This document shows, piece after piece, positions 1-64,000 of a DNA stretch of 64,000 nucleotides. The notes below the pieces were generated by a model. That model was not told the DNA's origin and searched no databases. It saw nothing but the letters and a program-made list of their open reading frames with translations. Position 1 is the first letter of the stretch. Every line of letters begins with the position of its first letter. This stretch comes from Acuticoccus sediminis (GTDB lineage Bacteria; Pseudomonadota; Alphaproteobacteria; Rhizobiales; Amorphaceae). The stretch is taken from NCBI RefSeq assembly GCF_003258595.1, contig NZ_QHHQ01000002.1, positions 1,178,001-1,242,000 on the forward strand, read 5' to 3'. The translations under genes and the position numbers were made by a program.

Positions 1-602
1 ACCAGCCACGTGGTCGCGGCGCCGATGGTCACGCCGCCCACCGCGAGCCAGGCGAAGGTGCCGAGCGCGTCCACCAGCGAGAACGTCCCGCTGAGCGCCG
101 CGGCGACGGCGAAGCGCATGCAGACGAGACCCGACGCGTCGTTGAGCAGGGACTCGCCCTCCAGGACGCGCATGAGGCGTGTGGGGACGGGCACGCGCTC
201 GGCGATCGCCGACACGGCGAGCGGGTCCGTCGGCGAGACGATGGCCGCGAGCGCGAAGGCGATGGGAAGCGGCATCGCCGGGATCAGCCACGCGATGAAG
301 AAGCCGACGCCCGCGACGGTGAAGACGACGAGACCGAGCGAGAGGGAAAGGATCGTCCCCCTGTCGCGCCACAGCGCCTCCTGCGAGGAGCGCCAACCGT
401 CGCGGAAGAGGAGCGGCGGGAGGAACAGCAGGAAGAAGACCTGCGGATCCAGCGTGACGCCGAGGTCGGCGACGCCGGCGAGGATGACGCCGATGCCGAT
501 CTGCACCAGCGGCAGCGGCACATTGCCCGGCACGAGCCGCCCGCACACGGCGCTCGCGACCACCGCCGCGAGCAGGATGAGCGCCGCGTCGACGGGGATC
601 AA
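1..602 (-). CDS. CPA1-type Na+/H+ (cation/proton) antiporter, partial
   Basis: Minus-strand reading from a TTG at 602 gives about 200 residues, and the gene continues past the window start. The protein is strongly hydrophobic, with alternating membrane segments. It contains the CPA1 hallmarks FLPPLLFRDG, IVSPTDPLAVSAI and RVLEGESLLNDASGLV, where the conserved Asp and Glu residues of NhaP/NHE transporters sit. The predicted role is exchange of Na+ or K+ for protons across the inner membrane. TTG was chosen because GGGGAG lies about 6 bases upstream and the conserved first helix (ALILLAAVVAS) starts right after it. Family membership is clear; the ion specificity is not. Confidence 0.85.
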   Translation of the reverse strand, partial: MIPVDAALILLAAVVASAVCGRLVPGNVPLPLVQIGIGVILAGVADLGVTLDPQVFFLLFLPPLLFRDGWRSSQEALWRDRGTILSLSLGLVVFTVAGVGFFIAWLIPAMPLPIAFALAAIVSPTDPLAVSAIAERVPVPTRLMRVLEGESLLNDASGLVCMRFAVAAALSGTFSLVDALGTFAWLAVGGVTIGAATTWL

Positions 603-1175
603 AGGCCGCTCCCCGGTATCCCGGCCCGCGGGCGGGCGCGGCCCTGCCGCCTGTCCGCCGCGCGTCGCGGATCCGGGGACCGTCGTCGCGGGGATGGCAG
701 GTGGGGCTGAAGGGGGACGCAGCCGAAGGTGGGGCGCATGGACATGATCGGGCACCGTGGGATGGATCGTCCGGACCGGCCCACGGCCCGGCGCGTTCGA
801 TCTATCTATGCCCCGCGTTTGCGGCCATCACCCGAACGTATAGGCGAGGTGCAAGATTTTTGCAGAATGCACGCATCCCGCTCCGGACGCGTGCCGCCGC
901 CGCGAGGAGCGCGCCCGATCGGGATCGCGCCGACGCGCCTCGCCCGCGGCCCGAGGTCGGCCGGCGGCACGGTCGGAGTTGGGGAGCGACGTCGACCGCG
1001 CGCGGGCCGGCCCGCGCGCGGCGGTGGTGCCGGCGGCCTACGCTATGCCGGCCCGGACCATCGGCATGCGGGTGCCGTGGGACGGCGGGGACGGCGCTGT
1101 CCCGCGCACCGCCGGAAGCACCCGGCCGCAAACACCCGGCACGTTCGGGGCGGCCCTGCCTGCAGTGGTCGCCGC
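603..1175. other. intergenic stretch without a supportable gene
   Basis: Very GC-rich sequence in which all six frames are open for long distances, but none gives a protein with recognisable motifs or normal composition (mostly Arg, Pro and Gly). It should contain the promoter of the minus-strand antiporter, but no clear -35/-10 pair stands out. I see no repeats or strong terminator hairpin. Confidence 0.4.
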
Positions 1176-1838
1176 CTACCGTGCCCCCGCTATCCGATGC
1201 AGCGGGCGTGCCGGAGCGGGCCCCCTGAGGGCCGAATCGCCGGTGTCGGATGGGCCGGCGGCGAGATGCACCACAGTGCCGTTCTCCGAGCGGGCGCCGC
1301 CCGCCGGCGCGGCGGATCCCCGGACCGCCGCCTCGCCGGTCCCGCCGGTCCCGCCGGTCCGCGTGGATCCGTCCGTCCCGTCGCCGGGCGTCCGTCCGGT
1401 GGTCTCGGCGGTCGGCGTCGCGGCGAAGACGAAGTTCTTTTCCGTGAGCGCGCTCCTGGGAACGGCCGGGAGGACGATTTCCCCGCCGTCGGCGAACAGG
1501 ATCACGGTCCCCCAGTCGCGCGTGCGGAGGTCGAGCCCCGCAAAGGCCGTGACGCCGGTTGCCGACACGTCGATCACGTCGCGGAACAGGTTGAACTGGG
1601 CGAGCGTCTCGACCGCGCCGCCGCCCGTGTAGACGAACGTACCGCATGCGGCGGGTGCCTGCGCGCCGCGCCCGTCGCCGCGCGGGAAGGCGCCGTCCGC
1701 CTCCCTCCTCCCGTCGCCGGCGACAGGATCGGCAGGCAGGGGCGGGACGCGGTCACGGCCATGCTCGCAAGGGAGGGGCCTGCCGCGGAGATTACCGATG
1801 AGAACGTCCGGCCGATACGCCTTCAGGAAACGCTTCAT
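1176..1838 (-). CDS. small protein with a solitary RTX-type C-terminal motif
   Basis: A 220-residue product if started at the ATG at 1838, which has GGAGG about 8 bases upstream. The middle (around residues 70-135) reads TFVYTGGG, then DVIDVSATGVTAFAGLDLR, then ALTEKNFVF. This is the pattern seen at the C-termini of RTX/hemolysin-type calcium-binding proteins of alphaproteobacteria (DVIDLS-x-GVT-F-DL ... LT-DNF-F), the end that normally carries the type I secretion signal. There are no upstream GGxGxDx repeats. The last 80 or so residues are low-complexity Gly/Thr/Ala/Arg and may not be real coding. It may be a tiny secreted RTX protein or a remnant of a larger one, possibly frameshifted. No type I exporter is nearby. 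Confidence 0.45.
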   Translation of the reverse strand: MKRFLKAYRPDVLIGNLRGRPLPCEHGRDRVPPLPADPVAGDGRREADGAFPRGDGRGAQAPAACGTFVYTGGGAVETLAQFNLFRDVIDVSATGVTAFAGLDLRTRDWGTVILFADGGEIVLPAVPRSALTEKNFVFAATPTAETTGRTPGDGTDGSTRTGGTGGTGEAAVRGSAAPAGGARSENGTVVHLAAGPSDTGDSALRGPAPARPLHRIAGAR

Positions 1839-2035
1839 GGCTCTCGCCTCCAGAAATCGGGTGCGAGAGGCCACGCCACTCAACGGGCGTTACTTCCATC
1901 TGGAAGTATCTCGCGTCGTATGCGGCGGGGCTCTAGCAAGTCCGGCGCGGATCGGGGATGATCTATCGTCCGTTTCCAATGACCGGTCGTCCGAAACATC
2001 GGAGTGCGGCGGACGACGAGCCTTCAGGATCACCG

Positions 2036-3043
2036 ATGGGAGATCGACCTGACGAGCGGCCCGACGCCGGGTACGATCTCCTGTCCGACGTCCTGCGCAC
2101 CGTGCGGCTGTGCGGCGCGATCTTCTTCGACGTGCAGGTCGCCGACCCCTGGGTCGCCGCCGCGCCGGCCACCAGCCTCATCGGCGACACGGTGATCGCC
2201 GACGCCCAGCACGTCATCGAGTACCACGTCGTCATCGAGGGGACCTGCTGGGCCCGGCTCGCCGATGACGGCGAGCCGCCGGTCGCCCTCTCCGCCGGCA
2301 GCATCGTCGCCTTTCCGCACGGCGACCCGCACGTCCTCGCCAGCCACCCCGACCTCGGCGGCGCGCCGGACCTTGCCGCCTACGAGACCGCGAGCCGCAG
2401 CGAGACCGTGCCGTTCGTCCTCAACTACCAGGAAGGCCGGGACCGGACGGCACGGATCCTGTGCGGCTTCCTCGGCTGCGACGTGACGCCCTTCAATCCG
2501 CTGATCGCCGCCCTGCCCCGGATGGTCCATGTCCCCGGCGCCTACGGGCGGACCGAAGACGATCTCCTCCCCCAGCTGATCCGCGCGACGGTGCGCGAGG
2601 CCAACGCGAAGGGACCCGGCAGCCGCGGCGTCCTCGCCAAGCTGAGCGAGCTGATCTTCATCGAGATGATCCGCCGCTACGCGCGGACGCAGGACAGCAC
2701 CGTCGCGGGGTGGCTGAGCGGCGCCCGCGACCCGATCGTCGGCCGCGCGGTGCAGTTCCTCCACTCGGACCTCACCCGCGCGTGGACCGTCGCCGATCTC
2801 GCGCGGGAGGTCGCCGTCTCCCGCACCGTCCTGTCGGAGCGCTTCACCGCGATCCTGGGCCTAGGGCCGATGACCTATCTCGCCAACTGGCGCATGCAGT
2901 GCGCGGCGAACCTCCTGCGCGCCAGCCCGAAGCCGCTGTCGCAGATCGCCGTCGAGGTCGGCTACGAGTCCGAGGCCGCGTTCAGCCGCGCGTTCAAGCG
3001 CGCCACGGGCATCTCCCCCGCGCACTGGCGTCGCGACACCTGA
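2036..3043 (+). CDS. AraC-family transcriptional regulator with cupin sensor
   Basis: 335 residues from the ATG at 2036, chosen because AGGA lies 6 bases upstream and the conserved domain starts at once (YDLLSDVLRTVRL). Residues 15-190 form a cupin_6-type sensor, including VIEYHVVIEGTCW and SAGSIVAFPHGDPHVL. The last 100 residues hold the paired AraC helix-turn-helix motifs (WTVADLAREVAVSRTVLSERF and PLSQIAVEVGYESEAAFSRAF, ending SPAHWRR). It is divergent from the RTX-like gene and precedes the haloperoxidase by about 400 bases on the same strand. AraC proteins of this type often control an adjacent oxidoreductase or small-molecule enzyme; the haloperoxidase is a plausible target. The ligand is unknown. 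Confidence 0.9.
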   Translation: MGDRPDERPDAGYDLLSDVLRTVRLCGAIFFDVQVADPWVAAAPATSLIGDTVIADAQHVIEYHVVIEGTCWARLADDGEPPVALSAGSIVAFPHGDPHVLASHPDLGGAPDLAAYETASRSETVPFVLNYQEGRDRTARILCGFLGCDVTPFNPLIAALPRMVHVPGAYGRTEDDLLPQLIRATVREANAKGPGSRGVLAKLSELIFIEMIRRYARTQDSTVAGWLSGARDPIVGRAVQFLHSDLTRAWTVADLAREVAVSRTVLSERFTAILGLGPMTYLANWRMQCAANLLRASPKPLSQIAVEVGYESEAAFSRAFKRATGISPAHWRRDT

Positions 3044-3449
3044 GGCGATCCGGCCGGCGCGTGCGGCCGATGCCGCGCCGCCGCAGCAGGACGATCACGA
3101 GCGCGCGATCGACCTGCGGATACCCGTTTGGCTGTGTTCGCCGGCCCCGCCGTGCGCAATAATACGACCAAGCGACGGAGCGCCGCCGCCGTCGAGATGG
3201 CGCGACCTAAGGTCCGCCCCATCGCCTTGCCCCGACCGGTCCCGAAGGGTCCGGCCCGGGCGCCGGCGCGAACCGCCAGCGGCCGCTCCGACGTGCCCCG
3301 TGCGAAGGCACGCACGTCCGACCGACGGCCGCGCGGCGACGTTGCACCGCACACACGGAGGTCCGCCACACCTGGCTCAACATTCCGGGTCTATCCGCCC
3401 CGAAGGCGGGAGCGACAATCCTTCATTTTTCAGCATGTGACGGTAATCG
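3044..3449. other. intergenic region upstream of the haloperoxidase
   Basis: About 400 bases with no supportable gene. A locally AT-richer patch around 3155-3170 (caataatacgacc) could be a promoter element. A short hairpin CCGCC-CCGAA-GGCGG near 3400 precedes a run of T at about 3425-3430, but its 5-bp stem is weak for a terminator. The haloperoxidase start at 3450 has no strong Shine-Dalgarno. Confidence 0.35.
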
Positions 3450-5819
3450 ATGAACATTCATTTGAAGCCCCAGCCCGACGAGGCTGCCCGCGCCAGCGCC
3501 GCCGCGATCCGCCGGGACAACGCCAAGGCCATCACCGCCGGCCGGCCGCGCGTCGATACGAAGCCGAACGGCGAGATCAACCGCTACGGCACACCGCTGA
3601 CGAACTACCACAAGGGCCTGCCCCACGATGCCTACGGCGTCGTCGATCTCCATGCCTTCAAGGCGTTCGTGACGGCCCTCAACCGGGAGGGCGTCGCGCC
3701 GGGCACCAACGCCGAGTTCGACGTGCCGCTCGGACCGGTCGATGCCGGCGGCGCCTGGCCCGGCCACCGCAATTCCAGCACCGCCGTGCACCGCTTCTAC
3801 AGCGTGGTCGCTGACGGCAGGGCGCCGCAGGTGCGCAACTGGGAAAGCCCGCTCGCCGGCCACGTGTTCGACCTCGAGGGACCGGACGCCGGCTCCGTCG
3901 GCATGGCCCCCGCCCCGCGCCTGCCCTTCTCCGAGCTCTGCGCCGAGATGGCCGAGCTCTACGCCATGGCCTTGCTGCGCGACGTGCCGTTCGCCAGTTT
4001 CACGGACCCGGACGCGACCGCCCCGACCTACGACGCGAACGGCAACGCGACGCCGCAGAACCCGTCGAGCGTCACCGTCGGCGCCGTTCAGCAGGCGCTC
4101 GCCGGGCTTTCCTGGCTCGATCCGGAGCAGACGCCCTACAGCTCGGACGGCACCAAGACGCTGAACGAGCATGAGGAACGCCGCCGCAACGCGCGCTTCA
4201 AGAACGGCCAGTTCACGCCGCACGAGCTCTTCCGCGGCTCTACCCACGGCGCCAAGGAAGGCCCCTACCTCTCCCAGTTCATGCTGATGGGGTCGGCCTC
4301 GCTGCGCGGCGACCAGACACCGCCGGAGGTGGCCTCGCTCGGCGCCGACCCGGGACAGGACGCGCCCGTGCCGTCGAAGCGCACCGTAAGCGCACGCGAC
4401 CCGCGCACCACCGCGCCGCTGACCCTGCAGCCGGGCGTCGAGGCACCGGTCGCCGCGGAGGACGCAGGCGCCTTCCGCGCCGGACGCGGCGGCCCGCCCG
4501 CGCCGGCGACCTCGGCCGGGCTCGGCTTCGTCACCTACGGCGCGCAGTCGATCCACCAGCGCATCAGCGCGCAGCGCCCGGGCCGCGACTACATGACGGA
4601 CTGGCCGCTCTGGCTCGACGTCCAGAACGGCGCCGACACGCGCGAGAACCAGACCTTCTTCGCCGACGCGAAGGCGCGCTTCATCCATACGCCGCGCGCC
4701 CTCGCCACCTACGTCCACTTCGATGCGCTCTACCAGGCCTACTTCGTCGCCTGCCTGCTGATGCTGGACGGCAAGGTGCCGTTCGACCACGGCTTCCCGA
4801 GCGGGCCCTACCACGCCACCCGCGGCTCCTTCGCCACGTTCGGCGGACCGCACATCCTGTCGCTGATGACGGAGGTGGCGACGCGCGGCCTCAAGGCCGT
4901 CCGGCGGCAGAAGTTCCAGCACCACTTGCGCGGCCGGCCCGAGCAGCTTGCCGCCATGCTGACGCTGGCCGCCTCCGGCCATGCGGACGCGGCGTTCGGC
5001 GCCCACGCGGAGGAGACGAAGCACCTCAAGCAGATGGTTTCCGAACTCCAGCCGCTGCTGACGCTCGTCGCCCAGCACAACGCGGCGCAGAACGCGCAGC
5101 CGACCTTCCCCCGCCGCGCCACCGAAGCCGAGGCGAACGGCGACGGCGGCCTCGACCACTGGGCCGGGTTCGAGATCGCGGCGGACAAGAACTACCTCCT
5201 GCCGATGGCCTTCCCGGAAGGCTCGCCGATGCACGCCTCCTACGGCGCGGGCCACGCGACCGTCGCCGGTGCCTGCATCACGATCCTCAAGGCGTTCTTC
5301 GAGATGTCCTCGTACGCGATCGACGGCGAGAAGCACCTCGCCTCGCCGCTCGCCGATCCCACCGTCGTCGCCGCGAAGGCGTCGGCGGAGGGCCTCTTCG
5401 AGGGGCGGACCTTCGCCAGCGTGTACCCGCACCTCGGCGGCAAGCTCTTCCAGCCGCCGCGGTCCGACGATCCCGCCGCGCACGTGATGCTGGCCCCCGA
5501 GGTCGACGACCCGGGCGTCACCCTCCAGGGCGAGCTGGACAAGCTGGCGGCGAACATCTCGATCGGCCGCAACATGGCGGGCGTCCACTACTACACGGAC
5601 TACTACGACAGCCTGCGCCTGGGCGAGCGTATCGCCGTCGGCATCCTGCAGGAGCATATGTCCACCTATTCGGACCCGCTGACGATGCGCCTGCCCACCT
5701 TCGACGACGACTGCATGGTCATCAGCGGCGACGGCAAGGGCGGCGGCTCGGTGCACCTCATCGAGAACGGCGCCCTCGTTCCCTCGGACGCGTGGTGGAC
5801 GCGGCACGTGCCGGCGTAG
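3450..5819 (+). CDS. vanadium-dependent haloperoxidase (PAP2 superfamily)
   Basis: 789 residues. The predicted reaction is peroxide-dependent oxidation of halide to hypohalous acid, with vanadate as cofactor. The three vanadate-binding blocks of the haloperoxidase/acid phosphatase superfamily are in order: K488-FQHHL-R494-GRPE (the KxxxxxxRP block), S597-YGAG-H602, and R707-NMAG-V-H713 (RxxxGxH). Further family features are YGAQSIHQRISAQ near 365 and YHATRGSFATFGG near 455. There is no obvious N-terminal signal peptide. Halide preference (chloride, bromide, iodide) cannot be read from the sequence, and the long insertion at about 285-355 is Pro/Ala-rich. It lies downstream of the AraC regulator and converges on the CTQ operon. 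Confidence 0.93.
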   Translation: MNIHLKPQPDEAARASAAAIRRDNAKAITAGRPRVDTKPNGEINRYGTPLTNYHKGLPHDAYGVVDLHAFKAFVTALNREGVAPGTNAEFDVPLGPVDAGGAWPGHRNSSTAVHRFYSVVADGRAPQVRNWESPLAGHVFDLEGPDAGSVGMAPAPRLPFSELCAEMAELYAMALLRDVPFASFTDPDATAPTYDANGNATPQNPSSVTVGAVQQALAGLSWLDPEQTPYSSDGTKTLNEHEERRRNARFKNGQFTPHELFRGSTHGAKEGPYLSQFMLMGSASLRGDQTPPEVASLGADPGQDAPVPSKRTVSARDPRTTAPLTLQPGVEAPVAAEDAGAFRAGRGGPPAPATSAGLGFVTYGAQSIHQRISAQRPGRDYMTDWPLWLDVQNGADTRENQTFFADAKARFIHTPRALATYVHFDALYQAYFVACLLMLDGKVPFDHGFPSGPYHATRGSFATFGGPHILSLMTEVATRGLKAVRRQKFQHHLRGRPEQLAAMLTLAASGHADAAFGAHAEETKHLKQMVSELQPLLTLVAQHNAAQNAQPTFPRRATEAEANGDGGLDHWAGFEIAADKNYLLPMAFPEGSPMHASYGAGHATVAGACITILKAFFEMSSYAIDGEKHLASPLADPTVVAAKASAEGLFEGRTFASVYPHLGGKLFQPPRSDDPAAHVMLAPEVDDPGVTLQGELDKLAANISIGRNMAGVHYYTDYYDSLRLGERIAVGILQEHMSTYSDPLTMRLPTFDDDCMVISGDGKGGGSVHLIENGALVPSDAWWTRHVPA

Positions 5820-5839
5820 ACCGGCGCACATGCCGAGGG

Positions 5840-5899
5840 GGCCGGACGTGCCGTCCGGCCGGCTGAGGCAAAGGCGGCGCCACCGGGCTTCACGCCCGG
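5840..5899. terminator. two tandem hairpins after the haloperoxidase
   Basis: A perfect 9-bp stem with a 3-base loop (GGCCGGACG-TGC-CGTCCGGCC, 5840-5860) is followed by CCGGGC-TTCAC-GCCCGG (5883-5899) and then ttctctctccc. The first stem lies 20 bases after the stop codon. Neither has a clean T-run, so intrinsic termination is possible rather than certain. Confidence 0.5.
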
Positions 5900-5936
5900 C
5901 GGCGTTCTCTCTCCCGTTCCAGATGTCAGCAATCGG

Positions 5937-6401
5937 ATGTTCGCGATGATGACAGACGACATGTCGGTCCTCCTGTCCGGAGCGATCCTGAAGGGCAGCG
6001 GTCACGAGGCGGCGGCGCGCGCCCTCGAGACGATGACAAGGGACGGCGCGAGCCTCGACGCGGTGCTGGCCGAGCGCGACCGCGCCGCGCAGCAGGAGGG
6101 CCTGCCCCTCGTCGCGGCCGTCCTCGTTCCGGTGCTGATCGAGGCGACGAGGTCGTTCTGGAAGGCCTACGCGACCCGGATCATCGAACGGGTCGCCAAA
6201 TATGCCGGCGACGTCACCGTCGACACCTTCCGGGCGTGGTTCCTGGATGCGGACGAGGACGAGCAGCAGCGCCTGTCCGACGCGCTCGTGGAAAAGATCC
6301 GCAAGGCGGGCGCGGAGCGGGGTCTCAAGGCGGACGACATCGACGCGCTCATCGACGCGGCGCAGCCCGACAGGCTGGCCGAGTCCCTCGCCGACGCCTG
6401 A
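5937..6401 (+). CDS. hypothetical protein, 154 residues
   Basis: I do not recognise a family. The product is mostly helical and acidic at the C-terminus. The first 50 residues (SGAILKGSGHEAAARALETM) look like a soluble helical bundle. Residues 55-70 (GLPLVAAVLVPVLIEA) form a short hydrophobic stretch, possibly a membrane-associated helix. Residues 75-150 are amphipathic and charged (EQQRLSDALVEKIRKAG). The start is uncertain: ATG codons at 5937, 5946 and 5949 are all in frame and ribosome-binding sites are weak. It follows the haloperoxidase by 117 bases, with hairpins between, and ends 15 bases from the convergent LodB-like gene. Confidence 0.6.
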   Translation: MFAMMTDDMSVLLSGAILKGSGHEAAARALETMTRDGASLDAVLAERDRAAQQEGLPLVAAVLVPVLIEATRSFWKAYATRIIERVAKYAGDVTVDTFRAWFLDADEDEQQRLSDALVEKIRKAGAERGLKADDIDALIDAAQPDRLAESLADA

Positions 6402-6416
6402 CGTCGTGACCGGCCG

Positions 6417-7496
6417 TCACGACCGCTCGAAGACGCGCGGCTGGTAGTGGGGCGCGATGTCCGCCGTCCGCTGCCACGTGGCGGCGACGGCGTCGGCGTA
6501 GGCGAGCGCCGGAGTGGCATCGCATTCCAGCATGCTGAGCGCCGCCTTCGCGGCCTCGGGCGCGGACGCGAGGGCGTTGGCGAGACCCTGGCTCGCGATC
6601 GGGTCGAAGCTCGCCGCCGCGTCGCCGACAGCGAGCCACCCCGGCCCGCACGCGAGCTTCAGCCGGCTCGGTGTCGCGTCGGCGACCCGGAGCCGCGCAT
6701 CGCAGAGGGTCTCCGCCGGGAGGCCGAGCGCATCGGCCATCACGGCGAGACGGTCCCGCCCCGCGCCACGCCGAAGGTCGCCGGTGTCGCTTCCCAGAAG
6801 CGCGAACGACAGGCCCGACGGCGCGGCCACGGCATACCACCACCCACCCGCCGCCGGATCGCCCGGCGGCGTCGCCCGGTCGAAGGCGGCAACGACGAGC
6901 GTCCCGGCGCGGATGGCCGCGTCGCACGTGCCGCACAGCGCGATGAGCCGGTGTCCCGCAACACGTCGCGCGCTGACCTGACGGGCAACGCGCGCCGCCC
7001 GCCCCGTCGCGTCGACGACGACCGCCGCGCGGACGGTCTCTCCGGCGTCCGTCCCGAGGCGCCAGCCGTCGGCGCGGGTCAGCCGCATGACGCGTGTCGC
7101 CCGTCGGACGGTGACTCCGGCCGCCTCGCACCGGGCGAGGAGCATCACATCGAAGCGAGGCCGGTCGACGACGAAGCCACGGCCTCCCGGCGCGCCGATG
7201 AGCGGTTCGGTCTCCACCGGCCGGCCCGGCCAGCGCCGCACGATGGCGTGGAGGGGACGGGCGAGGTCCGGATCGCCCTCCAGCCTCTCCAGAAGGTCCA
7301 GCGCCGCCAGCGCCGGGACGGCGTTGGGGGTCAGCACCTCGCCCGGCGCAGGACGGTGCGGGACCCTGGCGTCGCGCGCGTCGAGCAGGACGACGCGGCA
7401 GCCCATCCCGGCGAGGATCGCCGCCGTGGCGGCACCCGCGGGTCCGCCACCGGCGACCGCGACGTCATAGACCCCTCGCCCGGCCGGCCGAACCAC
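6417..7496 (-). CDS. lodB: LodB-like FAD-dependent monooxygenase (CTQ maturation)
   Basis: 359 residues with an N-terminal FAD-binding Rossmann motif (DVAVAGGGPAGAATAAILAG, residues 11-30) and a late GD motif (WLAVGDAAASFDPIASQG) typical of the tryptophan-halogenase/PHBH-like flavoproteins that include LodB and QhpG. LodB-type proteins are needed to hydroxylate the precursor Trp when cysteine tryptophylquinone is built in LodA-type oxidases. Here it starts 2 bases after the stop of the LodA-like gene, the arrangement of known lodAB pairs, so it should act on that protein. It is the last gene of the operon. Assignment to this specific role rests on similarity plus the partnership. Confidence 0.85.
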   Translation of the reverse strand: MVRPAGRGVYDVAVAGGGPAGAATAAILAGMGCRVVLLDARDARVPHRPAPGEVLTPNAVPALAALDLLERLEGDPDLARPLHAIVRRWPGRPVETEPLIGAPGGRGFVVDRPRFDVMLLARCEAAGVTVRRATRVMRLTRADGWRLGTDAGETVRAAVVVDATGRAARVARQVSARRVAGHRLIALCGTCDAAIRAGTLVVAAFDRATPPGDPAAGGWWYAVAAPSGLSFALLGSDTGDLRRGAGRDRLAVMADALGLPAETLCDARLRVADATPSRLKLACGPGWLAVGDAAASFDPIASQGLANALASAPEAAKAALSMLECDATPALAYADAVAATWQRTADIAPHYQPRVFERS

Positions 7497-7498
7497 CG

Positions 7499-9460
7499 TC
7501 AGACCTCGCCCTGACGGAACCGGTGCCGTGGCGGCACGACCGGCTCGGCCGGCGCGGGGCCGGCCGCCTCGACCACGGGCGCCTCCCCGACGAGCCCCTC
7601 GACGGCATCGACGAAGTCGATCTTCGGGTCAGACCCCGCGTTGCGGCGGTCGCGGCCGACCTCGACATGCAGCACCCCGGGAAATCCGTCCCCGACGAGA
7701 GCCCGCGGGGCGGCGACCGGTTCCACCACGCCGAGCGTCTGCCAGAGCGCCACCATGTTGTTGATGCGCTCGCGGTAGGAGCGCCCCCGCACGTCCCGCA
7801 GCCAGTCCTCCCGGTGGAACGCGTGCTTCAGGCGCTGCAGCGGCAGCGCCTCGTCCGCCGGGCTGGAGGCGCGTCCGAAGGAGGCGCTGGAGAGCACCTG
7901 CTCGGGCACCCGCGTCCCCCAGAAGCTCGGAAACGACAGGTACGTGCTCGGCGCGTAGTCCGCCGAGGAGTTGCAGGAGGCCTCGTCGGTCTGCCAGGGA
8001 ACGCCCAGCCAGCGGGTCAGCGCGCCGGGACCGGCGGCGGCGTTCGGGCCGTTCGGGCCGAGGCACGTGTCGCGCGTCAGCGTCTCGCCGAAGTCCTGCC
8101 GCACCGGCGTGCCCTCCGGCACGAGATGGAGGCGGTAGGCGTCGCATTCCCTCGGTGCGGCGGTGTGGGACCGCGCCCAGAGGGACGCCCGCCGCATCGG
8201 CCAGGTGAGCTCGATCCCGGGATGGAAGGGCCCGCCGAGGCACTCCGTCAGTCCCGCCCGGTTGAGATGCCCGACCTGCTCCGCCGGCGGAAGCGAAGCG
8301 AATTCGGGAAGGCGCGGCGGGTCGAGCGTCCCGGCGGTGAAATCGCCCGCCGCCCATCGCGTCAGGTGGGCATACTGCGTGGCGGTCACGGTCAGGAACT
8401 CGATCCCGGGGTCGTTGGTCTCGCCCGTCAGGTCGCCGTAGATCATCGGCATCTGGGCCTGCGAGGCGGGGCCCGGCCCGGCCGGGTCGCGGAACAGGGC
8501 GAGCACCCGCTCCCGCCACCCCCGGTTGGCCGGAGCGGCGTCGGCGAGGCGCGCCACGACCTCCCGGTTGCGCGCGTCGAGCGGGGAGCCGACGCCGTGG
8601 GCGACGAGGAAGCCGTGGTTGATCCACTGCATGCCCGTCAGCCGGTCGAAGATCGGCCAAACGTCCTCGGTGAAGCGGGTCGTTGCCGGTGCCGGCAGCC
8701 AGCCCTCCGCCATGAACGTCTCGCGCACCGCGTCGTCCATGGTGACGAGGCCGAGAAGGCCCGGCGCGTAGTTCGGCGGTGTGACCACGACGTACCCCGG
8801 CGCGGCCTCGAACGGCGTCCCGGCCACGGTGACCGTCGCGCGGACCGGCCCGTCGGCGATGTCGTCGTGCCAGCCGTCGTTGTTGGCGAAGGTGACCGCC
8901 GCGGTTCCGGGGATCATCGGCGCGGAACGGCCGTGGCCGCCGAGGACGAGAAGCCGCCCGTCGCCGTCGGTCCGGATCTCGCCGAGGTCGACGCGGCGGC
9001 CCGCGAACGTTCCGTCGTCGAAACGCTGCGGAGGGGCGTTCGCGCCGGCGATGGTCCGCGCACCGGGCCGGATGTCGAGCGCGGCGCGGTCCGGGAAGGC
9101 CGCGTTTCGGCGCGCCGCGGGCGCGACGTACTGCGCCGGAAGGTCCATCGCGACATTGAAGGCGTACCAGCCGGCCTTCAGGTTGGCGACCTCGACCCGC
9201 CACGCGATAGCGACGTCCGGACCCTGGACGAGTTCGACGATGTCGCCGGAGGTCAGCCCGGCGTAGATGCGGAAGCGGACCGCCTGGCGCCTGATGGCGC
9301 CGGATGCGCTCTGGTAGCCGCCGCGCGGGTCGGACGGCGCGCCGATCACCTCCGGCGCGAGAACGTAGTCGTCGGCTCCGGTCGCATCGCCGAGGCGGGC
9401 GATGCCGATCGGCGGGTAGACGGCGACCCAGGCGATGTCGTCGGGGGCTACCGATGTCAT
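7499..9460 (-). CDS. lodA: LodA/GoxA-type CTQ-dependent amino acid or amine oxidase
   Basis: 653 residues, close to the family's usual 650-750. LodA proteins oxidatively deaminate amino acids (L-lysine epsilon-amine, glycine and others) to give aldehyde, ammonia and hydrogen peroxide, using a quinone made from their own Cys and Trp. The signatures are here: IAWVAVYPPIGIARLGD (9-25), DDIADGPVRATV (199-210), TPPNYAPGLLGLVTMDD (227-243), TATQYAHLTRW (359-369), C407 in ECLGGPFHPGIE, and W489 in GALTRWLGVPWQTDEASC. C407 and W489 align with the CTQ-forming pair. No signal peptide is visible, as expected for this family, which is secreted without one. Substrate specificity cannot be read. It overlaps the upstream gene by 4 bases (ATGA). 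Confidence 0.9.
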   Translation of the reverse strand: MTSVAPDDIAWVAVYPPIGIARLGDATGADDYVLAPEVIGAPSDPRGGYQSASGAIRRQAVRFRIYAGLTSGDIVELVQGPDVAIAWRVEVANLKAGWYAFNVAMDLPAQYVAPAARRNAAFPDRAALDIRPGARTIAGANAPPQRFDDGTFAGRRVDLGEIRTDGDGRLLVLGGHGRSAPMIPGTAAVTFANNDGWHDDIADGPVRATVTVAGTPFEAAPGYVVVTPPNYAPGLLGLVTMDDAVRETFMAEGWLPAPATTRFTEDVWPIFDRLTGMQWINHGFLVAHGVGSPLDARNREVVARLADAAPANRGWRERVLALFRDPAGPGPASQAQMPMIYGDLTGETNDPGIEFLTVTATQYAHLTRWAAGDFTAGTLDPPRLPEFASLPPAEQVGHLNRAGLTECLGGPFHPGIELTWPMRRASLWARSHTAAPRECDAYRLHLVPEGTPVRQDFGETLTRDTCLGPNGPNAAAGPGALTRWLGVPWQTDEASCNSSADYAPSTYLSFPSFWGTRVPEQVLSSASFGRASSPADEALPLQRLKHAFHREDWLRDVRGRSYRERINNMVALWQTLGVVEPVAAPRALVGDGFPGVLHVEVGRDRRNAGSDPKIDFVDAVEGLVGEAPVVEAAGPAPAEPVVPPRHRFRQGEV

Positions 9461-10134
9461 GGCGTCCTGTCGTCGAAGCGGAGGTCGACGGTATCGTCCG
9501 CCACCACCTGCTCCTCGAAGCCGGTGGAGCGCAGGACCCGCACGCGGGCCCGCTCGGCGCCCGGGAACTGGTTGCGGTCGATCTTCATGTCGGCGGTCGG
9601 GCGGCCGACGGCGATGGTGTGCCAGGTGCTCTCACCCTCCGGCAGCACCTCGACGGTGAACGTCACCCCGTCGGCAGGCGCCATCTTCATCCGCGGCGAC
9701 ATCATCCGCGCGTTCTCGCCCGGAAGGCCCGGGCCGAGATCGACGCCAGGGGCCTCGGCATGAGCGCCCGCGCCCGGCGCCTGCATCGCCGCCCCGGGTC
9801 TGAAGGTGTCGACGGTCTCGCCCGAGAGCTTCAGCTCCAGCGCGACGGTTCCGGCCGGCACCGGGATCTTCGTGTCGATCAGCGCCTCGGACGGGTCGTG
9901 GGCGTCGCTCGGAAGCTGGGCCGGGACGGCGGTCTGCGACAGCGTCGCGCCGGCGGCGTTCTTGGCGAAGATCTCGATCATCGGCGTCTTGCGCGGCCGT
10001 TCCAGGCGCGGCTGCGTCTCGGCCGCCGTCGTCGGCGCACGGCTCGACGGCAGGACGTAGAGGATCTTGCCGGCCTTCTTCGCAAAATCCAGGCTGCCGA
10101 TGACCTGGACCACGCGCTCGGGATCGTCAGGCAT
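9457..10134 (-). CDS. hypothetical beta-sandwich-like protein
   Basis: 225 residues, family not recognised. The N-terminal 15 residues (PERVVQVIGSLDFAKKAG) are followed by a Pro/Thr/Ala-rich linker. The C-terminal half (VTFTVEVLPEGESTWHTIAV, then NQFPGAERARVRVLRSTGFE) has the alternating pattern of an Ig- or fibronectin-like beta-sandwich; similar stretches occur as accessory domains in secreted peptidases. It lies between the metzincin-like peptidase and lodA, overlapping the latter by 4 bases, so it is probably a partner of one of the two. No catalytic motif is visible. Confidence 0.7.
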   Translation of the reverse strand: MPDDPERVVQVIGSLDFAKKAGKILYVLPSSRAPTTAAETQPRLERPRKTPMIEIFAKNAAGATLSQTAVPAQLPSDAHDPSEALIDTKIPVPAGTVALELKLSGETVDTFRPGAAMQAPGAGAHAEAPGVDLGPGLPGENARMMSPRMKMAPADGVTFTVEVLPEGESTWHTIAVGRPTADMKIDRNQFPGAERARVRVLRSTGFEEQVVADDTVDLRFDDRTP

Positions 10135-10155
10135 GCTCGTGTCCCCTCGTTCCGG

Positions 10156-11505
10156 TCACGAGATCTGCGGTGCGAGCACCGCGTCTTCGTGCAGGAGTTG
10201 GTCAAGGATCGCGTTGAAGGTGTAGGCGGACATCCACTGCCGGTCCGCGTACGTCATGACGTCGTGCCATACGCTGCCGGGCAGCGCCGCCATGGGCAGG
10301 CCGAGGTCCGGATCACCGACGTCGAAGCCGACGTGGTGCTTGCGCTGCTCGGCGACGCTGTTGTCGGTGATGAAGCCGCCGGGATAGGGCCATGTCTTTT
10401 CCAGCGGATCAGGCGGCTGGTTGGCGGGCGGAAAGCCCGGGTGGCGGCGCTGGAAGGTGTGCGAGAGCTCGTGGCAGCCGTACCAGTCGGCGAAGGTCGG
10501 GTCGGTGTCCCAGACCCAGAAGGACGGCACCCCGCAGGGCCCGCACGCCACAGGGCCGAACACCTCCGTCATCTCGTCGTAGATCGCCGCGCCGCGCATG
10601 AAGCTGCTGCCGCCCTCGAAGTCGACGAGGCCGTAGTAGTGGGTCCGCGGATCGCGGCCGGAGGCCACCTCACGCGCCCGGATCGCGAGGAGCTGCGCGT
10701 TGACGAGGTTCGACTGGAACGCCGGGAAGCCCCCGGCCACCTGCGGCACCAGATTGTCGCCGTCGACGACGATCTGCGACCACTCCACCTCCGCCGTCGG
10801 GTAGGTCCGCACGAGGAAGGAGCGCAGGTGCGCGAAGTGCGTGGCGTCCGGCGTGATGACCGTCGCGTCGCGCACGCTGTGGTAGCGCAGGCCGACGGCG
10901 CGGATGCGCAGCACCGGCGCGCCGCGGAAGCTCACCGTCAGCGCCGTCTCGACGCCCGGAAGGTCGGCCGTGGGGCCGAGACCGTCGAACGGAACGTCGG
11001 CGCCGCCCGGCACCATGAGGCGGTTCAGCCGGATGCTGAGGTCGCCCTCCCGCACGGCGTCCGCCGGGAGCTTGAAGTTGAGGCTCGCGGCAGCGTCGTG
11101 GCGGCGGTCGTGAAGGTCGCTGGCAACGGCCGGGCCGACGTCGACGCGGTTCATCGCCGGCAGGAAGGACCAGCCGCCGGTCCCCCGCCGCCATGCGATC
11201 TCGCCCGTCACGATGGCGGGCGCGGTGAACGACTGCGGGTCGACGTAGATGCGCACGATCGTGGTCTTGCCGGCGATCAGCGGGACGTCGTTGTCGAGAC
11301 TCTGCACCACCTGCGCGATCTCGACGCCCTCGATGATCGCGATGTCGCCCGGGGCGGCCCCCGCCGCGGCGCGGAGTTCGACGGCGGGCGCCGGCCGGAT
11401 CTGCGGCGCGGCGTAGGGACAGCAGGGCGGCGCGGCCCTCTCGACGGCTGGTTCCGGAGCCATGCCGCGGTCGCGGGGATCAAGGTCTCGGTGCTCGTCG
11501 GCCAT
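10156..11505 (-). CDS. metzincin-like zinc peptidase
   Basis: 449 residues. H345-ELS-H349-TFQRR-H355 gives the HExxHxxxxxH spacing of metzincins (zinc ligands H345, H349, H355; catalytic E346), and HDVMTY (414-419) is a good Met-turn around M417. The usual Gly of HExxHxxGxxH is replaced by Gln. Residues 40-270 form a beta-rich region (IEGVEIAQVVQSLDNDVPL, VRIYVDP) that looks like a binding or adhesion domain. The N-terminus has CCPYAAP but no ordinary signal peptide. Inside an operon for protein-derived quinones, a peptidase may clear a propeptide or act on an operon product, as the subtilisin-like QhpE does in the qhp system. That role is inference. Confidence 0.75.
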   Translation of the reverse strand: MADEHRDLDPRDRGMAPEPAVERAAPPCCPYAAPQIRPAPAVELRAAAGAAPGDIAIIEGVEIAQVVQSLDNDVPLIAGKTTIVRIYVDPQSFTAPAIVTGEIAWRRGTGGWSFLPAMNRVDVGPAVASDLHDRRHDAAASLNFKLPADAVREGDLSIRLNRLMVPGGADVPFDGLGPTADLPGVETALTVSFRGAPVLRIRAVGLRYHSVRDATVITPDATHFAHLRSFLVRTYPTAEVEWSQIVVDGDNLVPQVAGGFPAFQSNLVNAQLLAIRAREVASGRDPRTHYYGLVDFEGGSSFMRGAAIYDEMTEVFGPVACGPCGVPSFWVWDTDPTFADWYGCHELSHTFQRRHPGFPPANQPPDPLEKTWPYPGGFITDNSVAEQRKHHVGFDVGDPDLGLPMAALPGSVWHDVMTYADRQWMSAYTFNAILDQLLHEDAVLAPQIS

Positions 11506-11532
11506 GGCCTATCCTTCAAAACATCAATGTGT

Positions 11533-12585
11533 TCATGAACTTGCCGCGACCCGAACCGGCCGGGGCACGAGCCGGGCGTCCCGGTGCGAGGCGTCCAGCT
11601 GCAGGATGGCGGGCGCGGCGACCTCGCGGCGCAGGTGCCGGGCGTGGTCGCGCATCGCCGCGACGGCGGGCGCGAAGGCGGCGGCGCAGCGGGATCGGGC
11701 GTAAAAGTCCGCGGCGCCCGCGAGGTGGGCCGCGTGGGCAAGGGCGAGGCGTGTCAGGTAGTGCCGCCGCACCGCCGTCCGGTCGCCGGGTGCGGCCGTC
11801 GCCACCGCCGCGCCGAGCACCGCGCCGCGAACGGCCCGGCCGACGCCGCTCCCGGACAGCGGGTCTTCCGCGCATGCCGCGTCGCCGACGAGGATGGCCC
11901 CGCACGGGGCGATGGGGTCGCCGAAGGCGGGCGTCGCGTCGCAGGCGACGGGAGGCGCCGCGGCAAGCCGCTCCAGCGTCGCGGACCAGCCGCGCCCCGC
12001 GAGGGTGCGCCGGGCGAGTTCCCGGGCCAGCTCGTGGCCACCGTCGCCCGGCAGGACCACCTGAACGGAGACCTGAGCGCCGGCCGGCGCCACGAACACC
12101 CAGCCTTCCAAGTGCGCCTCGAGGACCGCGCGTCCGACCGGCCCGGACAACGGAACGGTCCAGCCCCAGGCCGTGCGTGCGCCCGAGCGGAGCCGGGCCG
12201 ACCGCCCACGGCCGGTGGCGTCGAGGACCTCGTCGAAGGAGCGTTCCGGCGGTGTTTCCACGACGGTGATGCCCGGCGGCAGGCGCTCCTCCATGGCGGC
12301 CGTCAGCGACCGGAGCGGGACGGCGACAAGCTCGCCGGGGACGGTTTCCGGCGGTCCGGGGCTCCACGCGAGCTCGCGCACCGCGATCGGGGCCGGCGCG
12401 ACGGCGGCGAGAACCTCCCTCCCCAGTTCCAGCGCCAGCAGGTCGACGACGGAGGGGTCGAGCGTGACGATGCGGTCCGAGTGGTGCGGCGGACCGGCGA
12501 GCACGACGCTCCACCCCGCCCGCGCCAGCCGGCGCGCGGCCACCAGCCCCGCGACGCCCCGCCCCCGGATCAGCGCGAGCGACAT
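11533..12585 (-). CDS. second LodB/QhpG-like FAD-dependent oxidoreductase
   Basis: 350 residues from the ATG at 12585. The reading frame is open much further upstream, but that part overlaps the next gene in the wrong frame and has non-protein composition. The N-terminus has a nucleotide-binding GRGVAGLVAARRLARAGW, and residues 240-260 carry VGDAACAEDPLSGSGVGRAV, the second FAD motif of the PHBH/halogenase fold. It is distantly related to the LodB-like protein at the operon end. Two such enzymes beside two LodA-type targets suggests one modifier per target; this one follows the ferritin/LodA-C fusion gene by 56 bases. Its proposed substrate is inference. Confidence 0.75.
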   Translation of the reverse strand: MSLALIRGRGVAGLVAARRLARAGWSVVLAGPPHHSDRIVTLDPSVVDLLALELGREVLAAVAPAPIAVRELAWSPGPPETVPGELVAVPLRSLTAAMEERLPPGITVVETPPERSFDEVLDATGRGRSARLRSGARTAWGWTVPLSGPVGRAVLEAHLEGWVFVAPAGAQVSVQVVLPGDGGHELARELARRTLAGRGWSATLERLAAAPPVACDATPAFGDPIAPCGAILVGDAACAEDPLSGSGVGRAVRGAVLGAAVATAAPGDRTAVRRHYLTRLALAHAAHLAGAADFYARSRCAAAFAPAVAAMRDHARHLRREVAAPAILQLDASHRDARLVPRPVRVAASS

Positions 12586-12641
12586 GGTCGTCCCCGGCGG
12601 CCGGAAGGTGGCGGGCGGTCGGACGTCCGGCGGCGCATCGG

Positions 12642-14579
12642 TCAGCGGCCGCCGTCGCCGAAGCCGGCGAAACGCTCTTCCAGCGTCGCGACCCGTGCCC
12701 GCATCGAGCGGACAAGGGCGTCGGCCGCGGGGTCGAGACCGGCGGTCGCCGCCTCCAGCGCGGGAGCGACGCCGCGCTTGATGAACTCGGCCGGCGACAC
12801 GGGCACCGGCGCGGCCGCCTCCGTCACCGGTCCGCGCATCGACACGCCCCCCGACACCGCCGGTTCGGCCGGAAGTATGAAGAGCGGGGCGCCGCCGTTG
12901 GCCGCGGCGGTCCGTGCCGCCTCGTCGAGGTTGTACATCAGCTCGCGGGCGCCGGTGATCAGCGCGTCCGCCTCGACGATGTTGCGCGGGGTGAACACGA
13001 GCGCCAGCAGCTCGATTACCTGCGCATAGGCGACGTTGGCGATCCGCTCGAACACGCTCGCGGGTGCCGCCGCCGGTAGCGGGGCCGGGTTCTCCGTCAG
13101 GCGGATGTAGAGGTTCGGGTCGAGCCCCTGCAGGCGCTCGCGCACGCGCAGGAAGCGCTGATAGTGGTCCTGCCCTTCCTCGATGATCAGCTTGATGAGC
13201 TGGAGGAGGCGCTCCTTCACCTCCCCTGTGAACGCGTCGCCCTGCTCGATACTGAGGAGGAGGCGCGTGTACATCCCGTCGATGGTGTCGTCCGCCGCAT
13301 CGGGATCGAACGCCTCGCTGGGCGCCTCCACGGTGATGAACCAGTCGAGCCGCTCGGGCACGAGCGGGGTGAGCGAGAAGGTGTGGGTGAGGCCGCGCCC
13401 GTCGCGGTCGATGTCGGGCAGGGTCTCGAACCGGCCGAGCTCGTGCCGCTCGCCGACGGCGAGGAGCATCTCGTTGACCCAGCGCAGGTGCCGCATCTCG
13501 TCGATGGCGACGCTGAGCACGGTCTGCGCGGCCGACACCACCCGCTGGCGGGACTCCATGTTGTCCGCGAACGCGTTCTGGTCCAGCGAATAGTAGGCGT
13601 AGAGGTACTCGACCATCAGCCCGTGCTCGACGGTGGCGAGTTCGCGCAGGGCCCGCACGATCGTCGCGCGGTCGAGCACGTCCTCGTCCGGCAGCCGCGG
13701 CGCGGTCGCCACCGCCATCGCCCGGCCCTCGATGCCGTCGAAGACCGCCGGCAGCGTCTCCCACCGCTCGATCATCTCGACCTCGCCAATGTCGAGCGAC
13801 TGCCATGTGCCGTAGTCCGTGACCGGGACGATCGGCTGCGGGTTGACGCGGTCGCGCTGAAAGTTGGCGATCTGCGGCGTATCGGCATCGGGACTGACGA
13901 GATCCGGCTTGTTGGACGCCCAGTAGAAGCAGCCGCACAGGGCGAAGTCGTACTGCCACGGCGAGCAGAGGCTGCGCGTCAGGTCGCCGGGATGGTACTC
14001 GTCCGGGTCGATGACGCCGTTGTCGTCGAGGATGCGGGCGCGCTCGCCGGTGACGAAGGCGAACCGCAGCCGCCCGTCGCCCTGGCGCGTCACCTCGATC
14101 GCCGGGTTGCCGCCGGCGAGGTAGGCGACGAAGGCCTCGACGATACGCTCCCGCGGCTCGACGCTCCCGAAGGGGGCGAGCGCGAGGGCGACGCGCCCGG
14201 GCGACAGATCGTGCACCACCCGCCAGTCCTGCAAGCCTCCGGACGGCCCGATCTGTGCCACCTCCTCCGCCGCCTCGCCGAAGGTGCCGGCGACCGCGAC
14301 GAGGACGATGCCGGCGGGGAGGTCGCCGGCGAGCGCAGCGTGGATCGGTGCCGCGCGGGCAGGGTCGATGGTGCGAAGGACCGCCTGGGCGTGCAGCTCG
14401 AACTCCAGACCCGGGAAGAAGCGCTTGTCGAGGTTGCGCTGGTCGAACTCGAGGCCGGGGAACGAGTTGTCGACGCCGCTTTCCGGGCGCGTCGTCACCG
14501 GATTGCCGGCGACGACCGGGTGGCTGCGGGCGGTGGAATTGCGCGGATAGAGCTTCCGCGGCGGCGGTGTCGGCATCAT
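12642..14579 (-). CDS. LodA C-terminal-half protein fused to a VioB-type ferritin-like domain
   Basis: 645 residues from the ATG at 14579, which overlaps the radical SAM gene's stop (ATGATGA). Residues 1-290 resemble the C-terminal half of LodA: SFPGLEFDQRNLD (39-51) matches the PFHPGIELTW block, GDLTRSLCSPWQYDFALC (198-215) matches GALTRWLGVPWQTDEASC of the complete LodA, and VEMIERWETL matches the terminal NNMVALWQTL. The Cys that forms CTQ in LodA is not at its usual place, but C205, C215 and C217 flank W208. Residues 300-480 are a ferritin-like four-helix domain of the VioB/RebD type: VEHGLMVEYLYAYYS, DEMRHLRWVNEMLLAVG (E361, H364) and IIEEGQDHYQRF, giving a likely di-iron or iron site. 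Known VioB-type domains act on imines from amino acid oxidation. The combination is one I do not know. Confidence 0.8.
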   Translation of the reverse strand: MMPTPPPRKLYPRNSTARSHPVVAGNPVTTRPESGVDNSFPGLEFDQRNLDKRFFPGLEFELHAQAVLRTIDPARAAPIHAALAGDLPAGIVLVAVAGTFGEAAEEVAQIGPSGGLQDWRVVHDLSPGRVALALAPFGSVEPRERIVEAFVAYLAGGNPAIEVTRQGDGRLRFAFVTGERARILDDNGVIDPDEYHPGDLTRSLCSPWQYDFALCGCFYWASNKPDLVSPDADTPQIANFQRDRVNPQPIVPVTDYGTWQSLDIGEVEMIERWETLPAVFDGIEGRAMAVATAPRLPDEDVLDRATIVRALRELATVEHGLMVEYLYAYYSLDQNAFADNMESRQRVVSAAQTVLSVAIDEMRHLRWVNEMLLAVGERHELGRFETLPDIDRDGRGLTHTFSLTPLVPERLDWFITVEAPSEAFDPDAADDTIDGMYTRLLLSIEQGDAFTGEVKERLLQLIKLIIEEGQDHYQRFLRVRERLQGLDPNLYIRLTENPAPLPAAAPASVFERIANVAYAQVIELLALVFTPRNIVEADALITGARELMYNLDEAARTAAANGGAPLFILPAEPAVSGGVSMRGPVTEAAAPVPVSPAEFIKRGVAPALEAATAGLDPAADALVRSMRARVATLEERFAGFGDGGR

Positions 14580-15862
14580 CCCACTCCCTTGTCGTTGGCG
14601 GGCGGACCAGCGAAATAGTCCGGCCGAAGGGTGCTGATCTCGGCGTAGCTGGCGAGCAGGAAGGTCAGCCAGCCGCGGATGTAGTCGCAGGCCGGCCGTC
14701 CGCGCTCGACGACCTCGTGGTGGCAGCCGCCGCCGCACATGAAGCGGGCCCAGCAGCTCCGGCAGGGCTCCTGCGCGAGGACGTGGCGCGACGCGAGGAA
14801 GGCCGACCGCCGCGCATGGTCCGGCCCGGCGAGGACGTCACCCATGGCGAAGCGGTCGTCGTTGACCGCGCGGTGGCAGGCGTAGAGCCCGCCGTCCGCG
14901 GCGACCGAGCCGTACCCCGCTCCCGCCCCGCACGGGTACGGGCGGTGCGTGCCGCGGGCGATCTCGCCGAGCGCGATGGTGAAGTTCGAGAACGGCAGGT
15001 CGCCGCCGGCGAGGATCGCGTCGCGCGCGGCCTCCCCGCACGTGATCATCTCAGCGAGGAGGCCGGCGATGTCGTCCCGGTCGAAGGCGTAGTCCGGATC
15101 GGGCGAGACGAGGACGGGGGCAAAGCCGACCGATTCGGCGCCCGTCGCGACGAGGTCCCGAAGGGTCGCGAGCAGCGGCCCGCTGCGCGGCGTGACGGTC
15201 GCGCGGATGCTGACGCGCGCCCCGTCCGCGGCCAGAAGGCGCGCGAGGCCCTCGCGGGCCGCCGCCGTGCTGCCGCGGCCCCTCTTGTCGGGCCGCAGGG
15301 CATCGTTGACGGCGGCGGGACCGTCGAGGCTGACGTTGGCGGTGAAGCGGTGGGCGGCGAAGAACGCGGCGTCGTCCTCTGTCACCATGGTCGCGTTGGT
15401 GGTGAGGGAGAAGCGCAGGTCGATCCCCCGCCGTGCGGCCTCCCCGCTCGCCCACTCCGTCACCGCGCGCACCAGCGGCCGGTTGAGAAGCGGCTCGCCG
15501 CCCATGAAGCCGAGCACCGCCCGCCCCGCCGGCTCGGCCTCGCGCAGCAGCAGCTCGACGGCGCGGATCGCCGTCTCGGCGGACATCACCTTCGTCGCCT
15601 CGCCGAAGTGACCGCGGTCGGCGTAGCAGTAGCGGCAGGCGAGGTTGCAGGCCTGCGCCACGTTGAGGGACAGCGCGTGGAGCGGCGGCGGGGCCGGCGC
15701 GACCCCGTCGACGTACGGGCGGGCCGCCAGCGCCGGCGCCGCGTCGAAGCGGCCCGCCAGGATGTCTTCGAACGTCTCCTCGTCGACGTCGTAGATGCGG
15801 CTGCCGTCGACGAAAAGGGCATGCCGGCCGACCGCACTCGCGAAGGGAAGGACATCGACCAT
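14576..15862 (-). CDS. radical SAM/SPASM peptide maturase (QhpD-like)
   Basis: 428 residues. C72-NLA-C76-RY-C79 is the canonical CxxxCxxC that binds the SAM [4Fe-4S] cluster; GFMGGEPLLN (118-127) is the SAM-contacting GGEP motif. The C-terminal third is Cys-rich in SPASM style (YPCGAG, LYACHRA, EPCRSCWARFMCGGGCHHE), so it should bind one or two auxiliary clusters. Enzymes of this type modify peptides; QhpD builds Cys-to-Asp/Glu thioether bonds in quinohemoprotein amine dehydrogenase. It sits exactly between the two genes that look like a split LodA, overlapping one by 4 bases and lying 9 bases from the other, so one of these is the likely target. Confidence 0.88.
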   Translation of the reverse strand: MVDVLPFASAVGRHALFVDGSRIYDVDEETFEDILAGRFDAAPALAARPYVDGVAPAPPPLHALSLNVAQACNLACRYCYADRGHFGEATKVMSAETAIRAVELLLREAEPAGRAVLGFMGGEPLLNRPLVRAVTEWASGEAARRGIDLRFSLTTNATMVTEDDAAFFAAHRFTANVSLDGPAAVNDALRPDKRGRGSTAAAREGLARLLAADGARVSIRATVTPRSGPLLATLRDLVATGAESVGFAPVLVSPDPDYAFDRDDIAGLLAEMITCGEAARDAILAGGDLPFSNFTIALGEIARGTHRPYPCGAGAGYGSVAADGGLYACHRAVNDDRFAMGDVLAGPDHARRSAFLASRHVLAQEPCRSCWARFMCGGGCHHEVVERGRPACDYIRGWLTFLLASYAEISTLRPDYFAGPPANDKGVG

Positions 15863-15871
15863 CGCTCGACC

Positions 15872-17329
15872 TCAGACCCCCGTGACCTTGCGGCTCCACA
15901 GCCGCACCAGCTCGTACTGCCGGCGGCTGAGGTGCATGGGCTGACCGTCCGAGCCGCGCATCAGCGCCGGCATGCGCCGGTCGAACACGCCGAACTGGTC
16001 GCGCGGCGGGCGCAGCCAGCGCTCCACGAAGGACGGGTCGTCGCGCAGGCGGTCCTTGAGGTATTGCAGCGCGTTGAGGCGCCGGTGCTTGCGGTTGCCG
16101 GCGAAGGTCACCGGCATGCTGTCGACGCGGGTCGCGAGGTTGCCGTCGACCGCCGCGGCGGGCCACATCGTGCCGATCGGCGGCGCTTCGGCGTCGGCGG
16201 ACGGCGGCGGCAGCCCGGGGGTTCCGTTGGTGGCGCGCGAGCGGCCGGCCTGGGCGTCCTTGTTCATCATGTCGGAGGTCTCGAGCGCGCGCTCCAGGAT
16301 GTCGCCGACGACGGCCTCCAGCTCATCCATCGACAGGGCGGCATCGGCGACGTCGGTGCGGCGCATCCGGTCGGCGAGACCGTCCTGGAGCGACACGAAG
16401 GGCCGTGCGGCGGGCGCGAAGTCCGGCGGGCCGACGGCGACGCGCGCGAACGCCGTCGGCAAGCCGGCGACGGTGCAGCGCACCAGCCCGTCGCTGACGT
16501 CGTCGACGAGGCCGACCGAGCGTCCGCCCCGCAGGGTCGCGGCGAGGCCCTGCGGCGACACGCGCTGGTCCCGCGGCACCGGACCCGGCGCGCCGAGCCC
16601 GCCGATGATCGCCGTCGCCCACCCGGACTGCGGGTTGAGGACGCGCCGCTCCGCCGGGAGCTGGAAGTCGCGCCACTGCGGGTCGGCGGCGATCCGGGCG
16701 GCGAGGTCCGTCGGCCCGTAGACGACGCCGGCGGGCGCATACACCCTCAGCCGCAGCCCCGGCAGCTCCGCCGACGGACGCACGGCCTGAATCGCGCCGA
16801 GGACGACCGCCGCGCCGGACGGCACCAGCCGCTGCGCCTCCGGTCCCGGCGAGCCGGCCGCGAGGGACTTGCGCACGGTGTCGGTCGCGGCCGCCTCGGC
16901 GGTCGCCTCCACCCGGTCTCCGTCCCGCAGCGTGTAGTGGTAGGGCTTCAGGTTGGCGACGGTGACGGACCACATGACGTCGCCGAGCCCGAGGCCGGCG
17001 CCGTTCAGCACCGCCTCGGTGACCGGCCCCTCGTGCTCGGTCCCGTCGTCCGTCCACGCACCGTGCAGCTCGAAGAAGGGGCAGACGGGAAAGAAACGGT
17101 CGTCATCGTCCTTCAGCGCGATCGCGCCGAAGGCGTCGGCCGGGGTGACGGTGGCGTTGCCGTCCGCGTCGAGGTCGATCGTGTCCTCGGGGACGAGCGT
17201 CGTCTTGGACGAGATGTCCGGCGACACCGGCGGTGCCGACCACGAATAGGCCTGGCAGGGCCGGCCGGCGGACCCGACGCGGCCGAACGCCAGCGGCGGC
17301 AGGAGCCACACCTTGTTGATGACGATCAT
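15872..17329 (-). CDS. LodA N-terminal-half protein (split LodA)
   Basis: 485 residues, no named family on its own. Several blocks match the N-terminal 370 residues of the complete LodA in this operon, in the same order: VMWSVTVANLKPYHY (118-132) with IAWRVEVANLKAGWY; DDVSDGLVRCTV (276-287) with DDIADGPVRATV; GPPDFAPAARPFVSLQD (300-316) with TPPNYAPGLLGLVTMDD; MPALMRG then SRRQYELVRLW (453-478) with MPMIYGD then TATQYAHLTRW. It stops where LodA would continue into the CTQ-bearing half, which is encoded two genes downstream. The two are probably subunits of one split enzyme. The first 60 residues do not match LodA. Confidence 0.75.
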   Translation of the reverse strand: MIVINKVWLLPPLAFGRVGSAGRPCQAYSWSAPPVSPDISSKTTLVPEDTIDLDADGNATVTPADAFGAIALKDDDDRFFPVCPFFELHGAWTDDGTEHEGPVTEAVLNGAGLGLGDVMWSVTVANLKPYHYTLRDGDRVEATAEAAATDTVRKSLAAGSPGPEAQRLVPSGAAVVLGAIQAVRPSAELPGLRLRVYAPAGVVYGPTDLAARIAADPQWRDFQLPAERRVLNPQSGWATAIIGGLGAPGPVPRDQRVSPQGLAATLRGGRSVGLVDDVSDGLVRCTVAGLPTAFARVAVGPPDFAPAARPFVSLQDGLADRMRRTDVADAALSMDELEAVVGDILERALETSDMMNKDAQAGRSRATNGTPGLPPPSADAEAPPIGTMWPAAAVDGNLATRVDSMPVTFAGNRKHRRLNALQYLKDRLRDDPSFVERWLRPPRDQFGVFDRRMPALMRGSDGQPMHLSRRQYELVRLWSRKVTGV

Positions 17330-17365
17330 CGGCGTCGACCTCCCTCCCCTCGTTGCGGTCCGGTC

Positions 17366-18475
17366 TCAGATGCGCGTGTGGATCGCCGCGCGCCCCATCG
17401 CGGCCGGCGGCCCGGCGCCGAGCGACTCCGGTTGTGCGCCCGACGGAAGCGGGGCGCCGAAGCAGCCGCCGAGCGGGCGCACCACCGCCTGCCCGAGCCT
17501 GTGGGCGAGGCCCACCACCTTGATGCGGATCTTGTCCGCCACCTGCCCGCCGAAGCGGATCGGCTGGCCGTCGATCTCGATGTCGCCGATGCCGAAGCCG
17601 GCGCCCTCCGGCACCTCGAGCACCCCGCGCACGTGATGTCCCTCGACGCCGCGCGTGAAGCGCCACACCGTTTCCGGCGAAGCACCGCCGGGAAGGCTCC
17701 ACCCGGTGAAGGAGATGCTCTCGAAGGAGAGTTCCGGCGGGTCGGCGAGCGAGACCGTGTGGCCCGCCCGCGCCAGATCGTTGATCGCCTCGCCGATGGT
17801 CGGGTCGCTGTGCCGGTTGGGGACGCCGTAGGCGCCGCAGCGGATCAGCTCCTGCGCACCGGTCATGACGCTGCCGTCCGGCCGCGCCCGCACGACGCTG
17901 GCACCCGCCGCGAGTTCGATCGCCGCGCCGATGGTGTTGGGCGCGGCGATCATGTGCATCGCGCCGGTGCTCGAGTTGGCGTTCCAGCGGTTCTGCGTCA
18001 GGTACCGGCCGGCGGCGTCGAAGATGTCCCGCCGCTCCACCTGCGGCGAGACGTGCTCGCGGTAGAGGTCCAGCACGGTCTCCGGCTGGTGGCGGGCGAG
18101 GAGACGGAAATACTCGCGGTCCTCGCAGGTGAAGGTGATGCGCACGATCGTTCCGTCCTCGGCCCGGTCGACGCTCCACTCGCAGTATTCGACCTGACCG
18201 CTCCGCGATTCGTCGCCGATGACCCAGCGCTCCTCGTCGGACGCGGAGGCGGTCGTGATGGGGAGCGGGAACGCGGCCCAGCCGACGGGCTGGGTGACGG
18301 CATCGTCCTCGATGCCGTCGGCGGGGTTGAAGAACTGGTTGCGCGGTCCGGCAAACGTCGCGATCGGGGTCTGGGTCGAGCTCTCGAAGTAGCTTCGGAC
18401 CTCCTTGTCCCAATCGTCCAGCGCGACCTCGTTCAGGTCGGTCAACCCGCCGGGCGGGGAGAAAAACGTCGCCAT
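17366..18475 (-). CDS. conserved-looking protein of unknown function, 369 residues
   Basis: I do not recognise the family. No signal peptide is evident (MATFFSPPGGLTDLNEVALD). It has well-ordered, gene-like composition with blocks such as ERWVIGDESRSGQVEYCEW (about 82-100), ITFTCEDREYFRLLARHQPE, LTQNRWNANSSTGAMHMIAA (about 165-185) and CGAYGVPNRHSDPTIGEAIN. The C-terminal 130 residues are beta-rich with a Gly-Pro-Ala tail. The isolated Cys and His residues do not form a known metal motif. Position two in the CTQ operon, 36 bases before the split-LodA N-half, points to a structural subunit or assembly factor of that enzyme. Confidence 0.7.
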   Translation of the reverse strand: MATFFSPPGGLTDLNEVALDDWDKEVRSYFESSTQTPIATFAGPRNQFFNPADGIEDDAVTQPVGWAAFPLPITTASASDEERWVIGDESRSGQVEYCEWSVDRAEDGTIVRITFTCEDREYFRLLARHQPETVLDLYREHVSPQVERRDIFDAAGRYLTQNRWNANSSTGAMHMIAAPNTIGAAIELAAGASVVRARPDGSVMTGAQELIRCGAYGVPNRHSDPTIGEAINDLARAGHTVSLADPPELSFESISFTGWSLPGGASPETVWRFTRGVEGHHVRGVLEVPEGAGFGIGDIEIDGQPIRFGGQVADKIRIKVVGLAHRLGQAVVRPLGGCFGAPLPSGAQPESLGAGPPAAMGRAAIHTRI

Positions 18476-18494
18476 GGCGTCCTCGGCCTCGTGT

Positions 18495-20042
18495 CTAAGA
18501 GATCAGGTTGGGGGCGGCGCGCACGGTCCCGTCGGCCACCATCTCGAGCGGGTCGGCGTCCTCCGGCTCGCTGGAGAAGGGCAGCGTCAGGTCGAACTCC
18601 GACACGCCGAGGGTTCTGAAGTAGCGCCGCCGCGAGGCGACCAGCCGGACGAGGTCGTGGGCGCCTTCAGGCGTTGCGAGGCGCGCCCGCACGGCGGCGA
18701 CGTAGGCCGCCAGCTCCTCGCCGAGCGCGGTTCGGGACGCGGCCTCGTCGCCCTCCATCCGCGCGACGACCTCGGCCTCCACCGAGCCCGGCGATCCGGC
18801 CGCGGCGGCGGCCAGCGAGGCGAGCGCCGCGGCCTCGACCGAGCCGTCGCCGGTTCCGGCCGCGCCCTCGTCCGGAAAGTGGCGCAGGAGGGTGGCGCGG
18901 CGGGCCGACTGGATCGGGTTGGCGAAGTCCACCGCGAGCAGCGCGCGGGCGAACCGCCGGCTCAGCACCCCGCGCTCGATCAGCGTCATGATCACGTCGA
19001 GATCCTCGAACGCCGGAGCCGGGCAGGCGAGCACGAAGAAGCTGTCGCCCGGGCGGGCGAACCCCGAGCGTTGCTCGCGCAGCTCCACGCCAAGCTCGGC
19101 GACCGCCGCCCGGTAGAGCGCGCCGGGAACGGTCGTGCGGCCCCGGATCGCCAGCGGGTCGAGGATGTCGGCCGCGGTCCAGAACTCGCGGTTGAGGTGG
19201 ATCTCGAGGGGGACGGTGACGGCCGTCGTGTCGTCGATCAGCGAGAACTCGGTCGGCGAGGCGACGAGATTGACGGTGGTGGTCTCGACCACCTGCCGGA
19301 AGAGCGTCCGCGCGCCACGGATGCGGCCGCCATCGGTCGCGGAGTCGAGCCGCGCCTTCGTCCAGCGGCGGATGCCCGGGACGATGACCTGCGTCTCGAG
19401 GATCTCCGCGCCCCGCGCCTCGGTGAAGAACGGGTGGTTCACGATCGGATGGCCCGGCGCGAACGCCTCGCGCGCGATGCCGACGGTCTGGCTCTGCCAG
19501 TGCAGCCACGGCTGGCGCAGCTCCTTCATCACCAGCGAGCCGTTGACGTGTCCGTCGAACGGTCCGGTCATGCGCGTCGGCGGGTTCAGCGCGCGGGTTC
19601 CGTCGCCGGAGTGGAACCAGACGCCCTGTCGCCGCTGGTAGAAGTTGTAGGCACGCTTTTCGGGGTCCCAGCCGAGGATCTGCAGGAGGCCGTCGCCGGC
19701 GCCCGGCCGGTCGTCGAGGCTGATCATGACCACGGGCGGCCCGTCCGGCCCCGCCGCGCCGCGCAGGACGACGACGAAGCGCAGCGCGCGGGCGAGCCGC
19801 GCGGTCGCGTCGGTGAACGGGATCTGCCCGCCCTCGCCGACGACGAAGCTCAGCCGCTCCGGCACCGCGCTCGCGGCGAACTCGGGACGCGCAGACGCGG
19901 CAGCGAGGAGCGCGACGACGGCATCCACCGACTGCGGACGCTCGCCGCGGCGCAGCGCGAGCACGGCGAACGGGTCGGCCAGAGCGTCGAGCTCGGCGTC
20001 CGTCATCACCTGTCCCGGTGGGGTGTCGAGGCCGACGATCAT
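18495..20042 (-). CDS. first gene of the CTQ operon, unknown function, 515 residues
   Basis: Family not recognised. Started at the ATG at 20042; the frame is open to 20237, but the extra 65 residues run through the AT-rich promoter region. Blocks that look conserved: LQILGWDPEKRAYNFYQRRQ, GPFDGHVNGSLVMKELRQPW (about 165-185), HPIVNHPFFTEARGAEILET, GIRRWTKARL. There are no transmembrane segments and no obvious signal peptide. The C-terminal part (about 400-515) is helical and Ala-rich. It lies 19 bases before the next gene and heads the operon. It may be a further subunit of the split oxidase. The start codon is the weakest part of this call because no good ribosome-binding site precedes it. 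Confidence 0.65.
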   Translation of the reverse strand: MIVGLDTPPGQVMTDAELDALADPFAVLALRRGERPQSVDAVVALLAAASARPEFAASAVPERLSFVVGEGGQIPFTDATARLARALRFVVVLRGAAGPDGPPVVMISLDDRPGAGDGLLQILGWDPEKRAYNFYQRRQGVWFHSGDGTRALNPPTRMTGPFDGHVNGSLVMKELRQPWLHWQSQTVGIAREAFAPGHPIVNHPFFTEARGAEILETQVIVPGIRRWTKARLDSATDGGRIRGARTLFRQVVETTTVNLVASPTEFSLIDDTTAVTVPLEIHLNREFWTAADILDPLAIRGRTTVPGALYRAAVAELGVELREQRSGFARPGDSFFVLACPAPAFEDLDVIMTLIERGVLSRRFARALLAVDFANPIQSARRATLLRHFPDEGAAGTGDGSVEAAALASLAAAAAGSPGSVEAEVVARMEGDEAASRTALGEELAAYVAAVRARLATPEGAHDLVRLVASRRRYFRTLGVSEFDLTLPFSSEPEDADPLEMVADGTVRAAPNLIS

Positions 20043-20245
20043 GCGCAGGACCGGGGCGGTCGCTGCAATCGCAACATCCGCTCCGGCCCGCGTCGTCGAT
20101 CCGTGTTCGCCTTGGGGCAGTCCCAGGCCTGCGTGTTGATCGGCAGCTCTACCATCCGGCAAAAGCTCGCGCTTAGCGTAAATATTAATTTCGAGCTCCC
20201 GTAAATATTTCCAACAATCGCAGACTGTCGCAAACACGAGCGCTA
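20043..20245 (-). promoter_or_regulatory. AT-rich promoter region of the CTQ operon with a direct repeat
   Basis: In a very GC-rich window this stretch is locally AT-rich at 20160-20220. The 10-mer CGTAAATATT occurs twice in direct orientation, at 20177-20186 and 20200-20209, 23 bases apart start to start (about two helical turns). This is a candidate operator or tandem activator site for the minus-strand operon beginning at 20042. I could not fix an exact -35/-10 pair. Confidence 0.5.
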
Positions 20246-20491
20246 GTACATCCCGACCTGAAATGCTCGGTCGGGCAGCACTCCCATTCGGGAGTGACCA
20301 GTGAATATAGATAAAATAGTATCTCTAATTGCGAGGTTGAGCAATATAGATGTGCATCACCTCTTTGCGATTGGCACGTCCGGGGCCGCCCGACCGCGCC
20401 ATCGACGGGGATGCCAAGTCCCTGAGCGGGACGGCATTCCCCGTCCCGCCGGTGCCCTCATCGGGTGTCGGCGCGCCGCGCGGCGACCGGG
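20246..20491. other. AT-rich intergenic island with two hairpins and a short direct repeat
   Basis: Between the decarboxylase stop and the CTQ operon promoter. CCCGACC/GGTCGGG arms (20252-20275, 10-base loop) are followed by a perfect CACTCCC-ATTC-GGGAGTG hairpin (20279-20296). AATATAGAT is repeated at 20304-20312 and 20343-20351. The hairpins could end decarboxylase transcription, although no T-run follows on the minus strand. No gene is supported here. Confidence 0.4.
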
Positions 20492-21925
20492 TCAGCCGAG
20501 GGCTTCGGCCATGTCCTCGGCGGCGCAGCGCCGCATCGTCGCCCACAGCGCCTCGATGTCGGGCCACTCGGTGCCCAGCGCGCCGATCGAGACGCGGACC
20601 ATCCATCGGCCGTCGAGGGTCGCCGGCGTCAGGTACGCCTCGCCGGAACGGTTCACCGCGTCGGCCCACGCCCTCGTGTGACGGTCGAGCGCCTCGCCGG
20701 TGAGGCCGGCCGGCTGGTGGCGCAGGCACACGGTCTGGAGGTCGACCGGCGCCAGCACGCGCCAGTCCGGCGTGGTCTCCACGACCGCCGCGAAGCGCTT
20801 GGCGTTGGCGAGATCGCGCCTCAGCCGCGCCATCAGTCCGGCAACGCCCTGCTCGCGGATGACGAACCAGAGCTTGAGCGCGCGGAACCGGCGGCCGAGC
20901 GGGATGCCGAGGTCGCGGAGGTTGCGCACCTCCCCGTCCACCGGCGACTGCAGGAAGGACGGATTGGTCGACATCACGCGCACGAGGTGCTCCTCGTCCC
21001 GCACGTAGTAGAGCGAGCAGTCGAACGGCACGCCGATCCACTTGTGCGCGTTGATGACGAGGCTGTCGGCGCCCTCGACGCCCTCCCACATCCACCTGCA
21101 TTCGGGCAGGATCATCGCCGCCCCCGCCATCGCCGCGTCGACGTGGAGCCACAGGCCGTGCTCGCGGGCGATCCCGGCGCAGTCGGCGATGGGGTCGAAG
21201 GAGGCGGTCGCCGTGCCGCCGACGCAGGCGACGATGGCCGAAGGGACGTGCCCCGCCGCGATGTCCGCCTCGACGAGGGAGCGCAGCACGTCCGCCCGCA
21301 TGCCCTGCCGCTCGTCGAGCGGTACGTTGCGGATGTTTTCCCGCCCGTAGCCGGCGAGGAGCGCGCCCTTCTCCACCGAGGAGTGGCTGCCGGCGGAGGC
21401 GTAGACGATGTGCCGCCTCTCCTCGCCCTGCATGCCGCCCCGCGCCAGGCTGAACGCGGTGGACCGTTCGCGCGCGCACATGAGCGCGACGAGGGTGCTC
21501 GTCGACGCGGTGTCGTTGATGACGCCGCGCCACCCGTCCGAGAGGCCGACCATCTGGCGGAACCAGTCGACCGTCACCTCCTCCACCTCGCTCAGCGCCG
21601 GGGAGGACTGCCAGGAGAGGCCGAGGACACCGAGCCCCGTGCTCGCCATGTCGCCGAGGACCCCGGCCAGCAGCGCGTTGCCGGGGAAGAAGCCGAAGAA
21701 GCGCGGATGCTGCCAATGGGTCAGGTGCGGCGCGACGATCGCGTCGATGTCGGCGAGGCAGGCCTCGAACGGCTCCCCCTCCTGCGGCGGCGCCGACGGC
21801 AGCAGCGCTCGCACATCGCCGGGATGCGTCGGCGGCTGCACCGGCCGGTCGCCCAGTCCGGCATGGTAGTCGGCGATCCAGTCGATCAGCGCGTGGCCGT
21901 GCCGACGAAAACTCTCCGGGTCCAT
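20492..21925 (-). CDS. PLP-dependent L-amino acid decarboxylase (group II, aromatic type)
   Basis: 477 residues from the ATG at 21925 (GGAAGGAGC upstream). It removes the carboxyl group of an amino acid, probably aromatic (Trp, Tyr, Phe or Dopa), to give an amine. Group II features: HWQHPRFFGFFPGNALLAG near residue 70, GVINDTASTSTLVAL, the PLP-stacking and Asp region HVDAAMAGAAM, and the Schiff-base lysine in SLVINAHKWIGVPFDCS. The common TPTAST-like serine block is intact. It lies upstream of and on the same strand as the CTQ operon, about 450 bases away, so it could supply an amine or share a pathway. Exact substrate unknown. Confidence 0.9.
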   Translation of the reverse strand: MDPESFRRHGHALIDWIADYHAGLGDRPVQPPTHPGDVRALLPSAPPQEGEPFEACLADIDAIVAPHLTHWQHPRFFGFFPGNALLAGVLGDMASTGLGVLGLSWQSSPALSEVEEVTVDWFRQMVGLSDGWRGVINDTASTSTLVALMCARERSTAFSLARGGMQGEERRHIVYASAGSHSSVEKGALLAGYGRENIRNVPLDERQGMRADVLRSLVEADIAAGHVPSAIVACVGGTATASFDPIADCAGIAREHGLWLHVDAAMAGAAMILPECRWMWEGVEGADSLVINAHKWIGVPFDCSLYYVRDEEHLVRVMSTNPSFLQSPVDGEVRNLRDLGIPLGRRFRALKLWFVIREQGVAGLMARLRRDLANAKRFAAVVETTPDWRVLAPVDLQTVCLRHQPAGLTGEALDRHTRAWADAVNRSGEAYLTPATLDGRWMVRVSIGALGTEWPDIEALWATMRRCAAEDMAEALG

Positions 21926-22373
21926 CACAAGCTCCTTCCGTCCCACTCCGCCCCCGCGCGAAACGCCGGCCGGCGTCGCGCCGGCTCTGGCGCCTGCGCC
22001 GCCGCATGTCCATGCCCGACGGCCCGGCCGGGCCGCGCTCCGCCGTGCGACCCGGCCGGACCGGTCCCGCCACGGGAGGGCCGCCGGCGGGGGCGCGGGC
22101 GATGATGGGCGCCCGCGAGGCGTCCGTCGAGCGCCGCAGCCGACGCCGGTGCGGCGCCGGGACGGACGGCCGGGTGACGGTGGGGGCAAAGCGGGAAGGA
22201 TCATCGGCACCTGTGAGCAAATGCCCAGGCGCCGGTCAATTGTAACAGAAGCGTCGTCAAAGTGTCGTCGTGGCGTCGTGCGGCGCGCTTAACCGGCGCC
22301 TATCGAGCCGTTCCCCTCGGCTTGCGACTGGTCCGGCGCCCACCCCTCGCGCCCGTTCATCAGGAGTCGACAC
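21926..22373. promoter_or_regulatory. divergent control region, decarboxylase and ABC transporter
   Basis: About 450 bases without a supportable gene. The left 270 bases are extremely GC-rich. The right part is more AT-balanced (gtcaattgtaacagaagcgtcgtcaaagtgtcg, about 22236-22268) with short GTCGT repeats, and should hold the promoter of the solute-binding protein gene, whose AGGAG lies 7 bases before its ATG. No definite operator was identified. Confidence 0.4.
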
Positions 22374-24008
22374 ATGATCACCCTCAATCGGCGTCACGCG
22401 CTGGGGCTCATGGGCGCCACCGCCGGCACCCTCGTCCTGCCCGGCTACCTGCGCGCGCAGGGCCAGCGCCCGTCCATCACCGTCGCGGTGCAGAAGATCT
22501 CCAACAACAACACGCTGGACCCCTATCACGAGCAGTCCAACGTCGGCGAGCGGGTGTTCTTCCCGAACCTGTGGGAAGGCCTCATCCTGCGCGACTGGAT
22601 GGGCGACCAGGGTCCGGTCCCGGGCCTCGCCACCCAGTGGCGCCGCCTCGACGACAAGACGATCGAGCTCGACCTGCGCCAGGGCGTCAGGTTCCACAAT
22701 GGCGACGAGATGACCGCCGAGGACGTCGCCTTCTCGTTCTCCAAGGAGCGCGTCTTCGCCGACACCGAGCCCGCGGGCGGCAAGACCATCTACGAGGAGA
22801 ACTACAAGCCGAAGACCGGCAAGGACCTCCCCGCGACGGTGCCCGGCATCGGCCGCCGCCTGTGGCCGGCGCTGGAAGGCATCGAGGTCGTCGACAAGTA
22901 CACCGTTCGCCTCCACAACGCGACGCCCGACGTCACGCTGGAGGGCCGCCTCTACGCCTACGGCAGCCAGATCCTGAGCCGCCGCGCGTGGGACGAGGCC
23001 GCCACCTACTCCGACTGGTCGAAGAAGCCCGTCACCACCGGCCCCTACATGGTCGAGGAGTACCGTCCGGACGTGTCGCTCACGCTGGTGGCGTTCGACG
23101 ACTACTGGGGCGGCCGCCCGCCGCTCGAGCGCATCACCTTCGTCGAGGTTCCCGAGGTGTCGAGCCGCGTCAACGGCCTCCTCTCGGGCGAATACGACTT
23201 CGCCTGCGACCTGCCGCCGGACCAGATCGGCACGGTGTCGGACGCCTCCGGCTTCGAGGTGCAGTCCTCGACCATCTGGAACCACCGTATCTCGGTCTTC
23301 AACATCGAGAACGAGATCCTCGCCGATCCGCTGGTGCGCCGCGCCATGACCCACGCCATCGACCGGCAGGCGATCGTCGATGCGCTGTGGGGCGGCATGA
23401 CGAAGATCCCCGCCGGCCTCCAGTTCGAAAGCTTCCGCTCGTCCGACATGTTTATCGACGGGTGGACGGTGCCGGAGTACGACCCGCAGCTTGCCAGGGA
23501 CCTCCTCAAGCAGGCCGGCTACAAGGGCGACGCGATCCCCTTCCGCCTCCTCAACAACTACTACATCAACCAGGTCCCCAACGGGCAGATCATGGTCGAG
23601 ATGTGGCGCCAGGTCGGTCTCAACGTCGAGATCGAGATGAAGGAGAACTGGGGCCAGATCCACGCCCACGAGGGCATCAAGGGCGTCCGCGACTGGTCGG
23701 CGTCGAACAACATCAACGACCCGATCACGCCGATCGTCGTCCAGTTCGGCCCCAACAGCCAGATCCAGCAGAAGCGCGACTGGTCGAACGCCGAGATGAA
23801 CGACCTCTGCGTGCTGATGGAGACCTCCACCGACCACGCCAAGCGCAAGAAGGCCGCCGGCCGCATGCTCGAGATCTGCGAGCGCGAGGACCCGGCCTAC
23901 CAGGTGCTGCACCAGAACGCCGTGTTCACCGGCATGCGCTCGGACCTCGGCTTCAAGGCGGCCCCCGCCTTCGCGATGGACTTCCGCGCCTCCAACTGGC
24001 CCGACTGA
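22374..24008 (+). CDS. ABC transporter solute-binding protein, family 5 (DppA/OppA type)
   Basis: 544 residues. The N-terminus NRRHALGLMGATAGTLVLP followed by GYLRAQG is a Tat-like signal peptide with twin Arg. The mature part is typical SBP_bac_5: PSITVAVQKISNNNTLDPY, VFFPNLWEGLI, VRFHNGDEMTAEDVAFSF, TTGPYMVEEYRPD and RRAMTHAIDRQAIVDALWGG. It captures a peptide, opine, glycoside or related solute in the periplasm for the membrane complex encoded just downstream. The neighbouring glycerophosphodiesterase, HAD phosphatase and SorC regulator suggest a phosphorylated or sugar-like ligand rather than a simple dipeptide; this is inference. Confidence 0.92.
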   Translation: MITLNRRHALGLMGATAGTLVLPGYLRAQGQRPSITVAVQKISNNNTLDPYHEQSNVGERVFFPNLWEGLILRDWMGDQGPVPGLATQWRRLDDKTIELDLRQGVRFHNGDEMTAEDVAFSFSKERVFADTEPAGGKTIYEENYKPKTGKDLPATVPGIGRRLWPALEGIEVVDKYTVRLHNATPDVTLEGRLYAYGSQILSRRAWDEAATYSDWSKKPVTTGPYMVEEYRPDVSLTLVAFDDYWGGRPPLERITFVEVPEVSSRVNGLLSGEYDFACDLPPDQIGTVSDASGFEVQSSTIWNHRISVFNIENEILADPLVRRAMTHAIDRQAIVDALWGGMTKIPAGLQFESFRSSDMFIDGWTVPEYDPQLARDLLKQAGYKGDAIPFRLLNNYYINQVPNGQIMVEMWRQVGLNVEIEMKENWGQIHAHEGIKGVRDWSASNNINDPITPIVVQFGPNSQIQQKRDWSNAEMNDLCVLMETSTDHAKRKKAAGRMLEICEREDPAYQVLHQNAVFTGMRSDLGFKAAPAFAMDFRASNWPD

Positions 24009-24020
24009 TCCCACCTCACG

Positions 24021-24053
24021 CGTCCCGGCGGCCCAGGCTGCCGGGACGTTTTT
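24021..24053 (+). terminator. hairpin with T-run after the solute-binding protein gene
   Basis: CGTCCCGGC (24021-24029) and GCCGGGACG (24040-24048) form a perfect 9-bp GC-rich stem with a 10-base loop, followed directly by TTTTT. It starts 12 bases after the stop codon and lies before the next ABC gene. It probably works as a partial terminator, so the binding protein is made in excess of the ATPases and permeases. Confidence 0.85.
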
Positions 24054-24099
24054 CGGTCTGGCGGGGCCGGTTGCGTCCAACTCGAACGGAGGGCACGCG

Positions 24100-25128
24100 G
24101 TGTCGAAGAACGCCTCATCCAACCTCGTGGAGATCCGGGATCTCACCGTCGCGTTCGACGGCGTGCCCGTGCTCCACGGCATCGACCTGTCCGTGGCGCC
24201 CGGCGAGGCGGTGGGTCTCGTCGGCGAGTCGGGCTGCGGCAAGTCCGTGACGTGGCTCGCGGCCCTCGGCCTGCTGCCGTCCAAGGCGGCGGTGACGGGC
24301 TCGGTGCGGCTCGGACCGGTGGAGCTCGCCGGCGCGCCGCGCCAGACGCTCGAGGACGTGCGCGGGGCGAAGATCGCGATGATCTTCCAGGACCCCTCGA
24401 GTGCGCTCAACCCGGTGATCCGCGCCGGCCGGCAGATCGTCGAGGCGCTGCGCCTCCACCGCGGCCTCACCGGCCGGGCCGCCCGCGCGGAGGCGGTGCG
24501 GCTGATGGACCTCGTCGGCATCCCCGATGCCAGGCGCCGCTTCGACCTCTACCCGCACGAATTCTCCGGCGGCCAGTGCCAGCGCCTGATGATCGCGATG
24601 GCGCTCGCGGGCGAACCGGAACTTCTGGTCGCCGACGAGCCGACGACCGCGCTCGACGCCACCATCCAGGCCCAGATCCTCGACCTTCTCGCGACCCTGC
24701 GCGAGGAGACGGGCATGGCGGTCGTCTTCATCAGCCACGACCTCGGCGCGGTCAGCCAGGTGTGCGAGCGCATCTGCGTCATGTACGCCGGGCGCATCGT
24801 CGAGGAGGGGCCGGTCGGCGAACTCTTCGAGGCGCCGCGCCACCCCTATACCCGCGGCCTGTTCGACGCGATCCCGACCCTGACCGGCCCGCGCGAGCGC
24901 CTCGTGCCGATCCCCGGCACGGTGCCCGATCCGCGCACGCTGCCGCGCGGCTGCGCCTTCGCCCCGCGCTGCTCGCGCGGGATCGCCCTCTGCCACCTCG
25001 ACCGGCCGCCGCTTCGGGGCCGGGACGGGGTCCGGCAGCTCGCCTGCCACGACCCGGTGCCCGACACGGCAGGCCGCGCCGCGTGGGCGCTGGCACCCGC
25101 CGCGGCCGTGGCGGGAGCCCGCCCGTGA
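24100..25128 (+). CDS. ABC transporter ATP-binding protein, DppD type
   Basis: 342 residues from a GTG at 24100 (GGAGGG upstream). Walker A is GESGCGKSVT, the signature EFSGGQCQRLMIAMAL, Walker B LLVADEPTTALD and the H-loop VVFISHDLGAVSQ. The C-terminus has the oligopeptide-transporter extension with GCAFAPRCSRGIALC, the Cys-containing domain typical of DppD/OppD. It drives import together with the second ATPase, whose gene overlaps by 4 bases (GTGA). The Cys set CAFAPRC...C matches families that carry an iron-sulfur or structural cluster there. Confidence 0.93.
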   Translation: MSKNASSNLVEIRDLTVAFDGVPVLHGIDLSVAPGEAVGLVGESGCGKSVTWLAALGLLPSKAAVTGSVRLGPVELAGAPRQTLEDVRGAKIAMIFQDPSSALNPVIRAGRQIVEALRLHRGLTGRAARAEAVRLMDLVGIPDARRRFDLYPHEFSGGQCQRLMIAMALAGEPELLVADEPTTALDATIQAQILDLLATLREETGMAVVFISHDLGAVSQVCERICVMYAGRIVEEGPVGELFEAPRHPYTRGLFDAIPTLTGPRERLVPIPGTVPDPRTLPRGCAFAPRCSRGIALCHLDRPPLRGRDGVRQLACHDPVPDTAGRAAWALAPAAAVAGARP

Positions 25129-26105
25129 CCGCCCTTCTCGAGGCGGAAGGGCTGGTGCGCGTCTACCAGACCCGGACCGGCCTCTTCGGCCGCGCGATCC
25201 CCGTGCGGGCCGTCAACGGCGTCAGCCTGTCGGTCCGGCCGGGCGAGACGCTGGGGATCGTCGGCGAGAGCGGGTCCGGCAAGTCCACCCTCGGCCGGAT
25301 GCTGCTCGGCGTCGACCCGGCCGAAGCGGGCACCGTTCGCTTCGAGGGCGAGGCGATGCCGGTCTTCGGCACCCCGGCCTGGCGGCGCCTTCGCGCCAGG
25401 ATGCAGATGGTCCATCAGGACCCGCTCGGCGCGCTCGACCGGCGCCTCACCATCGCGCGCCAGATCCGCGAGCCGCTCGACATCCACGACATCGGCCCCC
25501 GCGCCGGCCGCGACGGCCGCGTCGCGACGCTCATGGAACAGGTGGGCCTGCGGCCCGATCAGGCCGGCCGCTACCCGCACGAGCTCTCCGGTGGCCAGCG
25601 CCAGCGCGTCGTCATCGCCCGTGCGCTCGCCTCCGAACCGGCCCTCCTGGTGTGCGACGAGCCGGTCTCGGCGCTCGACGTGTCGATCCAGGCGCAGGTG
25701 GTGAACCTCCTCGCCGACCTGCAGGCCGAGAAGGGCCTCGGCATGGTCTTCATCAGCCACGACCTCAAGGTCGTGCGCAATATCGCCGAACGCGTCGCCG
25801 TCATGTACCTCGGCGAGATCGTCGAGGAGGGACCCGTCGACGCCGTCTTCGGCGCGCCGCAGCACCCGTACACGCGGGCGCTCGTCTCCTCGGTGCCGGA
25901 GCCCGGCCGGCGTCTCGACGGACGGCAGATCCTGAAGGGGGAACCGCCCAACCCCGCGGCGCGCCCCGCCGGCTGCGCCTTCCACCCCCGCTGTCCGCAC
26001 GCCGAGCCGCGCTGCGCGGCGACCGCCCCCGCGCTCCGCCCGAGCGCCCCGTCCCGCCGCGCCGCATGCCACCTGCTGCCGGCGGCGCAGAAGATCGCCG
26101 CCTGA
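25125..26105 (+). CDS. ABC transporter ATP-binding protein, DppF type
   Basis: 326 residues from the GTG at 25125, overlapping the previous stop. Walker A GESGSGKSTLG, signature HELSGGQRQRVVIARAL, Walker B LLVCDEPVSALD, and H-loop MVFISHDLKVVRN are all intact. The C-terminal oligo_HPY segment carries GCAFHPRCPHAEPRC. It pairs with the DppD-type subunit as a heterodimeric motor for the permeases that follow 7 bases downstream. Confidence 0.93.
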   Translation: MTALLEAEGLVRVYQTRTGLFGRAIPVRAVNGVSLSVRPGETLGIVGESGSGKSTLGRMLLGVDPAEAGTVRFEGEAMPVFGTPAWRRLRARMQMVHQDPLGALDRRLTIARQIREPLDIHDIGPRAGRDGRVATLMEQVGLRPDQAGRYPHELSGGQRQRVVIARALASEPALLVCDEPVSALDVSIQAQVVNLLADLQAEKGLGMVFISHDLKVVRNIAERVAVMYLGEIVEEGPVDAVFGAPQHPYTRALVSSVPEPGRRLDGRQILKGEPPNPAARPAGCAFHPRCPHAEPRCAATAPALRPSAPSRRAACHLLPAAQKIAA

Positions 26106-26112
26106 GGGAGCC

Positions 26113-27039
26113 ATGCTGCGTTTCGTGCTCATCCGTCTCCTGCGCGCGGTGGTCACGGTGTTCGCCGTGATGACGTTCGCGTTCGTTGTCCTGCGCCTCT
26201 CCGGCGATCCGGCGGAGGTGCTCCTGGGGCCGGACGTGCCGCAGGACGCCATCGCCGCCTTCCGCGACGCCTGGGGCCTCGATGCCCCGGTCTGGCAGCA
26301 GTACCTCAGCTACATCGGGCAGATGTTCTCCGGCGACTTCGGCGTCTCGATGCGCGACAAGTCCCCGGCGCTGGACCTCGTGCTGGAACGCGTCCCCGCG
26401 ACGCTGGCGCTGACGATCCCGGCGATCATCCTCAAGATCACCCTCGGCATTCCGGCCGGGGTCTACGCCGCGCTCCACCGCAACAGCACCGTCGACCGCG
26501 GCGTGATCCTGCTCGCGGTGATGGGCTTCACGATCCCCTCCTTCGTGATGGGCCTCGTCCTCGTCCTCGTCTTCGCCGTCACCCTCGGCTGGCTGCCGTC
26601 CGGCGGCGACGCGACGTGGCAGCACGCGATCCTTCCCGCGATCACCATGAGCGTGGGCGGCATCGGGATCCTCGCCCGCTTCTCCCGCTCGGCGATGATC
26701 GAGGTGATGGGCCAGCCCTACATCCGCACCGCGTCCGCCAAGGGCGTGAAGTGGGGCGATGTCGTGCGCGGCCACGCGCTCCCCAACGCGGCGGTGCCGA
26801 TCGTCACGATCGTCGGCTTCATGGTCGGCTCGCTGCTGGCGGGCGCCGTGGTGGTGGAGACGATCTTCTCCTGGCCCGGCATCGGCCGCCTCCTCATCGT
26901 GTCGGTGACGAACCGCGACCTCGCGGTGGTGCAGTGCATCCTCCTCCTCATCGCGGCGGTGATGGTGGTCTCCAACCTCGTCGTCGACCTCCTCTACGGC
27001 TGGCTCGATCCGCGGCTGCGCGGCCGGCCGGCCCACTGA
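26113..27039 (+). CDS. ABC transporter permease, DppB type
   Basis: 308 residues with six predicted membrane helices, beginning MLRFVLIRLLRAVVTVFAVMTFAF. The DppB/OppB N-terminal pattern (FVVLRLSGDPAEVLLG) and the EAA loop around RTASAKGVKWGDVVRGHALPNA are present. An AGGGAG-like site lies upstream of the ATG. Forms the inner-membrane channel with the DppC-type subunit encoded next. Confidence 0.92.
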   Translation: MLRFVLIRLLRAVVTVFAVMTFAFVVLRLSGDPAEVLLGPDVPQDAIAAFRDAWGLDAPVWQQYLSYIGQMFSGDFGVSMRDKSPALDLVLERVPATLALTIPAIILKITLGIPAGVYAALHRNSTVDRGVILLAVMGFTIPSFVMGLVLVLVFAVTLGWLPSGGDATWQHAILPAITMSVGGIGILARFSRSAMIEVMGQPYIRTASAKGVKWGDVVRGHALPNAAVPIVTIVGFMVGSLLAGAVVVETIFSWPGIGRLLIVSVTNRDLAVVQCILLLIAAVMVVSNLVVDLLYGWLDPRLRGRPAH

Positions 27040-27053
27040 CCCGGGAGACAGCC

Positions 27054-27935
27054 ATGGCCCTCACCGACCTCGCCGCCGCTCCCGAGCGCGCCCGCCGCGG
27101 CGCCGGCCTCTTCCGCCGCGTGCGCCGCCTCCTGCCCGGCACCGTCGCGTTCGGCGTCGTCTGGCTCGCGGCGATGATCGTCGTCGCCCTCTTCGCCGAC
27201 CTCCTGCGACCCTATGCGATCACGCAGATGGACCTTTCCTACCGCCTCGCCCCGCCGCTGACGCCGGGTCACTGGCTGGGCACGGACGAGCTCGGCCGCG
27301 ACGTCCTCTCCCGCCTCATCCAGTCGGTGCGCGTCTCCTTTGTGATCGCGTTCGGGGCGACGATCCTGTCGGCGGTCTTCGGCACGACGCTCGGCTTCCT
27401 CGCCGCCAGGTTCCGCGGCGTCTGCGAGCACGTCGTCGTCATGCTGGCGGACTTCCAGGCGGCGCTGCCCTTCCTCATCATGTCGCTCGCGGTTCTCGCC
27501 TTCTTCGGCTCCTCGATGGTGCTCCTCGTGTGCCTCATGGGCTTCTACGGCTGGGAGCGGTACGCCCGCATCGCCCGCGGCCTCGCGATCTCGGCCGGCG
27601 CGCAGGGGTATGCGGCGGCGGTCGTCCAGCTCGGCGGCTCGCCGGCGCGGGTCTATCTGCGCCATATCCTGCCGAACGTCGCGTCCACGCTGATCGTCTC
27701 GATGACGCTGACCTTCCCCGAGATCATCCTCATGGAGTCCGGGCTCTCCTTCCTCGGCCTCGGCGTGCAGCCGCCGGAGACGAGCCTCGGCAACATGGTG
27801 GGCTTCGGGCGCGAGTACCTGACGACCGCGCCGTGGATCATGCTGGCGCCGGCGGTGGTCATCTCGCTGACGACGCTCTCGATCTCGCTGGTCGGCGACT
27901 GGCTTCGCGACCGGCTCGACCCGACCATCCGCTAA
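27054..27935 (+). CDS. ABC transporter permease, DppC type
   Basis: 293 residues from the ATG at 27054 (GGGAGACAGCC upstream). After a charged N-terminus there are about six membrane helices. Family motifs: HWLGTDELGRDVLSRLI (the DppC/OppC start block), an EAA loop at AAAVVQLGGSPARVYLRHILPN, and the late ESGLSFLGLGVQPPETSLGNM block. Completes the transporter SBP-ATPase-ATPase-permease-permease. Confidence 0.92.
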   Translation: MALTDLAAAPERARRGAGLFRRVRRLLPGTVAFGVVWLAAMIVVALFADLLRPYAITQMDLSYRLAPPLTPGHWLGTDELGRDVLSRLIQSVRVSFVIAFGATILSAVFGTTLGFLAARFRGVCEHVVVMLADFQAALPFLIMSLAVLAFFGSSMVLLVCLMGFYGWERYARIARGLAISAGAQGYAAAVVQLGGSPARVYLRHILPNVASTLIVSMTLTFPEIILMESGLSFLGLGVQPPETSLGNMVGFGREYLTTAPWIMLAPAVVISLTTLSISLVGDWLRDRLDPTIR

Positions 27936-27952
27936 TCCTCGAAAGACCTCCC

Positions 27953-28693
27953 ATGACCGCCATCACCGGCCATCGCGGCGCCCGCAACCTCTGGGCCGAG
28001 AACTCGCTGACGGGCTTCCGCAACGCGGTCGAGCTCGGCTGCGACGCCATCGAGTTCGACATCCACCTGACCGACGCGGGCGAGCTCGTCGTGATCCACG
28101 ACCCGACGCTGGACCGCACCACGGACGGCACCGGCCCGGTCCGCGCCCTGACGCCCGAGACGCGCCGCTCCACCCGCCTCGAGAACGGCGGCGACTGCGT
28201 GCCGACGCTTGCCGAGGTGCTGGCCGTCCTCGCCCCGGCGGACGGTCTCGGCATCCACGCCGAGATCAAGCTCGACGAGAAGGGCGAGCCCTACCCCGGC
28301 ATCGCCGGCAAGGTCGCCGCCGTGATCGAGGCGCACGGTCTCGCCCCGCGTACGCATCTGACCTCGTTCTCGGCCGCCGTCCTCGAGGACTGCCGCGCCG
28401 CCGCGCCCGGGATCGCCCGCCTGATTTCCGCCGACGAGGCATGGGTCGGCCGGCAGGGCGGGCTCGAGGCGTTCATCAAGATGGCCACCGGCCTCGCCGA
28501 CCTCGTCGCGCTGCGACACGACTTCCTCGCCGCGAACTGGGACGAGGCTTGCCGGCTGTGGCCAAAGGCGCAACTCTGTGCCTGGACCGTCAACGATGAA
28601 GAGACCATGCGCGACTGGCTCGCCCGCGACGTCGGGCACCTCACCTCCGACCGACCCGACCTCGCCCTCGCCGCCCGCGGGGCGATGAGGTGA
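27953..28693 (+). CDS. glycerophosphodiester phosphodiesterase
   Basis: 246 residues of the GDPD TIM-barrel family, which splits glycerophosphodiesters into glycerol 3-phosphate and an alcohol. The catalytic and metal blocks are visible: ITGHRGARNLWAENSL (HR...EN), EFDIHLTDAGELVVIHDPTLD (ExD and HD), and HAEIKLDE. No signal peptide, so cytoplasmic. It follows the permease gene by 17 bases and overlaps the HAD gene by 4, so it belongs to the transporter operon. This suggests that the imported solute is a glycerophosphodiester or similar phosphodiester. Confidence 0.9.
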   Translation: MTAITGHRGARNLWAENSLTGFRNAVELGCDAIEFDIHLTDAGELVVIHDPTLDRTTDGTGPVRALTPETRRSTRLENGGDCVPTLAEVLAVLAPADGLGIHAEIKLDEKGEPYPGIAGKVAAVIEAHGLAPRTHLTSFSAAVLEDCRAAAPGIARLISADEAWVGRQGGLEAFIKMATGLADLVALRHDFLAANWDEACRLWPKAQLCAWTVNDEETMRDWLARDVGHLTSDRPDLALAARGAMR

Positions 28694-29394
28694 CGGCACG
28701 CCCGACCGGCGCGCCCGACCTTCCCCGCGGCGCGATCATCTTCGACTGCGACGGCGTGCTGATCGACAGCGAGCCGCTGTCCGCCGCGGTCCTCGCGGAC
28801 GTCCTGACCGAGGCCGGCCATCCGGCCACCGCGTTCGAGATCCATACCCGCTTCTCCGGCCTCGCCGCGATCGACATGATCGCGGCCATGCGCGCGGAGG
28901 ACGGCATCCACGAACCGGAGCGCTTCCTCGAGGCGAGCCGCGCCGCCCTTTTCCCCCGCTTTGCCCGGGAGCTTGAGGCGGTCGCGGGGATCGAGGCGCT
29001 GGTCTCGGCGCTGGACCGCCCCTACTGCGTCGCCTCGAACAGCGGGATCGAGCGGCTGGACCGCTCGCTCGGCCTGCTGCCGATCCGCGCCCTCTTCGGC
29101 CCGCACGTCTACTCGGCCGAGATGGTGCCGCGGCCCAAGCCCGCGCCGGACCTCATCGAGCTCTGCCTCGAGCGGCTCGGCGTCGCCGCCCGCGACTCGG
29201 TCATGATCGACGACAACCCGCCAGGGATCGAAGCGGCCCGCGCGGCGGGGGTCGTGCCCATCGGCTTCGTGACGCCGGGCGAGACGCGTCCGGCCCGCGA
29301 GGCGGTCCTGCGCGAGGCGGGCGCCGTCGCGGTGGCGACCTCGGCCGAGCAACTGGCGCACCTTCTGGGCGTGGCGCCGGTCGCCGTCGCCTAG
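28690..29394 (+). CDS. HAD-superfamily phosphatase (phosphoglycolate/sugar phosphatase-like)
   Basis: 234 residues from a GTG at 28690 overlapping the previous stop. Motif I IFDCDGVLIDSEP (nucleophile Asp and general acid Asp), motif II VASNSG, motif III Lys in RPKPAPDL, motif IV MIDDNPPGI. This is the HAD IA layout with an alpha-helical cap of the beta-phosphoglucomutase/GPP type. It likely removes phosphate from glycerol 3-phosphate or a sugar phosphate released by the preceding enzyme; the exact substrate is inference. Confidence 0.9.
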   Translation: MTARPTGAPDLPRGAIIFDCDGVLIDSEPLSAAVLADVLTEAGHPATAFEIHTRFSGLAAIDMIAAMRAEDGIHEPERFLEASRAALFPRFARELEAVAGIEALVSALDRPYCVASNSGIERLDRSLGLLPIRALFGPHVYSAEMVPRPKPAPDLIELCLERLGVAARDSVMIDDNPPGIEAARAAGVVPIGFVTPGETRPAREAVLREAGAVAVATSAEQLAHLLGVAPVAVA

Positions 29395-29482
29395 CGCCAC
29401 AGGCAACGCACCCCTCCTGCCCGACGCGGCGCCGGCGGGACGGGCGCACCGGAACGGCGGCAGGACGGCGAGATCAGGCGAG

Positions 29483-30433
29483 ATGACCAGCGACAGCCCC
29501 CAACCCGACAGGCGGATCGACCTCGCCGCACGCGCGGGCTGGCTCTACTACGTCGCCGGATACCGCCAGGACGGCATCGCCGAGCACCTCGGCGTCTCGC
29601 GGCAGACCGCGCAACGCCTCGTCGCGCTCGCGGTGGAGGAGAAGCTCGTCAACGTGCGGGTGGACCACCCGATCAGCCGCTGCATGGAGCTCGCCGGAAC
29701 CCTCCGCAGCCGGTACGGCCTGTGCGCCTGCGAGGTCGTCCCCAGCCCGCCGAACGCGCCGGACGCCATCACCGGCCTCGGCGCCGCCGGCGCGGCGGTG
29801 ATGGAGCGGGAGCTGAAGGTGGCCGAGCCGAGGATCCTCGCCGTCGGGACGGGCCGCGCGCTGCGATCCTGCGTGGAGGAGCTTTCCCCCATGTCCTGCC
29901 CGCAGCACCGGATCGTCGCGCTGCTGAGCCACGTCGGCGCGGACGGGTCGGCCTCCCGCTACAATGTCGGCGAGCGGATGGCCGAGCGGGTCGACGCCGC
30001 GCTCTACCCGGCATGGCTGCCGATCTACTCGCGCTCGGCGGAGGACCGCGAGATGCTGCAGCGGCTCGACTTCGTGAAGCGGCACGTCGCGCTCGCCCGC
30101 CGGGCGGCGGTGCGGTTCGTCGGGATCGGCAGCATCGGCGCGGACGCGGCGATGCTGGCCGACGGCTTCCTGTCCGCCGACGAGGTCGCCTCCCTGCAGG
30201 CGGCCGGCGGCGTCGGCGAGATCACCGGCTTCGTCTTCGACCGGGAGGGGGCGCTGCTCCCCGCGGGGGCCAACGCGCGGGTCAACAGCGTGCCGCTGGC
30301 GGGGACGGGCGTCCCGGTCTACGGCGTCGCCGCCGGCCGCTCGAAGGTGGCCGCGATCCGGGGCGCGCTGCTGGGCCGGCTGATCACCGGCCTCGTCACC
30401 AACGAGCGCACCGCCGAGTCGCTGCTGCGCTGA
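29483..30433 (+). CDS. SorC-family sugar-binding transcriptional regulator
   Basis: 316 residues. Residues 10-55 form the N-terminal helix-turn-helix (AARAGWLYYVAGYRQDGIAEHLGVSRQTAQRL in pieces), and the remainder is the sugar-phosphate-binding effector domain (ILAVGTGRALRSCVEEL, RFVGIGSIGADAAML, VYGVAAGRSKVAAIRGALLG). SorC proteins sense phosphorylated sugars or polyols. It follows the HAD gene by 88 bases on the same strand and probably controls the transporter/phosphodiesterase operon in response to a phosphorylated product. Confidence 0.92.
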   Translation: MTSDSPQPDRRIDLAARAGWLYYVAGYRQDGIAEHLGVSRQTAQRLVALAVEEKLVNVRVDHPISRCMELAGTLRSRYGLCACEVVPSPPNAPDAITGLGAAGAAVMERELKVAEPRILAVGTGRALRSCVEELSPMSCPQHRIVALLSHVGADGSASRYNVGERMAERVDAALYPAWLPIYSRSAEDREMLQRLDFVKRHVALARRAAVRFVGIGSIGADAAMLADGFLSADEVASLQAAGGVGEITGFVFDREGALLPAGANARVNSVPLAGTGVPVYGVAAGRSKVAAIRGALLGRLITGLVTNERTAESLLR

Positions 30434-30437
30434 CCGC

Positions 30438-33194
30438 TCAGAAGAGCCGCGCCTCGAGGAACTGCATCATCTCGTTGTAGACCACGCGGCGGTTCGCGAG
30501 GCGTGCGAAGCCGTGCCCCTCGTGTTCGACGCGCACCAGTCGCACCGGGTGGCCCCGCCCGAAAAGCGCGGCGTTGACCATCTCGCTCTCGTTCGGCGCC
30601 ACGCGGGGGTCGCGTCCGCCGTGGGCGATGAAGAGCGGCGCCTTCACGCGGTCGATCCTGCGGATCGGCGAGATGCGGTCGAACAGGGCCCGGCCGGACT
30701 CTGAGTCCGGGTCGCCGTATTCCACCGCCCGCAAGGTGCGCCGCCACGGGCCGGTGGTGGCGAAGAGGGTGCGGAAGTCGGCGATGCCGTAGAACTCGGC
30801 CGCGACGCACCAGTCCTCCGGGTACTCGGTAATCGCGGCGAGCGTCATGAACCCGCCGTAGGACTGGCCGAACACGGCGAGGCGCTCGGAGTCGACGTCG
30901 TCCCGCGTCGCCACCCAGTCGCGGACCGCCTTGAGGTCCCTGACGCTGTCCATGCGCTTCTCGACGTCGTCCGCCGCCTGCCAGTCGCGCCCGTAGCCGG
31001 TCGACCCGCGCACGTTGGGCGCGACGACGACGATGCCGCGGCTGACGAGGTACTGGACGTCCGCCCGCCAGTGGGCCGTGTACTGGCTCTCCGGCCCGCC
31101 ATGGACGATGACGAGGGCCGGCCGCCCGCCCGTCGGCAACTCCCCCCTCGGCTCGAACACGAAGGCCGGCACGCTGGCGCCGTCGAACGTTTCGATGTCG
31201 ACGAGCGAGGGCTCGACCGTCGCGCTCTCGGCGAGTGCAGGATGCTCGACGAGCGCCGTCGCCTCGCCCGTCGCGACGTCGATCCGGTAGACCGCCGCCG
31301 GCCGCCGGAAGCCGGCGAGCGCCACCACGAGGGCCGTTCCGTCCGGCATGAAGGTGACGCTCGTGAGGCGCCCGGCGAACGGCAGCGGCAGGTCGCGCTC
31401 ACCACCGCCGTCGAGGTCGTGGAGGACGAGCCGCGAATAGCCGCGGTCGTTGATCGCGCAGGCGACGAGCCGCCCGCCGCCCTTCGGCGCCGCCATGATC
31501 TCGACGTCGCCCTCGGGCCGCGAGAGCCACGCGAAGCCGCCCGACGCGACGTCGATGACGCCGAGCCCGTGGTAGCCATCGCCCCGGTCGGTCGCAACGA
31601 GGAGCCGCGCTCCGTCCTCGATGAAGGCGGTCCCGCTCACATGCGCCCCGTCGCGCGGCAGGAGGACCCGGGCAGAGCCGTCCTCGATGTCGACCAGCGA
31701 GAGCTCGGCGTCGTACATCCCGAGCCGGTCGTCCTCGACGAGGAGCTTCGTCCCGTCCGGCGAGAAGGCCCGGGCCGTGCGCCAGCCGGGTCCGGTGGCG
31801 ACGACCCGCGCCGCGCCGCCGGCGACCGGGCTGACGTAAAGCGCCATGTCCGAGGGATGCCCGGCGTTGCAGGCGAAGGCGAACCTCTCGCCGGCGCGGT
31901 CGAACGCGCCCCACAGGTGGACGAAGCCGGGCGCGTCGGTCAGGCGCCGGGCGGCGTACTCGCCCTCGGCGATGAGGTTGAGCTGGTGCCGCTCGTCCCC
32001 GCCGACGTCCGTCGTGAAGAGGATGTCGCGGCTTTTGGGGCGGAACGAGACCGAGCCGACCATCTCCGGCAGGCTGAGCCGGATCCGGGGCGGCGCGTCG
32101 CTCGTCAGATCCTTCGTGTAGAGCTGGGCGAAGCCTGTCGCGTCGGACACGAAGGCGAGGAGCGTGCCGTCGTCGCTGACGGCCGGCGTGCCGGCGGCGC
32201 GCGGGTCGAGGTAGTCCTCGATGCTCAACGCCGCGCGGCCGGTCAGGCGATCGGCCAGGCGGTCCGTCGCGGCCCGCAATGCCGCCGAGAGCGCCGGCGC
32301 CTCCAGCGTGGCGACGTGGCTGGCGAGGTCGACGACGGTGAGATTCGCCTCCGGCCAGGCCGTCCTGACCCTCCAGGCGGCGCGGGGCGGCGTGACGACG
32401 TCGTAGCGGCCCTGCACGATCTCGCAGGGCAGGTGCCGCAGCGTCTCGATCCCGGAGAGGATGTGCCCCTCGGGCAGGAAGCATCCGTTGATGCAGTAGT
32501 GCGCGAAGATCCGCGCGATCTCCAGCGCGGCGCGCGGCTCCGTCAGGGCGTGGACATGGGCGGCGGAGGGCAGCAACGTCTGGGTGCGCGCCGAGAAGGT
32601 GCGCAGCGCCTGCGCCGCCGGCATGTGCACCGCGGGGTCCGGGTCGATCAGGCGGCGATGGTAGGCGGCGAGGAGGTCGCCCCGCTCGCCGGGCGGCACG
32701 TGACCCTCGAACTCGGCGAACGCCTCCGGGAAGAAGAGGCCGATCCCGTGGTACCAGAAGCGCGTCTCGTCCGGCGTGCCGAGGAAGACGCCGTGGAGGC
32801 GCAGGCCGAGGCACCGGTCCGGATGGGCGATGGCGTAGGCGAGCGACAGGAGGCTGCCCCACGAGCCGCCCGTGACGAGCCAGCGCTCGATGCCGAGCGT
32901 CTCGCGGATCGTCTCGATGTCCTCGATCAGCTTGTCGGTGGTGTTGCCGTCGAGCTCGGCGGACGGGGTGGAGCGTCCGCAGCCGCGCTGGTCGAACAGC
33001 ACCACGCGGAAGCGGCGCGGGTCGAACGTACGGCGCTGGAACGGCTTCGCGCCGCCCCCGGGTCCGCCATGCAGGAAGAGCGCCGGGACACCGTCCGGCG
33101 CTCCGCATTCCTCGACGTAGAGCTCGTGGGGCGGATCGACGTTGATGCGATGGGTCCTGTAGGGCTGGATCTCGGGATAAAGAGCGTCTGCCAT
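30438..33194 (-). CDS. fusion: proline iminopeptidase plus S9 prolyl oligopeptidase
   Basis: 918 residues carrying two full serine peptidases. Residues 1-310 are a proline iminopeptidase (alpha/beta hydrolase): LFLHGGPGGGAK (oxyanion region), DQRGCGRSTPS, nucleophile S111 in TGGSWGS, D265 in QGRYDVVTP and H293. Residues 325-918 are an S9 acylaminoacyl/prolyl oligopeptidase with a beta-propeller (repeats around 330-640) and catalytic S778 in GQSYGG, D862 in HGGRDPRV, H894 in EHEGHGF. Both triads look intact. The fusion could release N-terminal Pro and then cleave further, but the order of action is unknown. No signal peptide. The frame is continuous, so it is a real fusion rather than a missed stop. 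Confidence 0.9.
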   Translation of the reverse strand: MADALYPEIQPYRTHRINVDPPHELYVEECGAPDGVPALFLHGGPGGGAKPFQRRTFDPRRFRVVLFDQRGCGRSTPSAELDGNTTDKLIEDIETIRETLGIERWLVTGGSWGSLLSLAYAIAHPDRCLGLRLHGVFLGTPDETRFWYHGIGLFFPEAFAEFEGHVPPGERGDLLAAYHRRLIDPDPAVHMPAAQALRTFSARTQTLLPSAAHVHALTEPRAALEIARIFAHYCINGCFLPEGHILSGIETLRHLPCEIVQGRYDVVTPPRAAWRVRTAWPEANLTVVDLASHVATLEAPALSAALRAATDRLADRLTGRAALSIEDYLDPRAAGTPAVSDDGTLLAFVSDATGFAQLYTKDLTSDAPPRIRLSLPEMVGSVSFRPKSRDILFTTDVGGDERHQLNLIAEGEYAARRLTDAPGFVHLWGAFDRAGERFAFACNAGHPSDMALYVSPVAGGAARVVATGPGWRTARAFSPDGTKLLVEDDRLGMYDAELSLVDIEDGSARVLLPRDGAHVSGTAFIEDGARLLVATDRGDGYHGLGVIDVASGGFAWLSRPEGDVEIMAAPKGGGRLVACAINDRGYSRLVLHDLDGGGERDLPLPFAGRLTSVTFMPDGTALVVALAGFRRPAAVYRIDVATGEATALVEHPALAESATVEPSLVDIETFDGASVPAFVFEPRGELPTGGRPALVIVHGGPESQYTAHWRADVQYLVSRGIVVVAPNVRGSTGYGRDWQAADDVEKRMDSVRDLKAVRDWVATRDDVDSERLAVFGQSYGGFMTLAAITEYPEDWCVAAEFYGIADFRTLFATTGPWRRTLRAVEYGDPDSESGRALFDRISPIRRIDRVKAPLFIAHGGRDPRVAPNESEMVNAALFGRGHPVRLVRVEHEGHGFARLANRRVVYNEMMQFLEARLF

Positions 33195-33401
33195 CGCCTG
33201 CCTGCTGACGTTTCAGCGGGATGATCGCAATGCGTGCGCCCGCACGCAAGGACGGCCGGCTCAGCCTGCGGCAGCGGTGCGCGCTGGCGTTGGCGAGGAT
33301 CGCCGCAGCGCAGGCCGTGCGGCGCGGATGGCCGGGGATTGGACTTTGCGATCTCCTGCAATGGTCGGCGACAAGGCGCACCCTTCCGCCCCTAGCGTGG
33401 A

Positions 33402-33415
33402 CCGAAGCGCTTCGG
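33402..33415. promoter_or_regulatory. 14-bp palindrome before the GMC oxidoreductase gene
   Basis: CCGAAGCGCTTCGG is a perfect palindrome ending 10 bases before the GTG start and running into its GGAGGGA ribosome-binding site. It may be an operator or an mRNA hairpin affecting translation. No binding protein can be named. Confidence 0.35.
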
Positions 33416-33425
33416 AGGGACTGGC

Positions 33426-35069
33426 GTGACACCGGCAGAGATCGCAACGACCGACGTCGTCGTCGTCGGGGCCGGCTCGGCGGGCTGCGTCGTCGCCGCG
33501 CGCCTGTCCGAGGAGCGGCAACTCGGCGTCACGGTGCTCGAGGCGGGCGGCTCGGACCTCAGCCTGTGGGTCCGGATGCCGATCGGCTACGGCGGCGCGT
33601 TCTTTCACCCGAAGCTCAACTGGCGCTACTACACCGAACCGGAAGAGGGCCTCGGCGGCCGCAAGGCGTACTGGCCGCGGGGCAAGGTCGTCGGCGGCTC
33701 CTCGTCGATCAACGCCATGGTCTACATCCGCGGGCAGGCACGCGACTACGACCGGTGGGCCGAGGCGGGCAACACCGGCTGGTCCTACGCCGATGTCCTG
33801 CCCTGCTTCCGGCGGCTGGAGACGAACCTTGCCGGCGGCGACGCGTGGCGCGGCGACCGGGGGCCCATCACGGTTCGCACAATCGCCGCCGAGGCGCATC
33901 CCGTCAGCCACGCCTTCGTCGCGGCCTGCGAGAGCGCGGGCCTCGCCCGCAATCCGGACTTCAACGGCCGCGATCAGGAAGGCGTCGGCTTCTACCAGAT
34001 CACCACGCGCGGCGGCCTGCGCTGCTCGGCGGCGACGGCCTACCTGCACCCGGCCCTCCGGCGCCCCAACCTTGATCTCGTGACCGAGGCGGCGGTGACG
34101 CGCGTCCTGTTCGAGGGGCGGCGCGCCGTCGGCGTCGAATACCGGCGCGGCGGACGGCTCTGCCGGGTCATGGCGCGGCGCGAGGTCATCCTGTGCGCCG
34201 GCGCCATCGGCTCGCCGCAGATCCTCCAGCTTTCGGGGATCGGTGACCCGGCGAAACTGGCGCCGCTCGGGATCGAGACTGTCGCCGCCTCCCCCAACGT
34301 GGGCCGCAACCTGCAGGACCACGTGGGCTTCGACCTCGTGTTCGAGGCCAGGGTGCCGACACTGAACGCGACGCTGGGGCCGCTCCTCGCGCGCTCCGTG
34401 GCGGCGCTGCGGTACGTGCTGACGCGGGGCGGGCCGCTGTCGCTCAGCGTCAATCAGGCCGGCGGCTTCGTGCGCGGCGACGAGGGCCGCACGCGGCCCA
34501 ACCTCCAGCTCTACTTCTCGCCGCTCTCCTACACGCGCGCCGTGCCGGGCAAGCGGCGGCTGACGAAGCCGGACACCTTCCAGGGCTTCAACCTCGGCAT
34601 CTCGAACTGTCATCCGAAGAGCCGTGGCTGGCTCCACATCCGCTCGTCCGACCCCGAGGCGGCGCCGGAGATCCACCCGCTCTACTTCTCGGCGCCGGAC
34701 GACCTGACCGAGCTGCTGGGGTCGATCCCGCTGCTGCGCACCATCGCGGCGCAGCCACCCCTCGCCTCGATCATCCGCCGCGAGCTGGCGCCGGGGGCCG
34801 AGGTCGTGGACCCGGACGCGCTGGAGGCGTTCGTCCGCCGGACCACGACGTCGGTCTACCACCCGTGCGGGACGTGCGCGATGGGCCCGGACCCGGACGG
34901 CGGCGCAGTCGTCGACCCGCGGCTGCGGGTCCACGGCGTGGAACGGCTGCGCGTCGCCGACGCCTCGATCATGCCCGCCATCACCGCCGGCAACCTCAAC
35001 GCGCCGAGCCTCATGATCGGCGAGCGGGCGTCCGACCTGATCCTGGCCGATCTCGTTCGGTTCGCCTGA
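33426..35069 (+). CDS. GMC-family FAD oxidoreductase (choline dehydrogenase-like)
   Basis: 547 residues from a GTG at 33426. FAD motif VVVGAGSAGCVVAARLSEE (12-30), the PIGYGGAFFHPKLNW and GKVVGGSSSINAMVYIRG signatures, AGAIGSPQILQLSGIGDP (GMC signature 2) and a C-terminal HPCGTCAMGPD with SLMIGERASDLI region for the active-site His/Asn. It oxidises a primary or secondary alcohol such as choline or a sugar alcohol; the substrate cannot be told. It converges with the MocR regulator, and the two genes overlap by 59 bases at their 3' ends. Confidence 0.92.
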   Translation: MTPAEIATTDVVVVGAGSAGCVVAARLSEERQLGVTVLEAGGSDLSLWVRMPIGYGGAFFHPKLNWRYYTEPEEGLGGRKAYWPRGKVVGGSSSINAMVYIRGQARDYDRWAEAGNTGWSYADVLPCFRRLETNLAGGDAWRGDRGPITVRTIAAEAHPVSHAFVAACESAGLARNPDFNGRDQEGVGFYQITTRGGLRCSAATAYLHPALRRPNLDLVTEAAVTRVLFEGRRAVGVEYRRGGRLCRVMARREVILCAGAIGSPQILQLSGIGDPAKLAPLGIETVAASPNVGRNLQDHVGFDLVFEARVPTLNATLGPLLARSVAALRYVLTRGGPLSLSVNQAGGFVRGDEGRTRPNLQLYFSPLSYTRAVPGKRRLTKPDTFQGFNLGISNCHPKSRGWLHIRSSDPEAAPEIHPLYFSAPDDLTELLGSIPLLRTIAAQPPLASIIRRELAPGAEVVDPDALEAFVRRTTTSVYHPCGTCAMGPDPDGGAVVDPRLRVHGVERLRVADASIMPAITAGNLNAPSLMIGERASDLILADLVRFA

Positions 35070-36528
35070 GGACTTCGGCGAGCCGGGCCACACCCCGGTC
35101 GATCTCCTGCGGCGACACCGCGCTGAAGCCGAGCGTCAGGCCCTGGACGGCGAGCGGCGACAGCGCGAAGCGCGACAGCGGCGCCATCGCCAGCCCGGCG
35201 GTCTTCACCGCCTCCGCGACGGTACGCTCGTCGAGGCCCGGCGGGAGCAGGCCGATGGTGTGGAATCCGGTGTCCGTCGGGGACAGCGCCAGCATCCCGC
35301 CGAGGTGGCGGTCGGCCGCGTCCATCAGCGCGTCGCGCCGCCCGCGGTAGAGGTCCCGCATGCGCCGCAGGTGGGAGGAGAAGTGCCCCTCGGCGATGAA
35401 GTCGGCGACGATGGACTGGATCGCGTTGGACACCCCGTGCGCCACGGCGCTGAGGGCGCGTTCGAAGCTCGCGACGAGCGCCGGCGGGACGACCGCGTAG
35501 CCGAGCCGGATCGCCGGGAACAGCGCCTTCGAGAAGGTGCCGACGTAGAGGACGCGCCCTCCCCCGTCGAGCGCCTTCAGCGGCGGCAGTGGCTGGCGGC
35601 CGTAGTGGAACTCGCCGACATAGTCGTCCTCGACGATCCAGGCGCCGCTCTCCTCGGCGGCCGCGAGGAGCTCGAAGCGGCGGTCCCGGCTCATGGTGCA
35701 GCCGAGCGGGTGCTGGTGCGCCGGCGTCACGAATGCCATGCGCATGTCGGGGCAGAGGCGCCTCGCGGCGGCGACGTCGAGCCCCTCGCCGTCCACCGGC
35801 ACCGGGACGAGGTCGGCGCCGCGCGACAGGAAGGCGTTGCGCGCGCCGATCGCGCCCGGGTTCTCCATCCACACCCGGTCGCCGGGGTCGAGCAGGATCT
35901 GGGCGATCTGCATGAAGCCGTCCTGCGCCCCGGCGAAGACGAACACCTCGTCCGCCTGGCAGACCACGCCGCGGTTGGCGCGCAGGTGCCGGCTGATCGC
36001 CTCCCGCAGCTTCGGCAGGCCGAGCGCGTCCGGGTACGACATGATCTCGGAGCGCGCGCCCCGCCAGTAGCGGGCCGAGAGGCGCGCCCACATCGCCATC
36101 GGGAAGGCGTCGATGGCGGGCATCCCGGTGACGAACGGGCGCGGCGAGCTCGGGTGCTCGAGGCGCGGGAAATACTGTTCCGACAGCTCGTGGCTGATGT
36201 TGGCGAGGCGCGGCAGCCGCGCGGTGGGCGACGGGGTGAGGCGCGCGGGCGGCGGACGGACGTCGTCGCTGATGTAGGTGCCCGCCCCGACGCGGCTCAC
36301 CAGCAGGCCCTCGGACGTGAGCTGCTCGTAGGCTGCCACGGCGGTCGTGCGGGAGACCCCCTGCTCCACGGCGAGGACGCGGCTCGCCGGCAGGCGCGTT
36401 CCCGGCGGAAGGTCGCCGGAGAGGATCAGCTCGCGCAGGTGCGTGGCGAGCTGCATGGAGAGGTTGGTGGCGTCGCCCCGGTCGACCTGCAGCGTGGGGA
36501 TCAGCGCCCCGCCGATATATTTCGTCAC
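35011..36528 (-). CDS. MocR-type regulator (GntR HTH plus PLP aminotransferase-like domain)
   Basis: 505 residues from a GTG at 36528 (GAGGG upstream); the frame is open further but without motif. Residues 15-85 are a GntR winged helix (LREGDLPPGTRLPASRVL-like, SRTTAVAAYEQLTSEGLL). From about 120 the chain is a fold-type I aminotransferase domain with the lysine in YVGTFSKALFPAIRLGY that binds PLP. These regulators sense amino acid- or amine-derived ligands through PLP chemistry. It is divergent from the enolase-superfamily operon at 36632, its likely target; the shared motif upstream supports this. Confidence 0.93.
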   Translation of the reverse strand: MTKYIGGALIPTLQVDRGDATNLSMQLATHLRELILSGDLPPGTRLPASRVLAVEQGVSRTTAVAAYEQLTSEGLLVSRVGAGTYISDDVRPPPARLTPSPTARLPRLANISHELSEQYFPRLEHPSSPRPFVTGMPAIDAFPMAMWARLSARYWRGARSEIMSYPDALGLPKLREAISRHLRANRGVVCQADEVFVFAGAQDGFMQIAQILLDPGDRVWMENPGAIGARNAFLSRGADLVPVPVDGEGLDVAAARRLCPDMRMAFVTPAHQHPLGCTMSRDRRFELLAAAEESGAWIVEDDYVGEFHYGRQPLPPLKALDGGGRVLYVGTFSKALFPAIRLGYAVVPPALVASFERALSAVAHGVSNAIQSIVADFIAEGHFSSHLRRMRDLYRGRRDALMDAADRHLGGMLALSPTDTGFHTIGLLPPGLDERTVAEAVKTAGLAMAPLSRFALSPLAVQGLTLGFSAVSPQEIDRGVARLAEVLRRTERDRPGSGRTPARRS

Positions 36529-36631
36529 CGTGCCCTCGCCGATTGGTCCGCCCACTAGTGCGAAGTGGACCTTATCGGCAGACCGATCTGCAAGTTGAAT
36601 CCGTCGTCGAAGCAGAACGGGTGAGGCCGGC
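36529..36631. promoter_or_regulatory. divergent MocR control region
   Basis: A 103-base region between the MocR gene and the enolase-superfamily gene. It contains GAAGTGGACC at 36562-36571, with a partly symmetric GGTCCGC arm at 36545-36551 and the palindrome CACTAGTG (36553-36560) between. The same 10-mer motif recurs before the PotF-like gene, which suggests a regulator site. The -10 and -35 boxes are not clear. Confidence 0.55.
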
Positions 36632-37741
36632 ATGCGACTGACACGCATCGAGACGTTCGCGAACGCGTTCGTCGGATTCGTCCGCGTGACGGACGAGACG
36701 GGTGCGACCGGATGGGGACAGGTTTCGACCTACCAGTCCGACATCACCGCCGAGGTGCTCCACCGGCAGGTCGCTCCCTGGGTGCTCGGCCTCGACTTCG
36801 AGGACCAGGACGACCTGCTCGACCGCGCCGCCGAAAAGGAACACAAGTTCCCCGGTTCCTACATCTGCCGCGCCATCGGCGGCGTCGATACGGCGCTGCT
36901 CGATCTCAGGGCCAGGCTGGCGGAGGTGCCGGTGGCGGTGCTGCTCGGCGGCACGCCCGGGCCGCTGCGGGCCTACGCGTCGTCGATGAAGCGGGACATC
37001 ACGCCGGAGGACGAGGCGGAGCGGTTCCGGCGGCTGCGCGGCGAGAAGGGCTTCGACGCCTTCAAGTTCCGCATCGGCGCAGAGGTCGGCCGGGGGCAGG
37101 ACGAGTGGGAGGGGCGCACGGAAGCGATCATCCCCACCATCGCGCGCGCGTTCGCAGGAGAGGACGTGGCGCTGCTGGCTGACGCCAACTCCTGCTACGC
37201 GCCGAAGGCGGCGATCCACTACGGCCGTATGCTGGAGGAAAACGGCATCTCCCACTACGAGGAGCCGTGCCCCTACTGGGAGCTGGAGCAGACCGCCGAG
37301 GTCGCCGCCGCGCTCGACATCGACGTGACCGGCGGCGAGCAGGACTGCTGGATCCCCACCTGGAAGCGCATGTTCGAGCTCCACGCCGTCGACGTCGCCC
37401 AGCCCGACGTCCTCTACGCCGGCGGGATCGGCCGGACGCGGCGGATCGCGGCGATGGCGGCGGAGGCCGGCCTGCCGGTCACGCCGCACAGCGCGAACCT
37501 CTCGATGGTGACGATCTTCACCATGCACCTCCTGCGCGCGCTGCCGAACGCGGGCAAGTATCTCGAGTTCTCGATCGAGGGGGAGGACTATTATCCCTGG
37601 CAGGAAGGGCTCTTCGCCAATGACCCCTACGTCATCGAGGGCGGCTGCGCGCGGGTGACCGACACGCCCGGCTGGGGCGTCGAGATCTCGCCCGAGTGGC
37701 TGGCGAAGTCCCGCTATGCGGTGAGCGAGGTCGAGCGATGA
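36632..37741 (+). CDS. mandelate racemase/muconate-lactonising enzyme-type protein
   Basis: 369 residues of the enolase superfamily. K145-F-R147 in the position of the MR KxK, metal ligands D184 (LLADANSCY), E210/E211 (HYEEP) and E236 (TGGEQD), and the D259 (VAQPDVLYAGG)-H286 (VTPHSANLS) dyad, 27 residues apart as in MR. These enzymes abstract a proton alpha to a carboxylate (racemases, epimerases, acid sugar dehydratases). Lys-x-Arg instead of Lys-x-Lys occurs in some subgroups. It heads an operon with an aldehyde dehydrogenase and an amine oxidase, overlapping the former by 4 bases. Confidence 0.9.
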   Translation: MRLTRIETFANAFVGFVRVTDETGATGWGQVSTYQSDITAEVLHRQVAPWVLGLDFEDQDDLLDRAAEKEHKFPGSYICRAIGGVDTALLDLRARLAEVPVAVLLGGTPGPLRAYASSMKRDITPEDEAERFRRLRGEKGFDAFKFRIGAEVGRGQDEWEGRTEAIIPTIARAFAGEDVALLADANSCYAPKAAIHYGRMLEENGISHYEEPCPYWELEQTAEVAAALDIDVTGGEQDCWIPTWKRMFELHAVDVAQPDVLYAGGIGRTRRIAAMAAEAGLPVTPHSANLSMVTIFTMHLLRALPNAGKYLEFSIEGEDYYPWQEGLFANDPYVIEGGCARVTDTPGWGVEISPEWLAKSRYAVSEVER

Positions 37742-39225
37742 ACCTTGCCGCCGCGGTCCGCGCCTACCTCGACGACGGTACTCTGCCGGACCTCCCGGTG
37801 GATCATTTCATCGACGGCGCGTTCGTCGCGCCGGCCGCGGGCGAACGCCTCGAGACGTTCGATCCCGGCCTCGCCCGCCCCTTCCTCGCCGTCGCGGCTG
37901 GAACGGCGGAGGACGTCGACCGCGCCGTGTCCGCCGCGCAGAAGGCGCAGCGGGCGTGGGGCCGTACCAAGGCGTCGGAGCGGGGCGCGATCCTCATGCG
38001 GGCCGCAATGTTGCTGCGGGCGGAAGCGGCGCGGTTTGCCTTCGCCGAGAGCCTCGACAGCGGCAAGCCGCTGCAGGAGGCGGAGGGCGACGTCGCCGGC
38101 GCCGCGCGCGCGTTCGAGTACTACGCCGGTGCGGCCGACAAGATCGAGGGCGAGACCTTCCCCATCGGCGAGGCCTATCTCGGCTACTCCGTCCCGGAGC
38201 CGGTCGGCGTCACCGCCCACATCATCCCCTGGAACTACCCGATCTCGACCGCCGCGCGGGGCGTCGCGCCGGCGCTCGCCGCCGGCTGCACCGTCGTCGC
38301 CAAGCCCGCCGAGACGACCCCGCTCACCATGCTGATGCTGGCCGAACTCCTCGTGCGCGCGGGCCTTCCCGCCGGCGTCTGCAACGTCGTCGCGGGGACG
38401 GGGCCGGCGACCGGCGCGCCGCTCGTCGCGGACCCGCGCGTGCGGCACGTCACGTTCACGGGGTCGGTCCCCACCGGGCAGGGCGTGATGCAGGCCGCCG
38501 CCCGCAACGTCGCCAGCGTCGTGCTGGAGCTCGGCGGCAAGTCCCCGCTGATCGTCCTGAAGGACGCCGACCTCGACGCCGCGGCGGACGGCGTGATCGG
38601 CGCCATCTACGAGAACGCCGGGCAGATCTGCTCGGCCGGTTCCCGCCTCGTGGTGGAGCGCGCGGTCCACGCCGCGCTCCTCGGCCGGGTGCTGGAGCGG
38701 GTCCGCACGCTGACGATCGGGCACGGGTTGCGCCGAACCACACTGGGACCGCTCAACTCCGAGGCCCACCTCGCCCGCGTCACGGCAAAGGTGGAGGCCG
38801 CGAAGGCGCGGGGGCTGACGCCGCTCGTCGGCGGCGCGGCGACAGCGGACCCGGAGACCGGCGCGGGCTGGTTCTTCGAGGCGACGATCTTCGACGACGC
38901 CGATGCCGGCGATCCCCTCGTGCAGGACGAGATCTTCGGCCCCGTCCTCGCCGTGCAGGTCGCCGAGGACACGGCGCACGCAGCCGCGCTCGCCAACGGC
39001 ACGCCCTACGCGCTCGTGGCCGGCATCTACACCCGCGACTTTGCCGCGGCGCACACACTCGCGCGCGATCTCGACGCGGGACAGGTTTTCATCAACGAAT
39101 ACTTCGCGGGCGGCATCGAGGTGCCGTTCGGCGGCAATCGCCAGTCCGGCTTCGGCCGGGAGAAAGGGTTTGCGGCGGTGCGGAACTATCTGCGCGTCAA
39201 GAGCGTCGCGGCGAGGATCGGCTGA
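37738..39225 (+). CDS. NAD(P)-dependent aldehyde dehydrogenase (betaine aldehyde dehydrogenase-like)
   Basis: 495 residues from the ATG at 37738. It has the cofactor-binding IIPWNYPISTAARG and the GSVPTGQGVM turn, the general base Glu in VVLELGGKSPLIV, and the catalytic Cys in NAGQICSAGSRLVVE. The C-terminal GGNRQSGFGREKG is conserved. It oxidises an aldehyde to acid; with the oxidase next to it, the aldehyde is probably the product of amine oxidation. Confidence 0.93.
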   Translation: MNLAAAVRAYLDDGTLPDLPVDHFIDGAFVAPAAGERLETFDPGLARPFLAVAAGTAEDVDRAVSAAQKAQRAWGRTKASERGAILMRAAMLLRAEAARFAFAESLDSGKPLQEAEGDVAGAARAFEYYAGAADKIEGETFPIGEAYLGYSVPEPVGVTAHIIPWNYPISTAARGVAPALAAGCTVVAKPAETTPLTMLMLAELLVRAGLPAGVCNVVAGTGPATGAPLVADPRVRHVTFTGSVPTGQGVMQAAARNVASVVLELGGKSPLIVLKDADLDAAADGVIGAIYENAGQICSAGSRLVVERAVHAALLGRVLERVRTLTIGHGLRRTTLGPLNSEAHLARVTAKVEAAKARGLTPLVGGAATADPETGAGWFFEATIFDDADAGDPLVQDEIFGPVLAVQVAEDTAHAAALANGTPYALVAGIYTRDFAAAHTLARDLDAGQVFINEYFAGGIEVPFGGNRQSGFGREKGFAAVRNYLRVKSVAARIG

Positions 39226-39228
39226 CGG

Positions 39229-40488
39229 ATGGAGCCGAAGACCACGCCCTACTGGTGGGACACGGCCCCGCCGCTCGCAATCGAGCGGCCGGCGCTGCCG
39301 ACCCGCGCCGACGCCGTCGTCGTCGGCTCCGGCTACACCGGCCTCCATGCCGCGCTCCGGATCGCGCGCGCCGGCCGCAAGGTCGTGGTGCTGGAGAAGG
39401 GCCGGATCGGCGAAGGGTGCTCCACCCGCAACGGCGGGCAGATCAGCACCTCGATCAAGCCGAGCCTCGAGACGCTGACGGAACGGCACGGCGCCGAGAC
39501 CGCCCGCGGGATCGTCGCCGAAGGAATCGCCTCGCGCGCCTTCGTCGAGGACTTCGTGCGCGCGGAGGGGATCGCGTGCGACTTCCGCTCCTGCGGCCGC
39601 TTCCACGCCGCGGCGAGCGCCAGGGCGTACCGGGAATTCGAGGGGCTGGCGGACGGCGAGACGGTCACCCTCGTCCCGCGCGAGCGCCAGCGCGAGGAGC
39701 TCGGCACCGACGCCTACCACGGCGGCCTCGTCTACCATCGCCACGCCGTCCTCGACCCCGGCGCGTACCACGCGGGGCTCGTCGCGAAGGTGCTGGAGGC
39801 GGGCGGCGTCATCGTGCCGGAAACGCCGGCGACCGCGCTCGACGAGACGCCGTCCGGCGTCACCGTGCGCACCCCGCACGGGGCGATCACGGCGCCCGAC
39901 GTCGTGCTCGCGACCAACGGCTATACCGGGCCGGTCTCGCCGTGGCACCGGCGCCGGGTCATCCCCATCGGCAGCTACATCATCGCGACCGAGCCGCTCG
40001 ACCCGGCGCTGGTGAAGCGGCTCTTCCCGACCGACCGCATCGCCTCCGACAGCCGCCGCGTGGTCTACTACTACCGCACGTCGCCGGACGGCCGGCGCAT
40101 CCTCTTCGGCGGTCGCGCGAGCGCGGGGGAGATGGGCGCCAAAGCCGCCGGGCAGCGCCTCCGGGACACCATGTGCTCGCTGTTTCCGGAGCTGGCCGAG
40201 GCGCGGATCACGCACGCCTGGATGGGCTTCGTCGCCTACACCTTCGACAGCCTCGCCCACACCGGCCGCACCGGGCGGATCCATCACGCGATGGGGTACT
40301 GCGGTTCGGGCGTCGGCATGGCATCCTACCTCGGCATGAAGATGGGACTGCGGGTCCTCGGCGATCCGGCGGGCGAGACGGCGATGATGCGACCCGCCTT
40401 CCCGACCCGGCCGCTCTACGCCGGAGATCCATGGTTCCTGCCTGCGGCGGTGACGACCTATCGGATATTGGACCGCCTGGGCGTGTAG
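39229..40488 (+). CDS. DAO-family FAD amine oxidase (PuuB/gamma-glutamylputrescine oxidase-like)
   Basis: 419 residues. FAD motif ADAVVVGSGYTGLHAALRIA (32-51), then GRIGEGCSTRNGGQIST typical of PuuB-like oxidases, and the C-terminal GYCGSGVGMASYLG that lines the FAD. Likely oxidises a secondary amine or N-substituted amino acid, giving an aldehyde or imine that the ALDH can use. Starts 4 bases after the ALDH stop. Confidence 0.9.
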   Translation: MEPKTTPYWWDTAPPLAIERPALPTRADAVVVGSGYTGLHAALRIARAGRKVVVLEKGRIGEGCSTRNGGQISTSIKPSLETLTERHGAETARGIVAEGIASRAFVEDFVRAEGIACDFRSCGRFHAAASARAYREFEGLADGETVTLVPRERQREELGTDAYHGGLVYHRHAVLDPGAYHAGLVAKVLEAGGVIVPETPATALDETPSGVTVRTPHGAITAPDVVLATNGYTGPVSPWHRRRVIPIGSYIIATEPLDPALVKRLFPTDRIASDSRRVVYYYRTSPDGRRILFGGRASAGEMGAKAAGQRLRDTMCSLFPELAEARITHAWMGFVAYTFDSLAHTGRTGRIHHAMGYCGSGVGMASYLGMKMGLRVLGDPAGETAMMRPAFPTRPLYAGDPWFLPAAVTTYRILDRLGV

Positions 40489-40505
40489 ATCGGAATGCCA
40501 ATACG

Positions 40506-40552
40506 CTTGAAATGGACCTTTCGGGGCACCCCGAACTACGGTCCACTTCAAG
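40506..40552. promoter_or_regulatory. large inverted repeat upstream of the PotF-like gene
   Basis: CTTGAAATGGACC (40506-40518) and GGTCCACTTCAAG (40540-40552) are 13-base inverted arms with one mismatch. Between them lies a second perfect hairpin TTCGGGG-CA-CCCCGAA (40520-40535). The arms match GAAGTGGACC at the MocR divergent region. The block lies 57-103 bases before the ATG at 40609, a good operator/promoter position. It suggests a dedicated, co-regulated promoter for the transporter genes. Confidence 0.7.
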
Positions 40553-40608
40553 TCAAACTGCAAGGACGACACCAACAAGACCAAGTCGTGCAACGAGGGG
40601 AGAGGACT

Positions 40609-41682
40609 ATGACGTCACTGCTGCGCACGCTGCTGGCCGGATCGGCCATTCTGGTGATGGCTGGCCAGGCCAATGCCGAAACGCTGCGTCTGTTGACCTG
40701 GGGCGGCTACGCTCCCGAGGAACTGATCAAGAAGTTCGAAGCCGAGAACCCCGACATCGACGTCGAGGTCACGCTGTCCAACAACGAGGAGATGATCGCC
40801 AAGCTTCGGGCGACCGGCGGCACGGGCTTCGATCTGGCGCAGCCGAGCCACGACCGCGTCTACGCGGCCCAGGTCGAATACAATATCTACAAGCCCCTCG
40901 ACCTCTCCAAGATCAACGTCGACAAGATGACGCCGAAGCTCGTCGAGGGCGTGAAGGCGAACACCACCATCGACGGCGAGGTCTACTCCGTCCCCCACCA
41001 GTGGGGCACGTCCGGCATCATGGTGAACAAGACGCTCGCGCCGGACGCCACCGGCTGGGCCGACCTGTGCGACGAGAAGTACAAGGGACGCACCTCGATG
41101 CGCCTGCGCCGCACGATCCTCCTCGGCACCGCCTTCGGCATGGGGATGAACCCGTTCGACCTCTACGGCGACAAGGCGGCCTACCAGGACATGCTGGACA
41201 AGGTCACCGAGAAGCTCATCGCGTGCAAAAGCATCGTCAAGACCTACTGGACGGGCGGCGACGACCTCTCGGCCCTGATGCTGTCCGGCGAGGTCGCCCT
41301 CTCCGAGACGTGGGATTCGACCGCCTTCAAGATCTACGCCGAGAACCCGGACATCGTGTTCGTCCCGCCGGAGACCGGCGCCCTCGCCTGGATCGACACC
41401 TTCACGATCCCGCGCGGCGGCCAGGCGGACGACGCGGCCTACAAGTGGATCAACTTCGTCCTCGAGCCTGAGAACGTGAAGATCATGTCCGCGTCCACCG
41501 GCGCCATCGCGGCGGTGCCGAACGGGATCGAGCTCCTGCCCGAGGACAAGCGCGCCGCGGTGGAGGCCGCCTTCGACGAGAAGGACATCGAGAACCTCAA
41601 GTTCTTCGCCAACATCCCCCCCGGCCTCGAAGACATGGAAGGCATCGCCCTGGAACGCATCCAGGCCGCCTCGTCCCAGTAA
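40609..41682 (+). CDS. spermidine/putrescine-type ABC solute-binding protein (PotF/PotD family)
   Basis: 357 residues from the ATG at 40609, preceded by GGGGAGAGG. A Sec signal peptide (MTSLLRTLLAGSAILVMAG, cleavage after QANA, residue 23) precedes ETLRLLTWGGYAPEELIKKF, the usual beginning of the polyamine-binding family. Later blocks: GFDLAQPSHDRV, VPHQWGTSGIMVNK and GALAWIDTFTIPRGG. It binds a cationic amine or amino acid derivative in the periplasm. Confidence 0.92.
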   Translation: MTSLLRTLLAGSAILVMAGQANAETLRLLTWGGYAPEELIKKFEAENPDIDVEVTLSNNEEMIAKLRATGGTGFDLAQPSHDRVYAAQVEYNIYKPLDLSKINVDKMTPKLVEGVKANTTIDGEVYSVPHQWGTSGIMVNKTLAPDATGWADLCDEKYKGRTSMRLRRTILLGTAFGMGMNPFDLYGDKAAYQDMLDKVTEKLIACKSIVKTYWTGGDDLSALMLSGEVALSETWDSTAFKIYAENPDIVFVPPETGALAWIDTFTIPRGGQADDAAYKWINFVLEPENVKIMSASTGAIAAVPNGIELLPEDKRAAVEAAFDEKDIENLKFFANIPPGLEDMEGIALERIQAASSQ

Positions 41683-41693
41683 GCCAGGCGACC

Positions 41694-41713
41694 GGGGCGG
41701 CCGGCGCCGCCCC
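41694..41713 (+). terminator. perfect hairpin after the PotF-like gene
   Basis: GGGGCGGC-CGGC-GCCGCCCC, an 8-bp all-GC stem 11 bases after the stop, without a T-run. Such hairpins behind binding-protein genes usually protect the upstream mRNA or cut read-through, so the binding protein outnumbers the other subunits. Confidence 0.55.
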
Positions 41714-41737
41714 GCCAACTCTCTCGAAAGGGCGACG

Positions 41738-42808
41738 ATGCATGATCTGAGCTGCACCGGCGTCACGAAGACATTCGGCCCTTTCACGGCCGTGTCGGAC
41801 GTGTCGCTCGACGTACCCTCCGGCTCGTTCTTCTCGATCCTCGGGCCGTCGGGCTGCGGCAAGACCACGCTGATGCGCATGATCGCGGGATTCGAGACGC
41901 CGACCGCCGGCGACATCAGGATCAAGGGCGAGAGCGTCGTCGCCGTCCCGCCCAACAAGCGCAACGTCAAGATGGTGTTCCAGCACCTGGCGCTGTTCCC
42001 GATGATGAACGTCGGCGAGAACATCGCCTACGGGCTGCGCTGCCGGGGCGACAACCGCGCCGACATCAAGCGCGCCGTCACCCGCATCCTGGAGCGCATC
42101 GGCCTCCCCGGCTCGGAGGAGAAGCGCATCGACCAGCTCTCCGGCGGGCAGAAGCAGCGCATCGCCATCGCCCGCTGCATGGTGCTGGAGCCGGACGTCC
42201 TCCTGCTCGACGAGCCGCTCGGCGCGCTCGACCTCAAGCTCCGCGAGCACATGAAGATCGAGCTGAAGCTCCTGCAGCACCAGTTCGAGACGACCTTCCT
42301 CTACATCACCCACGACCAGTCCGAAGCGCTCGTCATGTCCGACCAGGTGGCGGTGATGAACGCCGGCCGGTTCGAGCAGATCGGCCCGCCGAAGGAACTC
42401 TACCAGGCACCCGTCTCCGGGTTCGTCGCCGGTTTCGTCGGCGATTCCAACTGCCTCCCGGGCCGCATCGTCGAGGTGCGCGGCAGTGAGGCGGAGGTCG
42501 CGCTCGACGGCGGCGGCGCGGTCGTCGGCCACCTCTCCGACGCGAGCGCCAACGGCGACGAGGTGGAGGTCTTCATGCGGCCCGAGGCGCTGCAGATCGG
42601 CGCCGTGGACGGGGTGCCCGGCCTCGACGGCACGGTCGACAGCCTCCTCTTCAACGGCGCCAACTCACGCGTCCTCGTCAAGCTCGCGACCGGGCAGCTC
42701 ATCGAGGTCGCCGACCCGTCCCAGGTGGACACCGCCGGCGAGGGGTCGTCGGTACGCATCTCCTGGTTCCCCGACCGCGCCCGCATTTTCGCGCGGAGAT
42801 ACGGGTGA
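41738..42808 (+). CDS. ABC transporter ATP-binding protein, PotA type
   Basis: 356 residues. Walker A GPSGCGKTTLMRMIAG, signature LSGGQKQRIAIARCM, Walker B VLLLDEPLGALD, H-loop YITHDQSEAL, and the C-terminal TOBE domain from about 270 (VEVFMRPEALQIG). Powers import with the two permeases; its stop shares one base with the start of the next gene. Confidence 0.93.
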   Translation: MHDLSCTGVTKTFGPFTAVSDVSLDVPSGSFFSILGPSGCGKTTLMRMIAGFETPTAGDIRIKGESVVAVPPNKRNVKMVFQHLALFPMMNVGENIAYGLRCRGDNRADIKRAVTRILERIGLPGSEEKRIDQLSGGQKQRIAIARCMVLEPDVLLLDEPLGALDLKLREHMKIELKLLQHQFETTFLYITHDQSEALVMSDQVAVMNAGRFEQIGPPKELYQAPVSGFVAGFVGDSNCLPGRIVEVRGSEAEVALDGGGAVVGHLSDASANGDEVEVFMRPEALQIGAVDGVPGLDGTVDSLLFNGANSRVLVKLATGQLIEVADPSQVDTAGEGSSVRISWFPDRARIFARRYG

Positions 42809-43674
42809 TGCCGCGCGGCGCGGGGCGGCTGTCGCTCTTCCTCCTCTTCACGCCGTTCCTGCTCTGGATCGTGCTCCTGATCGTCCTGCCGCAGATCGGC
42901 ATAGGCTACGTCTCGCTGCGCGAGAAGGTCGGCATCAACCAGTACGAGTTCGGCCTGAAGAACTACCTCGACTTCGTCGGCGAGCCGATCTACCGCAACA
43001 CGCTCCTGCGCACGGCGTGGATGTCCATCCTGGTGACGGCGTGCGCGCTGGTGATCGGCTTCCCGGTCGCCTACTACATCGCCAAGGTGGCGGGCGAGCG
43101 CAGCCGCGCGACGCTGTTCCTGATGTGCCTCATCCCGCTCTGGGTCTCCGACCTCGTGCGCGCCTACGGCTGGATCGTGCTTTTGCGCGAGACCGGCGTC
43201 GTGTCGTCGGTGCTCCTGCGCCTCGGCATCATCGGCGAGCCGGTGGAGATGCTCTACAACGACGTCACCGTCGTCATCGGCCTCGTCTACACGGTCATCC
43301 TGTTCATGATCGTGCCGCTGGTCTCCACCCTCCAGGGGATGGACAACGCGCTACTGGAGGCCGGCTACAACCTCGGCGGATCCCGCCTCACCGTGTTCCG
43401 GCGGATCATCGTGCCGTACGCGATGCCGGGCATCGTCGCGGGCTGCATCATCACCTTCATGCTGACCGCCGGCAGCTACCTCACGCCGATCTTACTTGGC
43501 GGCAAGAACTCGAGCTGGTTCACCGAGCAGATCTACAACCAGTTCATCACCCGCTACAACTGGGAGGCCGGCGCCACCTTCGGCGTGGTCCTCCTCGTCT
43601 TCACCTCGCTCGTCGTGTGGGTCGGCCTTTGGGTCACCGGGCAGAGCCTGGCGACCACCGTGGCGAAGGACTGA
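42808..43674 (+). CDS. ABC transporter permease, PotB type
   Basis: 288 residues from the ATG at 42808 (a GTG at 42805 is also in frame). Six predicted membrane helices, starting LSLFLLFTPFLLWIVLLIVLP. EAA loop around LEAGYNLGGSRLTVFRRIIVP. Pairs with the PotC-type permease. Confidence 0.92.
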   Translation: MPRGAGRLSLFLLFTPFLLWIVLLIVLPQIGIGYVSLREKVGINQYEFGLKNYLDFVGEPIYRNTLLRTAWMSILVTACALVIGFPVAYYIAKVAGERSRATLFLMCLIPLWVSDLVRAYGWIVLLRETGVVSSVLLRLGIIGEPVEMLYNDVTVVIGLVYTVILFMIVPLVSTLQGMDNALLEAGYNLGGSRLTVFRRIIVPYAMPGIVAGCIITFMLTAGSYLTPILLGGKNSSWFTEQIYNQFITRYNWEAGATFGVVLLVFTSLVVWVGLWVTGQSLATTVAKD

Positions 43675-43679
43675 CGCAG

Positions 43680-44531
43680 ATGCCGTCCTCACCCACCCTC
43701 CGCTGGGTCTACCGCGCCTACGTGGTGATCTTCTTCCTGTACCTGATCGCGCCGCTGCTGGCGGCGGGCGCGTTCGCCTTCAACGACTCGCTCTTCCCCT
43801 CGCTGCCCTGGCGCGGCTTCACGCTCGACTGGTTCTTCTCGCCGACCGAGCCGAAGCTCGGCCTCCTCCACGACACGCGCCTGCTGCGGGGCATGGGCAA
43901 CTCGCTCTATATCGGCCTCATCGTCGCCGCGCTCGCGGTGGCGGCAGGGACCACGAACGCCTTCCTGTTCGAGCGGCGCCAGTTCCCGTTCAAGTCGGCG
44001 CTCTACATCCTGATGATCGTGCCGCTCGTCATCCCGGGGGTGATCCTCGGCATCTCGATCCTCGTCTTCGCCTCCATGATCGCCAACTTCGCCGACCGGC
44101 AGATGGGGCTCTTCATCACCTGGTTGCGGCCGGGCATCCCGCTCATCGTCTTCGGCCAGGTGGCGTTCCTGACGACAATCACCTCCCTCGTCATTGCCGC
44201 GCGCCTCAAGAAGTTCGACATCGCCCTCGAGGAGGCCGCGCTCAACCTCGGCGCCTCGCGGCTGCGCGTTCTGACGACGGTGACCCTGCCGTTCCTGTTC
44301 CCGGCGATGTTCTCGGCCTTCATCGTCGCCTTCCTGGTCTCGTTCGAGAACTTCAACACCACGCTGATGCTGGTCGGCTCCGACGCGCCGCTCACGATCG
44401 TGATGTACGACCGCATGGTGAAGGCCGGCTCCACGCCCGTCCTGAACGCGGTCTCGGTGGTGCTGATGCTGGGCTCCGGCCTGCTGGCGCTCGCCTCGGT
44501 GCTCATCCAGAGGCCCCGGCGGGCCGGGTAG
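43680..44531 (+). CDS. ABC transporter permease, PotC type
   Basis: 283 residues from the ATG at 43680. Six predicted membrane helices, the first YRAYVVIFFLYLIAPLLAAG; EAA loop at EEAALNLGASRLRVLTTVTLP. VSFENFNTTLMLVGSDAPL is the usual PotC C-terminal block. Last gene of the operon starting with the enolase-superfamily enzyme. Confidence 0.92.
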   Translation: MPSSPTLRWVYRAYVVIFFLYLIAPLLAAGAFAFNDSLFPSLPWRGFTLDWFFSPTEPKLGLLHDTRLLRGMGNSLYIGLIVAALAVAAGTTNAFLFERRQFPFKSALYILMIVPLVIPGVILGISILVFASMIANFADRQMGLFITWLRPGIPLIVFGQVAFLTTITSLVIAARLKKFDIALEEAALNLGASRLRVLTTVTLPFLFPAMFSAFIVAFLVSFENFNTTLMLVGSDAPLTIVMYDRMVKAGSTPVLNAVSVVLMLGSGLLALASVLIQRPRRAG

Positions 44532-44628
44532 ACCCGCCGTCCCGGACCGCCCGGTCGGATCGCGCCGGACCGGCATTGCTGGGAGTGCCCCGAATCCGCT
44601 AGCCTCGGCCGGGCATTCGATCAGGCGC

Positions 44629-45510
44629 ATGAACCAGACCTTGCAACGACTCGCCCTGGCGGCCGTGCTGACGGCCGCCTTCGCTGCGTGCGCGAGCGCG
44701 CAGACGCTGCCGTCGTTCAAGGACAGCGAGTACGCCTACCCGGATCTCATCACCTCGGAGTTCGACGGCGACTACCGCGTCTTCGCCTACGATCCGCTGC
44801 GCGACATCCGCAACGAGGGGGACGCCAGCAGCCGCGCGGTCCGTCCGCAGTCGGCCTCGCTCGGCATCCGCCGCAAGCAGCGCGACCTGATCCTCAAGAC
44901 GAACGCCGGGCGCGTCGCCCACATCGCCGTCGGACAGCGCGAGGACGCCAGCATCATCGTCCTCTTCGCGCACGGCCGCGGCGCGAACCGCGAACACGGC
45001 GTCCACGACTTCAACTCCGGCGGAAACTTCAACCGGATCAAGAACATGGTGGAGAAGGCGGGCGGGCTCTACCTCTCGCCCGACTTCGCCGACTTCGGCC
45101 AGAAGGGCGCCGGACAGGTCGCCGGCCTGATCGAGCTCTATGCCGAGAAGTCCCCGCGCGCGCCGGTCTTCGTCGCCTGCGGATCCATGGGCGGGGCGAT
45201 CTGCTACAACCTCGCGGAAAACGCCACCGTCGCGCAGCGGCTCGGCGGCATCCTCTTCCTCGGCTCCTACCCCGACGACGCATTCTTCTCCAGCGCGGCG
45301 TTCCAGCGCCGCGTGCCTGTCCTCCTCGCCCAGGGCACCGACGACGACGTCTATCCCGTGGAGTGGATGGAGGCGTTCTTCAACGACCTGCGCACCCGCG
45401 CGCCCGGCTACCCGGTCAGGATGATCTGCTTCGACCGCGGAACCCACGGATCGCCCCTGCGCATGGTCGACTGGCGCGAAACCATCAACTGGATGCTTGC
45501 CGCCCGCTAG
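44629..45510 (+). CDS. exported alpha/beta hydrolase, serine-type
   Basis: 293 residues. A signal peptide (LQRLALAAVLTAAFAACASA, cut about residue 24) points to the periplasm; the Cys in it is not a clear lipobox. Nucleophile Ser in ACGSMGGAICY, Asp in QGTDDDVYP and His in GTHGSPL make a full triad of the phospholipase/carboxylesterase-like hydrolases. FAHGRGANREHG supplies an oxyanion segment. Substrate unknown. It stands alone between the Pot-type transporter and the mrp operon. Confidence 0.8.
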   Translation: MNQTLQRLALAAVLTAAFAACASAQTLPSFKDSEYAYPDLITSEFDGDYRVFAYDPLRDIRNEGDASSRAVRPQSASLGIRRKQRDLILKTNAGRVAHIAVGQREDASIIVLFAHGRGANREHGVHDFNSGGNFNRIKNMVEKAGGLYLSPDFADFGQKGAGQVAGLIELYAEKSPRAPVFVACGSMGGAICYNLAENATVAQRLGGILFLGSYPDDAFFSSAAFQRRVPVLLAQGTDDDVYPVEWMEAFFNDLRTRAPGYPVRMICFDRGTHGSPLRMVDWRETINWMLAAR

Positions 45511-45775
45511 CACCGGTCCCGGCACTGCAGCCACTGTTCGGGACCGCCGATGCCTCCGGCGGGCTCGGGACCCACCAGCGATCAGGCTCCCGCCCCGGAT
45601 TGTGTGCGCGCCGTGCGAGGGGTGCGTGCGGGGGGTCCTCTCTGGCGGAACGGCCTGCCGCGTCGGCCGTGGCGCGTTTGCATTTCCGGACATCGGTCTC
45701 CGGGCGTTCGGAAAGTCGAACGTCCGGGCCGGCAACCGTTCGGCAAAACGCCAGGAAAACTCAGCAAAACGGGAG
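45511..45775. promoter_or_regulatory. upstream region of the mrp operon with candidate activator site
   Basis: No gene is supported. GGGCGTTCG-GAAAGT-CGAACGTCC (45702-45725) forms 9-base inverted arms with one mismatch, and CGTTCGG recurs at 45737-45743. It lies 51 bases before the sigma54 promoter, a plausible enhancer site for an NtrC-type activator. The AT-richer segment with three aaaac motifs at 45745-45770 leads up to the promoter. Confidence 0.5.
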
Positions 45776-45791
45776 TGGCACGGCCGTTGCG
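45776..45791 (+). promoter_or_regulatory. sigma54 (-24/-12) promoter of the mrp operon
   Basis: TGGCACGGCCGTTGCG matches the sigma54 consensus TGGCACRNNNNTTGCW at all defined positions but the last. GG and GC are exactly 12 bases apart. A start of transcription near 45802 would leave a leader of about 28 bases with AGAGG before the TTG start of mrpA at 45830. The NtrC-type activator at the operon's far end is a natural partner. Confidence 0.8.
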
Positions 45792-45829
45792 ATAGGGAGC
45801 GACAAGATCAAACCCGAAGAGGTGTCGCG

Positions 45830-48154
45830 TTGCTCTTTGTCGTTGTCCTGTTGTTGTGCGCCGGCGCCGCGATCGTCGCGCGGCCGGTGTGCCGAATCCT
45901 GGGGCGCTGGGGCGCTCCCGTCCTCGCCGGGGCGCCGTTGGCGGCGTTCGTCCTGCTGCTGCGGGAACAACCCGCCATCGCCGGCGGCGAGGTGCTCCTC
46001 GCCAGTGCCGCCTGGGTCCCGACGCTCGGCGTCGACCTCGCCTTCCGGCTGGACGGCTTCTCCCTCCTCTTCGCGCTGCTCGTCACCGGCATCGGCACGC
46101 TCGTCACGCTCTACGCCGGCGCCTACTTCGCCGAGAAGCCGCCCGCCACCGCCGGCCGCTTCCTGAGCCTCATCCTCCTCTTCATGACGGCGATGCTGGG
46201 CACCGTCCTCGCCGACAACCTCGTCGTCATGTTCCTCTTCTGGGAGGCGACGAGCCTGCTCTCCTTCATGCTCGTCGGCTTCGACAGCGAGAAGGCCGAG
46301 GCACGCAGGGCCGCGCTCCAGGCGCTCATCGTCACCGGCGGCGGCGGCCTCACCCTGTTCGCCGGCATCCTCCTCATCGGCATCACCCTCGGCACCTTCT
46401 CCTACACCGAGGTGCTCGGCCGGGCCGACGAGCTCGTCGCCAGCCCGTGGCTGACGCCCATCATCGTGCTGATCCTCCTCGGCGCCTTCACCAAGTCGGC
46501 GCAGGTGCCGTTCCAGTTCTGGCTGCCGAACGCGATGCAGGCGCCGACGCCCGCCTCCGCCTACCTGCACTCCGCGACCATGGTGAAGCTCGGCGTCTTC
46601 CTGCTGGCGCGCTTCGACCAGGTGTTCGCGGGCGTCCCGTGGTTCGGGGGCACCCTGGTGGTCGTCGGCTCGCTCACCATGCTCGTCGCCTCGTTCGAGG
46701 CACTGCGGGCGACCGGCTTCAAGGCGGTGCTGGCGCAGTCGACGGTCGCCTCGCTCGGCATCCTCGTCATGCTGATCGGGCTCGACAGCGAGGTCGCCGT
46801 GGTCGCGACCGTCGGCTTCCTGATCACGCACGCCTTCTACAAGGCGGCGCTCTTCTTCTGCGCCGGCAACGCCATCCACGCCACGGGCGAGGCACACCTG
46901 TCGCGCCTCGGCGGGCTCGCCCGGGTGCTGCCGTTCACCGCCTTCGCCGCCCTCCTCGCCAGCTTCTCCATGGCGGGACTGCCGCCGTTCATCGGCTTCA
47001 TCTCCAAGGAGTACCTGTTCGACGCGCAGCTCTCCAGCACGTGGAGCGTCGCCCCGGTGCTGGTGGCGGTGATCGTCAACTCGGTCATGGTCGGCGTCGC
47101 CGGCGTGGTCTCCATCCGGCCGTTCTTCATGGCCCGGCGGCGCACCCTCACGATCCGCCACGGCGAGACGCCCGGGCTCCTTATCGGCCCGCTGGCGCTG
47201 GCGATCGGCGGCATCGCCCTCGGCATCGTGCCGAACGTCGTGGCGGCGACGCTGATCGCCCCGGCCGTGCTCGCCCTCACCGACACGCCGGTCGACGTCT
47301 CCTTCTCCCTCTGGCACGGGGTGACGCCGATGCTCGTCCTGTCGGGCCTCGTCATCACCATGGGGATCCTGATCGCCGTCTTCTGGACGCCGATCCATGT
47401 CACCCTGAGGCGCCGGCGGATCCTCCACCGCCTCTTCGGCGACCGCTTCTACGAGCGCGCCTTCAACGGCACGCTCGCCCTCGCGAGCCGGTCGACGCAG
47501 GTGCTGCAGAACGGCGACCAGCACCGCTACACCGCGGTCGTCGTGACGAGCACGGTGGCGATCCTCGCCGTCGGCCTCCTCGTCTCGGGCACAGGACTCC
47601 CGTTCGTGGCGCAGGGACCGCTTCGCGTCAGCGTCGTCGCGGTGCTCGCCATCGCGGTCGCCGGGGCGGTGGCGACGACCCTCGCCCGCTCGCTCGTCGG
47701 CGCGCTGGTGTCGGTCGGCATCGTCGGCTTCGCCTCGGCCTTCGTCTTCCTCCTCAACGGCGCGCCGGATCTCGCGCTGACCCAGTTCTCGGTGGAGACG
47801 CTGCTCGTCGTCATCCTGACGGCAGTGCTCCTGCGCGTGCCCCTCGCCCGGGCCCATTCGCGCACCCCGTCCGAGCGGCGGCGTGACGCTTTCATCGCCG
47901 CGCTCTTCGCCGTCTTCGTGTTCGTCGGCGCGGCGAGCATGTCGGCGACCCCGCCGAACATGGAGCTCAGCGCCTTCTTCGGCGCCGCCAGCTACCTCGA
48001 GGCGTACGGGCGCAACGTCGTCAACGTCATCCTCGTCGATTTCCGGGCGATCGACACGCTCGGCGAGGTGGCGGTCGTCGCCTTCGCCACACTGGCCGCC
48101 TGGGCGCTCCTGCGCCGCGGCGGCGCCCCCCGTCCCCTCAAGACGAAAGGCTAG
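45830..48154 (+). CDS. mrpA: Mrp Na+/H+ antiporter subunit A
   Basis: 774 residues from a TTG at 45830; TTG is preceded by AGAGG and sits right after the sigma54 promoter, so upstream extension is excluded. Many membrane helices. The NuoL-like core includes FLFWEATSLLSFMLVGF, TKSAQVPFQFWLPNAMQAPTPASAYLHSAT (read in pieces) and KAALFFCAGNAIHATGE. The C-terminal MbhD/MbhE-like part is present (NGAPDLALTQFSVETLLV, NVILVDFRAIDTLGE). It forms the main proton-translocating module of the multi-subunit antiporter for Na+ and pH homeostasis. Confidence 0.93.
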   Translation: MLFVVVLLLCAGAAIVARPVCRILGRWGAPVLAGAPLAAFVLLLREQPAIAGGEVLLASAAWVPTLGVDLAFRLDGFSLLFALLVTGIGTLVTLYAGAYFAEKPPATAGRFLSLILLFMTAMLGTVLADNLVVMFLFWEATSLLSFMLVGFDSEKAEARRAALQALIVTGGGGLTLFAGILLIGITLGTFSYTEVLGRADELVASPWLTPIIVLILLGAFTKSAQVPFQFWLPNAMQAPTPASAYLHSATMVKLGVFLLARFDQVFAGVPWFGGTLVVVGSLTMLVASFEALRATGFKAVLAQSTVASLGILVMLIGLDSEVAVVATVGFLITHAFYKAALFFCAGNAIHATGEAHLSRLGGLARVLPFTAFAALLASFSMAGLPPFIGFISKEYLFDAQLSSTWSVAPVLVAVIVNSVMVGVAGVVSIRPFFMARRRTLTIRHGETPGLLIGPLALAIGGIALGIVPNVVAATLIAPAVLALTDTPVDVSFSLWHGVTPMLVLSGLVITMGILIAVFWTPIHVTLRRRRILHRLFGDRFYERAFNGTLALASRSTQVLQNGDQHRYTAVVVTSTVAILAVGLLVSGTGLPFVAQGPLRVSVVAVLAIAVAGAVATTLARSLVGALVSVGIVGFASAFVFLLNGAPDLALTQFSVETLLVVILTAVLLRVPLARAHSRTPSERRRDAFIAALFAVFVFVGAASMSATPPNMELSAFFGAASYLEAYGRNVVNVILVDFRAIDTLGEVAVVAFATLAAWALLRRGGAPRPLKTKG

Positions 48155-48156
48155 TC

Positions 48157-48570
48157 ATGCCGATCATCTTCGCCACCATGTCGAGGCTCTACTTCGCGCT
48201 CATGCTGGGCGGCTCGCTGTTCATCCTGATGCGCGGGCATAACGATCCGGGGGGCGGCTTCATCGGCGGTCTGATGGCGGCCGCCGCCTTCGCGACGCTG
48301 GCGCTCACCCGGGGCGTCGACCACGCCCGGCGGGTGCTGCGGGTCCATCCCGTGGTGCTGGTCGGCTGCGGCCTCGCGCTCGCCTGCGTCAGCGGCCTCC
48401 CCGGCCTCGTCAGCGACGCGTCCTACCTGACCCACTGGTGGACCAGCGGCGCCGTCCACCTCGGCACGGCGACGCTCTTCGACATCGGCGTCTACCTCGT
48501 CGTGCTCGGCGGCGTCCTCTGCCTCGTGCTGCGCCTCTACGAGGACCTTCACGGGGAGGTCGCGCCGTGA
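48157..48570 (+). CDS. mrpB: Mrp antiporter subunit B
   Basis: 137 residues, four membrane helices, with the MnhB hallmark RGHNDPGGGFIGGLMAAAAF and VLLGGV-type C-terminus. Starts 2 bases after mrpA; overlaps mrpC by 4 bases (GTGA). Confidence 0.93.
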   Translation: MPIIFATMSRLYFALMLGGSLFILMRGHNDPGGGFIGGLMAAAAFATLALTRGVDHARRVLRVHPVVLVGCGLALACVSGLPGLVSDASYLTHWWTSGAVHLGTATLFDIGVYLVVLGGVLCLVLRLYEDLHGEVAP

Positions 48571-48953
48571 ACCTCGTCTACGCGCTCGCCATCGCCGCGA
48601 TCGTCGGCACCGGGGTCTACCTCGTCCTGTCGCGCAACGTGATGCGGATCATCCTCGGCGTCTCGCTGCTGTCGGCCGGCACCAACCTCCTGATCTTCCT
48701 CGCCGGCGGCGTCCAGGCGACGCTCCCGCCCGTCATCGAACAAGGATCCGACATGCTCCGTGCCGACAGCGCCAACCCGCTGCCGCAGGCCCTCATCCTG
48801 ACCGCCATCGTCATCGGCTTCGCGCTGGTCGCCTTCTCGGCCGCGCTCGCCCTCCAGCTCTTCCGCACCGGAGGCACGATCGACACGCGCGAGCTCACCG
48901 CCGCCGAGGATCTCGGCAGCCCGTTCGAGCCGAAGGGGGCGTCCCATGGGTGA
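48567..48953 (+). CDS. mrpC: Mrp antiporter subunit C (NuoK-like)
   Basis: 128 residues from a GTG at 48567. Three membrane helices; LSRNVMRIILGVSLLSAGTN and PLPQALILTAIVIGFA are the MrpC/NuoK signatures. The C-terminal tail (ELTAAEDLGSPFEP) is soluble. Overlaps mrpD by 8 bases. Confidence 0.93.
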   Translation: MNLVYALAIAAIVGTGVYLVLSRNVMRIILGVSLLSAGTNLLIFLAGGVQATLPPVIEQGSDMLRADSANPLPQALILTAIVIGFALVAFSAALALQLFRTGGTIDTRELTAAEDLGSPFEPKGASHG

Positions 48954-50469
48954 TCACGGCGCCGCGACCCTCCTCCTCCTGCCGCTGCTGATCCCGCTGG
49001 CGGCGGCCGCCTTCACGGCGATCCTGTGGCGCCACCGGCGGGCGCAGAGCCTCGTCGCGGCGGCCGGCCTGGCGGCGATGACGGGGGCCTCGCTGCTCCT
49101 CCTGCGCCTCGTCCTCGACGGCGGCGTGCAGGCCAAGCAGTTCGGCAGCTGGGCGGCTCCCTTCGGCGTCTCCCTCGTGGTCGACCCGTTCAGCGCCGGC
49201 ATGGTCGTGGTGACGGCGGTCCTCGCGCTCGCGGCGGCGGTCTTCGGCATGGCCGACCTCAAGCGGCGGGAGATCCGGTCCGGCTTCTTCCCGCTGTTCT
49301 TCGGTCTCCTCGTCGGCGTCAACGGCGCCTTCCTCACCGGCGACATCTTCAACCTCTACGTCTGGTTCGAGGTGATGCTGATCACCGCGCTCGGCCTCAT
49401 CACGCTCGGGCGGACGCGGGCCCAGCTCGACGGGGCCCTGCGCTACGCGGTCCTCAACCTCTTCTCGACCATCCTCTTCCTGATGGCGATCGCGCTGCTC
49501 TACGGCGTCACCGGCACGCTCAACATGGCCGACCTCGCCCGCGTCCTGCCGGAGACCGAGCCCTCGGCCGCGCTCACCGTCTCGGCGCTCCTCTTCCTGG
49601 TCGGGTTCGGCATCAAGGCGGGCTTCTTCCCGCTCTTCTTCTGGCTGCCGGCGTCCTATCACACCGCCTCGATCGTGGTGTCTGCGGTGTTCGCGGGGCT
49701 TCTCACCAAGGTCGGCCTCTACGCCGCCTTCCGCGTCTTCACGCTCATCTTCGAGGTGGAGGGCTCGGGGATCCGCACGATGGTCGCCTGGCTCGCGGCC
49801 GGGACGATGCTGTTCGGCGTCTTCGGGGCGGCGACTCAGTACGACGTGCGGCGCATCCTGTCGTTCCACATCGTCAGCCAGATCGGCTACATCATGCTCG
49901 GCCTCGCGATCTCGACCGAGGCGGCGATGGCGGCGGCGATCTTCTACATCGTCCACCACATCATCGTGAAAGCGAACCTCTTCCTGCTCGCCGGCGCGAT
50001 CTACCGGGCGAGCGGCACCTACGACGTGCGCAGGGCCGGCGGGCTGATGCGCGGCGCGCCGTGGCTCGCCGTCCTCTTCCTCATCCCGGCCCTCTCGCTC
50101 GCCGGAATCCCGCCGTTCTCCGGCTTCTGGGCCAAGTTCCTCGTCATCGACGCGACCTTCCGCGACGACGCCGCTTGGCTGGGCGCGATCGCCCTCTTCG
50201 TCGGCCTGCTGACGCTGTTCTCGATGTCGAAGATCTGGATCGAGGCGTTCTGGAAGGCGCCGCCCGGGCCGCGCACGACCCCGCGGGCGGTCCCCCGGCC
50301 GATGCTCCTCGCCATCGGCGGCCTCGCCGCGATCACGCTGACAATCAGCCTTGCGCCCGAGCCGCTGATCGCCTTCGCCGACGGGGCGGCGCGCTCGATG
50401 GCCGACCCCGCCCCCTACATCGCCGCCGTGTTCGGCGAGACCACCAGTGTCGCGGAGATCGCCCCATGA
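48946..50469 (+). CDS. mrpD: Mrp antiporter subunit D (NuoM/N-like)
   Basis: 507 residues with about 14 membrane helices. It has IFNLYVWFEVMLITALGLI with the key Glu, FGIKAGFFPLFFWLPASYHT with the key Lys, and the lysine-bearing HIIVKANLFLLAGA. It ends overlapping mrpE by 4 bases. A second antiporter-type module of the complex. Confidence 0.94.
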   Translation: MGDHGAATLLLLPLLIPLAAAAFTAILWRHRRAQSLVAAAGLAAMTGASLLLLRLVLDGGVQAKQFGSWAAPFGVSLVVDPFSAGMVVVTAVLALAAAVFGMADLKRREIRSGFFPLFFGLLVGVNGAFLTGDIFNLYVWFEVMLITALGLITLGRTRAQLDGALRYAVLNLFSTILFLMAIALLYGVTGTLNMADLARVLPETEPSAALTVSALLFLVGFGIKAGFFPLFFWLPASYHTASIVVSAVFAGLLTKVGLYAAFRVFTLIFEVEGSGIRTMVAWLAAGTMLFGVFGAATQYDVRRILSFHIVSQIGYIMLGLAISTEAAMAAAIFYIVHHIIVKANLFLLAGAIYRASGTYDVRRAGGLMRGAPWLAVLFLIPALSLAGIPPFSGFWAKFLVIDATFRDDAAWLGAIALFVGLLTLFSMSKIWIEAFWKAPPGPRTTPRAVPRPMLLAIGGLAAITLTISLAPEPLIAFADGAARSMADPAPYIAAVFGETTSVAEIAP

Positions 50470-50813
50470 CCCGCTTTCTGAAGCTGCCCGGGAAGGGCGT
50501 GCACGTCCTCGTCCTCGCGGCGGTGTTCCTGCGCGAGCTCGTCGTCTCGTCCGTCGCCGTGGCGCGCACGGTACTGAGCGCCGACGCGCAGCCCCGCTCG
50601 GCGATCATCGCCGTCCCGCTCGACGTGCGCACCGACGCCGGGATCACGACCCTCGCCAACTGCGTGACGCTGACGCCCGGGACCACCGCGCTCCACGTCA
50701 GCGAGGACCGCAGGACGCTCTTCGTCCACGTGCTCGACACGGTCTCCGAGTCGGAGGTCGTCGCCGGGATCAAGTCCACGTTCGAACGCCGTATCAGGGA
50801 GATCGAAGCATGA
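50466..50813 (+). CDS. mrpE: Mrp antiporter subunit E, short form
   Basis: 115 residues, compared with about 160 for typical MrpE. The first two membrane helices of the family are missing; the product begins at the third helix (VHVLVLAAVFLRELVVSSVAVA). The cytoplasmic part (VTLTPGTTALHVSEDRRTLFVHVLD) is complete. The start is fixed by overlap with mrpD (ATGA), so the shortening is real rather than a wrong start, unless the missing part is not needed. Confidence 0.9.
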   Translation: MTRFLKLPGKGVHVLVLAAVFLRELVVSSVAVARTVLSADAQPRSAIIAVPLDVRTDAGITTLANCVTLTPGTTALHVSEDRRTLFVHVLDTVSESEVVAGIKSTFERRIREIEA

Positions 50814-51103
50814 TCGAGACGATCGACGCCCATCTCACCACCGCCGCGCTGGTGCTCACCGCGGTACTGATGGTTCCTCTGGTGCTCGCGGCCGCGCGCA
50901 TGATCGTCGGCCCGAGCTACGCCGACAGGTTCATCGCGCTCGACATGGTGACGGCGATCGCCGTCGCGGCCGCCGCACTCGTCACCGCCGCCACCGGCCG
51001 GCGCGAGTTCCTCGACGTCAGCTTCGGGCTCGCCCTCGTCGGCTTCCTCGCGACCTGCGCCTTCGCCGGTCTGCTGGAGCGCATGCGGGGGGAAGGATCA
51101 TGA
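50810..51103 (+). CDS. mrpF: Mrp antiporter subunit F
   Basis: 97 residues, three membrane helices; RMIVGPSYADRFIALDMVT is the MrpF signature (GP-x-x-x-DR-x-x-A-D). It overlaps mrpE and mrpG by 4 bases each. Confidence 0.93.
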   Translation: MIETIDAHLTTAALVLTAVLMVPLVLAAARMIVGPSYADRFIALDMVTAIAVAAAALVTAATGRREFLDVSFGLALVGFLATCAFAGLLERMRGEGS

Positions 51104-52344
51104 GCGCGCTCATCGCACTTCTCCTCAAGGTCGTCGGCGTCGGCTTCCTGGTGATCGCCGCCGTCGGGGTCCTGCGCCTCGCCGATCCGTTCCAGCGCAT
51201 GCACGCGGCGACGAAGGCGGGGACGCTGGGCGCGGGGCTCGTCGTCCTCGGCACCCTCGTCGGACAGCAGGCGAGCGACGTCACGGTCATCGGAACCCTG
51301 ACGATCCTGTTCCTCCTGCTGACCGTGCCGGTCGCCGGCCACCTCCTCGGCCGCGCGGCCTACATCTCCGGCACGCCGATGGAGGGTCTGTCGCGCGGCG
51401 ACGCGCTCGACGGCGTCCTCGCCAGACAGGCCGTGCCGCCGTCGGAGCGGATCGGCAGCGCCCGCCGCCCCTTCGCGCCGTCGACGGACCCGTCCGCCGC
51501 CGAGGCGGACGGCACGCGGAGCACGACGCCCGGCCCGGCGCTCGAGCCGCTGACGGACGTCCGCCTCGGGCTGATCCGCGGGCAGGAGGACCGCACGTTT
51601 GCCCGCGCCCTCGCGATCGCCGCCGCTCACGGCGTTTCCCTGACCGCGCACGCGATCGTCGACAGCCGCACCATCGAGCGCGCCGAGGACCGGGGCGACA
51701 CCCGCTCACGGATCCGCAAGGCCTGCGCCGAGGCGATGGAGGCGCTGCAGGGGCACATGGAGCGCGCGGGCGCCGAGCTCAGCGTGCGCTACGACGAGGG
51801 CGTGCCGGAAGATGTCCTCTGCCACGGCGAGCCCGGCCGCTGCCTTCTGGTGGTGCCGCAGGACGGGTGGTTCCACCACGGCGTCGACCCGGTCCATTCC
51901 GACATGAGCTGGGCACCGGACGGGCTCCTGCACCTCCCGTCGGTCCACGTCGGTCCCGTCCTCTACGCCGGCATCGCACCGGAGGGGGACGAGGTCACGC
52001 TCGCGCTCTACGACAACGACGAGCCGCACCTGGGCGACCTGCTCGACTGGTCCCTGCAGAGCCGCCTGTGGCCGGTCGGGACCGTCTGCCACGTCGGCCG
52101 GGCCGGGGATGCGCGCCTCGCCGGGCTGGAGCGGATCGCCGCCGGCCACGGCGTCCGGTTCGTCCCGCTGCCGGCCGGCCGTGGCCGGTCCGCCGGGGAC
52201 GCGGCGATGCTGGCCGGGGCGGATGCGGCGATCCTCGGCACCATGCCGCGGCCGCTGCGGACCCGCTGGTATGGTATGGCCTGGACGGAACGGATCGCAC
52301 CGGGCTTCCGTGGCGACGTCCTCGCGATGGAAACCCCGGATTGA
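51100..52344 (+). CDS. mrpG: Mrp antiporter subunit G fused to a stress-protein-like domain
   Basis: 414 residues; ordinary MrpG is about 100-120. Residues 1-95 are a normal MrpG (LRLADPFQRMHAATKAGTLGAGL and TVIGTLTILFLLLTVPVAGHLLGRAA). After a Ser/Pro/Ala linker (about 95-150) comes a cytosolic domain of about 260 residues, from DVRLGLIRGQEDRTFARALAIAAAHGVSL onward, with the alternating beta-alpha pattern of universal stress protein-like folds (CLLVVPQDGWFHHG). This part may sense a nucleotide or ligand and tune the antiporter. The USP assignment is by pattern and moderate. Confidence 0.82.
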   Translation: MSALIALLLKVVGVGFLVIAAVGVLRLADPFQRMHAATKAGTLGAGLVVLGTLVGQQASDVTVIGTLTILFLLLTVPVAGHLLGRAAYISGTPMEGLSRGDALDGVLARQAVPPSERIGSARRPFAPSTDPSAAEADGTRSTTPGPALEPLTDVRLGLIRGQEDRTFARALAIAAAHGVSLTAHAIVDSRTIERAEDRGDTRSRIRKACAEAMEALQGHMERAGAELSVRYDEGVPEDVLCHGEPGRCLLVVPQDGWFHHGVDPVHSDMSWAPDGLLHLPSVHVGPVLYAGIAPEGDEVTLALYDNDEPHLGDLLDWSLQSRLWPVGTVCHVGRAGDARLAGLERIAAGHGVRFVPLPAGRGRSAGDAAMLAGADAAILGTMPRPLRTRWYGMAWTERIAPGFRGDVLAMETPD

Positions 52345-52399
52345 GGTGAACGCGCGCGGCGGGCCGACCGCCGCGCGCTGCAGGACACGAGGAGCACGC

Positions 52400-53883
52400 G
52401 TGCGGCCTTCCCGATCGTCGAGCGGCAACTGGCTGCGGCTGGACCGGCGCCTGTCGCTGACGACGCTGCTTCCCGTCACGATCGCGCTGGCGATGTTCGT
52501 CGCGGCGTTCGGCTCCACGCAGATCGGCGTCCATGTCCTGCGCCTCTCCGAGCGGGAGGCGCTGCGCGACCAGGCGGTCGTCTACCTCGACGCCGTCGCG
52601 GGGGCCATCGCCTCCGCCCTGCCGGACGATCCGGCCCGCGTGTCGGAGGCCGCCGCGCAGCTCCTCGTCTACCGCACCGCCCTCCTGGAGGAGGCGATGG
52701 CGGTGCGCTGGACCGACCCCGACGGCACCGCGCAGACCGTCGTCATCGGTGAGACGGACGAGGCCGTCCTGCGCGCCAATCTCGACCGGGTGGCCGGCGA
52801 CGGGGCCGACGTGACGCGGGTGGACTTCAACCGCCGCCAGTCCCAGGCCGAGGCGACGCGCACCTACGACGGCCCCACCGGCCCCTTCGCGATCACCGCC
52901 ACCTTCGACGCGCGCGGCGTCTTCGAGGGGACGCGGCGGACCGAGATCGTCGCCGTCGCGGTGGACATCGCCCTCGCGGTCTTCGCCGCGCTGATGACCT
53001 ACGTCCTGACGCGCCGCGCGCTTCGCCCGCTCGACCACTTCATCGACCGCCTCGCCGACGAGAGCCCGGACGGCCGCAGCGCCCGCCGCCACGGCACCGA
53101 GCTGACCCGGCTGGAAGCCGCGCTCGCGCTGCGGGAGCGCTCCGAGGCGATGCGGCGCCAGTCGCTGTCGGTGGCGGCCGAACGGGAGCGCGACGCGGTG
53201 CTCGCCCGCCTCGCCGCCACGCTTGCGCACGAGGTGCGCAATCCGCTGGCGGGCCTGATGAACGCGCTCTCCACCCTGCGCCGCTACGGCGACGACCCGG
53301 AGGTCCGGCAGCGCAACATCGACCTCCTCGCCCGCGGGCTCGACTCCATCGGCTCCATCGTCGACGTGACGCTCGCCGCCTACCGGCGTCGCTCCGGGCG
53401 GCGGCGCCTCGCCGGGCGCGAGATCCGCGAGCTGGACCTTCTCGTCGCCACCCAGGCCCGGCACGCCGACGTCACCATCCGCTGGGACCTTCGGGACGAG
53501 GACGCGATCGAGACGGACGCCGACGGCCTGCGGCAGATCCTCCTCAACCTGATCCTCAACGCGATCCGCGCCGCCCCGCGCGGCACCGCGGTCACGGTGT
53601 CGCTGTCGGTGTCCAGGGCGGCGGGGCGGAGCTATGTGGCGGTGCGGGACGAGGGAGAAGGCATGTCGCCCGCACAGATCGCGGCACTCACAGGCGGGGT
53701 CAGCGAGACCATCGAGCACGAACGCAGCATCGGCATCTGGCTCGTCGCCAACCTGGTGGAGCGGATCGGCGCCGAGCTCGCGATCGAGAGCGTGCCGGAG
53801 CGGGGCACGTCGGTGACGGTCATCATCCCGACCGCGTCCGACAGCGCCGCCGCGGACGCGCCGGCCGCCGGGAGGGCGGAGGG

Positions 53884-53887
<4 letters not shown>
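52400..53887 (+). CDS. membrane sensor histidine kinase
   Basis: 495 residues from a GTG at 52400 (AGGAG upstream). TM1 at about 20-44 and TM2 at 182-204 enclose a periplasmic sensor of about 135 residues. The HisKA phosphoacceptor is H277 (ATLAHEVRNPLAGL). ATPase motifs are QILLNLILNAIRAAP (N box), VRDEGEGMS (G1) and IGIWLVANLVERIGAEL (G2). It overlaps the response regulator by 4 bases and follows mrpG by 55, so it probably controls the mrp operon in response to a periplasmic signal, perhaps salt or pH. Confidence 0.93.
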
Positions 53888-55242
<1,355 letters not shown>

Positions 55243-55352
55243 CACCCGCACCGCCGTCTGGCGGACGCGACGCCAGGGATCCTTGGGGGCCGCCCGACGA
55301 CAGGTTCGCCGCCGGCCGAAAGACCGGACCGGATGCCCCGCGGGACCCGCCG

Positions 55353-56387
55353 CTAGACGAGCGGCGGGAACAGGCGGGCGAACGCCTCCTGCCGGCGATA
55401 GGGGAACGCCGGATAGGCGGCGTCGCTCTCCGACGCTGCGGCGAGGCGCGCCGCCTGCTCCCCGCTCAGGCTCCAGCCGACCGCGCCGAGGTTCTGGCGG
55501 AGCTGCTCCTCGTTGCGGGCGCCGATGATGATGCTCGACACCGTCGGCTGGCGGGTCAGCCAGTTCAGCGCCACCTGCGGCACGGTCTTGCCCGTCTCTT
55601 CGGCGATCTCGAACAGCACGTCGAGCACGCGGTAGAGCCGCTCCTCGTCGACCGGCGGGCCGAACGCCGCCGTCTCGTGAAGGCGGCTCCCCTCGGGCAG
55701 CGGTGCGCCGCGGCGGATCCTGCCGGTGAGGCGTCCCCAGCCGAGCGGGCTCCACAACAGTGCCCCGACCCCTTCGCGCGCGCCGAGCGGCATCAGGTCC
55801 CACTCGAAGTCGCGGCCGACGAGCGAATAGTAGACCTGCTGCGCCACGGGTCGCGGCAACCCGTGGCGGTCGGCCCGCTCGATGAGCTGCATCAGCGCCC
55901 AGCCGGGATAGTTAGACACTCCCCAATGATGAACCTTCCCCGCCCGCACCAGCACGTCGATGGTCTGGAGCAGCTCGTCGACGGGCGTGAAGCTGTCGAA
56001 GGCGTGGAGCTGGAGGATGTCGATCCGGTCGGTCCGCAGCCGCGTCAGGGCGGCGTCGACCGACCGGACCAGCCGGGCGCGCGAGACGCCCCAGTCGTGC
56101 GGCCCGTCGCCGGTCGGCAGCGCGGTCTTGGTGGAGATGAGGGCCGCGTCGCGCAGGCCCTCGAGGGCGGCGCCGAGCACCTCCTCGGAGCGGCCGTCGG
56201 AGTAGACGTCCGCCGTGTCGAAGAGGGTGACGCCGGCTTCGAGGCAGATCTCGACGAGGCGGCGCGCCTCGTCGACATCGGTCTGGCCCCAGTTGGAGAA
56301 CAGCGGACCGGTGCCGCCGAAGGTGCCCGCACCGAAGGCGAGGACGGGAACGCGAAGGCCGGACCGGCCGAGCTGACGGTATTCCAT
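55353..56387 (-). CDS. aldo/keto reductase
   Basis: 344 residues, (beta/alpha)8 AKR family. Catalytic Asp and Tyr in LFDTADVYSDGRSEE, Lys in ISTKTALP and His in IDILQLHAF. NADPH site at the C-terminus (SIIIGARNEEQLRQNLGA). Resembles the L-glyceraldehyde 3-phosphate reductase/YajO-type subgroup, but the substrate is not known. Same operon as the MFS gene, 13 bases apart. Confidence 0.9.
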   Translation of the reverse strand: MEYRQLGRSGLRVPVLAFGAGTFGGTGPLFSNWGQTDVDEARRLVEICLEAGVTLFDTADVYSDGRSEEVLGAALEGLRDAALISTKTALPTGDGPHDWGVSRARLVRSVDAALTRLRTDRIDILQLHAFDSFTPVDELLQTIDVLVRAGKVHHWGVSNYPGWALMQLIERADRHGLPRPVAQQVYYSLVGRDFEWDLMPLGAREGVGALLWSPLGWGRLTGRIRRGAPLPEGSRLHETAAFGPPVDEERLYRVLDVLFEIAEETGKTVPQVALNWLTRQPTVSSIIIGARNEEQLRQNLGAVGWSLSGEQAARLAAASESDAAYPAFPYRRQEAFARLFPPLV

Positions 56388-56400
56388 GAGGGGTCTCCGT

Positions 56401-57582
56401 TCAGGATGGGACGCCGACGGCAGCGGCCGGGACCGCGTCGCGCCGGATGGTGACGAGGCCGATGCCGAGGGCGGCCAGCGGGAAGAGCGCGGCGGCCAGC
56501 GGCAGCGCCGCGTAGGAGAAACCGGCCGCGATGACGAGCCCGCCGGCCCAGGCGCCGATGGCGTTGCCGAGGTTGAAGGCGGCGATGTTGACCGAGGCGG
56601 CGAGCGCCTGCCCCGCCCCGTCGGCGCGCGCCATCACCCACGCCTGAAGCGGCGCGACCGTCGCGAAGGAGGCCGCGCCCAGGAGCGCCGTGGCGAGGGC
56701 GGCCGCGACCTGCGACTGCACCGCGACGGCCATCGCGACCAGCACCAGCGCGAGCACCGCGAGCGTGCCGACGATCGTCGGGCCGAGCTTGTGGTCGGCG
56801 AGCCGTCCGCCGACGAGGTTGCCGAGGACGAGGCCGGCGCCGAAGCCCAGCAGGATCGGCGCCACCGCGCTCGGCGGGAAGCCGGCGCCGGCGGTGAGGT
56901 AGGGCGCGATGTAGGTGAAGACGGCGAACACGCCGGCGTAGCCGAACACCGTCATCGCGAGGCCGCGCAGGACCGGGCCGCGCGTCAGCATGGCGAGGTC
57001 GTTGCGCCAGCCGTTGTCCTCGGCCTCGCGGGTGGGGCCGTCGCCGGGGAGCGCCGCCAGCATGACGAGGCCCGCGAGGATGCCGATCGCCGAGACGGCC
57101 CAGAACGTGGTGCGCCAGCCGGCCATCTGGCCGAGGAAGGTGCCGAACGGTACGCCCAGCACGTTGGCGAGCGTGAGGCCGGTGAAGACGATGGCGATCG
57201 CCGACGCCTGCCGGTCCTTCGGGACCAGACGCTGCGCCACGATGGAGCCGACGCCGAAGAAGGTGCCGTGGGTGAGCGCGGTGAGGATGCGCGCCGCCAT
57301 CATCGTCTCGTAGCTCGGCGCGAGCGCGCAGGCCGCGTTGCCGACGACGAAGATGGCCATGAGGAGGAGGAGCGTGCGCTTCTGCGGCCACGTCCGTGTG
57401 AAGATGGTGATGACGGGCGCTCCGACCACGACCCCGAGCGCATAGCCCGAGATCAGCGTGCCGGCGGTGGTGACGGAGATGGAGAGCCCGTCGGCGACCT
57501 CGACGAGGAGGCCCATGATGACGAACTCGGTAAGCCCGATCCCGAACGCGCCGAGAGCGAGGGCAACGAGGGCAAATGGCAT
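56401..57582 (-). CDS. MFS transporter (AraJ/drug:H+ antiporter type)
   Basis: 393 residues, 12 predicted membrane helices, start at the ATG at 57582 (MPFALVALALGAFGIGLTEFVI). It has the MFS motif GYALGVVVGAPVITIFTRTWPQKR in the loop 2-3 position and the motif C-like GLTLANVLGVPFGTFLGQ. The family exports sugars or small toxic compounds. Divergent from the LysR gene, its likely regulator. Confidence 0.9.
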   Translation of the reverse strand: MPFALVALALGAFGIGLTEFVIMGLLVEVADGLSISVTTAGTLISGYALGVVVGAPVITIFTRTWPQKRTLLLLMAIFVVGNAACALAPSYETMMAARILTALTHGTFFGVGSIVAQRLVPKDRQASAIAIVFTGLTLANVLGVPFGTFLGQMAGWRTTFWAVSAIGILAGLVMLAALPGDGPTREAEDNGWRNDLAMLTRGPVLRGLAMTVFGYAGVFAVFTYIAPYLTAGAGFPPSAVAPILLGFGAGLVLGNLVGGRLADHKLGPTIVGTLAVLALVLVAMAVAVQSQVAAALATALLGAASFATVAPLQAWVMARADGAGQALAASVNIAAFNLGNAIGAWAGGLVIAAGFSYAALPLAAALFPLAALGIGLVTIRRDAVPAAAVGVPS

Positions 57583-57681
57583 GGCGGACCTTTGACATTG
57601 AACGCGACCGCCCATGTGCTGGTGGTGCCCGCTTGTGACTAGTACGATATCATTCCAAGCTTTTTTGAATTGGAGGCACAG
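57583..57681. promoter_or_regulatory. divergent promoter region, MFS and LysR genes
   Basis: 99 bases, AT-rich for this window. tagtacgatatcattcc (about 57641-57657) contains GATATC and fits a T-N11-A LysR-type box. GGAGG lies 5 bases before the LysR ATG. Confidence 0.5.
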
Positions 57682-58584
57682 ATGGTCGGCGACCCCGCCC
57701 GCCTGCGCGAACTGGAGATCTTCGCCGCCGTGGTCGCCGAGGAGAGCTTCTCGGCCGCCGCCCGCGCGTCGGGGCTGACACCGTCGGCCGTCTCGAAGGC
57801 GGTGGCGCGGCTGGAGCGGCGGCTCGGCGTCCGCCTCGTCGCGCGCACGACGCGGGGGCTGACGCTGACGGCGGAGGGACGCGACTTTCACCTGCGCGCG
57901 GTCTCGATCCTGTGCGCCCTCGAGGAGGCCGAGCGGGAGGCGACGACGGGCGGGCGGCCGATCGGGACCGTCACCATCGCGACCTCGGCCTCGTACGGGC
58001 ACCACACGCTCTACCCGGCGCTGCGCCCCCTCCTCGCGGAGCATCCCGACCTCGACGTGGTGGTGCGGCAGAACGATGCCGTCGTCGCCCTCCTCGACGC
58101 CGAGGCGGACATCGCGGTCCGGGCCGGGGAGATGCCGCCGTCGGCGATGCTGGTGCGCAGCCTCGGGCATGGCCCGCGCCTCGTCGTCGGCTCGCCCGCC
58201 TACCTGGCGGCGCGGGGCGTTCCGCGGACGCCGGACGACCTCGCCGACCACGACCTGATCGACTTCACCTACCAGCGGCACAAGCCGACGTGGCCGTACC
58301 GGCCCGAGAGCGGGCCACCCGGCGTCCGCATCAGGGCGAGTGACGGCGAGGGGGTCCGGCACATGGCGCTCGCCGGCCTCGGCCTCGCCCGGCTGACGGA
58401 GTTCGTGGTGCGCGCCGACCTCGCCGCGGGGCGCCTCGTCAGCGTCCTGGACGACGCCGGACCGCCGGAGACGGAGCCGTTCCATGCGGTCTGGCTGAAG
58501 AGCGGCGGACCGCTCCCGGCACGGATTCGACTCGTTCTCGACCACCTCGCGGCGCACGGGCGGATCGACCCGCCCTCACATTAA
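57682..58584 (+). CDS. LysR-family transcriptional regulator
   Basis: 300 residues from the ATG at 57682 (GGAGG upstream; an in-frame TTG at 57670 is less likely). N-terminal HTH ELEIFAAVVAEESFSAAARA then LTPSAVSKAVARLERRLG, and a periplasmic-binding-like effector domain from about 90 (VTIATSASYGHHTLYPAL). Divergent from, and likely regulating, the MFS/aldo-keto reductase pair. Confidence 0.93.
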   Translation: MVGDPARLRELEIFAAVVAEESFSAAARASGLTPSAVSKAVARLERRLGVRLVARTTRGLTLTAEGRDFHLRAVSILCALEEAEREATTGGRPIGTVTIATSASYGHHTLYPALRPLLAEHPDLDVVVRQNDAVVALLDAEADIAVRAGEMPPSAMLVRSLGHGPRLVVGSPAYLAARGVPRTPDDLADHDLIDFTYQRHKPTWPYRPESGPPGVRIRASDGEGVRHMALAGLGLARLTEFVVRADLAAGRLVSVLDDAGPPETEPFHAVWLKSGGPLPARIRLVLDHLAAHGRIDPPSH

Positions 58585-58892
58585 GGCGCGAGAGCCATTC
58601 GGCTTCGCTATTGCACCACATTTGGCATGCCTTGGCCGGGCCGGCTCCGGAGAGGCGGAAATATACGATATTATTTGTTGCTACCGCATTCGGTTAAGAA
58701 CGCCGCCGGCCGAGGTTACATCACTGATGCGTGAAGTAGCCTATAAGTTCTATTAGTCCACTTCAAATTTGCCTTTGTGACGCCGCAGTCATCGGATAGC
58801 AAAGTCAGTCAAGAAGACGACGAGGACGCGCGGACGTTGGTCCGTCGACACTGGAAAAGTGCGCGTCCCGCGATAAGAAGCGGAGGAATGCC
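58585..58892. promoter_or_regulatory. AT-rich control region before the Rieske protein gene
   Basis: 308 bases with no gene. AATAT-ACG-ATATT (58660-58672) is a short inverted repeat in an AT-rich patch. GTCCACTTCAA at 58756-58766 matches the GAAGTGGACC motif of the MocR/Pot region in reverse, about 130 bases before the start at 58893. Likely the promoter region of the Rieske-PQQ-Ior genes. Confidence 0.45.
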
Positions 58893-59492
58893 TTGGCCAA
58901 ATCCAAGGATGCGACCGGCTGCGGCCAGCCGAACCGTCGAACGGTGATCATCGGCGGCGGCGCGCTGTCGGCTGCTGCGATCGTCTCGACAAGCCCGGCT
59001 CGGGCCGCCACCCCGAAGCCGGAGCGCCAATCTGTCCAACCTGGCGACCTGTTTCGGCTACGCGACGGCCCCCACAAGGGCGAGCTGCTGACACCCGACA
59101 TGCTGCCCGTCGGCGAGACCTGCATCGAGGCCTTTCCCTTCGATCCGGCCGCCGACGTTGAACGCAGCCGCAACCGGCTGAACCGCGTCCTCGTGGTCCG
59201 TCTCGATCCGTCCGAGATGGACGCGGCGACGCGCGAGAAGGCTGCGGACGGGGTCGTCGTCTACTCAGCGATCTGCACCCACCAGGGCTGCACGATCGAG
59301 ACCTGGGTGGCCGAGACGCGCCATCTCAAGTGCTTTTGCCATCTGTCGGAATTCGCCGCGCTGCAGGGCGGCGAAGTGCGATCGGGTCCTGCGCGCCGCC
59401 AGCTTCCCATGGTGCCGGTCGCCCTCAGCAACGAGGGCCACGTCGTCGCCACGGACGGGTTCACCGCCAAGCCCGGCGGCGCCAAGACCTGA
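58893..59492 (+). CDS. Rieske [2Fe-2S] protein with Tat signal
   Basis: 199 residues from a TTG at 58893 (GGAGG 6 bases upstream). Tat signal NRRTVIIGGGALSAAAIVST (14-33), so exported folded. Cluster ligands C128 and H130 (CTHQGC) and C147 and H150 (CFCH); C133 and C149 can form the disulfide of bc1-type Rieske proteins. It probably carries electrons from the PQQ or molybdenum enzyme downstream to the respiratory chain. No cytochrome b is in the window. Confidence 0.9.
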   Translation: MAKSKDATGCGQPNRRTVIIGGGALSAAAIVSTSPARAATPKPERQSVQPGDLFRLRDGPHKGELLTPDMLPVGETCIEAFPFDPAADVERSRNRLNRVLVVRLDPSEMDAATREKAADGVVVYSAICTHQGCTIETWVAETRHLKCFCHLSEFAALQGGEVRSGPARRQLPMVPVALSNEGHVVATDGFTAKPGGAKT

Positions 59493-59599
59493 CACGGAGC
59501 CGCGTTCCATCGCTCCGGCCAACCGGGTGGCGCGCCAGCGCCGCCCCAATAATCCCGCTCGCCAGACGGGCGTGCGGCAACGTCATTTTGGAGGAACGC

Positions 59600-61342
59600 A
59601 TGAGGCGATTGCTACCCATCATCGCCGCGGCAGGATGTGCGCTGACCGCCGCCGCCCACGCCCAGACCTACAACGCCGTCACCGACGCCCGGCTCGCCGA
59701 TCCGGAACCGGGGAACTGGCTGCAGTTCCGGGGCAACTACTCGGGCTGGGGCTATAGCCCGCTCGACCAGATCACCACCGAGAACGTCAAGTCGCTGCGC
59801 CCGGTCTGGACCTACTCGACCGGCGTCACCGAGGGCCACCAGGCGCCGCCCATCGTCAACGACGGCATGATGTACGTCTCGACGCCGCAGAACCAGGTGA
59901 TCGCCTTCGAGGCGGCGACCGGCAAGGAGCTCTGGCGCTACGTGCGCGCGCTCCCTGACGATCTCTTCCAGCTTCACCCGACCAACCGCGGCGTCGGCCT
60001 CTACGGCGACAAGGTCTACATGGCGACCGTCGACGGCTACGTCGTCGCCCTCGACGCCAGCAGCGGCGACGTCGTCTGGGAGACCGAGATCGGCGACTAC
60101 ACCGATGGCTACTATTCGACCCTGTCGCCGCTGACGGCGGACGGCAAGATCGTCGTCGGCGTCTCGGGCGGCGAGTTCGGCATCCGCGGCTACATCGTCG
60201 CGCTCGATGCCGAGACCGGGGCCGAGGCCTGGAAGACCTACACCGTGCCCGAGCCCGGCCAGCCGGGGTCCGAGACCTGGAAGGGCGACGCCTGGAAGAC
60301 CGGCGGCGGCTCGATCTGGATGCAGGGCAACTACGACCCGAAGAGCAAGATCGCCTACTTCGGCACCGGCAACGGCGGCCCGTGGATGCCCGACACGCGC
60401 CCGGGCGACAACCTCTACACCACCTCGGTCGTCGCGCTCGACATGGCCAACGGGTCGATCATCGGCCACCACCAGTACCACTGGAACGACGCGTGGGACT
60501 GGGACGAGGTCTCCGCGCCGCTCCTCATCGACTACGACCATGACGGGCAGTCGGTGAAGGGTCTCGTACACGCCGGGCGCAACGGCTACCTGTGGCAGCT
60601 CGCACGGTCCGAGGAAGGGCCGATCTCGTTCGTCGCCGGCCAGCCCTACGTGCGCCAGAACGTCTTCACCGGCCTCGACGACAAGGGCCGGCCGAGCTAC
60701 GACCCCGACCGCACGCCGGGCACCGACAAGACGGTCACCTTCTGCCCGAGCCTGTGGGGCGGCAAGGACTGGCCGCCGGAGGCCTACAACCCCGACACCG
60801 GCCTCTTCTACATCCCGAGCCACGAAAACCTGTGCTCGGAGCTGGGCGGTGCCCCGATGGAGGCCCGCGAGCCGGGCGAACTGTGGATCGGCGTCCCGCT
60901 CGACGTGATCCTCTCCTCGCTGCGCTTCCACGAGAGCGTCGACACCTCGAAACCGGTGCCGATCGGCAAGCTGCAGGCCTGGGACCTCAGCGAGGGCAAG
61001 CTCGCCTGGGAGCACTCCTTCATGGACACCGCCTACTGGGGGCCGCTGCTGACCACCAAGGGCGGGCTCGTCTTCACCGGCGGAACGCAGGACCGGATGT
61101 TCCGCGCCTTCGACGCCAAGACCGGCGACGTCCTCTGGGAGTTCCCCACCAACTCCGGCATCACCGGCGTGCCGTCCTCGTTCGAGGTCGACGGCAAGCA
61201 GTACGTCGCCGTCCAGTCCGGCTGGGGCGTCGATTCGGAGCGCATGCGCGCGCTGCTGGAGGACATGCTCCCGGAGGGACGCGTGCCGGAGGTGCCGCAG
61301 GGCGGCGTCATCTGGGTCTTCGCGCTGGACGAGGCGTCGTGA
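59600..61342 (+). CDS. PQQ-dependent alcohol dehydrogenase, probably lanthanide-dependent
   Basis: 580 residues from the ATG at 59600 (GGAGG upstream). Sec signal (MRRLLPIIAAAGCALTAAAHA) and an eight-bladed beta-propeller with W motifs (AATGKELWRY, AKTGDVLWEF). D300 is the catalytic base in NDAWDWDE, and D302 two residues on gives the Asp-x-Asp signature of lanthanide-binding PQQ dehydrogenases (XoxF, PedH type); calcium enzymes have a smaller residue there. There is no fused cytochrome c domain. It oxidises a primary or secondary alcohol in the periplasm. Overlaps the next gene by 4 bases. Confidence 0.9.
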   Translation: MRRLLPIIAAAGCALTAAAHAQTYNAVTDARLADPEPGNWLQFRGNYSGWGYSPLDQITTENVKSLRPVWTYSTGVTEGHQAPPIVNDGMMYVSTPQNQVIAFEAATGKELWRYVRALPDDLFQLHPTNRGVGLYGDKVYMATVDGYVVALDASSGDVVWETEIGDYTDGYYSTLSPLTADGKIVVGVSGGEFGIRGYIVALDAETGAEAWKTYTVPEPGQPGSETWKGDAWKTGGGSIWMQGNYDPKSKIAYFGTGNGGPWMPDTRPGDNLYTTSVVALDMANGSIIGHHQYHWNDAWDWDEVSAPLLIDYDHDGQSVKGLVHAGRNGYLWQLARSEEGPISFVAGQPYVRQNVFTGLDDKGRPSYDPDRTPGTDKTVTFCPSLWGGKDWPPEAYNPDTGLFYIPSHENLCSELGGAPMEAREPGELWIGVPLDVILSSLRFHESVDTSKPVPIGKLQAWDLSEGKLAWEHSFMDTAYWGPLLTTKGGLVFTGGTQDRMFRAFDAKTGDVLWEFPTNSGITGVPSSFEVDGKQYVAVQSGWGVDSERMRALLEDMLPEGRVPEVPQGGVIWVFALDEAS

Positions 61343-61797
61343 TCCGCGCCGCCCTCAGCCTCGCCGCGGCCATACTGGTCGCGGCTCCGCTCGCGGCGGC
61401 CCCGGCCGAGCTGCCGCAGACGGAGGACGAGCTCGCGAACGCCGTGCGAAGCGCCATCGAGGCGCGCGACTACGACACATTCGAGCGCATCGTCTTCTGG
61501 AAGGACGCGGGTACGATCAAGAAGCGCATCGTCGCCTTCCAGATCCGCTCGGGGCTGGGGCGCAAGGTGAAGGTCCTGACCGTCGAGCCGTTCGACCAGC
61601 ACAAGCTGGACGCGATGCTCGCCGACGGCCGGCACGCCCTGAACCTGCCCGTCAGCCACGTGGTGCGGGTGGTCTACGACGAGCCCGCCTCGGAAACGAC
61701 CGGAAAGCCGCCGACGTCCGTCTTCCTCGCCGGGAGGAAGGACGAGGCGTTCCGCATCGCTCTGGTGGTGCGCGCCTTCGAGGATGACGACGACTGA
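61339..61797 (+). CDS. small exported protein of unknown function
   Basis: 152 residues from a GTG at 61339 overlapping the PQQ dehydrogenase stop. Signal peptide ALSLAAAILVAAPLAAAP. The mature part (about 130 residues) is charged with a mixed alpha/beta pattern: AIEARDYDTFERIVFWKDAG and KKRIVAFQIRSGLGRKVKVL. No family recognised. Translational coupling to the dehydrogenase suggests an accessory or chaperone for it. Confidence 0.7.
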   Translation: MIRAALSLAAAILVAAPLAAAPAELPQTEDELANAVRSAIEARDYDTFERIVFWKDAGTIKKRIVAFQIRSGLGRKVKVLTVEPFDQHKLDAMLADGRHALNLPVSHVVRVVYDEPASETTGKPPTSVFLAGRKDEAFRIALVVRAFEDDDD

Positions 61798-61801
61798 CCG
61801 A

Positions 61802-61828
61802 CCGCCGCGGCCCCTCCGGCCGCGGCGG
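61802..61828 (+). terminator. strong hairpin between the small protein and iorA-like genes
   Basis: CCGCCGCGGCC-CCTCC-GGCCGCGGCGG, an 11-bp perfect stem 4 bases after the stop. No T-run follows, so it is more a transcript-stability or attenuation element than a full terminator. Confidence 0.5.
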
Positions 61829-61876
61829 CACCAACATGGCCACCGACCGAAGGAACAGGGACGAAGGGACTAGGAC

Positions 61877-62329
<453 letters not shown>

Positions 62330-62332
62330 GCC

Positions 62333-64000
62333 ATGCTGCACTATCTCGAGCAAGAGGCCCGCGCGGCCCATGCCCGCACACGGATCCTCAACGTCTCGCG
62401 CCGCACGATGCTGGGCGTCACCGCCTCGGGCTTCGCGCTCGCGGCCTTCGTGCGTCCCGCCGGCGCCTTCGCGCCCTACAAGACCGGCGGCGAGAGCATG
62501 CCTCATGGCCTGCGCACCGACCCGTCGGTGTTCGTGTCCATCGACCGGGAGGGCAACGTCACCATCGTCGCCCACCGCTCCGAGATGGGCACCGGCTCGC
62601 GCACCTCGCTGCCGATGGTGCTCGCCGACGAGATGGGCGCCGACTGGGACCGCGTGAAGATCGTCCAGGCCGAGGGTGACGAGCCGAAATACGGCAACCA
62701 GGACACCGACGGCTCGCGCTCCATGCGGCACCACATCCAGTCGATGCGCCAGATGGGCGCCTCCATGCGCTACATGCTGGAGGAAGCCGCGGCGAGCCGG
62801 CTCGATGTACCGCGCTCCGAGGTGAAGACCGGCGTCCACGAGGTGGTCCACGGCCCGAGCGGCCAGACCCTCGGCTTCGGCGAGCTCGCCGAGCACCTCG
62901 TGCGCGAGCAGCCGGACATGCCGTACGTCGGCGTCCCAGCCTTCGAGGACCTGACGTTCAAGGACGAGTCCGAGTTCCGCTACATCGGCAAGGGCGAGGT
63001 CTCGATCACCGACCTCTTCGACATCACCACGGGCCGGGCCGTCTACGGCGCCGACGTGACGCTGCCGGGGATGAAGTACGCGGTCATCGCCCGTCCGCCG
63101 GTCGTCGGCGGCCGCCCGATCCGCTACGACGACAGCGCCGCGCGCGCGGTGGAAGGCGTCGAGACGGTGCTCGGCCTCGAGGGCTCGACCCCGCCGGCGA
63201 AGTTCGCTCCGCTGGGCGGCATCGCGGTGATCGCCTCCAACACCTGGTCCGCGATCCAGGGCCGCGACCTCCTCGAGATCGAGTGGGACGACGGCCCGAA
63301 CGCCAGCTACAACAGCGAGGCCTACCTGGAGGAGATGCGCCAGACCGCCCGCCAGCCGGGCAAGGTCGTGCGCGAGAAGGGCGACGTGGACGGCGCGTTC
63401 TCGAGCGCCGCGAAGACCTTCGCGGCCGAGTACAGCCAGGCGCACATGGCTCACATCCCGATGGAGCCTCCGGTCGCCGTCGCATCGGTGAAGGACGGCA
63501 AGTGCGAGATCTGGGCCTGCGTCCAGAGCCCCTACGGGACGCGCACCGACGTCGCCGACGCGCTGAAGATGAGCCCGGACGACGTTACCGTGCACGTCAC
63601 GCTCCTCGGCGGCGGCTTCGGGCGCAAGTCGAAGTGCGACTTCGTGATCGAGGCGGCGCTGCTTTCGCGCATGGTCGGCGCACCGGTGCGCGTGCAGTGG
63701 ACCCGCGAGGACGACGTCCACCACTCGTTCAACCACACCACCTCGGTGGAGCGCATCGAAGTCGCGCTCGACGCGGCGGGCAAGGTGACGGGCTGGAAGC
63801 ACAACTCCGTGGCGCCGTCGATCCTGTCGACGTTCGCACCGGACTCGGGCCACCAGTTCTTCATCGAGAGCGGGATGGGCCATGCCGACATGCCGTTCGA
63901 CATCGCCAACGTGCGGGCCGACAACGGCAAGGCGATGGCGCACACCCGGATCGGCTGGTTCCGCTCGGTGTCGAACATCCCCCGCGCCTTCGCCGTCCAG
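62333..64000 (+). CDS. iorB: molybdopterin large subunit of aldehyde/isoquinoline oxidoreductase, partial
   Basis: The first 556 residues; the gene runs past the window end. A Tat signal (SRRTMLGVTASGFALAAFV) precedes MoCo-binding domains: EMGTGSRTSLPMVLADEMG, TTGRAVYGADVTLPGM, GGGFGRKSKCDFV and MEPPVAV. IorB-type enzymes hydroxylate aldehydes or N-heteroaromatics. Together with the PQQ dehydrogenase it could turn an alcohol into an aldehyde, then an acid, in the periplasm. Confidence 0.92.
   Translation, partial: MLHYLEQEARAAHARTRILNVSRRTMLGVTASGFALAAFVRPAGAFAPYKTGGESMPHGLRTDPSVFVSIDREGNVTIVAHRSEMGTGSRTSLPMVLADEMGADWDRVKIVQAEGDEPKYGNQDTDGSRSMRHHIQSMRQMGASMRYMLEEAAASRLDVPRSEVKTGVHEVVHGPSGQTLGFGELAEHLVREQPDMPYVGVPAFEDLTFKDESEFRYIGKGEVSITDLFDITTGRAVYGADVTLPGMKYAVIARPPVVGGRPIRYDDSAARAVEGVETVLGLEGSTPPAKFAPLGGIAVIASNTWSAIQGRDLLEIEWDDGPNASYNSEAYLEEMRQTARQPGKVVREKGDVDGAFSSAAKTFAAEYSQAHMAHIPMEPPVAVASVKDGKCEIWACVQSPYGTRTDVADALKMSPDDVTVHVTLLGGGFGRKSKCDFVIEAALLSRMVGAPVRVQWTREDDVHHSFNHTTSVERIEVALDAAGKVTGWKHNSVAPSILSTFAPDSGHQFFIESGMGHADMPFDIANVRADNGKAMAHTRIGWFRSVSNIPRAFAVQ

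Follow-up and report, generated by a model that had tools for sequence, protein, structure and literature searches.

A split LodA-type protein with a QhpC-type cofactor site in Acuticoccus sediminis: a candidate third CTQ system

The window analysed here, a stretch of 64,000 nucleotides from Acuticoccus sediminis, contains ten minus-strand ORFs between positions 6417 and 20042 (g1 to g10; Table 1). This operon probably encodes two quinoproteins, a GoxA-like one, g9, and a LodA-type one that is split between g3 and g5 and matured by g4 and g6. The best reading of the g3/g5 pair is that of a third CTQ system, in which a LodA body carries a QhpC-type site and is joined to a ferritin-like partner; to our knowledge, only two CTQ systems, LodA/GoxA and QHNDH, have been described. 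Intergenic distances from g1 to g10, the order of transcription, are 19, 36, 9, -4, 56, 27, 21, -4 and 2 bases. This agrees with the initial annotation, which had proposed a ten-gene minus-strand operon with gaps of 56 bases or less or 4-base overlaps. The first ORF, g1, has an alternative start further up, at 20237. The split LodA-type pair g3 and g5, the radical SAM gene g4 and the flavoprotein gene g6 are referred to as module A (part A), and g1, g2, g7, g8, g9 and g10 as part B. Decarboxylase and haloperoxidase genes neighbouring the operon in the window were rejected as members, since the 90 loci described below contain no blastp match (E 1e-15) to them close to module A.

Table 1. Features of the operon (positions within the window).
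Feature	Length or residues	Assignment	Position	Strand	Basis
g1	515 aa	unknown, part B	18495..20042	-	no Pfam family
g2	369 aa	unknown, part B	17366..18475	-	no Pfam family
g3	485 aa	N-terminal half of putative split LodA-type protein	15872..17329	-	profile, hhalign, natural fusions
g4	428 aa	radical SAM/SPASM, QhpD-like	14576..15862	-	TIGR03906, 287 bits
g5, first part	residues 1-290	C-terminal (cofactor) half of putative split LodA-type protein	13710..14579	-	LodA_C, hhalign
g5, cofactor site	residues 205-226	predicted CTQ site Cys215-Trp220 and thioether pairs Cys205-Asp211, Cys217-Asp226	13902..13967	-	conservation, QhpC-like pattern
g5, second part	residues 304-560	ferritin-like domain, likely metal ligands	12900..13670	-	PF12902, Foldseek
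g6	350 aa	QhpG-like flavoprotein	11533..12585	-	NF049967, 83.2 bits
g7	449 aa	metzincin-like protein, part B	10156..11505	-	motif
g8	225 aa	unknown, part B	9457..10134	-	no Pfam family
g9	653 aa	complete GoxA/LodA-family oxidase, part B	7499..9460	-	LodA Pfam domains
g10	359 aa	LodB/GoxB-like flavoprotein, part B	6417..7496	-	NF038174

Judging from sequence comparisons, g3 and about the first 290 residues of g5 are two halves of one LodA-type protein; the remainder of the 645 residues of g5 is ferritin-like. The relationship is weak in the single sequences, with LodA_N at 15.2 bits in g3 and LodA_C at 20.5 bits in g5, both below the Pfam cut-offs (26.3 and 25, respectively), but it is clear once homologues are added. 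A g3 profile of 23 homologues matched 11 distinct sequences of the PDB at E 7e-9 to 7e-7, every one of them a GoxA or LodA, and hhalign aligned g3 at probability 98.1 (E 8e-14) with a set of six LodA/GoxA-like proteins. The N and cofactor parts form one polypeptide in 19 of 90 homologous loci, and the profile of 14 such naturally fused homologues had GoxA or LodA for all of its 11 PDB matches (E 6e-4 to 7e-3). The alignment of this fused set with six LodA/GoxA-like proteins was collinear, with the cofactor Cys aligned (probability 97.8, E 7e-13). At E <= 0.1, LodA_N was found in 12 and LodA_C in all 14 of the fused homologues, one of which (L070) scored 24.8 and 23.0 bits, slightly under both Pfam cut-offs. 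On its own, g5 aligned weakly with the LodA-like set (hhalign probability 42, E 3e-4); LodA_C was matched in 18 of 25 g5 homologues at E <= 0.01, and profile A1 matched residues 496-517 of LodA in the PDB (E 0.04), a segment that stops right after Cys516. The Cys of g5 aligns with C516 of LodA, and its Trp with that of the g9 type across a shortened loop, as judged by sequence alignment alone. Membership defined by LodA_N followed by LodA_C at the Pfam cut-offs is therefore not met by g3 and g5, while membership defined by profile homology to both domains in the same order is.

The AlphaFold models do not settle whether g3 and g5 have the LodA fold. For the fused homologue L070, the model built from 14 rows was of low quality (mean pLDDT 56); that of g5 (25 rows) was good at the ferritin-like domain and about residues 50-180 but not at the cofactor stretch, where pLDDT was below 50 in both models. 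Foldseek returned no match at E <= 0.001 for the L070 model and no LodA or GoxA among the best 50 of 971, nor any LodA among the best 50 of 369 for the g5 model. The proposal of the initial annotation that the 485- and 645-residue proteins are a split LodA is supported by the profiles and the fusions; the C-terminal ferritin-like domain of g5 had been missed.

The 90 homologous loci contain the N part in 84 cases, the cofactor part in all 90, the radical SAM gene in 86 and the flavoprotein gene in 85, and all five functions, including the ferritin-like one, occur together in 75. The pair and the radical SAM gene are kept together, with exceptions, so that this test set by the initial annotation came out in its favour; among the exceptions is L076, which encodes a fused protein although its 3.1 Mb genome yielded no radical SAM gene. 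The broader expectation that the gene set would be kept elsewhere holds for the split-LodA module, but the full ten-gene set is much rarer. Among same-phylum relatives, a single-sequence query with g5 gave a full-length match only in the genome of the window, the others being matches to ferritin-like parts. Similarly, a search of 398 same-phylum genomes with profile A1, the first look of which scored at most three candidates per genome, gave one full match (the window's own genome) and five ferritin-only matches; two further matches were to ordinary LodA proteins (G061, G165), at their cofactor region. In the plasmid records viewed, the two halves are annotated as 'hypothetical protein' or 'ferritin-like domain-containing protein'. 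Hosts of the module include Dyadobacter, which has a naturally fused homologue, and Nostoc. The scores of g3 and g5 under the LodA Pfam cut-offs, together with the intact LodA of the same operon, might suggest that they are remnants of a duplicated LodA gene undergoing decay. This explanation, which appears extremely improbable, was rejected because of the conservation data: the split form is found across many bacterial phyla, its site residues are invariant and its partner genes recur with it.

The site residues of g5, Cys205, Asp211, Cys215, Cys217, Trp220 and Asp226, match those of QhpC except for two small indels, and all six are invariant in 30 of 30 aligned proteins. Asp211 is presumably the Asp common to all tryptophylquinone enzymes. 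Equivalents of C27, D33, C37, C41, W43 and D49 of QhpC are present in g5; the C7-E16 pair is missing, C27-D33 and C7-E16 being paired in QhpC, and the third QhpC bridge has no counterpart. The QhpC-type pattern was found in four of four QhpC proteins, in none of 6,267 other ORFs and in none of 4,550 shuffles. It is present in all 91 module-A proteins, that of the window included. The conservation of the site is partly forced by the scan patterns. The Cys-to-Trp spacing is 5 in g5, 18 in the g9 type, 65 in LodA (C516, W581) and six in QhpC (C37, W43). The FHPG motif of LodA/GoxA was located in 89 proteins, only 2 of which retain its His. Profile comparisons with QhpC were weak, both for g5 (probability 7, E 0.005) and for the fused set (probability 1, E 0.05). 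The suggestion that LodA targets are combined here with qhp-like maturation is supported, with the correction that the cofactor site of g5 is QhpC-like, not LodA-like.

The putative maturases point in the same direction as far as their best scores go, those of g4 being with the QhpD model (TIGR03906, 287 bits, cut-off 453) and of g6 with the QhpG model (NF049967, 83.2 bits, cut-off 240); the equivalog cut-off was reached by none of g3, g4, g5 and g6. In trees, 32 module-A radical SAM rows stand apart from four QhpD rows (100/100), and g6 groups with 11 other module-A flavoproteins (100/99), although the flavoproteins of module A are not one clade. It is conceivable, if quite unlikely, that the CTQ of g5 is made in the ordinary LodA style by the flavoprotein alone and that the radical SAM enzyme modifies another target, either g9 or an unseen small peptide. 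Such a scheme would fit the score of g4 under the QhpD cut-off and the absence of any need for a radical SAM enzyme in LodA and GoxA, to the extent that the accessible part of the source covers it (PMC7876137). However, the additional Cys205, Cys217 and Asp226 match QhpC bridges, and the pattern is absent from the six ordinary LodA proteins; moreover, nearly all of the 90 loci have a radical SAM gene, and a g9-type LodA is present in only 8.

The ferritin-like domain is recognized in g5 by PF12902 (58.9 bits, residues 315-426) and in 25 of 25 homologues, and the ligand-type residues E361, H364 and H472 are each conserved in 30 of 30 proteins. Foldseek with the g5 model identified 3hl1 (E 5e-5), the only two matches at E <= 0.001 among the best 50 of 369 both being 3hl1 chains; the VioB model TIGR04492 covers residues 283-422 only (31.6 bits, cut-off 1250). 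In 85 of the 90 loci the domain is either part of the same chain or encoded next to it; in one (L074) the ferritin-like gene is missing, which is not a contig-end effect. This linkage and the conserved ligand-type residues are compatible with an arrangement in which g4 makes structural Cys-Asp thioethers only and no quinone is formed, the metal site being active and the LodA part a substrate-binding scaffold. The match of g4 to the model of the ranthipeptide maturase PapB, a thioether maker (NF047865, 224 bits, cut-off 340 not reached), and the loss of most FHPG His residues could be read in the same way. We nevertheless consider this unlikely, given the invariance of the Cys215-Trp220 pair and of Asp211 in all 30 aligned proteins and the QhpG/LodB-type flavoprotein of 85 loci.

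In the preferred reading, that of two quinoproteins, g9 would be an ordinary GoxA-like CTQ oxidase matured by the LodB-like flavoprotein g10, while g3 would join the first ~290 residues of g5 to form the second enzyme, with its CTQ between Cys215 and Trp220. By analogy with the action of QhpD on QhpC, the radical SAM enzyme g4 might first join Cys205 to Asp211 and Cys217 to Asp226 by thioether bridges next to the site. Hydroxylation of Trp220 by the flavoprotein g6, comparable to that by QhpG, would follow, and the Cys215-Trp220 link would close last to give CTQ. Mature g3/g5 may convert a primary amine or amino group and O2 to H2O2 and an imine. The ferritin-like domain is predicted to bind metal and to act on either of these products or on O2. 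Gene order, the LodA homology of the two halves, their natural fusions, the conserved site and the linkage to radical SAM, flavoprotein and ferritin-like genes are observed. In the absence of biochemistry, however, the cross-links, the quinone, its substrate and what the metal domain does are all inferred.

Among the part B proteins, g9 meets both LodA Pfam cut-offs (LodA_N 211.7 bits, LodA_C 116.9 bits) and has GoxA as its closest solved chain (E 1e-51), in keeping with the complete LodA-like oxidase initially described; it does not meet the equivalog tests (NF038173, 371.8 bits, cut-off 750; NF038172, 142.4 bits, cut-off 600). The flavoprotein g10 (NF038174, 150.3 bits, cut-off 400) falls into one group (100/99) with four flavoproteins whose genes lie beside LodA genes. 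The two LodB/QhpG-like flavoproteins and the radical SAM/SPASM maturase of the initial annotation are thus recovered as g10 (GoxB/LodB-like), g6 (QhpG-like) and g4, all below model cut-offs, and its three unrecognized proteins as g1, g2 and g8, which have no Pfam family. For g1 and g2, no convincing family was found by Pfam or by profile against the PDB. Homologues of g1 occur near module A in L012, L015, L016, L018 and L036, with a g1-g2 fusion in L015, those of g2 in 12 of the 90 loci, and g8 in 6. The metzincin-like character attributed to g7 rests on HEXXHX5H and a later MTY, kept in six of six aligned homologues, with no Pfam family and, by profile, no PDB relative; the Gly of HEXXHXXGXXH is found only in the homologues of L032 and L038, not in the g7 of the window.

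Several known systems share features with module A, and no link between LodA/GoxA and QHNDH was found in the literature searched; a search for LodA with SPASM gave none related among the matches listed. The initial statement that known systems have lodA plus lodB only is too strict, because LodA genes have been published in the neighbourhood of genes for ferritin-like proteins, tyrosinases or multicopper oxidases, and so have LodA proteins fused to catalase-type domains and, in fungi, LodA genes near PF12902 genes (PMC4417212). As for maturation, LodB and GoxB are the only maturases named for LodA/GoxA in the accessible part of the source (PMC7876137). With LodA/GoxA and LodB/GoxB (PF17990, PF18417, NF038172, NF038173), module A shares both LodA domains, in the same order in g3 and g5 1-290, and the PGxLTxxxxxPWQxDxxxC motif around the cofactor Cys; it differs by its two chains (or their fusion), the Cys-Trp spacing of 5, the extra Cys and Asp residues, the radical SAM partner and the ferritin-like domain. 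With QHNDH (QhpC, QhpD, QhpG; the Paracoccus cluster served for comparison), it shares the C-x5-D-x3-C..C..W-x5-D pattern of g5 and adjoining QhpD-like and QhpG-like genes. In contrast, the carrier is a large LodA-type protein rather than the ~9-kDa subunit QhpC and lacks the third bridge; none of the ten proteins matched the alpha (di-haem) and beta subunits, the QhpE protease or the QhpF transporter, and QhpC (PF08992) had no match in the genome of the window, in a search without a positive control. VioB-type/PF12902 proteins (3hl1, CC_0557) have the ferritin-like domain of g5, but in g5 it sits on a LodA-type cofactor protein. The accessible part of the source describes PapB as making Cys-Asp thioethers and as grouping with QhpD (PMC11002830); g4 matches the model of these maturases but is predicted to act on a large enzyme instead of a short peptide. 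We tentatively suggest, as a possibility that remains somewhat doubtful, a third tryptophylquinone class of split or fused LodA-fold oxidases, stapled in the cofactor region by a radical SAM enzyme, like QHNDH, and in tandem with a metal-binding ferritin-like domain that is often carried by the same chain. Such a class would connect the two known CTQ families, QhpC being related to the LodA cofactor domain in reduced form. If so, a large multi-domain enzyme would be a substrate of radical SAM thioether chemistry, it would become testable whether one CTQ system arose from the other, and g5 residues 205-226 would offer a precise biochemical target with likely maturases named. Module A combines the body of LodA/GoxA with a cofactor site and putative maturases of the QHNDH type.

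The third and fifth genes of the operon, g3 and g5, had been read in the initial annotation as two halves of a LodA-type oxidase, within a run of ten minus-strand genes that is confirmed here (intergenic gaps of -4 to 56 bases). Homologues of module A, which comprises this pair, the radical SAM gene g4 and the flavoprotein gene g6, were drawn from two sources. Eighteen plasmid records match g5, and the regions of 10 were taken; a genome scan gave 215 pattern matches, of which 200 encode relatives, and the best 80 of these 200 were retained, bringing the total to 90 loci. Each genome locus had to fit at least one of the patterns [SG]LC[SA]PW[QTS]xD[FY] and C[GA]C[FY]YWA[AS], so that conservation of the site is partly imposed in these loci; Asp226 lies in neither pattern. 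All hhalign E-values refer to a single pair, not to a database.

Features of the operon and its flanks, with regions of homologous loci
Feature	Coordinates	Strand	Transcription order	Assignment
Bromoperoxidase-like protein	window 3450-5819	+		vanadium-dependent; PDB 5lpc, E 1e-105
Operon, g1-g10	window 6417-20042	-		
g1		-	first	unknown
g2		-	second	unknown
g1 and g2 together	window 17366-20042	-		
g3		-	third	485 aa
g4		-	fourth	radical SAM
g5		-	fifth	645 aa
g5 model, residues about 55-180	window 14040-14417	-		alpha/beta domain
g6		-	sixth	flavoprotein
g7		-	seventh	metzincin-like
g8		-	eighth	unknown
g9		-	ninth	GoxA/LodA family
g10		-	tenth	LodB/GoxB-like
Amino acid decarboxylase	window 20492-22060	-		pyridoxal-dependent; PF00282, 292.7 bits
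Microvirga g1-g2 equivalent	L015 12434-15157			907 aa
N-part and radical SAM genes	L054 7079-10170			
Cofactor and ferritin-like parts	L061 10004-11410			
Modelled protein	L070 8633-10792			

On sequence evidence, the split LodA, formed by g3 and the front of g5, is real. The single-sequence signal is weak, with LodA_N at 15.2 bits in g3 and LodA_C at 20.5 bits in g5, both below cut-off. Every PDB match of a g3 profile built from 23 rows is a GoxA or a LodA (11 distinct sequences, E 7e-9 to 7e-7), and in 19 of the 90 loci the g3-like part (N part) and the front part of g5 (cofactor part) form a single reading frame, to which the ferritin-like domain is also joined in the triple fusion of L053. 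The profile of 14 such fused proteins matched solely GoxA/LodA in the PDB (11/11, E 6e-4 to 7e-3) and was collinear with six LodA/GoxA-like proteins (hhalign probability 97.8, E 7e-13); at E <= 0.1, LodA_N was found in 12 and LodA_C in all 14. Taken alone, g3 aligned with the same six proteins at probability 98.1 (E 8e-14), and g5 weakly (probability 42, E 3e-4). The profile matches and natural fusions thus bear out the proposed split. Between the two LodA_C motifs, the AlphaFold model of g5 contains an alpha/beta domain; the model of the L070 protein gave weak Foldseek matches to PDZ domains among those listed (GRASP55, probability 0.85-0.98, E 0.13-0.28).

The cofactor site of g5 looks like that of QhpC, the gamma subunit of quinohemoprotein amine dehydrogenase (QHNDH), and not like that of LodA. 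Positions C27, D33, C41 and D49 of QhpC correspond to Cys205, Asp211, Cys217 and Asp226 of g5; with C27-D33 and C7-E16 as the presumed QhpC pairings, the third bridge has no counterpart. Compared with the four QhpC sequences taken from plasmid records, the g5 site is shorter by one residue in the stretch from C215 to W220, and its middle Cys is displaced. C37-W43 of QhpC forms the cysteine tryptophylquinone (CTQ) and C41-D49 a bridge (PMC7876137). Cys215 and Trp220 of g5 are five residues apart, whereas the LodA cofactor residues, C516 and W581 (PMC4417212), are 65 apart, and the aligned Cys and presumed Trp of six g9-type proteins, counted from the sequences, 18. The six site residues are invariant in 11/11 and 30/30 aligned sequences, and their pattern, in part imposed by the scan, occurs in the window and all 90 loci. 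A loose QhpC pattern was found in all four QhpC. It is absent from 4,550 shuffles and from the remaining 6,267 proteins of the ORF set, among them six ordinary LodA. The hhalign alignment of g5 with QhpC falls, weakly, on exactly this stretch (probability 7, E 0.005), and that of the fused set is also weak (probability 1, E 0.05). Of 91 proteins, 89 have a recognisable counterpart of the FHPG motif of LodA/GoxA, and 2 of these 89 retain its His, which we take to be His583 of GoxA.

The earlier account of g5 holds for its LodA-type half and was incomplete for the remainder, which is ferritin-like: residues 315-426 match PF12902 (58.9 bits), as do 25/25 homologues. The AlphaFold model is confident over this domain, and among the Foldseek matches listed only two chains of 3hl1, a Caulobacter ferritin-like protein, reached E <= 0.001 (5e-5 and 8e-5). 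Ligand-type residues E361, H364, H472 and E/D468 are found in 30/30 aligned sequences, E318 and E418 in 29/30 and E324 in 27/30. The domain is joined to the cofactor part in 56 loci, one being the triple fusion, and present somewhere in 85. Caulobacter vibrioides, the source of 3hl1, was also the sole LodA_N carrier among 14 control genomes. According to PMC4417212, LodA genes of fungi lie close to PF12902 ferritin-like genes, and LodA also occurs fused to catalase-type, PF14518 and vWA domains.

The partner genes fit the split-LodA reading. The N part is found in 84 of the 90 loci, the cofactor part in 90, radical SAM in 86, the flavoprotein in 85 and the ferritin-like domain in 85; all five functions occur jointly in 75. 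In nine of the 15 incomplete loci (L042, L044, L046, L052, L057, L074, L082, L089, L093) the absences are due to a contig end within 2.3 kb of the cofactor gene, except for the ferritin-like gene of L074. Contig ends do not account for the lack of a ferritin-like gene in L010 and L085, or of a flavoprotein within about 10 kb in L048. The split pair and the radical SAM gene, expected always to occur together, do so in most loci. Exceptions that contig ends do not account for are L061, which lacks the N part and has its cofactor and ferritin-like parts divided between two ORFs; L067, which has neither radical SAM nor flavoprotein locally but carries a radical SAM gene elsewhere in its genome; and L076, for which a search of the 3.1 Mb genome turned up no radical SAM gene. 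The tabulated regions of L054 and L061, spread over several ORFs, look broken or misassembled. Tyrosinase-family genes adjoin module A on the rhizobial plasmids L010 and L013, and a multicopper oxidase gene also in L010. The radical SAM tree separates, at 100/100, four rows of QhpD, the QHNDH radical SAM maturase, from 32 module-A rows picked from the 87 loci and the window having a match. In the flavoprotein tree, which has some long branches, 11 module-A proteins cluster with g6, and four flavoproteins adjoining LodA genes cluster with g10 (100/99 each); module-A flavoproteins overall are not a single clade (2 changes).

The titles of the 80 genome-scan loci include Actinomycetota, Cyanobacteriota, Alpha-, Beta- and Gammaproteobacteria, Myxococcota, Nitrospirota, Planctomycetota, Chloroflexota, Acidobacteriota, Verrucomicrobiota, Gemmatimonadota and Bacteroidota. 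Among 398 sampled genomes from the phylum to which the window belongs, LodA_N occurred in 12, and a limited first look found g5 matched in full in one, the window's own. Conservation of the whole gene set was borne out for module A; part B (g1, g2 and g7-g10) is usually absent. Within part B, g9 is an ordinary GoxA/LodA family member, with both LodA Pfam domains above cut-off, a cofactor site of the usual type and GoxA as nearest solved chain (E 1e-51); it is neither a GoxA equivalog (371.8 of 750 bits) nor a LodA equivalog (142.4 of 600 bits). By score, 7/90 loci (L011, L015, L016, L030, L032, L033, L038) carry an ordinary LodA close to module A, as does L012 by annotation. Random placement of LodA (12/398 of genomes, a 6-Mb genome, 20 kb) would give about 0.009 loci; the two parts are therefore linked beyond chance. 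The g7 gene is present in L012, L015, L030, L032 and L038, g8 in these five and L011, and g1 in L012, L015, L016, L018 and L036. Equivalents of g1 and g2 form one protein in Microvirga, so the two probably act together. Homologues of g2 also occur near peroxidase genes (L008).

On the flanks, the bromoperoxidase-like gene converges on the end of the operon and its product would consume H2O2, the product of a LodA-type oxidase, and the decarboxylase gene, just upstream on the operon's strand, could provide amines; in the 90 loci, the neighbourhood of module A yielded no homologue of either.

In the mechanism inferred, g4 would form thioethers 205-211 and 217-226 of g5 and g6 would hydroxylate Trp220, after which the Cys215-Trp220 bond would close to give CTQ. 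The g3-g5 pair might then oxidise an amine or amino acid, no substrate having been identified, and the ferritin-like domain might deal with O2, H2O2 or the imine. In the literature searched, no LodA-type protein was described as having a radical SAM partner, and the combination of ferritin-like domain, radical SAM and tryptophan quinone was not found; this literature mostly excluded subscription papers, so that novelty is not proved. PMC7876137 describes QhpC, QhpD and the flavin monooxygenase QhpG as functioning in a ternary complex, with both oxygens of QhpC Trp43 added by QhpG, which fits the encoding of both maturases beside their carrier. The suggestion of a LodA target with qhp-like maturation is supported with corrections, through the QhpC-like site, the QhpD- and QhpG-like neighbours and the joint presence of all five functions in 75/90 loci, and module A joins two known CTQ systems, LodA/GoxA and QHNDH.
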